From a virus, in IMG/VR virus record IMGVR_UViG_3300044614_001117, positions 1-49,134 of that record: a stretch of DNA of 49,134 nucleotides; one strand, 5' to 3'. The position numbers and the translations under genes are program-made. Positions 1 to 49,134 of this stretch are shown piece after piece (the stretch's first letter is position 1; the number at the start of each line of letters is the position of its first letter). Under the pieces are notes generated by a model. It searched no databases. It saw only the letters and a program-made list of their open reading frames with translations, and was not told the origin of the DNA.

Positions 1-3000
1 AAATGCTCATTAGCTTTAGCTTGTAGTTCTGTTGCTTGTTTGTATTGATTGATGGCTTCTGCCATCTGAGGGTCGCCTTCTGGATTTCTTAATCCTTCTA
101 ATACCTTATTGAACATGGGACTCATTTCTGTCCCTGATTCTCTCATCATAGACTCTAGCATATTGGCTTTCAACTGATTTTGATTTTCTCCCAACATAGG
201 AGCCAACATCTTAAATGCTTCTAATGTATCGCTTCTGTCTTGTGCAGCAGCAGAATCAGCGGCTTCCTGTGCTTCTTTCATACTGGCACCGCTTTGTAAA
301 GCCTCGTTATAGGCTTCTTGCACTCTTACGGACTCCCACATATTATTGGTTTGGCCGTTCATGTTGCGTTCTAAACGATCAAAAGCACCGCTTAACTTGG
401 CTTGGTCCTTGGGAGATGAGGACACATATCTTTCTAGTATATTTAGTCCTGCTTCATTCTTAGCTCTTAGTTCTCCAATTTTATTTAGAGCTGCTTGAGC
501 TACTTCTGTGCTTTCTGATAGTCCTTTAAGAGCAGCATAATTTTCCCTTAAAGACATAGTTGTAGATGCTAACTCTCTGTTAAATGCTACTATATCCTTT
601 TGATTTCTTGGTCCTCCTTGGGACGCATTGTTCATTGACGCTTGTTGTCCTTGTCTTAATTGTTCTAATCGTCCTATATTATTAAATATCGCTTCTGGGT
701 CTGTTGTTCCAGCCTGACTCATAACTCCAGCCCTAGCGTCTCTCTTACTAGCGGTAAAAGATATAGTTTTTCCTAGAGCTTTTGCTAGATCTGTTTCTCC
801 ACGAGCGCGAATATCAGAAGCTCTTCTGAATTTCTCGTTAGAAGAAATCTGAGTATTCACCATTTCATTTGTGGCTTGAGCATAACTATTAAGCGACTCT
901 TGGTAAAATTCTAATGCTTTGACTGCTGTTTCTTGTGCTCTCTTAGTGGCTTGAATAGTCTTGCCAAGAGCCGATGACTCATTAAACAGCTGCCTAAAGT
1001 CTTTTTTATCATCACTGCTGGTTCTTGACGAAGTGACGTCCGCTGCTACTTGACGAGATAAAGTTTGTTTTAGCGCAGCATCAATATTTAATTTTCCAAG
1101 TTCATCTTCTATATTTTTACCTATACGAGCTTCTATTTTCCCGCTACTAGCTTTTGGATCTTGTTCTATTGTGCTATTAATTGTTGATAGTATTGTTTCT
1201 TCCAATTTTGGACCAAATTCTAATAAGCCCTTCATATTAGCGGCTTGACCACCAAAAAATTGTGAACCTACATTTGCAGCAGCAGATCTATCTGTTTGAC
1301 TAGAGACATTCGGATTTTGCAGAATATTGAGTGCGTCTATCCTAGCTGCCCCTACCTTAGCATCTCCAGTCATAGATGCTTGCATCAAATCTGTAGCATC
1401 GGCTAATTTGTTTAAAGAATGTGTTACAGAATTAATGCTCTGCTCCATATTACTGAGCATTCTTTCCAAGCCATATAATAAACTACTACTTTGTCTGTCT
1501 GCCTGTTCACTATTTCGTTGTCTAATAGCTTGAACTTCTTGTTGTCTAACAGCATTAGATGCTGTAAATTGTATTAGTTCTTGTTTACGCGCTTCTCTGA
1601 CTTGTCTAGATACACTCAAATCTGCATCTATCAACCTTAAGCTTTCTTCTACTTTAGCATTAGATCTAGCCAGTACTTCTGCTTGTTGAGCCCAGCCCGG
1701 ATCCTTCATTATGTCTGAGGATGTTTCTCCAGCCTTAAATCTAGCGGAGTTTTGCTGTTCTATCATAGAGGCTACTTTTGCAAATTGCTCCGATGATTTA
1801 GCTGCATTTTGTGGTGCTAGTTCTCTGGTATATTGCTCTTGTGTGCGGCCCGTTACATCTAAAAGAGACCCAAAATAAGCCATACTGCCTTTTTGACTTA
1901 ATATATCTGCTCTCTGAGATCGTCCTTCTTGGGAACCTCCACCAAGAGCTAGTGTTTCTCCAATTACATTAGATGTACTCCATTGAGGATTAGTTTTGCT
2001 AATATCTGCTAATGTCTTTGCAGCAGATGCGGCTCTACTTATTTCCATTCCAGCCGATTTTAACTGATTGGCATTCTCTACGGTATTTTGATTATAAGAA
2101 GCCAATGCTTCTGATGCATTCTTCAAACTATTTTCTAGAATCTGTGTAGCTCTTTCTAATTTATTCCTACGCAAAGTATCTGTAATTGCTATAAAAGCAG
2201 ATGCTGCTGCGTTAAATGCTCCGACGACCAAAGCAGCAGGACCGGCCAAAGCAGATAGTGAACCAGTAATGCCACTTATCACTTTAGGTAGATTGCCCGC
2301 TAACTTACCTACCATGCCTCCTCCAGTATCAAGTCCGCCACCTATACGGCCAACAATGTTCTTTAAAAATCCAGGACTCATTCCGTCTGCAAAAGTAGAT
2401 ACTCTTCTACTGGCATCGATTAATGTTGAGGAGAAATTTGATAATGTTTTGGATGCGTCTTCAGAAGTACCTGCCTTTGCTATGAATTCTAATCCTTTAT
2501 TAAATCCATAGAATAATGCCTGAGTATTTCCTATGCTTGTAGACAATGATGATAGTGTACTACCAACTAAAGTAGTAGAGCCGACAAATTGACCCAAAGC
2601 ACTAGTAGCAACAGCAGCCGCGCCACTATACAACAAAGACTGTTTTGTCATATTCTGTATAGCTACTACATTATCTTGTATAGATTTAGCATAATCAGTA
2701 TTATCTGGAACAGTGGTCGATCCTCTTGCTGTAGACTGAGCTGCTGTTCTCATTTCTCCAGAGGATAGTACTGCCCCTCCTCTAACAGAAGCCATGCGAC
2801 TCCTAGCCTCATTAATTGCATCAGCCTGATCGGCAGTTGCTGATGTTAGTCTATTCTGAGCAGCAGCTTGCACAGCAGCAAATGCAGCGGCGTCTGCTCT
2901 TGCTTTTGCTTCGCTTGCTGTAGCTCCTGCTAATCTTTGTTCCTGATATGTTTGTAGTTTCGTTGCTTTGGCTGCTTCTTCTAGCTCCATCATATATCTT

Positions 3001-6000
3001 TGTATCGCTGCTTCTGCATCTCCAGCAGGAGGACTGCCCGGTGGACCTCCACCAGCAGGAGGACTAGGAGGTGATGGTGGAGAAGTTGGTGGTCCGCTAG
3101 GAGCAGGAGTTGGTGCGGTAGAGGTAGCTGCCGAGCCGATGATATCATCTTTTGTTATACCGCTGGTAATTGCTAAAAATGCATCTAGAGCAGCTTTATT
3201 TTTACCAAGACTTTCTGCCATTGCTTTGGCACCGATATCTACAAGCTCAAATGATGGAATATTGTTTGCCTTGCCTCCTCTTTGACCTCCTCCAGTTACC
3301 TCATATCCAACCATTCTTTGAACCATTTGCAATACCAATTTAGGATCTTGCATAGGATTACCCAAACGATATTTATCAGAACTCTTATCTGGATTTTCGT
3401 TCATATGCAACTGTTTGCCAATATCCCACGTTGCCCAACTTTCGCTTTGACCAGCGATACTAGGAGCTTGTCCAATTCCTGACATAGCAGTAGAGAACAT
3501 ATCTCTCATTTGAGAAACTAAGGCATCGACTTTGGTATTGTCTTGTTTTGTTAACTCTTCTGCATATTTTTGACCGGAAGGGCTGATTGCGGTATCTGTT
3601 TGTCCGCTAACATCGCTATAATTCATGCGTTTGCGATAATATTCAGTATCTCTTACTGGTAAAGGCGGCAATGGAGGTGGAGTGATAGTAGGAGGAGATA
3701 CTGATATTGGCTGTGGAGAAGTACCAACAGCAGCTTTCATAGCGTCTGATGCTGATACTGGATTTCCTGCATTTCTGTTGGCTAGTCTTGCCTGTCTAGC
3801 AGTTAATGTGTCCTCTTGCATTCTTTGGAGATCTTGTGAAGAATATCCTTCTGATTTAGCTATAGATTGTTCTTGAGTAGCTACTCTGGATCTATTAATT
3901 TTATCTAATTCTACCACTACTCCTGTAGACATCTGTCTAAAAGCTTCTACTATATCTGGACCCAAAGAATCAGTTTGTTTTCTAATGCTTGACATAGACC
4001 TTTTGACAGTGCTCATAGCGGCATTCCATGATGATGTGTCTAATAGGACACTAGCATCAGATAATGAACCGATAGTAACACCAAAAGCATCTTTTAATTC
4101 TTGCGGAAATGACGATATGATACTGTCTATTCTATTTTGTATTTGTGCTAATTCTTTAGCATTAATTGCAACAGTTTCTACTCTTTGTAATTCTCCACCA
4201 TCAGCAAACTTTTGTATTCCTATAGCCCCGCCCTTATTGAAGCCCAATGCTTCAGTGGCTTTTTTCCTAATAACAAAACTTCCTACTGGCAATCCTACTG
4301 GACCAAAAGAATCAGTATTTCCACTACCAGGAACTATACCAACGTCTCCACCACCAGCATATCTACCCATGCCATTTTTATCGGCATGATTCATACGACG
4401 CAACCTACCGTATCCTATTTTCTTAGCTAGTTTTGGACCAATTACAGCTTCTCCGGGAGTCAACAAAGCTGGAACACTACCTCCTTCGGCAAATCCTCCG
4501 GTTTGTAGTCCTTGAGCTTGACGTTGAAAGAATTGCATGGCCATTGTTCTAGAGTCTTGTTTCTGGTTTGCTCTAGTAACAGATTTGGGATCATTAATTA
4601 AAGAGGGACTCTTAGTATATCCGCTTTGTAGTACCCATGCTAAGTCTGTTGGGGGTGGCCAAGTTTCTCTTCTACCATAAAGTTTAGGATCTATAAGCGC
4701 GTTATTTTTTGTCCAATCTTCAGGTTCTAATGGGACTTTTTTAACGTCTGATCTATTTTTGAAATAATATTCCCATACTTTTTTTGCATCTCCACTAACC
4801 ATAGCCCTATCTGATGTAAGCATAGCTCCTTGTTCTGTTGCTGCTTCCATAACAGCATCATATAATTTAGGACCACCGCCTCCAGTAGCTTTAGACAATC
4901 CAACAGTATACAGATTGTTTTTGGCTTTTTTAGCCATAACAAATCCCGACACTGTATCATTTTTAACATATCCAGCATTTATTGTAGATCCATCAGATGT
5001 TAGAGATATGCGTGGATATTGTTTTTCTTCTTTACGAGCTGGCTGCTGATTATTTCCATCTCCTAATATTTCTATATTAGATGGCTTTAATGGTGATTGT
5101 CCAACATACTTTAAAACTAAACCGTATGGTTTTTGGAATAGTTTACTCTCGAATTCATTAACTAATGCAGGGTCTCCGGCTGTTAATCTCTGCATTAATT
5201 TGCCAATAAGTTCGCCCTCTCTAACATTCCCGTCGGTACCACTATAAAGCGTTCTTCTCGCACCGCCTTGAACTGTATATTGTTGCCCGTCATCTCCGGT
5301 AAGCGTTTGTGATCCTTCTTGTACTCTTATGCCAGATGACATAATTCCTTTTTCTAGGTTCTTATCAACTTTACCCAATAGGCTAATCGGAGCATCATCT
5401 TTCATGGATAGCGTTGGCTGTATTTTATCAAAATTTTCAGTCATCCATTTAATGATTAAAGACTTTTGCAATTCATAGTCTAGATCATAATTTTCTGGTG
5501 TAAGAGCTTCATTGAATGTTAACACCATCGGTTTCCCTGTTGTGTCCCCAGAAACAACGGTTCCAAAACCGCCGCCAGCAACTCTCATTTTGGCTTGAGT
5601 AACTGCCCTGTCTTTTTCTGTGTAAACATAAAATCCTGCTCCTTGCCCATAGCCAGTAGCAATATTGCTTAATGCTCCTTTTTCTTTGAAGCTATTAAGG
5701 ACACTATCATTAGTTCCGGTATTACTACCATGAAATAAACTAACTATTCCACCACCGGCAAATCTGGCGATATTTGGATTTTCTAAAAAATATCTTGCAA
5801 ACTCATTACGTGCTCTTTCAAAAGCACTGCCATCTAATGTTCTCTTTATTTCTGTAGGCAGATCGGGATCTAACCCGAAAAATTGTGCAGCGCGTCCAAG
5901 CCCATTTGGGAAGTCGATAGCTCTATTCGATTCAAGTTGATCGATGGGTGGAAGATTAGCTCCTAAAAGTGCCAGGGCTTTTTCTATAACTGCGCCTTCT

Positions 6001-9000
6001 ATATTGCCCTGACCCATTAATTCATCTAATTCTGGTTTGGCTTTCGGCTCAGTATATAAGAATCCTTTCTTTCCACTCTTAGATACGGCATTTAAATTAT
6101 CTAGACTATCATCTATTAATTTTTCTGTTTGCGCTAAATTGGCTGCCTTCGCTGCTGCTATATTGGTAGATGCTCCTGAGCTTACTCCTGTAATATCTGA
6201 TTCTTTGTATGGTAGTCCAAAAGTTTGCAAAGTTTTTGCGAGTAAATCGGCAGTTGCTTGTGGTCTTGCGGTCAATATACGAGTTTGTCTAATAAAATTA
6301 GGATCTTCATCTATAAGTGTTTTAAGTTTTGCTCCTAATCTAGTTAATTTAGCTTTTTTAAGAGCTTCTGCTACAGCATCCCTATTAGAGTATTGGGGAA
6401 TATTTGGTTTACCATTAGCATCTAAAATGTCCCCACCAGAAACCAAAGTCTCATCGAAATCAAAAACAAGAGAACCACCATCAAAAATATCTGCATATTG
6501 CACATTCTCCGCTAATCTTATAGAAGATTCAGAAGTTTCTTGTTGCATTTGACGAACAGCATTAAGGTATTTACCTTTGAATCCCCTAACATATGCATAA
6601 ATATTTTTTGGATCTTTATCTGTACCGATATTCCACTCAAAATTTTTATTGTAATCTAAAGCATTATTAGAATCAACTAGTCCTGCTACAGCAACTTTCG
6701 GCAGTCTAGATATTCTTTCTACTTCGGCAGCACTTTCAATATTCCCAGCAGATAGTGCCCTATCGATTACTTTTGCCGCTTCTTCTATTCTCCTGCCCTG
6801 TTTGAGATTACTAACTCTTAGCAAGCTATCTAATTCTCTGTCTCCACCGCCTACTCCTAGTATTTTTTTAACTCCAGCTATTTTACCAAGAGCTTCTAAT
6901 TCTTGAATTATAGTATCTTGCAAGCTTTGACCTCTTTGTTGCGCTAGTTCTGCAACTCCTCCTATAGAAAATTTTTGTATTAGTCCTCCTAGATTAAATC
7001 CTGGAATACCGGCCGCTCTTTGTTTTTCTATCCATTGATAAAATTGTTTCTTTTGATCTTCTGCCCAAAAATAATCTAAGGTTCCTAACATTGCTTCATC
7101 TATAGAAGATCCAGAAGACTGTTCTTTAAAATAGGAACCAATAGATTTTTTATCTATTCTGTATCTTAATAATTTGCTAACTAAATCCATATCATCTGTT
7201 GGTATAGATCTAAATTTAGCTTCTCCAATAGCGTCTATAGAATTATCTTTAAGTTTTCTAACAAGATCTATAGGATAGTCAGATTGGTTGCTGGCACTTT
7301 CCCATTTGCCAGATAATTTGGCTGCCAATACTTCTTCATATGCTTTACCCCATCGGCCTTCAGCGCTCATTAGTTTGCCAACAGAAGATTCCCCTGTAGC
7401 TGGAGGAGCCTTCCTTCTTCGATCTGATTGTCTAATTTGTCTTAATCTATCTCTATTTTCTGGACTAACATCAACGCCTTCATAGCTTTTATACTTACCA
7501 CCACCCATTGAAGCCGAGGCGTTTGCTGTGTCCCATATTTTTTGAAAATCTTCTTTTTCTGTTAATTTTACCGTTCTTCTATTAATTCTAATAGCAGCTT
7601 TGTCTGCTAATCTATCATTCGCTGATTTTTCTATATTGGATGCTGGGAACAATACTGAATTAATTGTATTAGATCCGGAGCGACCCAGTAATTCATCTAT
7701 TGTAAAATATTCCGTTAGTCCACCGGCAGCAAATTTTTTAGCTTGTCCTTTATTTATTGCAACAAGATTACCCTTACCATAAGCCTGTACTGCTTTGCGA
7801 TTAACAACAAATTCTCCGGGTTCAAGCATGGACGGAACTCTATCTCCTCTGCCAGACCCAGGAACACTACCGCCCTTAGCAAACTTTAATATACGACCAC
7901 CACTGTTAGCGGTAACAGTTCCTCCACCGCCTCCGAAATCTGTACTAGCAATAGTATTATTCAGAGCAACAACCTCATTGGTCAGCTGAGCAATTGCGCT
8001 ATTTCCTAAATTATCTATGGATGCTTGTAGTGGAGTTATAGCCCCTGCTAATGCACCCATAGTTGAGCCCAAATTATTTAGCGCTGTAGTATTAGCGTCT
8101 AAATACCTAGAATTGTCTGTAACGTCCGCCGCTGCCCTATTATTTCTAGCAGATGATGCCGCTCCTCCTCCTTGGTCTCCTGGTTTAACTTTTTGCAGAC
8201 CACCGACGAATCCTCCAACAAAACTTGTTAAAGCCTTAGCTCCTTTAATAGCTCCGATAGTAGCAAGAATAGGGAGTAGTGGTCTAGCAACATCAGCAAC
8301 TTTGATAAAAGTGTTTGCTAATGTTAGTCCTAAGCTTACTAAGGTCTGAAAACTATCGCTTTTGCCAATTTCTCTGATAAGGGCTACAAATGACTCTCTG
8401 GTTTTACTAAATTGTACTGCTAACGATGCTTGTGCTTTTATGGCATCAGCGGCTAATGAATTTTGTCCTCTTTGAGCAACGGTCAAGGCTTGTTGGGCTG
8501 TGCCGAACTCCTGAATTAACGGCAGCACCTTGCCAATCTGTCTAAATCCACCAAGTTCTTCTACTATTCTGGAAAAGCTAACATCTCTAGGATCAAGCTT
8601 GCCTAGACCTTCACTTAATAATTGTACAGCCTTATACGCCCCTACGAATTTACCTTGAACATCTAATAAATTAACTCCATACTCTTTAAGAGCTTCGATA
8701 GTATCTTCTCTTTGAATACGAGTAAAAATTGTTCTTAAACCGGTAGCGATAGTTTCCGCACTTTCACGAGTTGTAGCACGAACGCTTGTGAATACCGCGA
8801 TGAATTCATTTAATGCGTCTGTACCTTCGCTTACTCCTTTACTGGCAGCAGCAAACACACCACCGGTACGTTGAATAGCAGTAATAATATCACTAGCTTC
8901 GACAGCAAATCCAGCAGCAACAGCATTTATAGAACCTAGGGCATTATCCAAGTCTTCTGTACTAATTTTAAACTGTCTCATCAAAGCAATACTTCCTTCG

Positions 9001-9737
9001 ACAGTATTATTCAGATCATCGAACGATGGAGCTAGAGCTGTCAATGCTAATGCTCTCAACGCTTGGTCTGTTTCTCTTGCGCTCAAACCAGCCTGAGCCA
9101 ATGTGTCTGATATGCGAATTAAATCACTGGATGCAACTCCAAGCCCTGTTGATAATCCGGTTATGGTATCTGTAATTCTATTTAATTCATTATATGATTC
9201 GCCTGTAATTTGAGTTAATCTGACTAATTGTCTATCAAACTCTATAAATTCGGATGTAGCCTTGCTTACAGCATTATAAAGTCCATAAATTACTGATGTA
9301 GCAGCATTAAACGCAGCAAATCTACGAACAGCCAGAGCAGATTGGCGACCAAACTCTTCCATTTCGTCTTTGGCTTCTACAGTATTTTTTCTTACTCTAG
9401 CTAATTGTCTTGATGTCTGTTCGGCAGAGCTTACAATTCTCTCCATAGAGTTATTTGAACCGCCTAAAGCATTACTTAATCCATTGAGAGCAGCAACTAA
9501 ACCAGTGATATTATTTGTCGTTCTTGCAGAAGCGGTGGCTGTTATTTCAAGCTCTCTATTAAGTCTTCCCAGGGCTGTGGCATTTCCTAGAATAGACCTT
9601 TCTGCCGCTCTATCTATTTTAAGTTTAACATTAGCATCAATTGAACCTATTTCTCTTCTAATGGCTGCGGCAACCTGTTTAAGATTACCTGGTCCTCTTA
9701 GATTAAGTTCAGCAGTAAGGTTGAAGGCTTTGGCCAT
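1..9737 (-). CDS. Giant tape measure protein with embedded enzyme domains (C-terminus beyond the window)
   Basis: An open minus-strand frame runs from ATG at 9737 to the left edge without a stop, giving at least 3,245 residues. Residues about 100-520 read like the TP901/PhageMin_Tail tape measure core (amphipathic helices rich in Ala, Thr and Ser), followed by a hydrophobic stretch near 462-516. Residues about 620-1850 hold enzyme-like domains (nuclease-like 775-860, HAD-like 1085-1220, ADP-ribosyltransferase-like 1326-1420, acetyltransferase-like 1570-1670) separated by Gly-rich linkers with FAxGG and PGEFV motifs. Residues about 1850-3245 are helical and Gln/Ala/Ser-rich, with Pro-rich stretches near 2010-2030 and 2202-2238 and a hydrophobic segment near 2480-2520. 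Tape measures set tail length and enter the host envelope during infection. Position after the tail tube and small tail-assembly candidates supports the call. The Shine-Dalgarno site is weak and a terminator-like hairpin precedes the gene. Confidence 0.9.
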   Translation of the reverse strand, partial: MAKAFNLTAELNLRGPGNLKQVAAAIRREIGSIDANVKLKIDRAAERSILGNATALGRLNRELEITATASARTTNNITGLVAALNGLSNALGGSNNSMERIVSSAEQTSRQLARVRKNTVEAKDEMEEFGRQSALAVRRFAAFNAATSVIYGLYNAVSKATSEFIEFDRQLVRLTQITGESYNELNRITDTITGLSTGLGVASSDLIRISDTLAQAGLSARETDQALRALALTALAPSFDDLNNTVEGSIALMRQFKISTEDLDNALGSINAVAAGFAVEASDIITAIQRTGGVFAAASKGVSEGTDALNEFIAVFTSVRATTRESAETIATGLRTIFTRIQREDTIEALKEYGVNLLDVQGKFVGAYKAVQLLSEGLGKLDPRDVSFSRIVEELGGFRQIGKVLPLIQEFGTAQQALTVAQRGQNSLAADAIKAQASLAVQFSKTRESFVALIREIGKSDSFQTLVSLGLTLANTFIKVADVARPLLPILATIGAIKGAKALTSFVGGFVGGLQKVKPGDQGGGAASSARNNRAAADVTDNSRYLDANTTALNNLGSTMGALAGAITPLQASIDNLGNSAIAQLTNEVVALNNTIASTDFGGGGGTVTANSGGRILKFAKGGSVPGSGRGDRVPSMLEPGEFVVNRKAVQAYGKGNLVAINKGQAKKFAAGGLTEYFTIDELLGRSGSNTINSVLFPASNIEKSANDRLADKAAIRINRRTVKLTEKEDFQKIWDTANASASMGGGKYKSYEGVDVSPENRDRLRQIRQSDRRRKAPPATGESSVGKLMSAEGRWGKAYEEVLAAKLSGKWESASNQSDYPIDLVRKLKDNSIDAIGEAKFRSIPTDDMDLVSKLLRYRIDKKSIGSYFKEQSSGSSIDEAMLGTLDYFWAEDQKKQFYQWIEKQRAAGIPGFNLGGLIQKFSIGGVAELAQQRGQSLQDTIIQELEALGKIAGVKKILGVGGGDRELDSLLRVSNLKQGRRIEEAAKVIDRALSAGNIESAAEVERISRLPKVAVAGLVDSNNALDYNKNFEWNIGTDKDPKNIYAYVRGFKGKYLNAVRQMQQETSESSIRLAENVQYADIFDGGSLVFDFDETLVSGGDILDANGKPNIPQYSNRDAVAEALKKAKLTRLGAKLKTLIDEDPNFIRQTRILTARPQATADLLAKTLQTFGLPYKESDITGVSSGASTNIAAAKAANLAQTEKLIDDSLDNLNAVSKSGKKGFLYTEPKAKPELDELMGQGNIEGAVIEKALALLGANLPPIDQLESNRAIDFPNGLGRAAQFFGLDPDLPTEIKRTLDGSAFERARNEFARYFLENPNIARFAGGGIVSLFHGSNTGTNDSVLNSFKEKGALSNIATGYGQGAGFYVYTEKDRAVTQAKMRVAGGGFGTVVSGDTTGKPMVLTFNEALTPENYDLDYELQKSLIIKWMTENFDKIQPTLSMKDDAPISLLGKVDKNLEKGIMSSGIRVQEGSQTLTGDDGQQYTVQGGARRTLYSGTDGNVREGELIGKLMQRLTAGDPALVNEFESKLFQKPYGLVLKYVGQSPLKPSNIEILGDGNNQQPARKEEKQYPRISLTSDGSTINAGYVKNDTVSGFVMAKKAKNNLYTVGLSKATGGGGPKLYDAVMEAATEQGAMLTSDRAMVSGDAKKVWEYYFKNRSDVKKVPLEPEDWTKNNALIDPKLYGRRETWPPPTDLAWVLQSGYTKSPSLINDPKSVTRANQKQDSRTMAMQFFQRQAQGLQTGGFAEGGSVPALLTPGEAVIGPKLAKKIGYGRLRRMNHADKNGMGRYAGGGDVGIVPGSGNTDSFGPVGLPVGSFVIRKKATEALGFNKGGAIGIQKFADGGELQRVETVAINAKELAQIQNRIDSIISSFPQELKDAFGVTIGSLSDASVLLDTSSWNAAMSTVKRSMSSIRKQTDSLGPDIVEAFRQMSTGVVVELDKINRSRVATQEQSIAKSEGYSSQDLQRMQEDTLTARQARLANRNAGNPVSASDAMKAAVGTSPQPISVSPPTITPPPLPPLPVRDTEYYRKRMNYSDVSGQTDTAISPSGQKYAEELTKQDNTKVDALVSQMRDMFSTAMSGIGQAPSIAGQSESWATWDIGKQLHMNENPDKSSDKYRLGNPMQDPKLVLQMVQRMVGYEVTGGGQRGGKANNIPSFELVDIGAKAMAESLGKNKAALDAFLAITSGITKDDIIGSAATSTAPTPAPSGPPTSPPSPPSPPAGGGPPGSPPAGDAEAAIQRYMMELEEAAKATKLQTYQEQRLAGATASEAKARADAAAFAAVQAAAQNRLTSATADQADAINEARSRMASVRGGAVLSSGEMRTAAQSTARGSTTVPDNTDYAKSIQDNVVAIQNMTKQSLLYSGAAAVATSALGQFVGSTTLVGSTLSSLSTSIGNTQALFYGFNKGLEFIAKAGTSEDASKTLSNFSSTLIDASRRVSTFADGMSPGFLKNIVGRIGGGLDTGGGMVGKLAGNLPKVISGITGSLSALAGPAALVVGAFNAAASAFIAITDTLRRNKLERATQILENSLKNASEALASYNQNTVENANQLKSAGMEISRAASAAKTLADISKTNPQWSTSNVIGETLALGGGSQEGRSQRADILSQKGSMAYFGSLLDVTGRTQEQYTRELAPQNAAKSSEQFAKVASMIEQQNSARFKAGETSSDIMKDPGWAQQAEVLARSNAKVEESLRLIDADLSVSRQVREARKQELIQFTASNAVRQQEVQAIRQRNSEQADRQSSSLLYGLERMLSNMEQSINSVTHSLNKLADATDLMQASMTGDAKVGAARIDALNILQNPNVSSQTDRSAAANVGSQFFGGQAANMKGLLEFGPKLEETILSTINSTIEQDPKASSGKIEARIGKNIEDELGKLNIDAALKQTLSRQVAADVTSSRTSSDDKKDFRQLFNESSALGKTIQATKRAQETAVKALEFYQESLNSYAQATNEMVNTQISSNEKFRRASDIRARGETDLAKALGKTISFTASKRDARAGVMSQAGTTDPEAIFNNIGRLEQLRQGQQASMNNASQGGPRNQKDIVAFNRELASTTMSLRENYAALKGLSESTEVAQAALNKIGELRAKNEAGLNILERYVSSSPKDQAKLSGAFDRLERNMNGQTNNMWESVRVQEAYNEALQSGASMKEAQEAADSAAAQDRSDTLEAFKMLAPMLGENQNQLKANMLESMMRESGTEMSPMFNKVLEGLRNPEGDPQMAEAINQYKQATELQAKANEH
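4728..5030 (-). other. Acetyltransferase (GNAT)-like domain inside the tape measure protein
   Basis: Tape measure residues about 1570-1670. A strand (LYTVGLSKA) is followed by a Gly-rich turn, a helix with LYDAVMEAA (Tyr1626) and then MLTSDRAMVSGDAKKVWEYY, with Asp1643 in the SDR triplet. The order strand, glycine loop, helix, then a strand ending in Ser-Asp-Arg and an aromatic helix resembles the acetyl-CoA-binding half of GNAT folds. The canonical Q/RxxGxG/A loop is not perfect, so this is tentative. Confidence 0.4.
5478..5762 (-). other. ADP-ribosyltransferase-like domain inside the tape measure protein
   Basis: Tape measure residues about 1326-1420, starting directly after a FAGGG linker. 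The segment LFHGSN (His1336-Gly1337) is followed about 30 residues later by GAGFYVYT (from Gly1368), then by an alanine-rich helix. His-Gly followed by GFY resembles the His and Tyr of H-Y-E type ADP-ribosyltransferases, including DUF3990-like families. The catalytic Glu is not obvious; DLDYELQ further on is a candidate. This is a fold guess from two motifs. Confidence 0.45.
6078..6485 (-). other. HAD-superfamily phosphatase-like domain inside the tape measure protein
   Basis: Tape measure residues about 1085-1220. HAD motif I is VFDFDET with Asp1093, Asp1095 and Thr1097. Motif II is ILTARP with Thr1156, and motif IV is LIDDSLDN with Asp1209 and Asp1210. Spacing and order fit a C1-capped or capless HAD phosphatase, and the catalytic residues are intact, so it is likely active or recently so. 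The substrate cannot be told. It sits between the linkers at F923 and F1326. Confidence 0.75.
7158..7415 (-). other. PD-(D/E)XK nuclease-like domain inside the tape measure protein
   Basis: Tape measure residues about 775-860. A helix with Glu793 and Glu802/803 (AEGRWGKAYEEVLA) is followed by Asp824 in YPIDLV and, 15 residues on, by Glu839-Ala-Lys841 in IGEAKF. An N-terminal acidic helix, then D, then ExK on the next strand, is the order of the PD-(D/E)XK restriction-endonuclease-like core. It lies between the linkers at F669 and F923. The fold is inferred from motif order only. Confidence 0.5.
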
Positions 9738-9750
9738 AAATTTGTCTCAC

Positions 9751-9789
9751 TAAAAAATAACACCAACAGACCATTGATCTGCTGGTGCT
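9751..9789 (-). terminator. Intrinsic terminator just upstream of the tape measure gene
   Basis: Read on the minus strand, arms at 9778-9789 and 9759-9770 form a 12-bp RNA stem with two G-U pairs and a 7-base loop, followed by ATTTTTTA at 9751-9758. It lies between the stop of the 306-residue gene and the tape measure start, so it probably lowers read-through into that very large gene. Confidence 0.7.
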
Positions 9790-9828
9790 ATTTGCTTCGA
9801 ATCAATACAGATACTAACTAACAAACTA

Positions 9829-10749
9829 TCAAGAGTTGGGAGCAGTCTGTGGATCTGCAACGGTAGTTGTAGTTTCTGAAACCACAGGGGTTTCTTCGAC
9901 TGCTGGTGTTGGAGGCACTGATTGTTCTTTTGTTTCATCTTTTTTATCTTCATCTAGTACAATAGGATTTCCATCATCATCCAAAAACGGTTGTGTTTCA
10001 ACTAAATATTCTCCATCTTTATCAACCCTATTACCAAACTTATCCACAAAATTTCCTTGCTCATCAACGTACCTACCATTTTCATCGACCAGCCTACCAT
10101 CAGCATCTGTTAATTTTCCTTCTTTATTAATGTAACGTAATTTGTCATCAATGAATTTATACTTTTTCAAGAATTTATTTTCTGGCAAATTCAGTTCATA
10201 ATCATTATCTAAACCGTATAACATAGAGGCCAAATGTTGTGCTCCAACAATTGCGACCTCTTCATTAGACCTATTTAGATAGTCCTCCATACTGCTGAAA
10301 TATGGCTGTTTCTCGCTATTATTATACACCAAGCATACTGAGACCAGATAATTAAATCTGGCATTATCAGCCTGGCCTTCTGCGCTATGATTATCTAAAG
10401 ACGTTCTTACTGCGATAAGAGAACGAATTTCATCTCTATCTCTTTTCATTTGAATAGCTATAGATCTGGCTTCTTTTACTGAAATACCGCCTTTTGCTAG
10501 CTTTCTTTCAGAATCTAGTATATCCTGTTGCAGCTTATTGAACTTGATCTGTTTGTCTTGGTTCCAAAGGCCTTGTTCTTCTAATAAGTCATCCATTTTA
10601 GCTCTTACTACACACTTAGATTTAATGGCGTCTGTGAAAGCCTGATTATAAATCTTTTGAGCTTCTCTCTGGTCGTGTATGGTGGGTGTTTTCACCATGA
10701 AATCCACATCTTTACCGTCAATCTTAATCTTAAAAGTCTTAGCCTTCAT
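9829..10749 (-). CDS. Putative tail assembly chaperone with heptapeptide repeats
   Basis: A 306-residue protein directly upstream of the tape measure gene, the usual place for tail assembly chaperones. The N-terminal 200 residues are mostly charged helices and begin with a beta-like segment (KTFKIKIDGKDVDF). Residues 210-251 are six consecutive seven-residue repeats of the type xGxxVD(E/K). The C-terminal 45 residues are rich in Pro, Thr, Val and Glu and look disordered. The start overlaps the upstream gene by 11 bases. The chaperone role rests on position and size; no frameshifted extension could be established. Confidence 0.45.
   Translation of the reverse strand: MKAKTFKIKIDGKDVDFMVKTPTIHDQREAQKIYNQAFTDAIKSKCVVRAKMDDLLEEQGLWNQDKQIKFNKLQQDILDSERKLAKGGISVKEARSIAIQMKRDRDEIRSLIAVRTSLDNHSAEGQADNARFNYLVSVCLVYNNSEKQPYFSSMEDYLNRSNEEVAIVGAQHLASMLYGLDNDYELNLPENKFLKKYKFIDDKLRYINKEGKLTDADGRLVDENGRYVDEQGNFVDKFGNRVDKDGEYLVETQPFLDDDGNPIVLDEDKKDETKEQSVPPTPAVEETPVVSETTTTVADPQTAPNS
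9997..10122 (-). repeat. Six tandem heptapeptide repeats (21-base coding units)
   Basis: Codes for EGKLTDA, DGRLVDE, NGRYVDE, QGNFVDK, FGNRVDK and DGEYLVE, residues 210-251 of the 306-residue protein. Gly at position 2 and mostly Val-Asp at positions 5-6 are constant. The periodicity suggests a solenoid or a metal-binding acidic rod. Confidence 0.85.
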
Positions 10750-11056
10750 AGTCTTCTCCTGTTTCTGGATAGTTTGGTTTTACGTAGAATTTGTAATTAT
10801 ATCTGTATTTTGATCTAATAAATTTGGTTATTTCTGAAATAGCCGAACGCATCTGATGATTACCATTATTTAATATAAGCATCCTGGTGCGTTCCCACAA
10901 GTCTCTAAAATCTAATTCTTTTTCTGTTAATTCATCTTCGTTTTTTGTATGTCCCCATAAATGACCAAAAGCATCTTCAAATTTAGCTAATGATCCTATC
11001 ATGGTGGTTTGGAATCTTTTTTCTATATTATAATAGATTTCATTTTCATGGTTCAT
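10739..11056 (-). CDS. Small conserved-looking tail-region protein, function unknown
   Basis: A 105-residue soluble, mostly helical protein with a Trp/His-rich segment (FGHLWGHTKNEDELTEKE). It starts at ATG 11056, two bases after the stop of the 351-residue gene, and its end overlaps the next gene by 11 bases, so the genes are translationally coupled. Its place between tail tube and tape measure suggests tail or baseplate assembly. I do not recognise a family. Confidence 0.6.
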   Translation of the reverse strand: MNHENEIYYNIEKRFQTTMIGSLAKFEDAFGHLWGHTKNEDELTEKELDFRDLWERTRMLILNNGNHQMRSAISEITKFIRSKYRYNYKFYVKPNYPETGEDYEG

Positions 11057-11058
11057 AA

Positions 11059-12114
11059 TTATTTCCTATTTAAAGAGCTTCGTTTTTCATTTAACTGTTG
11101 AATTAATTCTCTTTGAACATCTGGCAATTGAGCTTCGCTAATACCATCTTCATTAGTTGAATTAATTGCACTAAATTTTTCTTTCATCCTGTGTCTAGCT
11201 ACAGGATCATTATTACTCAAAATTTCTTTGGTTTCTTCAGCAGAACTACTAACAAAAAAGACCTCATTGGCTTTTTTCATCTTTGGACTATTCAATAGAC
11301 TATCAGTTTTTTGTTTAGTTTTGGCTTGATCATTTTTACGTTTTTGGAATATCATCCAGCCATCCAAAGCATCTTCATCATCTATAATATTATCTGGTGG
11401 ACATTCTGGATGTTCATAAACAGAATCAAACATTTTAGATAGATTTACTAGTGCTCGTTGCTCGTCAGTCCACTCAAAAACAGTACCGTCAAATATTTTT
11501 TGTTTATTAGCAGCAGACCAGTAAGACTTCCACATTTCTGATCTAGCAAGAGCCCTTATCTCACTCAGTGTTGGTAGAGAAGAGGCTATTTTAGCTGCGA
11601 TATTGTTAAGAAAGATAGAGTTTTGGGGATTTTTCCCCTGAAATACTTTACGTTTTTTATGATACAAAGTATTCATGATAATAAATTCATTCCTTATTCT
11701 TCCAGCATAAGCTTCCAGTGTGTATTGATCCAAAGAATGCTTAGTGCTTAATGCCCTGTCTTTTTGAGTATTAATACTGCTAATCTGTTTCTTAATATCC
11801 TTCTTTTTTTGTGGCTGAATAAAATTTTGGTATAATTCAACCTTAAGATTGTCCAGTCTTGTTTCCATTTGTTTCAATACTTCATTATTTTCTAATTTCC
11901 AAATTCCATTGTCAATTAAAATATATTCTGTATCTTGCATTAAAATCCAATCACTATAAAGGTGTTCTTGATACACCCTGTTATATAGTAAGTCTGCCTT
12001 ATATTTTAAAGAGACGGAAGGTCTTTTTAGACTATAAAGCTTATTCTCATGCTCAATATACAGAAAGCCGGCGACAATTCTGGATAATAATTTATCATTA
12101 TCACTGCGTATCAT
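11059..12114 (-). CDS. Tail-region protein of unknown function, 351 residues
   Basis: The N-terminal 80 residues look like a beta-rich domain (FLYIEHENKLYSLKRPS). They are followed by a long charged coiled-coil-like region (residues about 80-200) and an acidic, polar C-terminal tail. There is no signal peptide or membrane segment. The start at 12114 overlaps the preceding 56-residue gene by 14 bases. It sits between tail tube and tape measure, where tail chaperones and tape-measure-binding proteins are usually encoded. The function is inferred only from position. Confidence 0.6.
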   Translation of the reverse strand: MIRSDNDKLLSRIVAGFLYIEHENKLYSLKRPSVSLKYKADLLYNRVYQEHLYSDWILMQDTEYILIDNGIWKLENNEVLKQMETRLDNLKVELYQNFIQPQKKKDIKKQISSINTQKDRALSTKHSLDQYTLEAYAGRIRNEFIIMNTLYHKKRKVFQGKNPQNSIFLNNIAAKIASSLPTLSEIRALARSEMWKSYWSAANKQKIFDGTVFEWTDEQRALVNLSKMFDSVYEHPECPPDNIIDDEDALDGWMIFQKRKNDQAKTKQKTDSLLNSPKMKKANEVFFVSSSAEETKEILSNNDPVARHRMKEKFSAINSTNEDGISEAQLPDVQRELIQQLNEKRSSLNRK

Positions 12115-12271
12115 CGCTAGGGTACGAAGAATCCTTAGAAAGTTTCTTCTTTAGTTCCTGTATTTCCTGATCTTTTTCTTGTAGTTTTTTTTGAAAAGTT
12201 TCCAAAATCTTCTGTGCCTGAACAACATCTACATACAATCTTCCGATTGTTAAAAATAAATCATCCATCAT
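12101..12271 (-). CDS. Small coiled-coil protein, 56 residues
   Basis: It starts MMDDLFLTIGRLYVDV and continues as a Lys/Glu/Gln-rich helix that would form a coiled coil. Two ATGs lie in tandem: AGGAG at 12277-12281 is 5 bases before the first (12271) and 8 bases before the second (12268), so either could serve. The stop TGA at 12101-12103 overlaps the start region of the 351-residue gene by 14 bases, giving tight coupling. Amphipathicity, a strong Shine-Dalgarno site and coupling support a real gene. It may be a small tail-assembly factor. Confidence 0.7.
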   Translation of the reverse strand: MMDDLFLTIGRLYVDVVQAQKILETFQKKLQEKDQEIQELKKKLSKDSSYPSDDTQ

Positions 12272-12327
12272 GTAATCTCCTAAGTCTTAAATTTAATTCC
12301 TTAATCTAACCGATATTTTTAAACTAA

Positions 12328-13596
12328 TCAAACTGTACTGCCAGGACCGCCTCCGGCAGTACCGGTTCCGCCAGTGCTGAATGTCGGAGTCGTACCTTCA
12401 AGACCACTTGCTGTTCTACCGCAGGTGTTAAAGCCTCTGCCACTATAAGGAGCAGCTGTAACAGTAATCTTAGCACCTTGATCAACATAGAAGTTATTAT
12501 ATCCGGTGAAGCTGTAGGTTACGGTAACGTTACCACCACCAGTATCTCCACCACTATAGTTAACACTTGTTAATCTGTTGTTCTTTCCTAGATAGAAATT
12601 CATACCTTTGGCACCATTGGAATCGCTAGCCGATGGTCCGCACAATCTAAGATAAATTTCTCTGGCTTGAAGATTTCTAGTATTGGCAGCACATGCACTA
12701 GCACTACCGAAATTACTTGCACTAACATCAAAGTCAGTAGCAATTACTTCAAATTCACTAGTAACTTCTAATGGAACATTAACGAATCGAGTATAAGGAT
12801 TTCTGCTACCTAGTTCAAATAGTGGTTCACGACCAAGATCGCAACTAACAGTTAGACTTGTGATATGGGGAACAACATTCTTTGCGCCATCATGTGGCAT
12901 GATTATGCCGCCATCCCAAGATGTTAAGCCTGATGGTAGTACCGAATCACCAAGGTTAATGTTCCATCTACGAGCAATACCTGTGGCCCTTAAGTTATTG
13001 AAACCTTCTGTTTGAGCATCACTTGGATGTACTTGTTCACTAGCAGTACTAGCTGTTAGATTCGGAGAATCGGTAACACCAGCGCCAGTATACCATACTT
13101 TGTTATTTCCTACTAGTGTTGCTTCTTCTGTAAAATTACCGTCGGTAGCAAATGTATATGTAATAGATGACAAATACATACCTGTCATCTTTACAGCATA
13201 CTTGAGTGTACCTGTAGCATTTTGATTGTCGATATCACTACCAACTAACAAGCGAACGTTGCATCTACGGGAAGCAAGCTCAAGAATATTTTTGCCGGTT
13301 GTGGAGTAGGAACTACCGCCGCAAGCCAACTTATATATTGGATCTGTATAATCAATAACTTTATTTAATGTTACTTCAATTTCGGGATTATCATCGAGCA
13401 CGTCATATTGATCAAATTCACCGAGTTGGAAGACGTTTTCAAGGTTGAAGTTGGTGGAAATGCCTACGCTCTGAACGCCAAACACGCCTTTCCAAGTACC
13501 AACAGCTTCAGGATTAGCAGCATCGATACCAGGACCATTAACGCCTTGCATTTGAACAGCTTGTACGGCATAATAAATTCTATTTGCACTTGCCAT
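12328..13596 (-). CDS. Major tail tube protein (likely)
   Basis: A 422-residue beta-rich protein, poor in Lys and rich in Gly, Thr, Ser and Asn. The segment QSVGISTNFNLENVFQLGE and the following EVTLNKVID are typical of phage tail tube proteins, in which a beta-sandwich protomer stacks as rings. The C-terminal 60 residues are a Gly/Thr-rich beta domain ending in a flexible Gly tail, perhaps a surface-exposed extra domain. GAGGTGA sits 4 bases before the ATG. A RGTGTAY promoter-like motif lies 73 bases upstream, so tube production may have its own transcript. The gene is followed by the small tail-assembly candidates and the tape measure, as expected. Confidence 0.7.
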   Translation of the reverse strand: MASANRIYYAVQAVQMQGVNGPGIDAANPEAVGTWKGVFGVQSVGISTNFNLENVFQLGEFDQYDVLDDNPEIEVTLNKVIDYTDPIYKLACGGSSYSTTGKNILELASRRCNVRLLVGSDIDNQNATGTLKYAVKMTGMYLSSITYTFATDGNFTEEATLVGNNKVWYTGAGVTDSPNLTASTASEQVHPSDAQTEGFNNLRATGIARRWNINLGDSVLPSGLTSWDGGIIMPHDGAKNVVPHITSLTVSCDLGREPLFELGSRNPYTRFVNVPLEVTSEFEVIATDFDVSASNFGSASACAANTRNLQAREIYLRLCGPSASDSNGAKGMNFYLGKNNRLTSVNYSGGDTGGGNVTVTYSFTGYNNFYVDQGAKITVTAAPYSGRGFNTCGRTASGLEGTTPTFSTGGTGTAGGGPGSTV

Positions 13597-13663
13597 TTCT
13601 CACCTCATAAAAAATGTTATTGAGTTTGTATTGTTATTTGAAGTAGTCTGTTAGAGAACTAGA

Positions 13664-13675
13664 TAATTGTACACC
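13664..13675 (-). promoter_or_regulatory. Candidate phage promoter motif (RGTGTAY class)
   Basis: The minus strand reads GGTGTACAATTA, 73 bases before the tail tube start. It matches the site before the zinc-ribbon gene (15813-15824) at 11 of 12 positions. Confidence 0.45.
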
Positions 13676-13687
13676 AGATGATTAAGT

Positions 13688-14638
13688 TTACAAAATAATT
13701 TTGACGCCCAATCTTATTGTACTATAATACACCTTATTATTCAAAGATTCCATATCCATTACAGTAATATTATCAATATGGCCTATTCTCCATAAATATT
13801 CGCTAGAGTCATCGACCAATTGGTTATAATTTTGACCATATATATTTTTAGAGCCATTGGGATTCAACGGATAAACTTTATTAGCTACAACTTTATTAAT
13901 ATCATACAGTCTTATTTCTTTGTCTTTTTGCAGTCTAATTATGTCTATAATGTTATTTTTATCAACATAATTTTCTGTAAAAACATGCAAAAGTACATCT
14001 TGATCAGCCCAGTACTTTTTAGTGCCTAGCTCATATGGCTTAAAGTTGGATTCTGCGACTGGTTCTATAACTACACACGGCATCTGGATCCTATGGTTAG
14101 ACGGAATAGCAGCATCAACATCTCCTCGCTTGTAGGTCAATTGCTGTAACTCTTTCCAATCATTTAGATTATCATTAGCTTTGTATGTTTGTATAGTGCG
14201 AAAACAATAATTCATCTCTACTGAAGCATTGGCTGGTAAACCACTAGGGAACGTTACCCTACCCAATTCATAATTGAAAGAATAAGGGTATTGAGGATTT
14301 CCAGTAGGACCAGGAACAAATGTATTGTTCACGTATACGCCACTGATAGCTATTGGAGCCGATCCATTAAAATTAATCCCGGATTCATACACCCATTGTT
14401 TTTTAAAGGTTTCCCAAACTCTGTTCTTTTGCAAAGATGGGTCTTGTCTAAGGGCTAATTTATGAAATGCTGCTGTACTGTTAATATTGCTGGATGGTCG
14501 AGAAATATTGACAAATCCACCAATATTAATAAACCCCCAATCTAAAAAGCTTTTTAAATTATGCTCTAGTTGAGTATATAAATAATAGTTGCCAATACTT
14601 TCAACATTTTGAAAATTTGGATTAAAATCACAACTCAT
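13688..14638 (-). CDS. Neck or tail-completion protein candidate
   Basis: A 316-residue protein with beta-strand-rich composition and central motifs such as ISGVYVN and YELGRVTFPSGLP, which resemble beta-sandwich tail proteins. The start ATG overlaps the stop of the upstream gene by 4 bases (ATGA arrangement). It lies directly before the tail tube gene, where tail terminator or tail completion proteins usually are. No catalytic motif is seen. The exact role is inferred from gene order. Confidence 0.5.
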   Translation of the reverse strand: MSCDFNPNFQNVESIGNYYLYTQLEHNLKSFLDWGFINIGGFVNISRPSSNINSTAAFHKLALRQDPSLQKNRVWETFKKQWVYESGINFNGSAPIAISGVYVNNTFVPGPTGNPQYPYSFNYELGRVTFPSGLPANASVEMNYCFRTIQTYKANDNLNDWKELQQLTYKRGDVDAAIPSNHRIQMPCVVIEPVAESNFKPYELGTKKYWADQDVLLHVFTENYVDKNNIIDIIRLQKDKEIRLYDINKVVANKVYPLNPNGSKNIYGQNYNQLVDDSSEYLWRIGHIDNITVMDMESLNNKVYYSTIRLGVKIIL

Positions 14639-15300
14639 ACAATAGCTCTTTCTATTTGCTGAATAATAATAGAGTTAATTTCATCAGATAATGAGTCTAT
14701 GGCTCTAGTTACCCAGTTATTAGTTATGGTGCCGGCAAATTCTGGAGGAACTCTCCAATTAGAAGATGAATCACTTCTCATAATAGCATACCCCGTTCTA
14801 GAGTATGGATTTGGCCCTAATACTACCTTATAATCCTTAACCAAAACTTTACCTCCGTCTTTCAATAGCCATTGCAACCAAGGTAATGAATATCCTCTAT
14901 CGGTATCTATCATAGAGGCCTCAGCCAAAGACAAAACATCTTGTAGGTTGGATGCAATCATTCCTAAAGAAAAGCCTCCAGATAATCCAGCATTATTTAT
15001 TTTGATAGGCTTCATGTCAATATTAATATTATTGCTCCATGTATCTACTATTTTATCGGCTTGATTTTGACTATCATATAAGCCAAATTCAAATTTTAAT
15101 TGACCATTTAATAAAGATTGGTACTCAGGAGTATTTTTAATGGTCTTATTTATTAGCTCTTGTATATTTTTAGTTATATTGGGTAATGCTTTACGGAATG
15201 TTTGTTCAACATCTTCTTGCAGAGCTTCTAAAATCAATTTTCTGATAGTAGAGTCAGATTCTATTAATCTAACTGAGTATTTCACTACTTTTGGCTCCAT
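14635..15300 (-). CDS. Tail completion / minor structural protein candidate
   Basis: A 221-residue protein. The N-terminus is helical and charged. The C-terminal third contains NWRVPPEFAGTITNNWVTRAID, which recalls the conserved end of HK97 gp10-like tail completion proteins. It overlaps the upstream zinc-ribbon gene by 16 bases and the downstream gene by 4, forming a coupled trio before the tail tube. Confidence 0.5.
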   Translation of the reverse strand: MEPKVVKYSVRLIESDSTIRKLILEALQEDVEQTFRKALPNITKNIQELINKTIKNTPEYQSLLNGQLKFEFGLYDSQNQADKIVDTWSNNINIDMKPIKINNAGLSGGFSLGMIASNLQDVLSLAEASMIDTDRGYSLPWLQWLLKDGGKVLVKDYKVVLGPNPYSRTGYAIMRSDSSSNWRVPPEFAGTITNNWVTRAIDSLSDEINSIIIQQIERAIV

Positions 15301-15788
15301 ATGGCAAATAAATAATTAGTATCTCCAAATCCCATAGGTTGTGGTGCTCCAGATAATGTATACGGAGTTGTATCATCAGAACCAAATGTTATATAATCTG
15401 CACTAATTAATTTATTTAGCAATTCTGTCTTGCATAGTGTCTGAACAGTACCTCCATCAGCAACTCTTACAGTCTTAGAACCCCAATCATACCACGTACT
15501 AGTATTGGCTATTACTCCTAAGTATACTGTCTCTATAACATTAGAGTCAATATATCCTTTACCTAAACATACAGGACACAATGAGTTTTCTTCAAATGGT
15601 TGTGGACCAACACCATTGTATATGTTCGATGATCTGTTAGTAATAGGATCCATTTCGCAGTTACCACAATAGATAGGCTTAGTGGATCCATATTTAAGTT
15701 TGCATGGAATAGTTAGTGCATCTTTTAGCAATAGGGAGTCTATAGCTTGATTAAATAGTTCTTTCATCTGCGGAGTAATAAATTGCAT
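15285..15788 (-). CDS. Zinc-ribbon neck protein candidate
   Basis: A 167-residue protein with two Cys pairs, CGNC and CPVCLGKG, joined by a segment with NGVGPQPF. This is a zinc-ribbon layout common in phage neck or head-completion proteins. The ATG at 15788 is preferred because GAGG lies 6 bases before it, whereas the in-frame ATG at 15800 overlaps that site. The rest is beta-rich (VYLGVIANTSTWYDWGS). A RGTGTAY motif 30 bases upstream suggests that it begins a transcript. Structural binding of Zn is inferred. Confidence 0.6.
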   Translation of the reverse strand: MQFITPQMKELFNQAIDSLLLKDALTIPCKLKYGSTKPIYCGNCEMDPITNRSSNIYNGVGPQPFEENSLCPVCLGKGYIDSNVIETVYLGVIANTSTWYDWGSKTVRVADGGTVQTLCKTELLNKLISADYITFGSDDTTPYTLSGAPQPMGFGDTNYLFAIWSQK

Positions 15789-15812
15789 ATAAAACCTCAT
15801 AAGAAGATTGCT

Positions 15813-15824
15813 TAATTATACACC
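15813..15824 (-). promoter_or_regulatory. Candidate phage promoter motif (RGTGTAY class)
   Basis: The minus strand reads GGTGTATAATTA in the gap between the glycosyltransferase and the zinc-ribbon gene. It contains a perfect TATAAT, 30 bases before the chosen start. Confidence 0.5.
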
Positions 15825-15835
15825 GTACCAAATAA

Positions 15836-16780
15836 TTAGCAATAATATGAATTTTCGGCTATTTTGTTGTATCTTTTCCAAAATCCATTATATGATTTAT
15901 GTTTCCAGTTAATAAGTAAATCATTAAAATTAGTTTTACAATATATACCACTGACTAGTATATTAGTGTCTAAATAGCATCTATTATTATAACAGCATAT
16001 TAAATTATAGTGTTTTTGTTGTTCTGTATTCAAAATACTTATAGTATCGGTATTGGTTCCATTCACTATATGTTTTGCAGACAATCCTACTATGTATCCG
16101 AACACTCTTTCTAAGGAGTGCTCATACGTTGGTCCGAATCTATCAGAAGCTTTTCCAGATATTAATAAAGCATATAAATTATCTATAATCTTATCATTAA
16201 AATATTGCTGAAACAATTCTGTACGGGACCAAAAGATACTACCAGCAATGAATGTTAGATCTGTTCTCTGTGATTGATATTGATCTAGTCCTAGAGTGTC
16301 TTGTAGAATTTCTTGAATTAGTAATTGATTAAAACCCTCTTTATCTCTATTTAGCATTAATCCAGTATTTCCTATCATTCAAATATTTTTATTTGAATCT
16401 ATCATTTCTAGATTAGATAAAAAAATATCTTTATTACCTATTAATGAATGTACTAATAAAATTCTCCAATCAATATTTTTATGCTCTCCCCATAAGGATT
16501 GTTTAGAGTGCAATTTAATAAAATATGGATATTCAGAACTGTCAATATTTTTAAGTTGTAATAAGAATGGTCCGATATCTGAACCCTTATTAGGAAGTAT
16601 AGTCAGGTCATAGAAAAAATTTTTTTCTAATTTGAATCTGACAGATTCTTCTTTTTTAGTGATGTGATCGCATATTGCAACGCACAATTTTATGTAGGAA
16701 CTGATGGGCTTTAAAAGAGAAATATATTCATCTAATAATGAATCATCATACAAATACAACAATACTAATACTTTTGTCAT
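15836..16780 (-). pseudogene. RgpF-type glycosyltransferase interrupted by an in-frame TGA
   Basis: Two open frames, 16780-16379 (133 residues) and 16378-15836 (180 residues), are in the same reading frame and separated only by TGA at 16381-16379. The first half has LPNKGSDIGPFL and YFIKLHSKQS, and the second FIAGSIFWSRTELF. Together they match the order of rhamnan-synthesis protein F (RgpF, PF05045) glycosyltransferases, where a Gly would be expected at the TGA (NI-G-MIGNTG). One base change from GGA would explain it. The second half has an ATG right after the stop but no Shine-Dalgarno site. Either it is a broken gene or the stop is read through. The start overlaps the collagen-like gene by 4 bases. 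Confidence 0.65.
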
Positions 16781-17319
16781 ATCTTATTAATAAATACTGT
16801 TCCTGTCCATATAATGTTTTTTGAATTTATCCCATTTACAGCAAAAACTATAGTCCCAGTATTGCTATCTGTATTGATCGCAACAACAAGACTATTCATT
16901 CCGCTATCAGAAAAAATAAGTCCAGAATTAATCCAAGAAGACATAACTCCAGAGGAATTTCTTTTAACTGCTCCTTGTATATTAAAAGCTGCGGCCAAGT
17001 CATCAGTAACATTATAAGCAGAAACTGCCGCATAAAAAGATGATATAGATTTTTGAGGAATATACAGCGCAGTATTAGAGTCTGTATTTAAAAAATATGT
17101 ATTGCTATCAGTTGTTGCTCCGCTCAACTTAACGATCTCATTCGGCTTGCTAGGAGGTGCTGCCCTTCCTCTAGGTCCACGAGCGCCAGGAGGTCCGGGA
17201 GGACCATCTTTACCAGCAGGACCAGGAAAGCCGCTTGTAATTTCTATTATATTAGACTCAATAAAATTATCTATGACAGATAACCTATCTCCATCATTAA
17301 TGGCAATAATTTCTGCCAT
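16777..17319 (-). CDS. Collagen-like fibre protein with a receptor-tip-type C-terminus
   Basis: About 180 residues. A short N-terminal segment precedes eight uninterrupted Gly-X-Y triplets (from GFPGPAGKDG, about residues 30-53), which should form a trimeric collagen helix. The C-terminal 100 residues match the C-terminus of the giant fibre at 19367-22573 (shared features: IPxK, SAYNxT, NIxGAxxRN, xDxN, NIxW), so the two fibres probably end in the same trimeric tip fold. Tandem ATGs overlap the stop of the previous gene; AGGAGG lies 6 bases before the second (17319), which I chose, and 3 before the first (17322). Confidence 0.8.
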   Translation of the reverse strand: MAEIIAINDGDRLSVIDNFIESNIIEITSGFPGPAGKDGPPGPPGARGPRGRAAPPSKPNEIVKLSGATTDSNTYFLNTDSNTALYIPQKSISSFYAAVSAYNVTDDLAAAFNIQGAVKRNSSGVMSSWINSGLIFSDSGMNSLVVAINTDSNTGTIVFAVNGINSKNIIWTGTVFINKI

Positions 17320-18749
17320 CATTGACCTCCTGATGTGTTGTATTTAATAAGTTTTGGATTATTAACAGTTCCAGTAATAGAGCTTTCGATATTGAAAGAA
17401 GTGGTATTCGTCACTGTACTAAAAACAGGTGTGCTAGATATTGTTCTTGTTGTTGCGACCGTACCTGTTCCATTATCATATTCAATAATAATGATATCTC
17501 CATTATCTAAATTATATGTTGAATCACCACTTATGGTAACTGATGTTCCGGATAGAGTTATGTCTCTATGAATATCTCCACAGGCATTAAAATTAATGGC
17601 ACTATTCGATGATTCATTTTGGAAATATACTATTAGTTTTACTCCTCCTATCAGTCCAGAATCTTTTTCATTTTCATCAATAGAATATAGTTTCCAATCA
17701 CCAAAAACATTCATTCCCTCAAATGTCTTAAGCCCACTACCATATACGGTAATATTTTTATTAGAATCTGATGAATTAAAAGCACCATAGGGTAGAGGAA
17801 ATAATAGAGATGCTGGATTTGTACATCCTGGTAAAGCAGATGCTAAATTTTTATTCGCAATAAGCGTATTATTATAATCCATAACATTTGCAACTGTAGG
17901 TGCAGACCCATCAGGTCTAGTTATAGCATAGTCTGATAAAATAAAATTCAAATTTTTTGGTAAATTGTTATTAGAGAACTTATTTTTATCTAGCAATAAA
18001 ACTCCACTACCATTATGTGCTAATAACATGCGAACATCAGTAGGGTTAGAATGAGTAAAACCATCAAAGAAAACGTCTATACGTTCTATTATTCTTGACT
18101 CTGTGACAGTAACTCCTATAGGAAATGGACTGCTCTTTCCGTAGGGATTTTCATTATTAATAGTTACTCTATCTTGTAAATAAACAACTGTTGAATCTGT
18201 AGATGTATTAACTAAAGAATATATAACAGCATTTCCTCCTATAAATTCGCACGGAGAACCTACACAACTATCTAATATACTATAGCTTGAAAGGTTTAAC
18301 TCTGACCCAAATACTGGTTGAGATGATTCCTCTGTTATTGTGCAGCTCGGTATGGTCTCGGACGGTATTAGTCTGCGTCTCAATGTGATGGTTCCTTGTA
18401 ATAGTCTTTTAACAACCCTGGACCCTCCCGTATAAAATAAATCAGGAGAGGTTACTTCTAATTCATAACTAGCAGTATCCCACGTATAAGCATTTGTGGT
18501 TTCTGCTGGTAGTCTAAGCTTTATCAGTCCTTGATTTGGAATTATACTAAAAGAATAATTGGGAGTAGTAGTATTGCCAGTAGTGCTAAATGTAATCAAA
18601 TTGGTATTAGAGCCACTGAGAGGCTGAATTCTCATAACGACACAATAATTAGAAATATCAATAGGTACTTGAGACGAATTAAGATATTTAAAATCTATAG
18701 CAAAAATTGTTCCTTGCTCTATAGCAAAATTATATTCTGTAGCTGCCAT
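17319..18749 (-). CDS. Adsorption-region structural protein with a proprotein-convertase P-like domain
   Basis: A 476-residue protein. Residues 1-128 are a paralogue of the stand-alone 132-residue protein at 30937-31335 (shared: YxFxIEQGxxF, P-I-D, Y-x-LEVTSPD/LELQSPD, then GGxxxxxRLLxGTI). Residues about 195-378 resemble a P/Homo B domain, a beta-sandwich seen next to proteases and in secreted proteins: ERIDVFFDGFTHSNPTDVRMLL early, then GDWKLYSIDENEKDSGLIGG. The C-terminus is a further beta-rich module. AAGG lies 8 bases before the ATG. The N-terminal module probably anchors it to the virion and the rest is displayed. Confidence 0.65.
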   Translation of the reverse strand: MAATEYNFAIEQGTIFAIDFKYLNSSQVPIDISNYCVVMRIQPLSGSNTNLITFSTTGNTTTPNYSFSIIPNQGLIKLRLPAETTNAYTWDTASYELEVTSPDLFYTGGSRVVKRLLQGTITLRRRLIPSETIPSCTITEESSQPVFGSELNLSSYSILDSCVGSPCEFIGGNAVIYSLVNTSTDSTVVYLQDRVTINNENPYGKSSPFPIGVTVTESRIIERIDVFFDGFTHSNPTDVRMLLAHNGSGVLLLDKNKFSNNNLPKNLNFILSDYAITRPDGSAPTVANVMDYNNTLIANKNLASALPGCTNPASLLFPLPYGAFNSSDSNKNITVYGSGLKTFEGMNVFGDWKLYSIDENEKDSGLIGGVKLIVYFQNESSNSAINFNACGDIHRDITLSGTSVTISGDSTYNLDNGDIIIIEYDNGTGTVATTRTISSTPVFSTVTNTTSFNIESSITGTVNNPKLIKYNTSGGQ

Positions 18750-18764
18750 TTAAAATGCCTTATA

Positions 18765-19280
18765 TTATGAAAATAAATCTCTACCACGATCTTCAACATA
18801 TGGAATAGAGGATGGATTAAATCTGTTACCAACGAATGGACTGAGTATAGCTCTAACTGCGGTAGCCTCTTTAACGTCCCAATGAGATGTTAATTCATCA
18901 TAAGCTGCACATGGACCTTTCTCTAGAATTAGCCTTAATCCTTCTAAACTTCCACCAATACTCAAGCTGGCAGGACCAAGGGCCGCCCTTATGCCTTCCA
19001 TAGCTGCTTTTGTTCTTAATGCGCTTTGATCTATTATACATGCTGCCTTAAGAGAAACCAAACTAATAAATATTTCGTCTCTATCTTCGGTTGGATCTGG
19101 ACTCATAGATGTTGTAGTAACATCAACCTCATACTTATGATCTAAAACAACATCAAATTGTACATATTTTGCAGCTACCGATATGACCTGTAGAAGCCTC
19201 TCATCGCTATAAGTGGGCTGCTCGGACATATCGTTGATCAGAGTTCGTACTATAATGGGAAGCTCTATCTGCCAACTCAT
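18765..19280 (-). CDS. Head-tail connector candidate
   Basis: A 171-residue, mainly helical protein without Cys clusters. The N-terminal half (DERLLQVISVAAKYVQFDV) looks like the helical start of gp6/gp15-type head-tail connectors; the C-terminal half is helical with a Gly-rich loop (ASLSIGGSLEGLRL). AAAGG lies about 10 bases before the ATG and a RGTGTAY motif 46 bases before it. It is located among fibre genes rather than next to the capsid gene, which is unusual for a connector. The call is tentative. Confidence 0.4.
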   Translation of the reverse strand: MSWQIELPIIVRTLINDMSEQPTYSDERLLQVISVAAKYVQFDVVLDHKYEVDVTTTSMSPDPTEDRDEIFISLVSLKAACIIDQSALRTKAAMEGIRAALGPASLSIGGSLEGLRLILEKGPCAAYDELTSHWDVKEATAVRAILSPFVGNRFNPSSIPYVEDRGRDLFS

Positions 19281-19320
19281 AAGTAATATGGCCTTTCTTA
19301 AATAATTATATGTTTATACC

Positions 19321-19332
19321 TCTAGATACACC
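19321..19332 (-). promoter_or_regulatory. Candidate phage promoter motif (RGTGTAY class)
   Basis: The minus strand reads GGTGTATCTAGA in the 86-base gap after the giant fibre, 46 bases before the connector candidate. Confidence 0.4.
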
Positions 19333-19366
19333 TTAACTAACTATCCTCAAAATTTATCTAATTGAC

Positions 19367-22300
19367 CTAATAACTAACTTGACTATAATCTATCACAGCT
19401 ATCCAACGAATATTGGTACTAGCTAGTCCAGTAACGTTAATTTGCAAAGCTTCATTTGTATCATCTGCTGTAACAGTAGCTACTAATCCATTCATAACTC
19501 CTCCATCTGTCCAGCTAGTGGTAGTACTTCCCAATAAGGCTGTGCCATTCGCCCCATTCCTTCTTATAGCTCCTCGTATATTCCATCCCATACCTAAATT
19601 GCCAGTATCATTATATGCACTTAATTTAATATCAAATGTCCATGTAGTTTTTGCTGGAATAGTTATTCTATTAGAAGAACCAGCTGCGGCCCCATCTAAT
19701 GTCAAAATAGTAGCTGTAGCATTAGACGTTTGCATTCTAGCAACCAATACTGAGTGTTGAGCATCGCCAGCTGTCGCAAAATATCCGGCTGCATGCGCAA
19801 ATTCTCCATGCTTATCTGTTTTAGCCTGTTTTCCTCCTGCGATAAAAGAATTATTTCCAGATACATTATTTTCTTCACCAGCAGCTACTCCATAGGAACC
19901 ACTAACAATGTTTTTAAAGCCACCAAGAATAGAGCTATGCGTACTAGTAATTGTATTACTTTGTCCTCCAATAATTGATCCATAATTGCCAGCAGCAACC
20001 TGAGTACCGGTGCTTCTGATAGCTTGCCAATCTATAGAGTATTGACCACGAGGATCTCCATCTTCAGTTCTTTGTACTGCTCCATAATTACTTGGTTGTA
20101 TTATTACAGGACCATTAGAATTAGTACTACTAAGACTATTGCCGTCTAATCTTAGATTGTCTACGTTTATTCTGCTGCTTGAACCACCAAATACGGTAAA
20201 CGCCCCATCTCCAGATAATGTTGCTATATTTGTAGCTCCAGCATACCATTTAAAGCTTTGACTTGATCCTGGAACTGTTTGCCATACAGCATTAGTCTCT
20301 ATACCAAAAGCATAGTCTCCACTAAAGGTACTGGTACTAGGTCTTAAAATTATTTTAACTCCGTCGCTACGACCACCAAAGTTTAGTGTAGGAGCACCTA
20401 CTCCAGAAGCATTGAAAGAAAGGAAATTAGAATTAGGATTATTAAAATGTAAACTTCCAGTATTATTAAATGAAGACGTATTCGACAATCCGGTTATTGA
20501 TATATTTGATAAAGAGAGACTTTCTGGAATATCAGAAGACTGTATTGTAGATGAAACAAACCTTGTCCCATTCCCTCTCAAGTATTGTCCAGAAGTTGCG
20601 GTATTATTTACTCTAAACCCGAAATTATTGCTAACATTAATGTCTCCAACTACATGAAGAAGCTGGTCAGGAGCGGTTGTCCCTATCCCAATATTTCCAT
20701 TATTTAAAATACTTAATCTTTCTGTTCTATTATTAGTGCCGTCTCCATTATGCATTAAAAATGCGAACCTAGAAGATAAATTAGTCGTAGTCGATGCCGT
20801 GGATGTGATCGCATTACCAACACTTACCTCAGCAGAACCTGTCCAGAGCCCATTAAACATAATAATAGAGTTAGTATTACTTTGAGTTGCTGTGCTTGTT
20901 GCTGTGGCCGACTTCGGAAAGGTTAATGTGCCATTAACGTATGTACTCTGCCCATTTAGCCATACAAATTGAGTACCTAAATATGTATTAGAATTTGTAT
21001 ATGTATTAGATCCAATGTCTATTCTATTTGTTGTGCTGGTATTGAACTGAATAAAAGTATTGCCACTAGGACCGATAACAATACCATTAGTACTACTGTC
21101 TCCTACCATAATACCGCTACTGAATATCCCGCTCCCTATAACATGAAGCCTGCTAGTGGGTGTAGATATACCAACACCTAAATTGCCAGCATTGATATAA
21201 GAAGCTGAATTTATATCGCTAGTTAAAAAGATATCAGTATTATTACTTCCATCTATAAGAGAGAATGTGCCATTACCACCACTATCTAATGAAAACTTTG
21301 CTTTCTCTACAGAATTACTGTTGCTAAAATGAGCTATATCACAGCTCACTGTTCCTGTCGCTGCTACCTCTAGTCTGGTAGATGGAGATGCGGTACCTAT
21401 TCCAAGATTTCCCGCTCCTGTCAGCCTCATTCTTTCAGTGTAAGAAGCTAAGAATATAAGATTGGCCTCACTGATATAGCCTATGCGCATATTAGCAGAT
21501 GTTGCTGGAGATGCTGCTTGTTGTAATTCTATAAAAGCATTAAGGTTATTGTAAGAATTAAATTGTTTAGTAGCAAATAAACTAAAGTTTTCTAAGAATA
21601 CTCCCCTATTTGTTGTATCGATGCCAAAAACATCTGTGCCATTCCTTCGTATAAAAAAATGATCCTCATAATTCCCAGTCGAGCCAATCCTAAAATCAAC
21701 AAATGTTCTCTGTCCTGGATGACCATTCTGAATTCTTAATATGTTGCCAGTAGAAGGAATATTTCCACTGATATGGACCAGCTGTTGAGGAGCGGTAGTC
21801 CCTATTCCTAAGTTACCAATACTATCTAATCTTAATCTTTCTGCTCCGTTAGTACTAACACAAACAGTATTAGCAGAAGGAGAAAAAAGCCCAGTATCGG
21901 AATCTCCAACAAATTCAAAAGATGGTAAAGACGCAGTGCCAGAGCCTGCTACAAATGACCCGGTTGCGCTAATGTCTCCATTAAATACAGAGTTACCAAC
22001 GACATGAAGTTTGACGGATGGTACTCCTGTGCCTATACCTATGTTGCCTCCGCTGGTCATAATAAAATCGTTTTGATTAAATCTACCTGCAACTATTCTA
22101 TCATCACTAAATACTTCAAATACTGGTAACCCAGCATTATTATTAACACTCATCAGACTACCACTAAGATTATCTGTAACACTAAAAAGATTTCCATTAG
22201 TACCAACAACATTAATTAGTGTTGAACCACTAACAGAATTATATATATCTAATGGAATATTACTTAAACTATTTTGATTAATTCCTATTTTAGTTGCTAA

Positions 22301-22573
22301 TATATTAGTGAATGCTCCACTTGCACCTATTGTCAGAGTTTTAGATGGCAGTGCCCTAATTTCGCCATTTTGTTCGAATACTATATCTACTTCGCTGACA
22401 CCATTGCCGATATATACATCTCTGCTAGCATCTCCTATAATTAGATTGCCACTTGTTGTGGATAGTGCTAGATCATTAGTGTTAGTAAGCTCTATCTTTG
22501 CTAATGATGAAGCTCCAAGATCTTGATAAAAATCTATCTTGCCGCTTCCTGGAGTTATAATAATATCGCTCAT
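19367..22573 (-). CDS. Giant repeat-built tail fibre
   Basis: A 1,068-residue protein from ATG 22573 (AGGTGG 5 bases upstream; an in-frame GTG at 22582 is less likely). Most of it consists of degenerate modules centred on GNLGIGTxxPxxxLHVxG, a beta-prism-like repeat of phage fibres and chaperone-cleaved adhesins. Late in the protein a YadA-head-like array appears (SIIGGQSNTI, SILGGFKNIV, GVAAGEENNV, SFIAGGKQA), which forms trimeric left-handed beta-rolls in adhesins. The last 100 residues match the tip domain of the collagen-like protein. It is probably a trimeric, long receptor-binding fibre. Composition is strongly Asn/Ser/Thr/Gly. Confidence 0.85.
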   Translation of the reverse strand: MSDIIITPGSGKIDFYQDLGASSLAKIELTNTNDLALSTTSGNLIIGDASRDVYIGNGVSEVDIVFEQNGEIRALPSKTLTIGASGAFTNILATKIGINQNSLSNIPLDIYNSVSGSTLINVVGTNGNLFSVTDNLSGSLMSVNNNAGLPVFEVFSDDRIVAGRFNQNDFIMTSGGNIGIGTGVPSVKLHVVGNSVFNGDISATGSFVAGSGTASLPSFEFVGDSDTGLFSPSANTVCVSTNGAERLRLDSIGNLGIGTTAPQQLVHISGNIPSTGNILRIQNGHPGQRTFVDFRIGSTGNYEDHFFIRRNGTDVFGIDTTNRGVFLENFSLFATKQFNSYNNLNAFIELQQAASPATSANMRIGYISEANLIFLASYTERMRLTGAGNLGIGTASPSTRLEVAATGTVSCDIAHFSNSNSVEKAKFSLDSGGNGTFSLIDGSNNTDIFLTSDINSASYINAGNLGVGISTPTSRLHVIGSGIFSSGIMVGDSSTNGIVIGPSGNTFIQFNTSTTNRIDIGSNTYTNSNTYLGTQFVWLNGQSTYVNGTLTFPKSATATSTATQSNTNSIIMFNGLWTGSAEVSVGNAITSTASTTTNLSSRFAFLMHNGDGTNNRTERLSILNNGNIGIGTTAPDQLLHVVGDINVSNNFGFRVNNTATSGQYLRGNGTRFVSSTIQSSDIPESLSLSNISITGLSNTSSFNNTGSLHFNNPNSNFLSFNASGVGAPTLNFGGRSDGVKIILRPSTSTFSGDYAFGIETNAVWQTVPGSSQSFKWYAGATNIATLSGDGAFTVFGGSSSRINVDNLRLDGNSLSSTNSNGPVIIQPSNYGAVQRTEDGDPRGQYSIDWQAIRSTGTQVAAGNYGSIIGGQSNTITSTHSSILGGFKNIVSGSYGVAAGEENNVSGNNSFIAGGKQAKTDKHGEFAHAAGYFATAGDAQHSVLVARMQTSNATATILTLDGAAAGSSNRITIPAKTTWTFDIKLSAYNDTGNLGMGWNIRGAIRRNGANGTALLGSTTTSWTDGGVMNGLVATVTADDTNEALQINVTGLASTNIRWIAVIDYSQVSY

Positions 22574-22574
22574 A

Positions 22575-25109
22575 TTATCCACCTAATATTGTTTTAAGTT
22601 GCGTGATTGAATTTCGGACCACAACATTATTTTTTGTGTTATTATAATTAACCAAAGAGTTAGTTTCAATTAGCCCATTACTATTTTCTATACTAATATC
22701 GAGATCCTTCTCCCACCAACCCAATCTGCTGTTACTACCACTATCCAAACAGCCTATGCCAACAGTTAAATAATAGTCAAATGGTAATTTTGGTAAAGTT
22801 AGTGTTCTATTTTCCCAGATATTTGAGCTGTTGGTGAATCTTACGCTAATGTCCCTAAAGCCAATTCCTGGAGTAACATTAGAGCTATCAAATGTTGTAA
22901 CTGTTTCATTATTATTATGAAAAATACCATTATTGTATCCATCTAAATAATGTCTAGCATATATATATGGATAATTAGTATTACCAGAAGCTGTTTTAAC
23001 ACTGGCTTTAATAAAAACTCTAGTATTGGCCGGAACATAAACGTCATTGGTAAAGCCCATCCAACCGCTCTGGTCTCTATCAGGATAAACTCTCCAAGCA
23101 GATTCATTAAAATCATAAACTCTTAAAGCTCTTCTATTCCAATTAATACTATTACCTTGTTTAAAATTATAGCCATGACAAACAAACTGCTGCATAAAAG
23201 CTGATCTTCCGTCCATTCTGCCTTGTGTTCCATCAGCAAGGTTAAGACCATCGCTATAAGCACCAAAACCATTGAAGTTCGTTACATCCCAACTGTTACC
23301 AAGATAGCTATTATTAATAAGAAAAATGCTCGAACGTTCTCCATATGGCCAAAGTATAAAATAATCTATATAACAATTATCTACATAGCTTAAACCATTT
23401 TGATATTGTACAGTCATAGGATAAGACGTATTGAATACTGCATAATTTTGTCTGAACCTAGAAGATGGTTCATACCATTGACTAAACCCATATGCAGTAT
23501 TACCAGATCTTGTAGCAAAGTTATATGATACTTCGGTACTGTTGTTGTACATGCCTTCTAAATATATCTGATCGGCATATCTTGCAGCTATATTATTAAA
23601 AAATCCATGATCATTAGCATATCTAGCAAATGCCCAGCTATTAGTATTATAACTAACACAATTTCGAATATTCAAATTATGATGATCCCACCAATAGCCA
23701 CAATTACGACTTATTCTATTAGTAGGATAAATAACTATACCATCAAAATAGCTAGTATAACTTGTTCCTATTCCACTTGCCGTAGAGTTTTGATAACTAA
23801 AACTACCTCTTAATCCTATACAGCCATAATCTGCACTATTACTATTTGCTCCAACATTAATGAGACAATTAACTATTCTCATTCTTCTTGTATAGTTTCC
23901 CGGCAAATTACCAGAATAAATAAAACTAGTTTGATCTGTACCGTATGCTGTGCCTTCTGGAGCTTTTATTTTAGTATCTCTATTCAAGTTAACAACAATA
24001 CCTCCAATGCCAGCTTTAGCATTTTTTTGCAAAGTCGTTGTTGCGGATGACGAGAATCCGCCTGTTAACGTAATGACCTTTGTTTCGGTATTGATGGCAG
24101 ATATCGTATAGTCCATAACATGATCCCAACTATTAGCATTGCTGTAGACGGGGTCATTTACTGGTACCATTATCAAGTCCCCAACATTAAATCCATTTGT
24201 ATTATTAACTGTTATAGTATTTGTACCAGCATTACTATCAGTCGTTAATACAGCTGCTATTCGCAAAACGATATCTCCGGATATATGACTTTTTTCTAGT
24301 CCTGTTCTATATATCGTTAAACCAACTATTGTTCCAGAAGGAACTCCAGATAAAGTAATGAGATTTGTAACATAATTAATATCAGTAATAGTAAGTATAT
24401 TCCTATTGGCTCCAGTTCCAAAAATGATTTTGTATCCTACCCTCATAACTTTGGAATCAGCGACAGTAATCGTTGAACCAGATGTGCTCAATATGGTTGT
24501 AGAAGGACTAACAAAATGTCTGAAATATATAGTATTCCCACTAATATCATGAATCCACATTCCTTCATCGCTTTTATAGTATCTAAAGTCTTTATTCAGA
24601 TAATCATTACGATAAACTGTGATCCAATCCCCAGTAGCAAAATTTGTTGCATTAACCACTGAAAGAGATGTATCATTATTATTGGCATTTGCAGATAGGG
24701 TCGTCTGAGGATTAGGATTAGTTCCTTCTATTTCGCATGTAACGTATTGATGAGCTTGAATTTGTAATCTGTGTTGTTCAGCATTTGATCCTTTAAATTC
24801 CAATAAAGACCCAGGATCCATCCTAAAAAACGCAGCACTATTCACACCCTCAGTGAACCATGTAGTATATCCAGCATTATTATCTATATATAGAATGCCA
24901 TTCATTCTTAATTTACCAGAAGACGTTATAGTCAATTTTCCTCTCACTGTACTGTCATTAAATCCATTTGTTGTTCTTCTGTCATCATTAATGGTAACAA
25001 CATGACCATAATTCACTATAAATATGTCGCCATCCACAGGAACTGGATTTCCGCCCCATGTTGATGTGCTATTAAAATTTCCACTTTGTGTGCTAGTTCG
25101 TGTTGCCAT
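22575..25109 (-). CDS. G8-domain / parallel beta-helix tail spike candidate
   Basis: An 844-residue protein. Residues about 1-140 resemble a G8 domain: TSTWGGNPVPVDGD, then VNYGHVVTIND, LTITSSGKLRM, and a strongly beta pattern. The middle (about 390-620) has repeated Asn/Ser-rich turns typical of a right-handed parallel beta-helix (NIRNCVSYN, GFFNNIAARYADQIYLEGMYNNSTEVSYNFA). G8 plus beta-helix is also the architecture of animal CEMIP/TMEM2 proteins involved in hyaluronan breakdown. The C-terminal 200 residues look like a carbohydrate-binding beta-sandwich. It may cleave or bind a host polysaccharide; no catalytic residues could be assigned. The start overlaps the upstream small gene by 17 bases. 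Confidence 0.65.
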   Translation of the reverse strand: MATRTSTQSGNFNSTSTWGGNPVPVDGDIFIVNYGHVVTINDDRRTTNGFNDSTVRGKLTITSSGKLRMNGILYIDNNAGYTTWFTEGVNSAAFFRMDPGSLLEFKGSNAEQHRLQIQAHQYVTCEIEGTNPNPQTTLSANANNNDTSLSVVNATNFATGDWITVYRNDYLNKDFRYYKSDEGMWIHDISGNTIYFRHFVSPSTTILSTSGSTITVADSKVMRVGYKIIFGTGANRNILTITDINYVTNLITLSGVPSGTIVGLTIYRTGLEKSHISGDIVLRIAAVLTTDSNAGTNTITVNNTNGFNVGDLIMVPVNDPVYSNANSWDHVMDYTISAINTETKVITLTGGFSSSATTTLQKNAKAGIGGIVVNLNRDTKIKAPEGTAYGTDQTSFIYSGNLPGNYTRRMRIVNCLINVGANSNSADYGCIGLRGSFSYQNSTASGIGTSYTSYFDGIVIYPTNRISRNCGYWWDHHNLNIRNCVSYNTNSWAFARYANDHGFFNNIAARYADQIYLEGMYNNSTEVSYNFATRSGNTAYGFSQWYEPSSRFRQNYAVFNTSYPMTVQYQNGLSYVDNCYIDYFILWPYGERSSIFLINNSYLGNSWDVTNFNGFGAYSDGLNLADGTQGRMDGRSAFMQQFVCHGYNFKQGNSINWNRRALRVYDFNESAWRVYPDRDQSGWMGFTNDVYVPANTRVFIKASVKTASGNTNYPYIYARHYLDGYNNGIFHNNNETVTTFDSSNVTPGIGFRDISVRFTNSSNIWENRTLTLPKLPFDYYLTVGIGCLDSGSNSRLGWWEKDLDISIENSNGLIETNSLVNYNNTKNNVVVRNSITQLKTILGG

Positions 25110-25296
25110 TTATATTTTCCGAAATATTGTATAGCTTTTCAAAGCTTGTAGTGTTAAAGGCTATTTCAAATTTTGTTGTATTATCGTCATTTTGTACCGT
25201 AGATGAAGATATTTCTACAACATCGGTATTTGGATACATATCGTTGTTAATTGATATTTCTCCAGTATTTTTATCAATATTCACATATATTATCAT
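25093..25296 (-). CDS. Small protein of unknown function, 67 residues
   Basis: A short acidic, beta-like protein (MIIYVNIDKNTGEISIN) rich in Asn, Thr, Ser and Ile. GAGG lies 7 bases before the ATG. It overlaps the G8 protein gene by 17 bases, which suggests co-translation. Its place among fibre genes suggests a small adaptor or fibre-attachment factor. Confidence 0.6.
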   Translation of the reverse strand: MIIYVNIDKNTGEISINNDMYPNTDVVEISSSTVQNDDNTTKFEIAFNTTSFEKLYNISENINGNTN

Positions 25297-25315
25297 AATA
25301 TTTCCTCAATATCAT

Positions 25316-25322
25316 ATACACT
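25316..25322 (-). promoter_or_regulatory. Candidate phage promoter motif (RGTGTAY class)
   Basis: The minus strand reads AGTGTAT, continuing as ATGATA, 20 bases before the 67-residue gene. This leaves very little leader, so it is the weakest site of the class. Confidence 0.3.
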
Positions 25323-25323
25323 A

Positions 25324-26418
25324 TTATAAATATTTATATCTCATAGACTGATAATTGGCCATAATTTCATTAGCAGATAATATTCTATTATAAATTTTGG
25401 CACTATATAAGTATCCATAAGCAGAATGATTACCGCAGTGATTAGTATTGCCCATCAAATTAAAAACTAATGTTGGATGAGAATAACTCTGAGAAATGCT
25501 CCCACTAGCAACCAAAACTCCATTAACATATAATAATAATGTTTGAGTATTACCAACAATAATTTGTTGCATGGTATATAGGTATACATTATTTAAGAGC
25601 GTTCCTTCATAATAGATATTTAAAGATGAGGAGCCTGCAATATTAAGGTAGAGTCTTCCTGATGTGGTATCATACCCTGCTCTTAGCCCTGTGTATAAGG
25701 GGCCGTTTGGGCCGTTGAATCCTCCTTGCTTACTAAACAGAGTATATCCTGTAGTCCCGCAGGCGCTATTAACATTTAAAAAGCTTGTCGGCTTATACCA
25801 AATGTCTATTGTCATTAAATCTGTAAATGGAACACTATTAACAACATTCTCATACGCATTACTATTGCCACTGGTATACAACAAAGCCTTATTGTCTTGA
25901 AATCCTCCACCAATATTAAAATGTCTATTATTTCCTGATAAGTCATATAATATATTAGAATTAGGAGTTAATATTTCTTTTATACTAAGATAGTCTATAT
26001 CAAAGTCTGCTCCAACATTGTCAGCATTTAATACAAATTGGCCTGTTGTATTGCATGTAAAAGTTCTTGTGTACGTTCCTGGAGCAAGAGCCATCGCGCT
26101 TTGAAAATTCGGTGTTAAGCTATAAGGAGGAACATTGGGGCTAAAACTAGCTGAGGTAGAGCCTCTCTTGGCGGTAATGGTCCATATGATTCTATATCTT
26201 TTACCGGCAACACATGCAGCTATATTATTGAAGCCTATATAGTTTCCTCCAATACTACTAATTGTTTTTACTTGACCATCTCCCGCCGTAACTACTGATG
26301 CGTCCGTAACCAACTCTGGGCCATAAGTTATATTTTGATTGTAGCCGCGATCTACTGTGGAATCTAAATATAGTATTAAGTTATCTGTTATTATTTTTGG
26401 ACCATGGTTTCTAGTCAT
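25324..26418 (-). CDS. Lectin-like (LamG/concanavalin-fold) adsorption protein
   Basis: A 364-residue protein. The N-terminus GPKIITDNLILYLDS is followed by a beta domain with features of a carbohydrate-binding module (YRIIWTITAKRGS, FTCNTTGQFVLNADN). Then comes a LamG-type jelly roll: LYDLSGNNRHFNI, MTIDIWYKPTSF, LLLYVNGVLVASGSIS and the closing helix YSAKIYNRILSANEIMANYQ. These motifs are characteristic of LamG_3 domains. It starts with a 4-base ATGA overlap on the upstream LamG gene. It is a likely receptor- or glycan-binding virion protein. Confidence 0.8.
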   Translation of the reverse strand: MTRNHGPKIITDNLILYLDSTVDRGYNQNITYGPELVTDASVVTAGDGQVKTISSIGGNYIGFNNIAACVAGKRYRIIWTITAKRGSTSASFSPNVPPYSLTPNFQSAMALAPGTYTRTFTCNTTGQFVLNADNVGADFDIDYLSIKEILTPNSNILYDLSGNNRHFNIGGGFQDNKALLYTSGNSNAYENVVNSVPFTDLMTIDIWYKPTSFLNVNSACGTTGYTLFSKQGGFNGPNGPLYTGLRAGYDTTSGRLYLNIAGSSSLNIYYEGTLLNNVYLYTMQQIIVGNTQTLLLYVNGVLVASGSISQSYSHPTLVFNLMGNTNHCGNHSAYGYLYSAKIYNRILSANEIMANYQSMRYKYL

Positions 26419-27113
26419 AATCCAAACCTACCTTTAGTAGCATTATAATTGTTTAATACTTCAATAGCTGATAGTTGTTTATTATATACTCTTACTATGG
26501 CTATATCTCCATTATAGTAATAACTTCTACCTCCGCTGTATCCGCCATAAGCTCCTATACTCATTCCTCCAGTATTCACGGCAACAGTACCGGTTGCGGT
26601 GTCGCTGTTCTTAAGAACACTATTAATATACAGTCTTCTATTTCCTGTACTATATGTTCCAACAACTTGAAACCAACTAGAAGTATTAACTCCAGCATTA
26701 ACAGTATTTGTACTAAAAGTGTTCATTGACCCATTGAGAACCATTCTCCATTGAATATTCCCACCTTCTTGAAATAAACTATATTGAGTATTTACAGTTC
26801 CTTTTTCAAACCAAAAACCGCTTTGGCTTGTGGCATTAGTTTTTAACCAAACTTCTACCGATGGAGATTGAGTATCTAATAGGGTGCTATTTTGTATTCT
26901 GATGACTCTACTACTTGTAGTGCCATTAAAAGAAAAATATTTATTGTTTATATTACTAGTGTATGTTGGAGTATTTATAATTTCTCCAATCATATTATTT
27001 CCACTGAGATCATAACAGCTGTTACCTGTGCCTGGATAGCATTTAACGTTACCAAAATCCATATTAAATACTAATCCATCATTAACAATTTTAGGAGAAT
27101 AATCTATACTCAT
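26415..27113 (-). CDS. Lectin-like (LamG) adsorption protein, single domain
   Basis: A 232-residue protein, almost entirely one LamG_3 jelly roll: CYDLSGNNMIGEI early, PSVEVWLKTNA, WFQVVGTYSTGNRRLYINS and the end motif IAIVRVYNKQLSAIEVLNNYNA. The start sequence (SPKIVNDGLVFNMD) matches that of the neighbouring LamG protein, so the two arose by duplication. AAGGAGG lies 4 bases before the ATG and the start shares one base with the upstream fibre stop (TAATG). Confidence 0.85.
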   Translation of the reverse strand: MSIDYSPKIVNDGLVFNMDFGNVKCYPGTGNSCYDLSGNNMIGEIINTPTYTSNINNKYFSFNGTTSSRVIRIQNSTLLDTQSPSVEVWLKTNATSQSGFWFEKGTVNTQYSLFQEGGNIQWRMVLNGSMNTFSTNTVNAGVNTSSWFQVVGTYSTGNRRLYINSVLKNSDTATGTVAVNTGGMSIGAYGGYSGGRSYYYNGDIAIVRVYNKQLSAIEVLNNYNATKGRFGL

Positions 27114-28879
27114 TAATCCTCCTTTTCGACGACTAACTGTTCTACATCTTTACGAGTTCCTGTAAGGGTCCAGAAAAATTGTAATTCTCCAAGGGTTTTG
27201 GCTCGATCAGCCCTAACCACAAATTTATTATTTGGCAAGTCTATGGAATCGACATATATATTTTTCCCATGTTTATAATTAGTAATTTGTATGTTCAAAG
27301 TTTCATCGTCATGAATAAGGTCTCGAAGATAATCAGGCAATTCTACAATTCCAATACCTTTTATAACTTTACCCCTACCGGTTAATCTTACTCCATGATA
27401 AGGACTCTCTAAAGAGCCGTATTCGAGTGAATATCCTTCTTTGCTAGGATGATTGATTCGGAAACTTTTTGTTGTAGCTCCAAAATTACCATTAACTTGA
27501 AGTTTATATGTTGGAGAAGATGTTCCGATTCCAATTCTATCAGTACTAGCATCAACAAAAAATAAATTGGAATCCGTATCTCCTTCTATTCTAAAGTCAA
27601 TGTCGGCCCCAGTTTCATTAACTATTACATTTCCGTTATTATAATTGATTCTTAAAGATTCTGAAATCCCACCATTGATGGAGTCAAAAATTAAATCGTG
27701 ACTTGTTCCTTCTCTGTATATTTGCATACGAGCAGAAGCATCGCCAAATTTTATTCCACCACTTCCTGCGACATTTTGTGTCTGTAGGTATAAATATGAA
27801 TTATCTCCATAAACCGTCATCTTTTCAGCAGGACTTGCCGTTCCAATTCCAATATTCCCATTGGTGGTGATTCTCATGGCTTCAGTACCACCATTATTAC
27901 CCACTCCAAATCTAATATAATCTGAAGTGCCAACCCCGGTAGTAGATCTAAATGATAAGTAACTGCTCGCTGCGCTGCCACCAGCAATAGGGTATCCATT
28001 GACCATCTGCATAGCGTTACTATCTATCAATATTACTTGTGTTGATCCAGATGGGGTTGTTGCTGCTCCTCCTCCGCCAATCCAAAAACAGTGTTGACCA
28101 GTAATATAGTCCATAATAAAAGAACTGTATAGTGCTGCCCTATTGGCTCTTAGCCAATTATTATTGGTATAACTTTGTCCACCAAGAGTAAATCCGGCAT
28201 TATAAGCATTATTATAAAGCTGTATAGAAGACCTAGCAGCAGTTCCAGAAGTATTGGTGTTAGTAATTCTAATTCCTGTATCCGTATTAGAATTAAAAGA
28301 AAGATCCAATGGCGCTTGAGGATTATTTGTTCCTATTCCGACATTTGTACCATTATCGAAAACAAGACTATTTACAGCAGTTTGACTACCGCTAAATTTT
28401 GGCAAATAGTTTATTGTTCCAGTCGCTGAGACTTTAGTCGCTAAATTATTAGTTATTGTAGTGCTAAAATTAGCATCATTTCCTAATGCAGCAGCTAACT
28501 CGTTTAGAGTATCAAGAGCGGCTGGAGCTGATGCTACCAAATTACTTACTTCAGATCTGACAAAAGATGTTGTTGCTATCTGATTGGTATTTGTTCCTCC
28601 TGCCGCTGTTGGTGCTGTTGGTATACCAGTCAAAGATGGACTAATAAGAGGAGCGTATATCCCATTAACTAGCCCACTAACAGAACTATTAAAATCTGTT
28701 ATATTAGATGAAGTATGATTATGATTACTTAATTGCGCCCAAGTTTTTGTACCATCACCAATTTTTAAGATATTATTTGTAATATCATATCCAGGCTCCC
28801 CAGAAGCCAGAATGGGATTTGTGGTTGTCCAATCGCTAGACAACCCCTTGCGTAATCTTATACTCGTATTTACAGGCAT
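27113..28879 (-). CDS. Tail fibre with KIGDG N-terminal module and IGIGT repeats
   Basis: A 588-residue protein. The N-terminal 60 residues (SIRLRKG, ASGEPGYDI, LKIGDGTKTWAQL) form the attachment module also present in the next fibre upstream. A short helical stalk follows (LDTLNELAAALGND), then IGIGTxxP-type repeats (VGIGTNNP, IGIGTASP, IGIGTSSP). The last 120 residues are a separate domain (SFRINHPSKEGYSLEYGS to WTLTGTRKDV) that I associate with phage fibre ends and that may be an autoprocessing or trimerisation cap. It is a likely trimeric receptor-binding fibre. Confidence 0.8.
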   Translation of the reverse strand: MPVNTSIRLRKGLSSDWTTTNPILASGEPGYDITNNILKIGDGTKTWAQLSNHNHTSSNITDFNSSVSGLVNGIYAPLISPSLTGIPTAPTAAGGTNTNQIATTSFVRSEVSNLVASAPAALDTLNELAAALGNDANFSTTITNNLATKVSATGTINYLPKFSGSQTAVNSLVFDNGTNVGIGTNNPQAPLDLSFNSNTDTGIRITNTNTSGTAARSSIQLYNNAYNAGFTLGGQSYTNNNWLRANRAALYSSFIMDYITGQHCFWIGGGGAATTPSGSTQVILIDSNAMQMVNGYPIAGGSAASSYLSFRSTTGVGTSDYIRFGVGNNGGTEAMRITTNGNIGIGTASPAEKMTVYGDNSYLYLQTQNVAGSGGIKFGDASARMQIYREGTSHDLIFDSINGGISESLRINYNNGNVIVNETGADIDFRIEGDTDSNLFFVDASTDRIGIGTSSPTYKLQVNGNFGATTKSFRINHPSKEGYSLEYGSLESPYHGVRLTGRGKVIKGIGIVELPDYLRDLIHDDETLNIQITNYKHGKNIYVDSIDLPNNKFVVRADRAKTLGELQFFWTLTGTRKDVEQLVVEKED

Positions 28880-28965
28880 ACTGTCTCACTATAGCTAGGT
28901 CCTAAAATACTATTATACTACCATCAGACTAATAATAAACTAAACAATTTATTATATTTCCACTA

Positions 28966-29262
28966 TTATGGTGTACCGCCGTCTATAATAAAATATGCAA
29001 GGTTTATAGTGGGTGTTGTGGTACTGCTTCCATATAATATCTTTGTACTAGGATTGTAATTAAGATCAGGAGCTACTAATGCGGCTTGATTACCTCCAGT
29101 ACCTCCAACGAATGTTGGATAATGTGTACTATTACTACTTCCAGTAGTAACAGCAATATTATTAGCATTTGTGGCAGTTGTAGCAGTTGTGGCTGTACTA
29201 GCATTGCCATTTAATGTTCCAACAAATGTAGTAGACGTTACGCTACTAAGACCTGTGATTGT
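28966..29262 (-). pseudogene. Frameshifted C-terminal extension of the 448-residue fibre
   Basis: In the -1 frame relative to the 448-residue fibre, from 29262 to TAA at 28966, there are 98 codons with no stop. They read TITGLSSVTSTTFVG, GTLNGNAST, a Thr/Ala-rich stretch, then GGTGGNQAALVAPDLNYNP and YFIIDGG at the end. This is a normal continuation for such a fibre, with no start or Shine-Dalgarno site of its own. The junction is a run of four A on the minus strand (29262-29265). It accounts for most of the otherwise empty 358-base gap. Confidence 0.75.
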
Positions 29263-30584
29263 TTTGTAGCGGCTGCTCCTAGTGTTATTGCTGTAGAACC
29301 AATGGTAACAGAGCTATTAACTAGTTGACTATTATCAACACCACCAGCCTTAATACTAACAGCACCAGAAGTTACACTAAAGTCACCACTATTAAAACTA
29401 GCAATGCCTTTGGATGATGTCGTAGCATCCGGAATACTGCTAGAAGTAACCCCTGTTACTCTTCCATAAGAATCTGTACTTACTGTTGTAACATAACCAG
29501 AACCGCTATCTGTGCGAGTAACAGTTGCCAAGTCAATATTATCAGCATTTACTACTATTCTTGCAGTACTCGCGGTTCCTACATCTACAGTATTTCCGGT
29601 CTTGGTTAAACCACTACCAGCAGTAATCTGACCAGCACCACTAAATTGAGCAAAAGCTAAACTCGTTGTTCCTAAAGTTATGGTATCATTGGTTGTGAGA
29701 ACCCAGCCGCTATCTGCATTTGCTGTACCTTCTGCAACGAAGGTAAACATTCCAGCGGTTACCTCGGCGTTGCTATCAGCATCTGTTGCTCTAGTCCAGG
29801 CTCCAGCAGCAACAACATAGATACCATTTTGACTGGCTGTGCTTTGATCTTTAACTAATACTCTGTCTCCAGCAATAACGCTTACACCGTCAATTGTTTG
29901 CGTACCAGATAATGTAATATTAGCTGTGGTAGCGACCCTGACGCTTTGTTTAACGTCTAAACCACTACGAGCAGCATCAACATAGCTCTTACTAGCCGCA
30001 TCTGTATCATTTGTAGGAGTACCTAAATTAGTAATTTTATAGCCATTCAACGATACATCTGCCGTAGGAACAGCCATCTGATCCAAGCGGTTTGTTCTGA
30101 CAGCAGTATTAAAATCATTAATATTACTTGCAACTAATCCGCTTCCACTAACTGTAACATCTCCGGTTACTGTCAAAGTACCGCTAACTGTTGGACTGTT
30201 AGAGAAAAGAACGGCGCCTGTTCCTGTCTCGTCTGTAACTAGCGTGCTCAGATTTGTGCTATTTGGAGTTAATAGAAAGTTTCTAGCATTAGTACTGAGA
30301 TCTGTAATATCTGATAATTGAATTGTAGGATCACTTAAACTGATAGTAAGGGTACTTCCATTAGTTCCTGTACTAACTGAAATTCCGCTTCCTGCTACAA
30401 AGCTAGTGGGCAGCACAGCAGCGTATGATAAACTGCTCCATGCTGTTGAGCCATCACCAATCTTAAAACGACCTGTGTCTGTCTCATAACCTATTTCACC
30501 AGCATATAATATTTGACTTGTCCATTGATTTGCTCCGGCAGCAGCTGTACCTCTGCGCACTTGAATTCTTGTTTGAACTGGCAT
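29238..30584 (-). CDS. Tail fibre, probably truncated by a frameshift
   Basis: A 448-residue protein. The N-terminal attachment module (IQVRRGTAAAGANQW, YAGEIGYETDTGRFKIGDGSTAW) matches that of the fibre at 27113-28879. The rest consists of Thr/Ser/Gly-rich beta repeats, including a module with NRLDQMAVPTADVSLNGYKITNLGTPTND and VRVATTANI, which is common in cyanophage and marine phage fibres. The frame ends ATKQSQVLVA, while the -1 frame continues as fibre-like sequence for 98 codons, so the authentic product is probably about 545 residues. AAAGG lies 8 bases before the ATG. Confidence 0.85.
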   Translation of the reverse strand: MPVQTRIQVRRGTAAAGANQWTSQILYAGEIGYETDTGRFKIGDGSTAWSSLSYAAVLPTSFVAGSGISVSTGTNGSTLTISLSDPTIQLSDITDLSTNARNFLLTPNSTNLSTLVTDETGTGAVLFSNSPTVSGTLTVTGDVTVSGSGLVASNINDFNTAVRTNRLDQMAVPTADVSLNGYKITNLGTPTNDTDAASKSYVDAARSGLDVKQSVRVATTANITLSGTQTIDGVSVIAGDRVLVKDQSTASQNGIYVVAAGAWTRATDADSNAEVTAGMFTFVAEGTANADSGWVLTTNDTITLGTTSLAFAQFSGAGQITAGSGLTKTGNTVDVGTASTARIVVNADNIDLATVTRTDSGSGYVTTVSTDSYGRVTGVTSSSIPDATTSSKGIASFNSGDFSVTSGAVSIKAGGVDNSQLVNSSVTIGSTAITLGAAATKQSQVLVA

Positions 30585-30618
30585 GGTAATACCTTTCTTA
30601 AAATGTAATAAGTGTTAG

Positions 30619-30933
30619 TTATGGTGATCCGCAATCAAATTCATAATTATCTAAATAATCATCTAAATCAGAAATGTTTGCGGCATCGATCTCTATATTT
30701 GCCAAGTATTGAGCCAAACCATCTATCCTGCTAACATCCAAATTCCCTACAATCTTACTCATAGGAATATCGTCTGGCAAATCGCTTGCCAAAATCTTTT
30801 CAGTATTAACTATTTCAACATTAACAATATCAAATTTTTCAATTTCAACATTATTGGTTATAGTTCCAAAAGAAGTTTCAAGCTCTAAATAGTTAACGGT
30901 TGGTTCTAAAATTTCCAATATAAAGTTACTCAT
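30619..30933 (-). CDS. Small acidic protein of unknown function, 104 residues
   Basis: A very acidic beta-like protein with repeated Ile/Val-Glu patterns (IEKFDIVNVEIVNTEKI) and a C-terminal LDDYLDNYEFDCGSP. It starts 3 bases after the upstream stop, so it is in the same transcript as the 132-residue module. There is no recognised family; its place before the fibres suggests an adaptor for fibre attachment. Confidence 0.6.
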   Translation of the reverse strand: MSNFILEILEPTVNYLELETSFGTITNNVEIEKFDIVNVEIVNTEKILASDLPDDIPMSKIVGNLDVSRIDGLAQYLANIEIDAANISDLDDYLDNYEFDCGSP

Positions 30934-30936
30934 ACT

Positions 30937-31335
30937 TTAGCATTCCAATACTTGTGAAGCCTGACTGAATCGTTTAACAATATTTATTGTTCCATACAAT
31001 AATCTTGTTGTGTATTTGCCACCACCAGCATATAAATCATCTGGACTTTGTAGCTCCAAGTCGTATTTTGCATTAGTAAATGTAAATGTATTAGTTGTGC
31101 CAGCTGGTATCATTAAAGTTAATTTACCAGCAACAGCATCTATGGTAAACTTATATACACTATAATCAGTATTCGATGATAAAAAAACCTGAGTGACATT
31201 ACTATTGGTTTTCCAGGTTAATCGAGCACACCAGTCTGTCAAGTCTATTGGGTTACCATTCTGATCCTTATATATTAAAGATAGTTTAAAAGAAGATCCT
31301 TGTTCTATACTGAAATCATATTTACTAGCAGCCAT
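30937..31335 (-). CDS. Virion adaptor module, paralogue of the N-terminus of the P-domain protein
   Basis: A 132-residue beta-rich protein beginning YDFSIEQGSSFKL and ending with GGGKYTTRLLYGTINIVKRF. The same module forms residues 1-128 of the 476-residue protein at 17319-18749. Stand-alone and fused copies suggest a structural adaptor that attaches displayed domains to the virion. AGGG lies 7 bases before the ATG and a RGTGTAY motif 46 bases before it. This is the first gene after the capsid terminator, so it probably starts the adsorption transcript. Confidence 0.7.
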   Translation of the reverse strand: MAASKYDFSIEQGSSFKLSLIYKDQNGNPIDLTDWCARLTWKTNSNVTQVFLSSNTDYSVYKFTIDAVAGKLTLMIPAGTTNTFTFTNAKYDLELQSPDDLYAGGGKYTTRLLYGTINIVKRFSQASQVLEC

Positions 31336-31380
31336 ATGTTGACCCTATTTGTTGTTATAATAGAGAGTTGCTATGAAGAT

Positions 31381-31387
31381 ATACACT
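31381..31387 (-). promoter_or_regulatory. Candidate phage promoter motif (RGTGTAY class)
   Basis: The minus strand reads AGTGTAT, continuing ATC, between the capsid terminator and the 132-residue gene, 46 bases before that start. It is well placed to restart transcription after the terminator. Confidence 0.45.
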
Positions 31388-31429
31388 AAATGTGTAATAC
31401 ATGCAGCAAAACCATGAGTATATGAGGTA

Positions 31430-31464
31430 TACAAAAGAAAAGAGCCACCCGTTAGGATGGCTCT
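31430..31464 (-). terminator. Intrinsic terminator after the major capsid gene
   Basis: On the minus strand the stem AGAGCCA/TGGCTCT (31464-31441) has an inner CC/GG extension and is followed by TTTCTTTT. It lies 31 bases past the capsid stop and separates head genes from adsorption genes. Confidence 0.85.
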
Positions 31465-31494
31465 AGTCTTTCGCAATTATCGATTACTTAACTC

Positions 31495-32505
31495 TCAGAG
31501 AGAGCCAATGAGAACTCTACGATTGTCTAGAACGGCAAAGCCTTGTTCGCCCCATCCGTAGAAGCCTGCTCTCTTCTGACGATGTAGTGTATCGTCTTCG
31601 AAGATTTGAACTTCTTCGCGAACTGGCATTATGAAACTATCTCTCTTACGCATATCTAGACCAACAACAATTTCAGCATCACCCGATGGCACAGAGCCAT
31701 TGAGAACATTTTCAAAGAACAATTGGTATTCTTGACCTTCGCCAAGTTCGTCAAGGTCATGTAGATTGATACCAAATACTCTGTTAAGAGTACCATCGGC
31801 AGCTGTATAGATTTCTCTACGAGTTACCTCGTCAACCTGATCGATACCCCAATTGCGAATGTCTTCCATGGACTCTGGAGAGACATAAAGATCTGTCAAT
31901 TGACCGCGATTGTTACTTGCACTGTTACCACCGCCATTACGACGCATAACAGTCTTCATCAAGCTTACCAATCTCTTGGTGAATTGACCACCGCTAGCAT
32001 CGCTGTCAAATACAACGATATTGCGGTCAACACCAGCGGCTAGAAGTGTATGCCAGCCATCATCGTTAAGCTTCTTAACGAATTGGCCTTCGAGCACTTC
32101 CATAGCACGACCAACAACGTCCCAGCGAGCATCTCTGGCATACTTTAATAGCCAATCGATACTAGCTCCGACGTCGTAGGTTGGTACCATGACGTAATCG
32201 CTCTCAATGTGACGTTCTGGAACATATCCATGATTAGGAATGGTATATGCCACGAAGTCTTTTTCTGTGCCTGGAGCAAGAAAGTCAAGGGGAAATTCTG
32301 GAGTAGCGCCTTGAGCCAAACGAATTGGTTCGAAGATGCCGTCTAGAATATCACCACTCATGATACCTTGACGAAGTGGTAGCTCTAAAGCTTTAGCAAA
32401 TTCAGCATTTGCAGCCAGAGCTGTTTCACGGTTCATAGAACCAGAACGAACCAAAAGATCGGTTAGCTCCGGTGTGGGTTGAAAAGCTTTACTGTTACCT
32501 GTCAT
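31495..32505 (-). CDS. Major capsid protein
   Basis: A 336-residue soluble alpha/beta protein. Its place after portal, protease-scaffold and decoration candidate, its strong Shine-Dalgarno site (AAGGAG, 7 bases spacing) and its own terminator are all typical of the most abundant virion protein. Features fit an HK97-fold capsid: a helical N-terminal arm, a long spine helix (WDVVGRAMEVLEGQFVKKL), a P-domain strand area (DLYVSPESMEDIRNWGIDQV) and the C-terminal strand RRVLIGSL. The codons are GC-richer and less AT-biased than those of the neighbouring fibres, consistent with high expression. The family is assigned by context and secondary-structure pattern. Confidence 0.85.
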   Translation of the reverse strand: MTGNSKAFQPTPELTDLLVRSGSMNRETALAANAEFAKALELPLRQGIMSGDILDGIFEPIRLAQGATPEFPLDFLAPGTEKDFVAYTIPNHGYVPERHIESDYVMVPTYDVGASIDWLLKYARDARWDVVGRAMEVLEGQFVKKLNDDGWHTLLAAGVDRNIVVFDSDASGGQFTKRLVSLMKTVMRRNGGGNSASNNRGQLTDLYVSPESMEDIRNWGIDQVDEVTRREIYTAADGTLNRVFGINLHDLDELGEGQEYQLFFENVLNGSVPSGDAEIVVGLDMRKRDSFIMPVREEVQIFEDDTLHRQKRAGFYGWGEQGFAVLDNRRVLIGSL

Positions 32506-32528
32506 GGTTTTTCTCCTTGAGATTTAAA

Positions 32529-32981
32529 TTATAGGTTAACTGATACTTTAGCGTAGCCGTCGGCATCTTTTGCGCTCAAAAATTGACCAATTTTAACTGC
32601 ACTACTGGCAGAACTGGTTCCAATTAAACCGTTAGCACCAACGTAAGCATCGACGCCAGCGGATGGGGTAGCACCAGAAACAATCTTGTTGGTTGTTACC
32701 TGACCTTGACGGAGTAAAGTTACCTTGCCGCCCTTTTGAACTTCGTCACGATACCAATTGATGTGCTGACGAGTTAGATCAAGGTCAACAACATCGTTAA
32801 GTAGAATGCCTACAGGCTTGCCAGAAACGGCAGTAGCGTATTCTACAACAGCGTTGGCATCGTCCATCGACACGCCACTACCTGCTGTAACAACACAAAC
32901 TACACCGCCTCTTTCAGCCACGGAATTCATGAAGAAAGATACGTCTGTTAGTAATTCGATACGATCTGGTTTAAGAGCCAT
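32529..32981 (-). CDS. Capsid decoration / stabilisation protein candidate
   Basis: A 150-residue protein. An N-terminal helix (ELLTDVSFFMNSVAERGG) is followed by a compact beta domain rich in Val, Gly and Ala (VVCVVTAGSGVSMDD, KVTLLRQGQVTTN, VDAYVGANGLIG). Small beta proteins encoded just before the major capsid gene often decorate the shell, for example DUF2190- or gpD-like ones. GGGAG lies 7 bases before the ATG. The role is inferred from position and fold type. Confidence 0.55.
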   Translation of the reverse strand: MALKPDRIELLTDVSFFMNSVAERGGVVCVVTAGSGVSMDDANAVVEYATAVSGKPVGILLNDVVDLDLTRQHINWYRDEVQKGGKVTLLRQGQVTTNKIVSGATPSAGVDAYVGANGLIGTSSASSAVKIGQFLSAKDADGYAKVSVNL

Positions 32982-32983
32982 GT

Positions 32984-33712
32984 TTATTCTCCCTTATTGA
33001 GTGTTTTACCTAATCTATTATAAACAAATTCTACTAGAGCTGAACGAGTTGATTCAATTGCTGCGTCGGTTTCTTGACCGCCAACACTTAGATCAACTGT
33101 TTCTTCTGTTTCAACACTATCTAGAACTGTTTCATCAATAGTGGTTGCTTCAGAAGCCTTTTTCTTGGCTAACATTTCTTCGTCTTTCTTATCTTCTTCC
33201 ATCTTCTCTGCTTTGCGCTTTGACATAGCAGCAATGAGTGAAGATAGACCACTGAAAGTCGAATCATCCAAAGCTTCAAATTGATCAGCTGTGGAGAGAG
33301 CGAGTTCTTGCTCAAGGCCGTTTTCCATTAACTCAGCAACCCTTTTCATCTTCTTTTCTTTCTTGAGCATATCTTCTTCTTTGGCCTTGTAACCAGCTAA
33401 AGTTTCGGTTAATGCTGAAAGTTCGGCTTGCATCTGACTTAGGGCTTCTTCTTTAGCCTTGATAAGTTCTTCTGTTTCAGCAGCCTTATTGGCTAGAGTC
33501 TCATCAAACTCAGCCTTCATCTTTTTCATCTCGTCATCTTTTTCTTCTAATTCTTTATCTTTGTTCTTGACGGCTGCTTCGAGAGTGATTGTTTTGTTTT
33601 GAAGCTCAGTAGCTAAAGAGTAGGCTTCTTTTACTGTGTCAGCACAACCGGCCGATACAGATTCTACCTTGTCTTTTAGCTCGGCTACTTCTTTTTCTAA
33701 GTCTACGCTCAT
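32984..33712 (-). CDS. Nested in-frame scaffolding protein (internal start)
   Basis: The ATG at 33712 (codon 273 of the protease-scaffold) is preceded by GGAG with a 9-base spacer and begins MSVDLEKEV, exactly where the coiled coil starts. The product would be 242 residues, all coiled coil plus acidic tail. This is the arrangement of lambda C/Nu3 and related phages, where the scaffold is made both as a fusion and alone. It is inferred from the start signal; there is no expression evidence. Confidence 0.55.
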   Translation of the reverse strand: MSVDLEKEVAELKDKVESVSAGCADTVKEAYSLATELQNKTITLEAAVKNKDKELEEKDDEMKKMKAEFDETLANKAAETEELIKAKEEALSQMQAELSALTETLAGYKAKEEDMLKKEKKMKRVAELMENGLEQELALSTADQFEALDDSTFSGLSSLIAAMSKRKAEKMEEDKKDEEMLAKKKASEATTIDETVLDSVETEETVDLSVGGQETDAAIESTRSALVEFVYNRLGKTLNKGE

Positions 33713-34528
33713 TGTATTATTCTCCGTATTAGAGTTAAACTGATTATTAGATACACCCAAATTAGCAAAAATGCTATTTTTTTTATTGAATAAATTATCA
33801 AGATTGAAAATTATACTATCGGGATTAGCTGGTTTGTCAACAAAACCCTTACCAGAAAAAGTAATATTTCTTAATACTCTTCCTATTTTATAGTTTTCAT
33901 GTTGACCCATACCGCCATATGCTCTAAGATGTTTTGTTAAATAAGCAGTGCTTTCATTTCTTGGCAAAACAGAATAACTACCAGTACTAATATCTAATAA
34001 ACCATAATCAAATCCCTTAAAAAAGCACTCCATACTAACATACTTTTTACCGTCTTTAATTTCACTAATAAGTTTTTCTGCTCTATCTCTAAGATCGTTA
34101 CTAGTATAAGCCCTATAAATTACTGAGCCTGTTAAGATATGATATTTATCTGGTAGATTATCTATTGGAGTATTTTCGTCAATTAAAATACCATCTTCTG
34201 TTATAGGCCAGTTTGATGTAATGTGGCCTATTATTACGCTCTCATCATGCTCTAGATTAGTTGGTTTGTCTTCTGGAGTATTCTTAGCGCTCCATACTTC
34301 TGCTTTATCAAATATATCATCATTTTTATTCCAAGACGTACTTACTAAAATAGATTGTACATAATATAAGTCTTCATCTTTATATGAGGCTAAGCTTTGT
34401 AAAGTTTTAGCTACAGAATGTCCATAATCACTATCGCAAGGTTGAATATGGGATGCATATGAGATTGATGCAGTAGATTGTAGTACGGCTTCTAATCCAT
34501 CCTCTTTCTCATAGTTAAATATGTGCAT
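32984..34528 (-). CDS. Prohead protease fused to a scaffolding domain
   Basis: A 514-residue protein. Residues 1-250 resemble a prohead maturation protease: His94 in LEHDESVIIG and Ser165 in YVSMECFF are candidate catalytic residues, with the conserved end strand TFSGKGFVDKPANPDS. Residues 273-514 are a long charged coiled coil (VDLEKEVAELKDKVES, KEEALSQMQAELSAL) ending in an acidic tail, typical of a scaffolding core. An internal ATG with a good ribosome-binding site begins the scaffold part. The gene lies between portal and capsid genes, as expected. Confidence 0.75.
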   Translation of the reverse strand: MHIFNYEKEDGLEAVLQSTASISYASHIQPCDSDYGHSVAKTLQSLASYKDEDLYYVQSILVSTSWNKNDDIFDKAEVWSAKNTPEDKPTNLEHDESVIIGHITSNWPITEDGILIDENTPIDNLPDKYHILTGSVIYRAYTSNDLRDRAEKLISEIKDGKKYVSMECFFKGFDYGLLDISTGSYSVLPRNESTAYLTKHLRAYGGMGQHENYKIGRVLRNITFSGKGFVDKPANPDSIIFNLDNLFNKKNSIFANLGVSNNQFNSNTENNTMSVDLEKEVAELKDKVESVSAGCADTVKEAYSLATELQNKTITLEAAVKNKDKELEEKDDEMKKMKAEFDETLANKAAETEELIKAKEEALSQMQAELSALTETLAGYKAKEEDMLKKEKKMKRVAELMENGLEQELALSTADQFEALDDSTFSGLSSLIAAMSKRKAEKMEEDKKDEEMLAKKKASEATTIDETVLDSVETEETVDLSVGGQETDAAIESTRSALVEFVYNRLGKTLNKGE

Positions 34529-34533
34529 AATAT

Positions 34534-36729
34534 TTAGCTTTCTTGTGAATATATGTGAATGTAATATGCCGCTTTGGCTTGCTTTAGTTCTTCTACTGTT
34601 AATTGTTTATTTAACTCAGAACTTAGACTTTTAAGCCATATATTATACCCCATAACTAAATTTTTAGTCGTTTTTTCGTCAATTTCGGCTAACTTAGATA
34701 TGATTATTTCTTCGGATAAGTTTGAAAAAGGGGTCAAGCTAAAAAGAACTTTATTTTTAAATGTATCTACTTCTTCATATTCTTTATTAGACAATGATCT
34801 TAAATTTTTCTTTTGATAAAAATCAAGAAGAATCGGATTTAAGCAGGAATTTATTTTCTCTTGAGCGTCATTAATCCACATCATCAATTTGGCGCCGGTC
34901 TGCGGGGAAAATTCTTTTTCTTTTCTCTGTTCGGTATCTTTAGAATTTTTAGGCCTTCCTTGCTGTGGTTGCCCTGGCAAAGATTCCGGCTTCTTTGCCA
35001 ACTGCGTTGGGCTTTTCTGAGGAGTCTGCGCTTGCTTAGAATCCATAGCTGCCTGCTCTCCGGGTTTCTTTTTCTGTAAATCCAAACCGACTTGACTTGG
35101 AGCCACAATACCAGATTGTAATGCTATTTTCTTTAAAGCATTTTCTATTTGCGGATCATGCCACGGTCCTGCCTTGTTAACCATACGTTCATTATTCCTG
35201 TCTCTACTCTCTCTATTTAGTCTATATCTTTCCATGTCTGGATCCATACCAAAACGAGTTTGTAATAATTCGTCACTAATAAGATTCCTGTCTACCAACT
35301 GGATAAGTAGTGCTTTCTCTGCATCTTCATTACTTAAATCCATTCTATCAAATTCAATTTTTGCTGGATATCTAAAACCCATTGATTTCTGAACAGCAGC
35401 AATTTCTTTTTCCCAAAATTCTACTAATATATCTCTTCCATATTGTAGTCTTTGAGTTAATGTTTTCAGACTTATAAAGTTATTGGTCGTTCCCGCAGCA
35501 CCATACGTTCCAGTAAGCGTAGGTGGAATCCCTAAGCCTGCGTATACAGCATTCAAATGAGGAATATATTTACCTTCTCCTAAAAATTGATGAACGTTAG
35601 TATTGCTCTCTATCAATTCTAAGTCTGGACCCCATACTAGATCCATTGTTCCGCCACCGACGTTGTTTCCTAATATCTGAGATAGCTTTGCTGCGGCAGC
35701 CTTTGTTGGAGAAATTTTATGTTCTAAACTTCCAAGTTTAAAAATACGAATATTTGAAATGGCTCCGTCTAGCGCTGACATATCAGCTAATTTTAACTTT
35801 TCAATTACTGTGATATCATCCATGATAGCATAAATCATGGGATAAGCCCATGTTTGCCAATCGTCTTTCTTATAATGAAAAACTAATATCTTAGTAGGAT
35901 CTAAAGGGTATGGTTTTTTGGTTTTAGCTGCTTCAATAATTTGTTGTGGTAATTTAGAAACTATCTCTACCTCATTTGGATTTTTAGGGCTATTGATAGT
36001 TTTTCTAAGATTTGCTGGTAATACTAATTCATATCTTTTATCTGCCACAAAAGAAGATAGTTGACCTGCCGATACCTCTACAAATACTGGATCAAGAAAA
36101 GTATATCTCCAAGGTATTTCTCTTTTTTCTAGCATGGCATCTTCTAAGTCATTAAGAACTATATCAGGAGCAGCTATTGCTTTGTATAGCTTGTCTGCAA
36201 CTTTCAAGCTAAGCTTAGCTGTTTGTTTATTAATTACTACATTCCCTGTTTTATATAGATTGTTTAAGAACCTTTCACTACGGTCCTTGCCCCTTACTCT
36301 TTTAAACCACTGCCTATAAAATCTTTCTATTCTTTTATTTTTATGAACTAGACGAATTCCTTGAGCTGCAAAATCTCCCATGAGATCAATAACATTTTTT
36401 ACTAATCCTACTCTTTGATAGATATCATCAGCGCGTCTTAGGATAGCTTTGATTTTTGTAGGAACAGCTTCTTCTGGTCTAAAGTAATCGTAATCACCAC
36501 GAGTTAAACCGGGACGACCAGAGGTATTTGGAGCTAAATTAGAATAGTCAAAACCATAGCGTCTGCTGGCTTGTGCTTGTTGAATACCAATAAATTCTTC
36601 TAAATTTCCTGATGTTTCATTAAGGGCTTTTTGGCGACTTTCTGCATCGTCACCCCATGTAACGTATGCTGGCATATCGGCTAATTCTGCATTTTGGATA
36701 GCTTCGCTCTTTGGGTATTTTTTGGCCAT
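34534..36729 (-). CDS. Portal protein
   Basis: A 731-residue protein between terminase and protease genes. It has portal-like traits: an early linker (DYDYFRPEEAVPTKIKAILRRADDIYQRV), a conserved beta region ending in ILVFHYKKDDWQTWAYP, a long stem helix (RLQYGRDILVEFWEKEIAAVQKSMGF) and the wing/crown part after it. Portals form the dodecameric ring through which DNA is packaged. The C-terminal 170 residues are polar and Gln/Lys-rich (GQPQQGRPKNSKD), then helical, perhaps an internal barrel. A RGTGTAY motif lies 43 bases before the ATG. Confidence 0.85.
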   Translation of the reverse strand: MAKKYPKSEAIQNAELADMPAYVTWGDDAESRQKALNETSGNLEEFIGIQQAQASRRYGFDYSNLAPNTSGRPGLTRGDYDYFRPEEAVPTKIKAILRRADDIYQRVGLVKNVIDLMGDFAAQGIRLVHKNKRIERFYRQWFKRVRGKDRSERFLNNLYKTGNVVINKQTAKLSLKVADKLYKAIAAPDIVLNDLEDAMLEKREIPWRYTFLDPVFVEVSAGQLSSFVADKRYELVLPANLRKTINSPKNPNEVEIVSKLPQQIIEAAKTKKPYPLDPTKILVFHYKKDDWQTWAYPMIYAIMDDITVIEKLKLADMSALDGAISNIRIFKLGSLEHKISPTKAAAAKLSQILGNNVGGGTMDLVWGPDLELIESNTNVHQFLGEGKYIPHLNAVYAGLGIPPTLTGTYGAAGTTNNFISLKTLTQRLQYGRDILVEFWEKEIAAVQKSMGFRYPAKIEFDRMDLSNEDAEKALLIQLVDRNLISDELLQTRFGMDPDMERYRLNRESRDRNNERMVNKAGPWHDPQIENALKKIALQSGIVAPSQVGLDLQKKKPGEQAAMDSKQAQTPQKSPTQLAKKPESLPGQPQQGRPKNSKDTEQRKEKEFSPQTGAKLMMWINDAQEKINSCLNPILLDFYQKKNLRSLSNKEYEEVDTFKNKVLFSLTPFSNLSEEIIISKLAEIDEKTTKNLVMGYNIWLKSLSSELNKQLTVEELKQAKAAYYIHIYSQES

Positions 36730-36766
36730 ATTAATAATACAATTGTAATGGGAATGGAAAACTATT

Positions 36767-36778
36767 GATTAGTACACC
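36767..36778 (-). promoter_or_regulatory. Candidate phage promoter motif (RGTGTAY class)
   Basis: The minus strand reads GGTGTACTAATC in the 51-base gap between the large terminase stop and the portal start. It overlaps a short inverted repeat GATTA/TAATC. Confidence 0.45.
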
Positions 36779-36780
36779 TA

Positions 36781-38817
36781 TTAATCTTTATATACTCCTT
36801 TATATATATCATCATTGGCTCCTGAGGTAAACCAATCTGGCCCTTTATACATTGTAGTATCTTGAGATGACACAATATTTCTCCTAAAGTCACCAATCAT
36901 ATCATATTCTACTGGCTTTAATGTTCTATTCATTTGTCTAGCTAGCATATTAGCTATTACTAGAGCACTATATCTATCTTTGCGTAATCTTCCCTTTTTA
37001 CCTCCTGGTAATTTTACTTCTGGAGTATCCCAACGATCTCTAGCATTAGGGCCGGTGCTGGTTTGCGTCATTACTATAGTGGTCAATTCATTTTTAAGTT
37101 CTTCTATTTCTAAAATACATTCGCTAGCACTGTCATAGATAGGATTTAAATCAGTAGTCATAATGTCTTTATTTTCTTTATCTAATGCTAAACCTAGAGT
37201 TAAATTATCAAAGCGAGGAAATAGTAATACTTTATCTTCTAGATCTTTACGTAATCCATGATTAGCTTGACTTGTCCAATCTGCCTTCGCAAATTGTACT
37301 AATTCTAGAATATGTAATCCGGATTGAGCATCTGTGTCTTTAGATTTATCGTAATCTATAACTGGCCATATAACATGCTCTCCTTCTTCTATCTTAGAAG
37401 GATCATGTAGCGCTTCTTCTATGGCAACACCACCACCCTGAGCATCCATGCCGATACGGACAGGAGGAAAACTTTTCATCAAATTGCGTATCTTGCGAGC
37501 ACAAAATCCATAAAAGTCATACTCATTAGCTAGACCAGCTTTTTGTCTATCCTTAAAGTTGTTTCTATTAGTAGTCCAGCAATATACTATTCTAGAATGA
37601 TCAGGATGTACTTCTAATATCACTATGCTAAAATTATCTTGTTCGCTAGCAGGATCGATTCCATAGATATACTTATAATTGCCATTACCCTGAACAACAG
37701 AATCAAAAATAATTGGCTTATTATTAATTACAATATTATTTGCTTCAGTACATACACAGCTTTCTATTAAACTACGCCTGAAAAATCCTTCACTATCATT
37801 AACAAAGCAAGCAGCATATTCCATATTGTAAATACCGGTATGAATTGTTGCTTTGGCTCGTGAAACCTGTTTATCATCCATGAAACCTTTAGGAATTAAT
37901 TCATAAGGAATACGAATAATACTATAGTCTCTCCAATTAAAGTTAGACGGAACTTCTCCTTTAAATATTTCTTCTAACTTACGTTGGTCACCCTTGCTTT
38001 CAATGATAGACTTGTATCTTTTCCAATAACTAGCAAAATGTTTAAATCCATAATCTGCTGTTCCAGATATGATTGCCTGATTACCCATTTTTAAATTAAT
38101 GACATCTAATTCTGGTGTCCATAAACCAGAATCAATCATCGCCTGTCTTTTGGCTTGTTCTTTAACATTCTGAATAGGGCTAGCAGAAACAGCAGCGAAC
38201 CCCGAGACTACTGTTTCATATATTTCGGGACTGATAGAAGCAAACTCGTCAGCAATAATTATATGAGCGCGTAGACCTCTAATCTTACTTCCGTCGCCCA
38301 TAGGAATAGCAATTGTCCAACTATCTCCTAGGCGGATAGTACATCTATCCACATCTCTGCGAGGGCCATCATCATTTCCATTAAAGATACTTCTTAGTAT
38401 AGGACTATTTCTCCAAATAGTTTCCATATACTCGAAAATGATTTTACTTTGACGGAATGCGGCGCCTACAACCACAATCTTTGTCCCAGGAAAAAATGCG
38501 CAACGGATAATACAATATAGAGCCAATAGGAACGACTTACCCCAACCACGACTAGCAATATACATAGGAAATGCGCGAATCCAAAATTCTTGTAAAATAC
38601 AAATTTGCATAGGATGCAATTCAATATCAAATAATAGTTTACAAGTAGCACCCAAGTATCTGGGATCTCTCATAATTTTCATAAGATGTAAGTCTGGATT
38701 TTCTATATCCTCCTTATTCCTATGTATCATTATATTCTTATCAAGAGATAAGACAGATAAATCGCCTAGACCTAACCAGGCATCATCAAACTGTTTTGTT
38801 TTTGCTGTGGACTTCAA
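36781..38817 (-). CDS. Terminase large subunit
   Basis: A 678-residue packaging motor protein. The ATPase has a Walker A variant ASRGWGKS (residues 88-95) and Walker B HIIIADE (Asp190-Glu191). The nuclease half has YGIDPAS (Asp388) and RIGMDAQGGG (Asp458), as in RNase H-like terminase nucleases, followed by a C-terminal domain with an acidic helix. The start codon appears to be TTG at 38817, with AAGG 9 bases upstream; the next ATG (residue 30) would still leave the motifs intact. It overlaps the ERCC4 gene by 32 bases. Confidence 0.95.
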   Translation of the reverse strand: MKSTAKTKQFDDAWLGLGDLSVLSLDKNIMIHRNKEDIENPDLHLMKIMRDPRYLGATCKLLFDIELHPMQICILQEFWIRAFPMYIASRGWGKSFLLALYCIIRCAFFPGTKIVVVGAAFRQSKIIFEYMETIWRNSPILRSIFNGNDDGPRRDVDRCTIRLGDSWTIAIPMGDGSKIRGLRAHIIIADEFASISPEIYETVVSGFAAVSASPIQNVKEQAKRQAMIDSGLWTPELDVINLKMGNQAIISGTADYGFKHFASYWKRYKSIIESKGDQRKLEEIFKGEVPSNFNWRDYSIIRIPYELIPKGFMDDKQVSRAKATIHTGIYNMEYAACFVNDSEGFFRRSLIESCVCTEANNIVINNKPIIFDSVVQGNGNYKYIYGIDPASEQDNFSIVILEVHPDHSRIVYCWTTNRNNFKDRQKAGLANEYDFYGFCARKIRNLMKSFPPVRIGMDAQGGGVAIEEALHDPSKIEEGEHVIWPVIDYDKSKDTDAQSGLHILELVQFAKADWTSQANHGLRKDLEDKVLLFPRFDNLTLGLALDKENKDIMTTDLNPIYDSASECILEIEELKNELTTIVMTQTSTGPNARDRWDTPEVKLPGGKKGRLRKDRYSALVIANMLARQMNRTLKPVEYDMIGDFRRNIVSSQDTTMYKGPDWFTSGANDDIYKGVYKD

Positions 38818-39265
38818 GATAGTAAACCTTATTCATTATGTATTCTGCCATCTTCTCCGCATCAGATGGACATCCGCAAAAAACAACTTTGATATTATGA
38901 AACATTTGCCATTCAAGAATGTGCTTCATAATAAAACTAGGACTAATTTTTACTTTGTCCCACATATGTTTTGGTAAAGAAGATCCTATTGGATAACTGA
39001 GAACATTTTCTAAATCAAACTCTAATAGAATATAAGCATATTTTGTTTTAGACAATCTATCAATCACATCTTTAAATCTAGATTCTATAATATTGTTAGC
39101 TATTTCATTGATACTTTTTTTGCGTTCTATTGCCAGTAAAGGCTCTAGGCCCTCTATGCTATAGTCACCAGTATCTAGCTTTCTATTAGCAGTAGTATAG
39201 TTATCAAACGACCACGGTTGTTGTTCTCGTGTGTCTACGATAATAGTGAAATTATTTTTTATCAT
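38786..39265 (-). CDS. ERCC4-type nuclease
   Basis: A 159-residue protein with the XPF/Mus81-family catalytic pattern: VDTREQQPW (Asp11), GDYSI (33-37) and AIERKKS (Glu47-Arg-Lys-Lys50). Such nucleases cut branched or flapped DNA; in phages they may trim concatemers or help recombination before packaging. It is a single catalytic domain without the HhH domains of cellular XPF. It overlaps the HNH gene by 14 bases and the large terminase by 32, so it is part of the packaging cluster. Confidence 0.85.
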   Translation of the reverse strand: MIKNNFTIIVDTREQQPWSFDNYTTANRKLDTGDYSIEGLEPLLAIERKKSINEIANNIIESRFKDVIDRLSKTKYAYILLEFDLENVLSYPIGSSLPKHMWDKVKISPSFIMKHILEWQMFHNIKVVFCGCPSDAEKMAEYIMNKVYYLEVHSKNKTV

Positions 39266-39524
39266 GATGTTGAGCTACTATTCTAAGGAATACGGCCGCA
39301 TATATGTCTTCCATCCCGGTAATCATTTTATGATGTTCTTTGCATAAAGTAATACCGTTATTAGGTTCGAAACGTAAGCCAGGATACTGAGCCCAAGGTC
39401 TAATGTGATGAGCATTTAATTTTTTCTTACAATTACATCCTGGCCATTTGCACTGAAAGTTATCTCTTGTGTAAACTAATTTTCTCCATTTTTTGTATGC
39501 TGGATCTTCAAAGTTTCTACGCAT
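39252..39524 (-). CDS. HNH endonuclease
   Basis: A 90-residue protein. The motif is C-x-W-P-G-C-x-C ... LNAHHIRPW ... NNGITLCKEHH, a zinc-bound beta-beta-alpha HNH fold with both His pairs intact. The start ATG at 39524 overlaps the dehydratase stop by 8 bases. HNH proteins next to terminase genes are often needed for packaging in long-tailed phages, although selfish homing activity is also possible. Confidence 0.85.
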   Translation of the reverse strand: MRRNFEDPAYKKWRKLVYTRDNFQCKWPGCNCKKKLNAHHIRPWAQYPGLRFEPNNGITLCKEHHKMITGMEDIYAAVFLRIVAQHHDKK

Positions 39525-40509
39525 TAGCAAAAGCCTTAATATCGCTGTCAACCATATCTTGTACTAAATCATCAAATGAAAAAGACTGTTCCCAGCCTAG
39601 TGCTTTTCTAGCCAAGTCATTTCTACCACACAGATAATCTACTTCTGCTGGACGATATAGATTCTGATCTATCTCAACATATTTAGTATAGTCTAATCCA
39701 GCATAACTAAAAGATCTTTGTAAGAAATCTAAAATTGTCCAAGTTTTACCAGTGCATATAACATAATCTCTGGGCGTATCATCTTGCAACATTAAATGCA
39801 TAGCATTCACATAGTCCTTAGCATGACCCCAATCCCTTTTAGCATTTAAATTGCCTAGCTTTAATGCTTCATTAGTTTGATGATTAATTACTTGTCCAAT
39901 ATATTTTGTAATTTTACGAGTTACAAAATTTTCTCCGCGTCTTGGGCTTTCGTGATTAAAAAGAATACCACAGCACCCAAATATGTTATAAGCATTACGG
40001 TATATTTGTACCAAACGATGACTAGCTAATTTAGCTACGCCATAAGGACTCTGTGGAATAAATGGAGTATTTTCATCTTGGTATTTGTTGTTAGCGTCAT
40101 CAATACTATAATTACTGCCAAACATTTCACTAGTACTAGCTTGATAAAATTTAGTTTCTGGAGAAGAATGGCGTATAGCATCTAAAATATTAATGACTCC
40201 CAAAGTATTAATTTGAAAGGTCGTAGTAGGTTGCGCAAAACTAGTTCCAACATGGCTCTGAGCTGCCAGATTGTAAAATTCATCTGGTTGATAATGTGAG
40301 ATAATTTGTAAACATCCACTAGGATCTGTTAAATCGAATTCTTCTAATGTAAAAAGTGGATGATTAATAATGTGCAATATTCTTTGAAAATTGTTTGTGC
40401 TATTTCTGCGATGTAATCCTATAACTCTGTATCCACGTTCTAATAATAGTTCTGATAAATATGATCCATCTTGACCAGTCACGCCAGTAACTAATGCTGT
40501 CTTATCCAT
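39517..40509 (-). CDS. gmd: GDP-mannose 4,6-dehydratase
   Basis: A 330-residue extended short-chain dehydrogenase that converts GDP-D-mannose to GDP-4-keto-6-deoxymannose, precursor of GDP-fucose, GDP-rhamnose and perosamine. The NAD(P)-binding loop is TGVTGQDGSYL (residues 8-18), with catalytic Thr126 and Glu128 in STSEMFG and Tyr156-x3-Lys160 in YGVAK. RRGENFVTRKIT and KRDWGHAKDYV are family signatures. Length is near the usual 340-370. AAGGAG lies 6 bases before the ATG, within the end of the methyltransferase gene (8-base overlap). A sugar-nucleotide enzyme among packaging genes points to glycan modification by the phage. Confidence 0.95.
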   Translation of the reverse strand: MDKTALVTGVTGQDGSYLSELLLERGYRVIGLHRRNSTNNFQRILHIINHPLFTLEEFDLTDPSGCLQIISHYQPDEFYNLAAQSHVGTSFAQPTTTFQINTLGVINILDAIRHSSPETKFYQASTSEMFGSNYSIDDANNKYQDENTPFIPQSPYGVAKLASHRLVQIYRNAYNIFGCCGILFNHESPRRGENFVTRKITKYIGQVINHQTNEALKLGNLNAKRDWGHAKDYVNAMHLMLQDDTPRDYVICTGKTWTILDFLQRSFSYAGLDYTKYVEIDQNLYRPAEVDYLCGRNDLARKALGWEQSFSFDDLVQDMVDSDIKAFANA

Positions 40510-41059
40510 TATAAACTCCTTGATTATTATGAACTAGCCAACAACCACTCATGGTTTGGATTGTTTTAAATTTTTCATTTACTGCTTGAGGTACTCCTGG
40601 CCATGAGAAATAATCATGACCAGCCATCATTCCATTATTTTTAAGTTTAGGATACCATAGTTCTATATCTTCCTTAACACATTCATAGGCATGGCACATA
40701 TCAATAAAAATAACGTCTAACGAGTTATTCTCAAATTGTTGAGCTGCGTCTTTAGATAATGCTCTGACAGGCGTAAACTTACGATCCCCCATATTTTCTA
40801 AAAACATTTGATAGATATCTTGCTGTGTTGCTAGCTGATGAGTTGAATTGATTTCATTTTCTGATCCTTTCCAGCTGTCCACAATATAGACTGTAACGTC
40901 TGGCCTTTTGGCCGATACTATGTCACATAAATAAGAAGAGCTTTTACCTAGCCATGCACCACATTCAACAAATATTCCATTCTGTGGAATTTTAGATACT
41001 AGTTCATCGTATAATGTTTCAAAATCAAACCAGCCGTCTATCTGCGATGTTGCTTTCAT
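40502..41059 (-). CDS. Class I SAM-dependent methyltransferase
   Basis: A 185-residue Rossmann-fold methyltransferase. Motif I is FVECGAWLGKSSSYL, then VTVYIVDSWKG (acidic end of strand 2), LDVIFIDMCHAYECVKEDIELW (motif with Asp and His) and NGMMAGHDYFSWPGV. These features match the Methyltransf_24/macrocin O-methyltransferase-like group, which often acts on sugars. The ATG at 41059 has GGAG 5 bases upstream; an in-frame GTG at 41065 is possible but overlaps that site. It is directly coupled to the GDP-mannose dehydratase gene, suggesting methylation of a deoxysugar. Confidence 0.8.
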   Translation of the reverse strand: MKATSQIDGWFDFETLYDELVSKIPQNGIFVECGAWLGKSSSYLCDIVSAKRPDVTVYIVDSWKGSENEINSTHQLATQQDIYQMFLENMGDRKFTPVRALSKDAAQQFENNSLDVIFIDMCHAYECVKEDIELWYPKLKNNGMMAGHDYFSWPGVPQAVNEKFKTIQTMSGCWLVHNNQGVYNG

Positions 41060-41061
41060 GT

Positions 41062-41865
41062 TCACTCCACGGTATCTGGTGTTAGGAAAGGCTTATCTAC
41101 CACGCCATCTTGGTATTCATGATATTCGCCCATTTTTTTGAAAGTACGAGATGCTGCCATGTTAAGTATTTCCATTTCTCGTCCTTCTTTTTCTCTTAAC
41201 TCTTCATCTTCTAACATGCGTATTAATCCTGTCCAGCTACTTTTCCCATCTTCTATTCTTTTGATTCGTTGTTCTCGTGTAGCCTTAAGATCTTTACTAA
41301 TTTTTTGCTGCTCATTAAGAAGTTTTGTATATTCATTTGTATAATTAGCGATACTGTTGCGAGCGAATCCGAGTTGAGTTTCGAGACTAGATAATTTAGG
41401 TATGTCTCTTTGATCTTCTGGTTTTTCATATTCTTTATCCACCAGTTTTTGCAATTTCTCTGTTTCCGCAATATGACGTTTTCTTTCTTTCATGCTACGA
41501 TTGATCAATATATCTATAGTAATAAATTGTTTGATTTGCAATTCTTCTGCGGGTAAAACGTCTTCTCTAAATTGACGTATTAACCCTACCCATGTATCTT
41601 CAAAGTATTGTAGTTCTCCGCTATCTTCATCAAACTGTCTTTTGATTTCATTCCAAAAGGTTTTACTATGTAATTTATATTTAAGATAATCGTTATCTTT
41701 TTTCTCACTGTCTGATACTAATAAAGATTTTTCTTCAATGTACCTTTTAATAGGAGCATCATTACGATTTAGTCGTTCTGCTATTTCGTCTATAGATAAT
41801 GATTCTACATTATCGCGTATGAATTTTTCCTCGTCTAAGCTTAGCTGTCCTCGTTTTTTGGGCAT
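41062..41865 (-). CDS. Terminase small subunit candidate
   Basis: A 267-residue protein. The N-terminal 45 residues form an HTH (LSLDEEKFIRDNVESLSIDEIAERLNR). The rest is a long charged helical region (residues about 75-230) suited to an oligomerisation ring. HTH plus coiled coil, upstream of the large subunit, is the pattern of small terminases that recognise the packaging site. The HTH resembles that of the small rightward protein at 42758-42979. It overlaps the sigma-like gene by 25 bases. Confidence 0.6.
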   Translation of the reverse strand: MPKKRGQLSLDEEKFIRDNVESLSIDEIAERLNRNDAPIKRYIEEKSLLVSDSEKKDNDYLKYKLHSKTFWNEIKRQFDEDSGELQYFEDTWVGLIRQFREDVLPAEELQIKQFITIDILINRSMKERKRHIAETEKLQKLVDKEYEKPEDQRDIPKLSSLETQLGFARNSIANYTNEYTKLLNEQQKISKDLKATREQRIKRIEDGKSSWTGLIRMLEDEELREKEGREMEILNMAASRTFKKMGEYHEYQDGVVDKPFLTPDTVE

Positions 41866-42545
41866 AAGTTACTTTCGCTTATTAAGGTTTGAATATATGT
41901 TTGTAATTTTAATAGTTGCTGTTTTGGTACCTTAAGACCATGCTTAAGTTTCAAATAGTTTTCTCTGTGTTCTAATGATACGTTTTGGTCCAAAAAATCT
42001 AATATTTCTTTATTGGATATAGAGTCTACAAAGCCGCTGGACTGAGAGTGAAGAGACTCTGGTTCTTTTTCAATATATGATGGTTGCATAATATTCTTTT
42101 TGGTTTCGTTACGAGCTGACCAATTAGAATATAGCTCACAATCGTCTTTGTTGGTAAACTTGGAACATTGACTGGTTGAGCAGGCGTAATTCTTATCAAA
42201 AAATGGACAAGTTAAACAGGGCTTATCTGGCCTTTGGTAGTTATTTCTTTTGTAGTTGAATAGGCGATTGCGAATATGGGTCCAAAGGAAATTTTCAAGG
42301 GGTCTTTTATTGTCGTACTTTTGTAGTCCTTCTAAAGCAAATATATATGCTTGCTGTTTCATATCATCAAAGTCATGGTATCCAAACTTAAATTTATATC
42401 CTAATCTTTTGCTTATATTTTCAACCACTCTAACAAATTCGCTTTCGTCTACATTATGTGGTAATGATGATTCAGCCTTCTTGGGCACTTTGGCCTTTTT
42501 CCTCAGTTTGGGCGGACTTTTGGTTATTTTTTTCTTTTTCTTCAT
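41841..42545 (-). CDS. Phage sigma-factor-like protein with a Cys cluster
   Basis: A 234-residue protein. After a very basic N-terminus, residues about 55-105 look like sigma region 2 (DFDDMKQQAYIFALEGLQKYDNKRPLENFLW, then THIRNRLFNYKRN), the part that binds core polymerase and the -10 element; T4 gp55 has a similar small form. It is followed by five Cys (110, 113, 122, 127, 136), a likely metal site, and a helical C-terminus. It is encoded next to the late-gene promoter, so it may direct host polymerase to phage promoters such as the RGTGTAY sites. Confidence 0.75.
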   Translation of the reverse strand: MKKKKKITKSPPKLRKKAKVPKKAESSLPHNVDESEFVRVVENISKRLGYKFKFGYHDFDDMKQQAYIFALEGLQKYDNKRPLENFLWTHIRNRLFNYKRNNYQRPDKPCLTCPFFDKNYACSTSQCSKFTNKDDCELYSNWSARNETKKNIMQPSYIEKEPESLHSQSSGFVDSISNKEILDFLDQNVSLEHRENYLKLKHGLKVPKQQLLKLQTYIQTLISESNLCPKNEDS

Positions 42546-42669
42546 ATAGTAATTCTGCTATGCTTTTTCCTTCTGGAAGATTTAATTCATTTTCAGAGAC
42601 CGAAACACTAGCTTCGGCCTTAACGCTAAGGGTACTAGCAACAAATGGTAGTTCGTTAGGATCGATCAT
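42472..42669 (-). CDS. Small acidic protein at the head of the leftward operon
   Basis: 65 residues, acidic and probably disordered (EEKEKNNQKSAQTEEKGQSAQEG at the end). The ATG at 42669 has AAGGAG with a 5-base spacer; the in-frame ATG at 42684 lacks such a site. It is the first gene behind the leftward sigma70 promoter. Its end overlaps the sigma-like gene by 74 bases in another frame, so the two are probably co-regulated. I recognise no family. Confidence 0.7.
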   Translation of the reverse strand: MIDPNELPFVASTLSVKAEASVSVSENELNLPEGKSIAELLYEEKEKNNQKSAQTEEKGQSAQEG

Positions 42670-42696
42670 TTTTTCTCCTTGCATTATGAGATCAAC

Positions 42697-42724
42697 TTGA
42701 TACTATTATATGGTTGTATACACT
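42697..42724 (+). promoter_or_regulatory. Rightward sigma70-type promoter, overlapping the leftward one
   Basis: TTGATA (42697-42702), a 16-base spacer and TACACT (42719-42724), 34 bases before the HTH gene. Its footprint almost coincides with that of the leftward promoter, so polymerase can occupy only one at a time. Confidence 0.55.
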
Positions 42725-42732
42725 TTAGTCAA
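42705..42732 (-). promoter_or_regulatory. Leftward sigma70-type promoter of the structural block
   Basis: On the minus strand, TTGACT (42732-42727), a 16-base spacer and TATAAT (42710-42705), with the start codon 36 bases further on. It overlaps the rightward promoter in opposite orientation and includes a RGTGTAY motif at 42718-42724. Confidence 0.8.
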
Positions 42733-42757
42733 CAATATTAATCGAAAGGACCATTTT

Positions 42758-42979
42758 ATGGCAACATACAAAAAGTGGACAGAGGCCGAATTGGATTTTA
42801 TCCGTAATAATCAGCAACTTTTAAGCGATGATGAACTAGCAGCAAAATTAGGCCAAATGACAGGTGGTAATGTAACAACCGCCATGATTCGCCGTCAAAG
42901 AAGGAAGCTAGGAATTCAAAAGGCCAAGGGACGTCGCCCTAAGAATCGCAATAAGGTTGTGGAAACCGGCCAAGTCTGA
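42758..42979 (+). CDS. Small HTH DNA-binding protein, candidate switch regulator
   Basis: 73 residues. WTEAELDFIRNNQQLLSDDELAAKLG is an HTH-like helical pair closely resembling the N-terminus of the small terminase candidate. It is followed by a very basic segment (MIRRQRRKLGIQ) and an AT-hook-like KGRRPKNR. The ATG at 42758 follows AAAGGA with a 7-base spacer. It is the first rightward gene, next to two overlapping promoters, and glmS follows 4 bases after its stop. A DNA-binding regulator of this switch is the natural inference. Confidence 0.7.
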   Translation: MATYKKWTEAELDFIRNNQQLLSDDELAAKLGQMTGGNVTTAMIRRQRRKLGIQKAKGRRPKNRNKVVETGQV

Positions 42980-42983
42980 AAAG

Positions 42984-44720
42984 ATGTGTGGCATTGTGGC
43001 ATATAAAGGTAGGCAGCAATGTCTACCTTTTTTGCTTGATGGACTGAAAAAGTTGGAGTATAGGGGATATGATAGTGTAGGATTGGCCTATAAAGTTGAT
43101 GATAAAATAGAATTGGTGAAACAAATTGGTCGAATTGAAAACCTAACTCTTTCGGTTCCATTAAGCACACCATCATTCATGGGAATGGGCCATACTCGCT
43201 GGGCCACCCATGGAAAACCGTCACTAGAGAATTGTCATCCTCATGTGTCGCCGGATGAGTCTTTGTATCTGGTTCATAATGGTATAATTACAAACTATGA
43301 AAGTTTAAGGGTAAAAAATTATGCTTATTATGGAAATACTGACAGCGAAGTTTTGCTATCCGTTATTTATACAGAGTTTATCAAACATCATGATCTGGCC
43401 GAGTGTGTGAAGACCTGTTTAAAAAAGGTTGAGGGATCGTATGCTATTGTTATTATGAGCGCCTCTAGCATGATCGTGGCGTGTAAGAATAGCTCTCTGG
43501 TTATTGGAATGGGTTCTGACGGATACTATGTGGCTAGTGATTGTGGAGCTTTGGAAGATTATGCAGATAAGGTGGTGTTCCTGGGTGAGAATACTGTGGG
43601 GGAAATTGGTCAAGATTTAAAGTTGTGGAATTTATTAGATAACTCAATGATAGAGTATAGGTCTGAGGTTTTGAATAATAAGAATAGTAAGATTAGTAAG
43701 GGAAATTATGATCATTTCATGTTAAAGGAAATATATGAACAGTCAGAGGTGGTCAACGAATGTTTAAGGGGGCGATTGTTTGATGATGTAAGATTAGATG
43801 AATTAGAAAAGTATAAGGATAGATTCTACGGGTGCAATACTGTTACATTATTAGGCTGTGGGTCTAGCTACTATGCATGTTTATTAGGCAAATATTATTT
43901 GGAAGAATTATGTGGAATAAAATGTTTGGTAGAAAGTGCTGGCGAATTTAGTAACAGACATCCTGTGATATCAAAAAGAGATGTTGTAATATGTTTGAGT
44001 CAGTCTGGGGAAACTGCTGATCTTTTAAATGCTGTTAGATTAGCCAAGAGTTATAATTGCTGTGTTATATCAATCTGCAATACTGATAATTCGTCACTAA
44101 CAAAACTGAGTGATTCTTACATATTGTGCAGAGCAGGAGTTGAAGTTGGTGTGGCTAGTACCAAGGGATTTACGTCACAAGTATTAGTATTGTTATTAAT
44201 AGCATTATGGTTAAATTCTAATAAATTAACGAATCATTTAAATGCACTGTCTTTTTATATAGGCGAAACTTTAAAACTGTCATCTAGAATAAAAAGAGAT
44301 GTGGCTTATTATAGTAGTATGGAAAGATTTTTGTTTGTTGGTAAAAAGTATAATTATCCTATAGCATTGGAAGGGGCATTAAAGTTAAAAGAGATATCAT
44401 ACTCTAGTGCTGAAGGATATGCCTCTTCGGAAATGAAACACGGACCTATAGCTTTGGTGGATAAAAATACTTTAGTTGTTGGTGTGGGCGGATCTGAGAT
44501 TGATCATACCATTGAGGAGATAAAAGCTAGAGATGGTAATGTGATAAGAGTGGGGCCTGTGGGCAATAATATTGATTGGGGCGTTAGTGATGTTCCTGAA
44601 GAATTATGTCCTCTATTGTATGTTATAGTTCTACAGCTATTCTCTTATCATTATGCAGTGATGAAAGATAAAGACGTTGATAAACCTAGAAATTTAGCCA
44701 AAAGTGTAACGGTGATATAA
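42984..44720 (+). CDS. glmS: Glutamine-fructose-6-phosphate aminotransferase (glucosamine-6-phosphate synthase)
   Basis: 578 residues (bacterial enzymes about 600), making GlcN-6-P from Fru-6-P and glutamine. The ATG at 42984 is required because Cys2 (MCGIVAY) is the glutaminase nucleophile. Other glutaminase motifs are TRWATHG, HNGIITNYESL and TDSEVL. Two SIS sugar-isomerase domains follow: GCGSSYYACLLG, SQSGETAD, STKGFTSQ, then LEGALKLKEISY, SAEGYASSEMKHGP and the C-terminal DKPRNLAKSVTV. All key residues appear present, so it should be active. It is coupled to the following N-acetyltransferase gene by a one-base stop/start overlap. Confidence 0.97.
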   Translation: MCGIVAYKGRQQCLPFLLDGLKKLEYRGYDSVGLAYKVDDKIELVKQIGRIENLTLSVPLSTPSFMGMGHTRWATHGKPSLENCHPHVSPDESLYLVHNGIITNYESLRVKNYAYYGNTDSEVLLSVIYTEFIKHHDLAECVKTCLKKVEGSYAIVIMSASSMIVACKNSSLVIGMGSDGYYVASDCGALEDYADKVVFLGENTVGEIGQDLKLWNLLDNSMIEYRSEVLNNKNSKISKGNYDHFMLKEIYEQSEVVNECLRGRLFDDVRLDELEKYKDRFYGCNTVTLLGCGSSYYACLLGKYYLEELCGIKCLVESAGEFSNRHPVISKRDVVICLSQSGETADLLNAVRLAKSYNCCVISICNTDNSSLTKLSDSYILCRAGVEVGVASTKGFTSQVLVLLLIALWLNSNKLTNHLNALSFYIGETLKLSSRIKRDVAYYSSMERFLFVGKKYNYPIALEGALKLKEISYSSAEGYASSEMKHGPIALVDKNTLVVGVGGSEIDHTIEEIKARDGNVIRVGPVGNNIDWGVSDVPEELCPLLYVIVLQLFSYHYAVMKDKDVDKPRNLAKSVTVI

Positions 44721-45148
44721 TGATATACATAAGGCCAATAAATGTTAACGATAATTTTGCTCAATACATGGAGTGTGTTGAAGATTTAAATAGTTCAGGG
44801 GTGGAGCTGGCCAGTGTGGAACAGATTAAAAGGGCGTTGTCATCAAGACCAAGCAACATAATAACATATGTTATAGTGGATAAAGAATCTATTGTGGCAA
44901 CAGCCACTTGTATATTTGAAAGAAAGTTGAGATACAATCAGTTGTGCTGTCATATTGAGGATGTAGGAGTTCACAAAGATTACAGATCTCGCGGATTTGG
45001 TAAATTGATCGTGGATCACTGCATCAGTGCTGCTGTAAATAAAAGATGCTACAAAGCAAAGTTATTCTGCTCCAATGAGCTAGAGCCATTCTATAGAAGC
45101 ATGGGATTCAGAAAGAATAATCTTGGAATGGAAAAGATATTAGTTTGA
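44720..45148 (+). CDS. GNA1-type glucosamine-6-phosphate N-acetyltransferase
   Basis: A 142-residue GNAT protein. CCHIEDVGVHKDYRSRGFGK holds the GNA1 signature HIEDV (residues 78-82) and the acetyl-CoA loop RSRGFGK (89-95). CYKAKLFC (110-117) and FYRSMGF (124-130) also match eukaryotic glucosamine-6-phosphate N-acetyltransferase, which makes GlcNAc-6-P. Length is like GNA1 (about 150-180). The start overlaps the glmS stop (TAATG), so product and substrate of consecutive steps are encoded side by side. Most bacteria instead acetylate GlcN-1-P with GlmU. A generic GNAT is the alternative. Confidence 0.75.
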   Translation: MIYIRPINVNDNFAQYMECVEDLNSSGVELASVEQIKRALSSRPSNIITYVIVDKESIVATATCIFERKLRYNQLCCHIEDVGVHKDYRSRGFGKLIVDHCISAAVNKRCYKAKLFCSNELEPFYRSMGFRKNNLGMEKILV

Positions 45149-45618
45149 TAATGGGGGAGGTTTAGGTAATACATTATGGTTATTGGGCTTGTATTGTGTT
45201 TGCACCACCGCCGCCTTGGGCAGATTTTTTGCATACCCCTTTGAAAAACAGAAAAACCCCCCTATTTGTAGGGGTGCATATTCGTACACTGCCAACGCGA
45301 CCACGAATGTACCCCCACGAGAGAGGGGGAAGTTATAGCGAATCCTGTGCCAAACTTTTAGGCTTTCGACATTGTAAGAAATGACGCCGAAACTCGATTC
45401 TACTAAGTGTCCACTGAGCGTAACTCCAATGGTGGCAAGGATTTAGGGAAAATAAAATATTTCGCTTGACCGTTTTCCGTATAATGGAACGTCGAAAGGA
45501 AGAAAAGGGAAACCTAATCTACCTTACGACATTGTAAGGAAAAAAAGTATTTGACGCCGAACATTTGGCCGATATACTTAGTAGTAGAGAAAGACAGAAA
45601 AGGAAAAAAGGAAAGAAA
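45149..45618 (+). promoter_or_regulatory. Leader region with operator palindrome and promoter
   Basis: A 470-base gap in which I see no credible gene. It holds a CCCCTA/TAGGGG hairpin (45259-45274, preceded by A5), a CCCCC/GGGGG hairpin (45312-45329), and a partial copy (45367-45391) of the element at 45528-45562. It also holds a stray TATAAT (45480-45485) without a correctly spaced -35, the palindrome CCTTAC-GACATT-GTAAGG (45522-45539) and a promoter TTGACG (45551-45556), 16 bases, TATACT (45573-45578). The palindrome ends 11 bases before the -35, as in the full cassettes further right. Confidence 0.65.
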
Positions 45619-45939
45619 ATGATTTTTACTCGTCCCCGTGCTGAAGGTGGTCGTGATGTTGTCGGTTGCGAGATTGCTTGCAACTATCAGGGGTCGAAGG
45701 ATCCCGCTCCCCTTCGCATTGTGGGAATCGTCAAGAGTCAGCGTAAGGTCGAAGGTAAGGGAAACCTTTTGACTGTCGAAACGTCGGACGGTTTCCGTAG
45801 TCTCTACTTCGAGAAGGCTACCGACGTTACCTTCTACGCTCCCCGTCCGAAGGTTACGAATACCGACGATGGATACGATGCGTGGAAGGATAGCAACCTA
45901 GTCAAGTATGGATACGTTCCCCGTCGTCACTATCGGTGA
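45619..45939 (+). CDS. Small protein of unknown function, 106 residues
   Basis: A basic beta-rich protein (LRIVGIVKSQRKVEG, LLTVETSDGFRSLYFEKATDV) that could be an SH3/KOW-like barrel. The C-terminal DDGYDAWKD motif recurs in the 66-residue protein at 48648-48848. The ATG at 45619 has AGGA 7 bases upstream; upstream in-frame ATGs lack such a site. Codon choice is far GC-richer than in the structural block. It is expressed from the promoter at 45551-45578. The function is unknown; its place suggests an early gene. Confidence 0.75.
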   Translation: MIFTRPRAEGGRDVVGCEIACNYQGSKDPAPLRIVGIVKSQRKVEGKGNLLTVETSDGFRSLYFEKATDVTFYAPRPKVTNTDDGYDAWKDSNLVKYGYVPRRHYR

Positions 45940-45991
45940 TAGACGGCACGATATGCAGACCCTTTACCCTTACCCCCTCAAAGGAACTACC

Positions 45992-46321
45992 ATGAAGAAT
46001 CGTTTCCCTATCATCGAAAACGCTAAGCGTCAGGCCCGTATGATTTTCGTGGGTATTGCTATCCCCCATCAGCCTTCCCTCGCAGATGGGGTATATGGCC
46101 CCATCCGTAGTGAGAAGGTTTTGAAGTTCAATCGAAAGGCTTTGCGAAATGCTGGCAAGGCTAAGGTGGAAAAGACTGACCCCCGCTATAAGGGGGGTGA
46201 TGACCTTATGATCGTGAAGGTCGGTAAGCCCGGCTCGCGTGATAGGGTAGAGGCTTTGGCTTCGCAGTATGCTGCGATACTTGCTTGCGGTGAGGAGGTA
46301 TCCCCCTTCGCGGAGGGGTGA
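45992..46321 (+). CDS. Small protein of unknown function, 109 residues
   Basis: A basic protein (MKNRFPIIENAKRQARMIF; KFNRKALRNAGKAKVEKTD) with mixed helix and strand. AAAGGA lies 6 bases before the ATG at 45992, which I prefer over in-frame ATGs at 45908 and 45953 that overlap or precede it without a site. The gene contains a CCCCC/GGGGGG hairpin (46180-46197) and ends in another (46303-46318) that covers the codons before the stop. It is co-transcribed with the 106-residue gene 52 bases upstream. Confidence 0.7.
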   Translation: MKNRFPIIENAKRQARMIFVGIAIPHQPSLADGVYGPIRSEKVLKFNRKALRNAGKAKVEKTDPRYKGGDDLMIVKVGKPGSRDRVEALASQYAAILACGEEVSPFAEG

Positions 46322-46354
46322 TGCTTACCCCCACCGTGGTAGGGTGAGTAGGCA

Positions 46355-46370
46355 ACCCCCCATAGGGGGT
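46355..46370. repeat. C5/G5 hairpin
   Basis: ACCCCC-CATA-GGGGGT, a perfect 6-bp stem with a 4-base loop; one of a dispersed family in 45.2-49.1 kb. Confidence 0.8.
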
Positions 46371-46394
46371 ATCTGCTAATGCACCCGGCTAGCC

Positions 46395-46410
46395 ACCCCC
46401 CATTGGGGGT
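46395..46410. repeat. C5/G5 hairpin
   Basis: ACCCCC-CATT-GGGGGT, a perfect 6-bp stem, 24 bases after the previous one and just before cassette A. Confidence 0.8.
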
Positions 46411-46416
46411 ATAAGC

Positions 46417-46671
46417 TTGACGTAAAGCCTTACGCCATAAGCACTTACGTCAAAAATGCGCCCGCAAAATCGTCGTAAGTTATTGCTACATAAGGACTTG
46501 CGTCGATATGGTGCAGCAAATGGTGTGCCATTCGTGTTTGGCATGGTATTTGCATATAGCAAACGGTGTGCCAGATACATTTTTATTTTTATGGTATAGT
46601 ATTTGCTTAGGGAAATCTTACGAAAGATTCAGAAATATTTTTGTTGACATTCAAGAAATGCTTGGTATAAT
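46417..46671 (+). promoter_or_regulatory. Regulatory cassette A: nested inverted repeats plus consensus promoter
   Basis: It begins with the inverted repeat TTGACGTAA (46417-46425) / TTACGTCAA (46445-46453), followed by several CGTAAG-type half-sites. Then comes the long inverted repeat TTGGCA-N5-TTTGC / GCAAA-N5-TGCCA (46538-46573), with an extra upstream half-site at 46516-46530. The CCTTAC/GTAAGG palindrome is degenerate here. The promoter is TTGACA (46644-46649), 16 bases, TATAAT (46666-46671), then the shared GTCGATATA leader. It drives the 44-residue gene and fills most of the 381-base gap. Confidence 0.8.
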
Positions 46672-46702
46672 GTCGATATAAGAAAAAGAAAGAGAGAAAG
46701 CA

Positions 46703-46837
46703 ATGCTCACAATGATTCAGATTGGCAAGCGATTCAAAGTGTATCTCGGAAACGATGGCAACAGGAAGCCCCGCCTTGTGGGGGTATTCAACTCTTCGCA
46801 CGACGCGATCATGTTCATGAACTCTTACCCCCGATAA
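46703..46837 (+). CDS. Small protein, paralogue of the 48-residue protein behind cassette B
   Basis: 44 residues, starting MLTMIQIGKRFKVYLG and ending FNSSHDAIMFMNSYPR. It aligns with the protein at 47744-47890: (K)(F/Y)KVY near the start, a Gly and Arg in the middle, LV..F..S...A..FMN at the end. The pattern (basic strand, turn, strand, helix) resembles a minimal DNA- or protein-binding fold, but no family is recognised. The ATG follows a purine-rich leader (GAGAAAGCA). A C/G hairpin overlaps the stop codon. Confidence 0.7.
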   Translation: MLTMIQIGKRFKVYLGNDGNRKPRLVGVFNSSHDAIMFMNSYPR

Positions 46838-46844
46838 GAGGGGA

Positions 46845-46873
46845 TTGACAGTAGAGAAATGATTAGGTATAAT
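46845..46873 (+). promoter_or_regulatory. Sigma70-type promoter
   Basis: TTGACA (46845-46850), 17-base spacer, TATAAT (46868-46873): perfect hexamers and spacing. It starts 8 bases after the 44-residue gene and serves the 62-residue gene at 46899. Confidence 0.85.
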
Positions 46874-46898
46874 GCTATCAACACGAAAAGGAATCAGC

Positions 46899-47087
46899 AT
46901 GAATCCCAAGATTATCAACGATCCTCGTCCCCTTGTGTGGACAATCTCCAGCGAAGTGCGTGATACATACTGCCTGTATATCGACGGTGTGCTTGTGGTG
47001 AACAACTCTCCACTAGATGAGTTCTACCCCCTCTATCGTAGGGCATCTGAACAAATCACCAAGATGGATTCCCTTACCCATAACTGA
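46899..47087 (+). CDS. Small protein of unknown function, 62 residues
   Basis: MNPKIINDPRPLVWTISSE, then a beta-like segment YCLYIDGVLVVNNSPLDEFYPLYRRA. The pattern is a small beta-hairpin plus helix. AAAAGGA lies about 6 bases before the ATG; an upstream in-frame ATG at 46872 lies in the promoter and is rejected. Own promoter immediately upstream. Confidence 0.7.
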   Translation: MNPKIINDPRPLVWTISSEVRDTYCLYIDGVLVVNNSPLDEFYPLYRRASEQITKMDSLTHN

Positions 47088-47101
47088 TAGAAAGAAATCA
47101 A

Positions 47102-47327
<226 letters not shown>

Positions 47328-47337
47328 GGGAAATAAG

Positions 47338-47406
47338 ATGGCTACCGCTATTGTATTCATGGTATCGTATATTGGCCTGTTCGTATGTACAGTGTGTAAG
47401 GACTGA
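47338..47406 (+). CDS. 22-residue hydrophobic peptide (possible membrane peptide)
   Basis: MATAIVFMVSYIGLFVCTVCKD: one hydrophobic stretch of about 16 residues with two Cys and a charged end, suited to a single membrane segment. AAGGG lies 7 bases before the ATG. It is behind the CA tract and 8 bases before a C5/G5 hairpin. Short length limits certainty, but the start signal and composition are better than chance. Confidence 0.45.
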   Translation: MATAIVFMVSYIGLFVCTVCKD

Positions 47407-47413
47407 GGGTATA

Positions 47414-47432
47414 ACCCCCTGTATATGGGGGT
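47414..47432. repeat. C5/G5 hairpin
   Basis: ACCCCC-TGTATAT-GGGGGT, a 6-bp stem just after the 22-residue peptide; may act as a weak terminator or transcript end protector. Confidence 0.75.
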
Positions 47433-47481
47433 ACTGTACATATGTACCAGCAGAACCAGCCTGCTAGCACCATAGCGACAG

Positions 47482-47713
47482 CGAGCGTAAGTGCTTGTGG
47501 CATAAGGACTTACGACAAAATCGCGGGCGCAAAATCGACGTAAGTACTTGCGGCGTAACGACTTACGGCAAATCGCGTTTTGGCATGATTTTTGCTTATA
47601 GCAAATGCTGTGCCAAAGAATAAAATATTTTACGGCATGATTTTTGCAGTAAGGACTCTTACGGTATTGTAAGGAAAGATTTTTGTTGACATCTAAAGTG
47701 TGGATGGTATAAT
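47482..47713 (+). promoter_or_regulatory. Regulatory cassette B: nested inverted repeats plus consensus promoter
   Basis: It carries several CGTAAG/CTTACG half-sites (47484-47570) and the long inverted repeat TTGGCA-N5-TTTGC / GCAAA-N5-TGCCAA (47580-47616, loop TTATA). It also has a further GGCATGA half-site near 47634, the palindrome CTTAC-GGTATT-GTAAG (47658-47673), and the promoter TTGACA (47686-47691), 16 bases, TATAAT (47708-47713), then GCCGATATA. Order and spacing match cassettes A and C. It precedes the 48-residue gene and fills the 337-base gap. Confidence 0.85.
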
Positions 47714-47743
47714 GCCGATATAGAAAGTAACGGAGAAAGAAAA

Positions 47744-47890
47744 ATGGAAATGCTGGTTCTGATCGTCGTGAAGGGTAAGTATAAGGTTTATCGTGAGAGG
47801 AAGTATCCCAATGGATATTCGCGTCAACTTGTCGCAACCTTCAAGACTTCCTATGAAGCCGAAAGGTTTATGAACGCCTCCGCCAGTTGA
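47744..47890 (+). CDS. Small protein, paralogue of the 44-residue protein behind cassette A
   Basis: 48 residues: MEMLVLIVVKGKYKVYRER near the start and LVATFKTSYEAERFMNAS near the end. It shares the KVY, LVxxF and FMN positions with the protein at 46703-46837. CGGAG lies about 9 bases before the ATG. Gene and promoter cassette thus occur twice, which points to duplication of the whole unit. Function unknown. Confidence 0.7.
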   Translation: MEMLVLIVVKGKYKVYRERKYPNGYSRQLVATFKTSYEAERFMNASAS

Positions 47891-47895
47891 GGGGG

Positions 47896-47924
47896 TTGAC
47901 GGGACAAAAAATATTCGGTAAAAT
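47896..47924 (+). promoter_or_regulatory. Sigma70-type promoter
   Basis: TTGACG (47896-47901), 17-base spacer, TAAAAT (47919-47924), 25 bases before the 59-residue gene. Confidence 0.7.
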
Positions 47925-47948
47925 ACACTCAACACGAAAGGGATAGAA

Positions 47949-48128
47949 ATGAAGATTGGTGATTTTGTTTTCGCGGAATACGATAACGGCGAAATCGTGA
48001 ACGGTGAAGTGGTACAGGTTCGACACTTCGGTGATCGTATGCTGCTCACCGTGAAGTGTGAACAGGGGTATCGTTCGATCTACACCGACAAGTGTGTTTC
48101 GCTCGAAGTGATGGAAACCGCTAACTGA
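47949..48128 (+). CDS. Small SH3-like-barrel candidate, 59 residues
   Basis: MKIGDFVFAEYDNGEIVNGEVVQV, then MLLTVKCEQGYRSIYTDKCVSLEV. GDFV..........G.VV.V....LL.V is the strand pattern of small SH3/Tudor-like barrels. AAAGGGA lies about 6 bases before the ATG. Own promoter upstream; the next gene starts 13 bases after its stop. Function unknown. Confidence 0.7.
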   Translation: MKIGDFVFAEYDNGEIVNGEVVQVRHFGDRMLLTVKCEQGYRSIYTDKCVSLEVMETAN

Positions 48129-48141
48129 AAGGATGTATACT

Positions 48142-48345
48142 ATGATGGTTTTTGACCATAGGCTGCTCGTGGCGGTTCCCGCGAATAAGTGGATCGGAGA
48201 ATGGATTCAGCGTGACCCATCCCCCATTTATAGGGGTACGCTGGCCGCTCAACTCCGGCTAATCCGAAAGAGGCATGGCACCCCCCATGCGAGGGAGTAC
48301 CGCGACCATATGGTATGGTTGGGGAGTTACCCCCCTAAGTGGTGA
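48142..48345 (+). CDS. Small basic protein of unknown function, 67 residues
   Basis: MMVFDHRLLVAVPANKWIGEWI, then a basic helix (LAAQLRLIRKRHGTPHAREYRDH). The ATG at 48142 has AAAGGA 8 bases upstream; the ATG at 48133 overlaps that site. The gene contains CCCC/GGGG hairpins (for example 48232-48246). It is co-transcribed with the 59-residue gene. Confidence 0.65.
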   Translation: MMVFDHRLLVAVPANKWIGEWIQRDPSPIYRGTLAAQLRLIRKRHGTPHAREYRDHMVWLGSYPPKW

Positions 48346-48360
48346 TGTACAAATGTACAT

Positions 48361-48612
48361 TTGACGTAAACCCTTGCTGCATAAGCACTTACGTCAAAAA
48401 TGCGCCCGCAAAATCGACGTAAGTTGTTGCCACGTAAGGACTTACGGCGAATCGTTGCAGCAAATCGTATGCCAAAAGTTTTGGCACGATATTTGCATAT
48501 AGCAAATCGTATGCCAATCTTTTTTATTTTTTTGGCACGATATTTGCTGTATGAAACCTTACGATATTGTAAGGAAGATTTTTGTTGACACCTAAAGATA
48601 CGATGGTATAAT
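48361..48612 (+). promoter_or_regulatory. Regulatory cassette C: best preserved copy
   Basis: Inverted repeat TTGACGTAA (48361-48369) / TTACGTCAA (48389-48397) and several CGTAAG half-sites. Four alternating 16-base half-sites follow: GCAAATCGTATGCCAA at 48460-48475 and 48502-48517, and its imperfect inverse TTGGCACGATATTTGC at 48481-48496 and 48532-48547. Then come an AT-rich spacer, the perfect palindrome CCTTAC-GATATT-GTAAGG (48557-48574), and the promoter TTGACA (48585-48590), 16 bases, TATAAT (48607-48612). It drives the zinc-ribbon-like gene and fills the 302-base gap. Confidence 0.85.
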
Positions 48613-48647
48613 GTCGATATAAGAGAAAAGGAAACGGAGAAAGAAAG

Positions 48648-48848
48648 ATGTTGAGCGATTGTTGCGGTGCTGTGGTTCGTTTTCAGGATATTTGCTCGCG
48701 TTGTGGTGAGCATTGTGAAGTAGGTTCCGACGATGGCTACGATGCCGCTCGTGATGCCTACAATATGGGTTACGGTGCTCCCGTCACCCGTAGTCAGCGT
48801 GAGGATGATCGTGCATGGGCCGAAGAATGTCGGCGTAACGGTTGGTGA
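48648..48848 (+). CDS. Small Cys-rich (zinc-binding) protein, 66 residues
   Basis: MLSDCCGAVVRFQDICSRCGEHC: Cys5, Cys6, Cys16, Cys19 and Cys23 with His22 suggest a zinc knuckle. DDGYDAARDAYNMGYG (from residue 28) matches the C-terminal motif of the 106-residue protein at 45619-45939. The C-terminus is charged (EDDRAWAEECRRNGW). CGGAG lies about 9 bases before the ATG. It lies behind cassette C. Function unknown. Confidence 0.75.
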   Translation: MLSDCCGAVVRFQDICSRCGEHCEVGSDDGYDAARDAYNMGYGAPVTRSQREDDRAWAEECRRNGW

Positions 48849-48849
48849 G

Positions 48850-48878
48850 TTGACAAGTCTAGTCGGATCGGATACACT
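48850..48878 (+). promoter_or_regulatory. Sigma70-type promoter
   Basis: TTGACA (48850-48855), 17-base spacer, TACACT (48873-48878), 19 bases before the 72-residue gene. Confidence 0.65.
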
Positions 48879-48896
48879 TCACAAAAAGGATACAAA

Positions 48897-49115
48897 ATGA
48901 AAATCGCATCATCCAACACGATTCGGAAGAATATCAACAAGTATGCTGCTACTGTCGATTTGTCCATTGTCAAAAACTACGATGGATCCTATAACATATT
49001 CGACAACGTGATCGGATACAATGTGTTCACCAATGTGAACATGGCATGGGTGGTTCGCACCATCTATGATTCCATGTATATGCGAAAGAGCATGGAGTCT
49101 AGATCCCTCGCATGA
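48897..49115 (+). CDS. Small protein of unknown function, 72 residues
   Basis: MKIASSNTIRKNINKYAATVDLSIVKNYDGSYNIFDNVIGYN: a helix, then two strands, then a helix ending MRKSMESRSLA. AAAAAGGA lies 6-7 bases before the ATG. Own promoter. The stop codon lies inside the hairpin CCCTC-GCAT-GAGGG (49105-49118). Confidence 0.7.
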   Translation: MKIASSNTIRKNINKYAATVDLSIVKNYDGSYNIFDNVIGYNVFTNVNMAWVVRTIYDSMYMRKSMESRSLA

Positions 49116-49134
49116 GGGGATAGGTATACAAATG

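Follow-up and report, generated by a model that had tools for sequence, protein, structure and literature searches.

Polyvalent proteins and effectors related to tape-measure proteins (TMPs) are already known. The polyvalent proteins (Iyer et al. 2017, PMC5512222) are very large, are encoded beside virion genes and join several disparate enzyme domains, ADP-ribosyltransferase (ART), GNAT and zincin domains being among those described; they are presumed to be delivered with the DNA. Sle1 and Tme of contractile injection systems (PMC13277306) combine a TMP-like carrier with a variable, reconfigurable functional part; they are effectors of bacteria, have a single functional part at the C-terminus and belong to a phage-tail-derived particle. 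The MuF polymorphic toxins of temperate phages (PMC5576092) are likewise virion proteins with variable enzymatic domains, in their case a head protein that ends in a single variable toxin. Phage T4 injects enzymes and inhibitors that act on the host immediately, namely Alt (described in PMC5512222) and the internal proteins, a set of diverse defence proteins that have in common only a capsid-targeting sequence (PMC3012670).

The window, the whole 49,134-nucleotide stretch of viral DNA analysed here, carries a gene that shares features with each of these systems. An open reading frame at 9737..3 on the minus strand encodes 3,245 aa without a stop and is open at the window end. The complete gene, found in an 85-kb contig (L008), encodes 5,109 aa, and over the 3,245 aa present in both its product is identical to the window protein; the last third of the TMP, at the C-terminus, lies beyond the window and was read from L008. 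The gene lies within the late structural block, and the terminase large subunit gene and structural-type genes share its strand. As in the polyvalent proteins, several disparate activities are predicted in one polypeptide encoded in a structural block, and the cargo would similarly be delivered with the DNA. Unlike in those proteins, the chassis is a tape measure, a term absent from the main text of PMC5512222; none of the MuF, N4 RNAP or SWI2/SNF2 signature domains was seen here, and a cassette linker, a kinase-HIGH nucleotidyltransferase and SNase modules come in addition. In contrast to Sle1 and Tme, the carrier is the phage's own tape measure, and up to six distinct modules lie internally, after the N-terminal core; several internal modules also distinguish it from MuF proteins. 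T4 Alt and the internal proteins are separate proteins carried in the head, unlike the present cargo, and Alt is an R-S-E clade ART whereas the ART-like module of the window is of the putative H-Y type. SPbeta YomI resembles the present protein in its core and the hub-region protein of cyanophage S-BM3 shares its linker, but the known extra domains of both degrade peptidoglycan, which none of the present modules is predicted to do. No description of a multi-enzyme, cassette-swapping tape measure was found in the literature examined. We propose, with a probability of roughly 0.6, that this tape measure is the chassis of a 'polyvalent' early-infection effector protein whose cargo slot is re-stocked at linkers. 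The predicted features of the window protein are as follows, from the N-terminus.

8178..9737, minus strand (residues 1-520): tape-measure core, with PF10145 PhageMin_Tail at residues 190-384 (window 8586-9170)
7743..7901, minus strand (residues 613-665): linker 1, GGRILKFAKGGSVPGSGRGDRVPSMLEPGEFVVN...
7029..7739, minus strand (residues 667-903): PD-(D/E)XK nuclease-like module (PDEXK1), with E801, P822, D824, E839 and K841
6954..6998, minus strand (residues 914-928): linker 2, FNLGGLIQKFSIGG
6045..6929, minus strand (residues 937-1231): HAD phosphatase-like module, with D1093, D1095, T1097; T1156; D1209-D1210
5787..6008, minus strand (residues 1244-1317): second PD-(D/E)XK-like motif region (PDEXK2), with GNIEG..IE, IDFP and TEIK
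5745..5765, minus strand (residues 1325-1331): linker 3, RFAGGGI
5052..5759, minus strand (residues 1327-1562): ADP-ribosyltransferase-like module, H-Y type, with H1336, Y1370 and DLDYE 1418-1422
4524..5033, minus strand (residues 1569-1738): GNAT acetyltransferase-like module, with GGGGPKLYD and SDR 1642-1644; 13 relatives
4188..4505, minus strand (residues 1745-1850): linker 4, three repeats, FAEGGSVPALLTPGEAVI...; RYAGGG...; IQKFADGGEL
3..4187, minus strand (residues 1851-3245): post-cargo tape-measure part, continuing to residue 5109 in L008

The TP901-type tape measure core named in the initial annotation was borne out by a significant Pfam match (PF10145, E 1.3e-22, above the cut-off) and by matches to three PHROG TMP families, among them phrog_4211 (E 1e-23) and phrog_28 (E 3.5e-20); the core is also about 25% identical to YomI. 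Family scans of the window protein against Pfam, PHROG and NCBIfam matched this core alone, so a single-sequence family search is insufficient for the cargo. An alignment search with the core found 143 relatives, 80 of which were retrieved (55-100% identity), and the comparisons below use 65 non-redundant TMPs from IMG/VR, all of them metagenomic. Residues from about 2450 to 3245 of the post-cargo part are kept among relatives. The contractile sheath family PF04984 was not detected in six records, two of them of 238 kb, while controls were detected; fragment records or a divergent sheath could account for this. A scan of genome contigs gave a sole match, a 5-kb contig from an alphaproteobacterial MAG of Lake Lanier, which is too little for naming a host.

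The catalytic core of the HAD module (residues 1090-1230) has a pLDDT of about 85-97 in the AlphaFold2 model, and Foldseek matches are mostly HAD phosphatases, including the T4 Pnkp 3'-phosphatase, with drimenol synthases ranking top and E-values weak throughout. The module has the DxDx[TV] motif, the motif II T/S, the motif IV DD and the predicted Rossmannoid fold of the superfamily. In an alignment of 27 modules with a mean column identity of 36%, no more than 12 of 297 columns are invariant, and the five named beforehand (D1093, D1095, T1097, D1209 and D1210) are all within them (hypergeometric estimate about 4e-8); position 1156 is T or S in 27/27. For the GNAT-like module, LYD 1625-1627 and SDR 1642-1644 are invariant in 13/13 members, the model has GNAT topology, and top Foldseek matches in PDB and BFVD are mostly GNAT, the best E-value against PDB being a weak 0.028. 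The candidate acetyl-CoA loop, ATxGGGP, bears only a rough likeness to the RxxGxG/A motif.

In PDEXK1 only eight columns are invariant across six aligned modules, and these include E801, P822, D824, E839 and K841; the chance that D824, E839 and K841 would all be among them is about 2e-5 by a hypergeometric estimate. The model, with a pLDDT of about 45-65, fits the expected alpha/beta pattern. PDEXK2, overlooked in the initial annotation, was found in 54 of the 65 TMPs. Its motif residues E, D, [DE] and K are present in 49, 52, 51 and 41 of 52 rows, respectively. The profiles of the two regions have no significant likeness (hhalign probability 3%), and an iterative profile started from the PD-(D/E)XK module of another relative (L013) drifted onto the linkers (258 matches) and was dropped.

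ART loci of the window type occur in 14 TMPs and as nine stand-alone genes. H1336-G1337 and G1368-F-Y are invariant in 7/7 TMP-borne ARTs, these H-G and GFY motifs are kept in most of 19 diverse members, stand-alone genes included, and a conserved DxDYE offers a candidate for the acidic residue of an H-Y clade ART. Pfam DUF3990 matches weakly in 4/7 members and ART-PolyVal in 1/7, at E 0.3. The model has a pLDDT of about 40-85, and the ART fold was absent among the matches listed by Foldseek for a model of the ART and GNAT modules together. The stand-alone genes begin with a leader, MKLLLENWREFINE, that is common to neighbouring genes and resembles the T4 capsid-targeting leaders, a further likeness to the T4 internal proteins.

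Every residue named in the initial annotation was found where that annotation had placed it, in one open frame. None of the segments is coiled coil, and the residues of the motifs, far from varying freely, are invariant or nearly so. AlphaFold2 models, Foldseek and invariant motifs together support the predicted HAD and GNAT folds. The PD-(D/E)XK-like and ADP-ribosyltransferase-like segments are recognised by their invariant motifs and predicted topology, on models of low confidence, and the assignments of the former to PD-(D/E)XK and of the latter to the H-Y clade are tentative. The proposed row of several different, non-peptidoglycan enzyme folds within a tape measure thus holds, with two of its folds recognised by motif and topology.

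Relatives fill the same slot with a shuffled set of modules that adds SNase, P-loop kinase plus HIGH nucleotidyltransferase, R-S-E ART and HExxH zincin types to HAD and GNAT. The window protein has five modules and relatives have up to six distinct ones. Among the 53 TMPs with sequence beyond residue 2,200, 39 have at least one module besides PDEXK2, 17 have three to five, and four have no recognised module, which implies that the cargo is dispensable for a tape measure. Ten module pairs were found in both orders. The TMP core is in the same ORF at 54/54 HAD loci and at 26/26 zincin loci whose ORF is uncut on the 5' side. A scan of the cargo of 64 members matched HIGH_NTase1_ass in ten, ADPrib_exo_Tox in six (31.8 bits for the R-S-E ART of one relative, cut-off 23.4), SNase in two (down to 1.8e-5) and ART-PolyVal in one (E 0.004). 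The SNase module matches thermonuclease structures at E 2e-4, and PDB matches of the kinase-nucleotidyltransferase module include NaMNAT, NMNAT and NadR-family structures (E 0.014-0.29). The zincin and GNAT types are present without a match to the described polyvalent-protein families. Against PDB sequences, the profiles of HAD, GNAT, window-type ART, PDEXK2 and zincin gave chance matches only, and single modules searched alone against the phage database gave zero matches.

All sequences being metagenomic, the domain row might be an assembly artefact of a chimeric contig. This is very improbable, given that the arrangement recurs in dozens of different contigs with stop-free frames, conserved linkers and codon-level selection. 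Alternatively, the modules may have no catalytic activity and work as spacers, as decoys to which host factors bind or as tail lengtheners, as the loss of the lysine in 11/52 PDEXK2 rows and the tolerance of tape measures to length variation would allow. We consider this quite unlikely: the very small sets of columns that are invariant in HAD and PD-(D/E)XK include catalytic residues, HExTH is invariant in the zincin, and nearly every kinase-nucleotidyltransferase module retains the P-loop and ISxTxxR motifs. Furthermore, dN/dS in close pairs is about 0.07-0.2, far below 1, for the HAD, kinase-nucleotidyltransferase, zincin and GNAT modules, so several modules appear to be under purifying selection; SNase, ART and PDEXK1 pairs were mostly saturated and were left unused.

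Module boundaries carry a repeat, consensus GGx[VI]Q[KR]FAxGG, that the initial annotation had overlooked and that gave 333 matches against 43 +- 6 expected from shuffles. The position of linker 4 is a recombination edge in relatives. One exchange is between two TMPs, L051 and L057, whose cores are 58% identical in protein (dS 1.33) and whose cargo shares a 1,152-codon block of 92.9% nucleotide identity with both edges in linkers. Four further pairs agree, and 9/10 block edges are at or beside a linker. Such near-identical blocks (about 850-1,150 codons, about 93% nucleotide identity) on diverged cores, with nearly all edges at linkers, argue for recent cassette exchange; modules, conservation, linkers and exchange can all be read from the sequences.

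Linker 1 is also present in tail proteins of other phages, and tblastn of the cargo against a phage database matched cultured phages mainly through the linker. In S-BM3 the same linker stands ahead of a glucosaminidase-like segment. Envelope enzymes can therefore be carried on such linkers, and the present cargo might similarly stay in the membrane or periplasm and aid DNA passage like tail lysins. This is improbable for modules of the ART, GNAT, kinase and NMNAT-like types, which normally require cytoplasmic NAD+, acetyl-CoA or ATP, and the cargo of the window yielded no peptidoglycan hydrolase. A role as glycine zippers that aid passage through membranes, reported in T6SS Tde1 (PMC10240207), was also considered for the linkers.

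Processing of the TMP occurs in other phages. With linkers regular at module edges and a zincin peptidase in 14 TMPs, the protein could be a polyprotein whose cargo the producing cell excises at the linkers, to act there in trans in late host or superinfection control rather than in the next host. We regard this as unlikely: the zincin is absent from the seen part of most members, the window included, late enzymes placed inside a tail ruler would have no clear gain over separate genes, and polyvalent, internal and tape-measure proteins have been reported to enter the host (PMC5512222, PMC3012670, PMC13277306).

In the preferred reading, a tape measure serving as effector chassis, the cassette slot follows the conserved core at the N-terminus and precedes the tail-length part, would be filled with independently folding, linker-separated enzyme modules and would be re-stocked through recombination at the linkers. 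The modules would be assembled into the tail along with the tape measure and exit with it, before or together with the DNA; in zincin-bearing members the peptidase may release modules by cutting at linkers. As infection starts, ART, GNAT and zincin would act on host proteins, PD-(D/E)XK and SNase on nucleic acids, and the NMNAT-like and HAD modules on nucleotides, with kinase and HAD possibly serving in end-healing, so as to blunt defence and begin takeover. Host entry and action at the first moment of infection, as the initial annotation had suggested, are a reasonable inference from TMP biology, the cassette pattern and the capsid-targeting-like leaders of the stand-alone ARTs. A point against this reading is that folded modules on each of several TMP copies would crowd the tail tube; unfolding, staggering or removal may be needed. 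That tape measures serve throughout a clade of uncultured phages as a general loading platform delimited by linkers, with cassettes exchanged between phages at these linkers and delivered into the host during DNA ejection, has in our estimate an even chance of being correct.

How several globular domains per chain would fit in and exit from a tail tube is a physical question that this protein raises. If delivery is true, tape measures would be carriers of early takeover and counter-defence enzymes beyond their roles as rulers and channels, the cassette slot would list candidate anti-defence activities (NAD+-linked, nucleic-acid- and protein-modifying), and the linker would lend itself naturally as a module with which to load protein cargo into phage tails. 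These phages would then have a tail-borne polyvalent effector system, with ruler and payload in one molecule.

The tape-measure protein (TMP) of the window, which is an IMG/VR virus record, is encoded by a single open frame on the minus strand, which begins at 9737 and, 3,245 codons later, is truncated by the start of the window. The complete gene, found on an 85.2-kb contig, encodes 5,109 aa, and the shared part is identical to the window. PF10145 matches residues 190-384 (1.3e-22), the N-terminus matches three PHROG tape-measure families, and a distant similarity to SPbeta YomI is consistent with this assignment; judged by family match, this is a genuine tape measure. Residues 3500-3700 of the complete protein, in its C-terminal third and outside the window, contain hydrophobic stretches rich in glycine that are possibly membrane-inserting.

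Residues 600-1800 were not recognised by any family library scanned when the window sequence was used alone. The initial annotation had read enzyme-like segments downstream of the core, and every residue it named is found where it was placed. Its HAD-like and acetyltransferase-like segments are supported by predicted structures. DxDxT, DD and, apart from its T/S position, T/S-AR fall within the only 12 invariant columns of 27 HAD sequences, and the modelled core has a pLDDT of 85-97. Foldseek matched this model to HAD phosphatases, including the T4 Pnkp 3'-phosphatase and HisB-N; the top-ranked hits were drimenol synthases with poor TM-scores. LYD and SDR are invariant in 13 sequences of the acetyltransferase (GNAT) module, its predicted order is beta-beta-beta-beta-alpha-beta-alpha-beta, and nearly all PDB and viral structure matches are GNAT, with weak E-values.

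The PD-(D/E)XK-like and ADP-ribosyltransferase (ART)-like segments kept their motif residues, and these assignments are likely, the folds falling short of proof. In the first PD-(D/E)XK module (PDEXK1, residues 667-903) E, PxD and ExK are invariant across six sequences, and the model fits the fold at low confidence. A second such motif upstream of the ART (PDEXK2, residues 1244-1317), overlooked initially, retains all four residues in 37 of the 52 copies aligned; when the profiles of the two motifs were compared directly, no significant likeness emerged. H and Y of the ART are kept in all seven copies borne on TMPs and, in a set of 19 that takes in stand-alone genes, in most sequences; the module also has a conserved DxDYE as candidate acid and gives weak DUF3990 matches.

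Other genes of the window
16777-17322, minus strand: tail-region protein with a short collagen-like GPPGPPGARGPRG repeat
38786-39265, minus strand: ERCC4/XPF-like nuclease, by eye (VDTREQQPW and AIERKK motifs)
39252-39551: HNH-like gene adjoining the ERCC4/XPF-like gene
39517-40509, minus strand: GDP-mannose 4,6-dehydratase-like enzyme, by eye
42957-44720, plus strand: GlmS-like (glutamine-fructose-6-phosphate aminotransferase-like) protein, best match phrog_13807
44720-45148, plus strand: small protein, GNAT in appearance, directly after the GlmS-like gene; the structural genes run on the opposite strand to this pair

Searching with the enzyme modules (the cargo) as query returned six contigs. 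The TMP core returned 143 relatives, of which 80 were kept, leaving 65 TMPs once redundancy was removed; module limits were set on these by iterative HMM searches. The modules follow the core and precede a conserved region further on, at about residues 2450-3245 of the window protein.

Modules detected among the 65 non-redundant TMPs
PDEXK2: 54
HAD: 27
P-loop kinase with HIGH nucleotidyltransferase: 18
Zincin: 14
GNAT: 13
SNase: 11
R-S-E ART: 10
Window-type ART: 7
PDEXK1: 6

Scanning 64 cargo regions gave curated-family matches to SNase, HIGH_NTase1_ass and ART-PolyVal, and ADPrib_exo_Tox matched in relatives above its cut-off. Against PDB sequences, the SNase profile found staphylococcal nuclease, the nucleotidyltransferase profile found NaMNAT, NMNAT and NadR-type enzymes, and the R-S-E ART profile found several ADP-ribosyltransferases weakly; the two ART types did not align to each other. 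The kinase-nucleotidyltransferase fusion (residues 798-1191 of the L009 TMP, and 17 relatives; GGFAPTTAGH, ISGTxVRD) is the NadR pair but in reversed order, and a candidate tail-borne enzyme of NAD+ salvage or nucleotide signalling. It adjoins ARTs, which would consume NAD+.

Module order varies among phages, both orders being seen for ten pairs, and a linker motif, GGx[VI]Q[KR]FAxGGxV, is found at many module boundaries or close to them (333 occurrences versus 43 +- 6 in shuffled proteins). The window and relative L027 have an 87% shared core and different upstream cargo. The strongest evidence for cassette organisation is recombination. The L051 and L057 cores have 58% protein identity (dS 1.33), yet a 1,152-codon HAD-PDEXK2-zincin-GNAT block has 92.9% DNA identity; it starts no more than a few residues from GGKIQKF and ends at RKFKDGG. 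Four further pairs (L041/L057, L051/L041, L040/L041 and L039/L057) share blocks at 92-94% that are about 840-1,150 codons long. Each of these starts at a linker, and three of them finish at one too; the L039/L057 block stops within the zincin module. Between closely related copies, dN/dS is about 0.07-0.2 for the HAD, kinase-nucleotidyltransferase, zincin and GNAT modules. All 54 HAD loci lie in TMP frames, as do the 26 zincin loci that are not cut at the 5' side, and these modules therefore seem dedicated to the TMP carrier.

To our knowledge, the extra domains known on TMPs are lytic ones. The TMP-related effectors Sle1 and Tme have one functional part each, whereas the window TMP has several enzyme modules, and in the open-licence literature searched we came across no account of a tape measure that carries several enzymes and swaps them as cassettes. 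The cultured cyanophage S-BM3 (a Synechococcus phage) encodes a 1,338-aa 'hypothetical' protein (3604-7617), with gp26 and gp5 homologues on either side, in which a DSVPAYLERGEYVLN linker, closely similar to that of the TMPs, precedes a glucosaminidase-like segment; this protein may link the lytic kind of cargo with the non-lytic kind.

Tape measures are located in the tail tube and exit with the DNA, as is established (summarised in PMC13277306), and the cargo enzymes would enter the host cytoplasm together with it. Because several need NAD+, acetyl-CoA, ATP or nucleic acid, their presumed chemistry points to the cytoplasm as the site of action. Crowding inside the tail tube is a real difficulty for this delivery model. 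The same role has been proposed for polyvalent proteins, with ART, GNAT and zincin domains, where the zincin perhaps releases the parts (PMC5512222); the window protein would function like one, on a chassis that is a genuine tape measure.

A separate hint comes from other large phages, where the window ART has relatives encoded as small genes of their own, some of which (L158 9938-10663, and in L161 and L153) begin with a MKLLLENWREFINE or similar leader. In our judgement this leader resembles those that direct T4 internal proteins to the capsid; the T4 proteins are described as a diverse group of defence proteins with nothing but that sequence in common (PMC3012670). About five genes in one 20-kb stretch of L158 carry a MKLLLENWREFINE-like leader, suggesting a group of proteins packaged in the head and ejected, similar to the T4 internal proteins. 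Given this leader on stand-alone ARTs and an ART within the TMP, some phages may deliver this domain from the head, and those with TMP cargo may deliver it from the tail.
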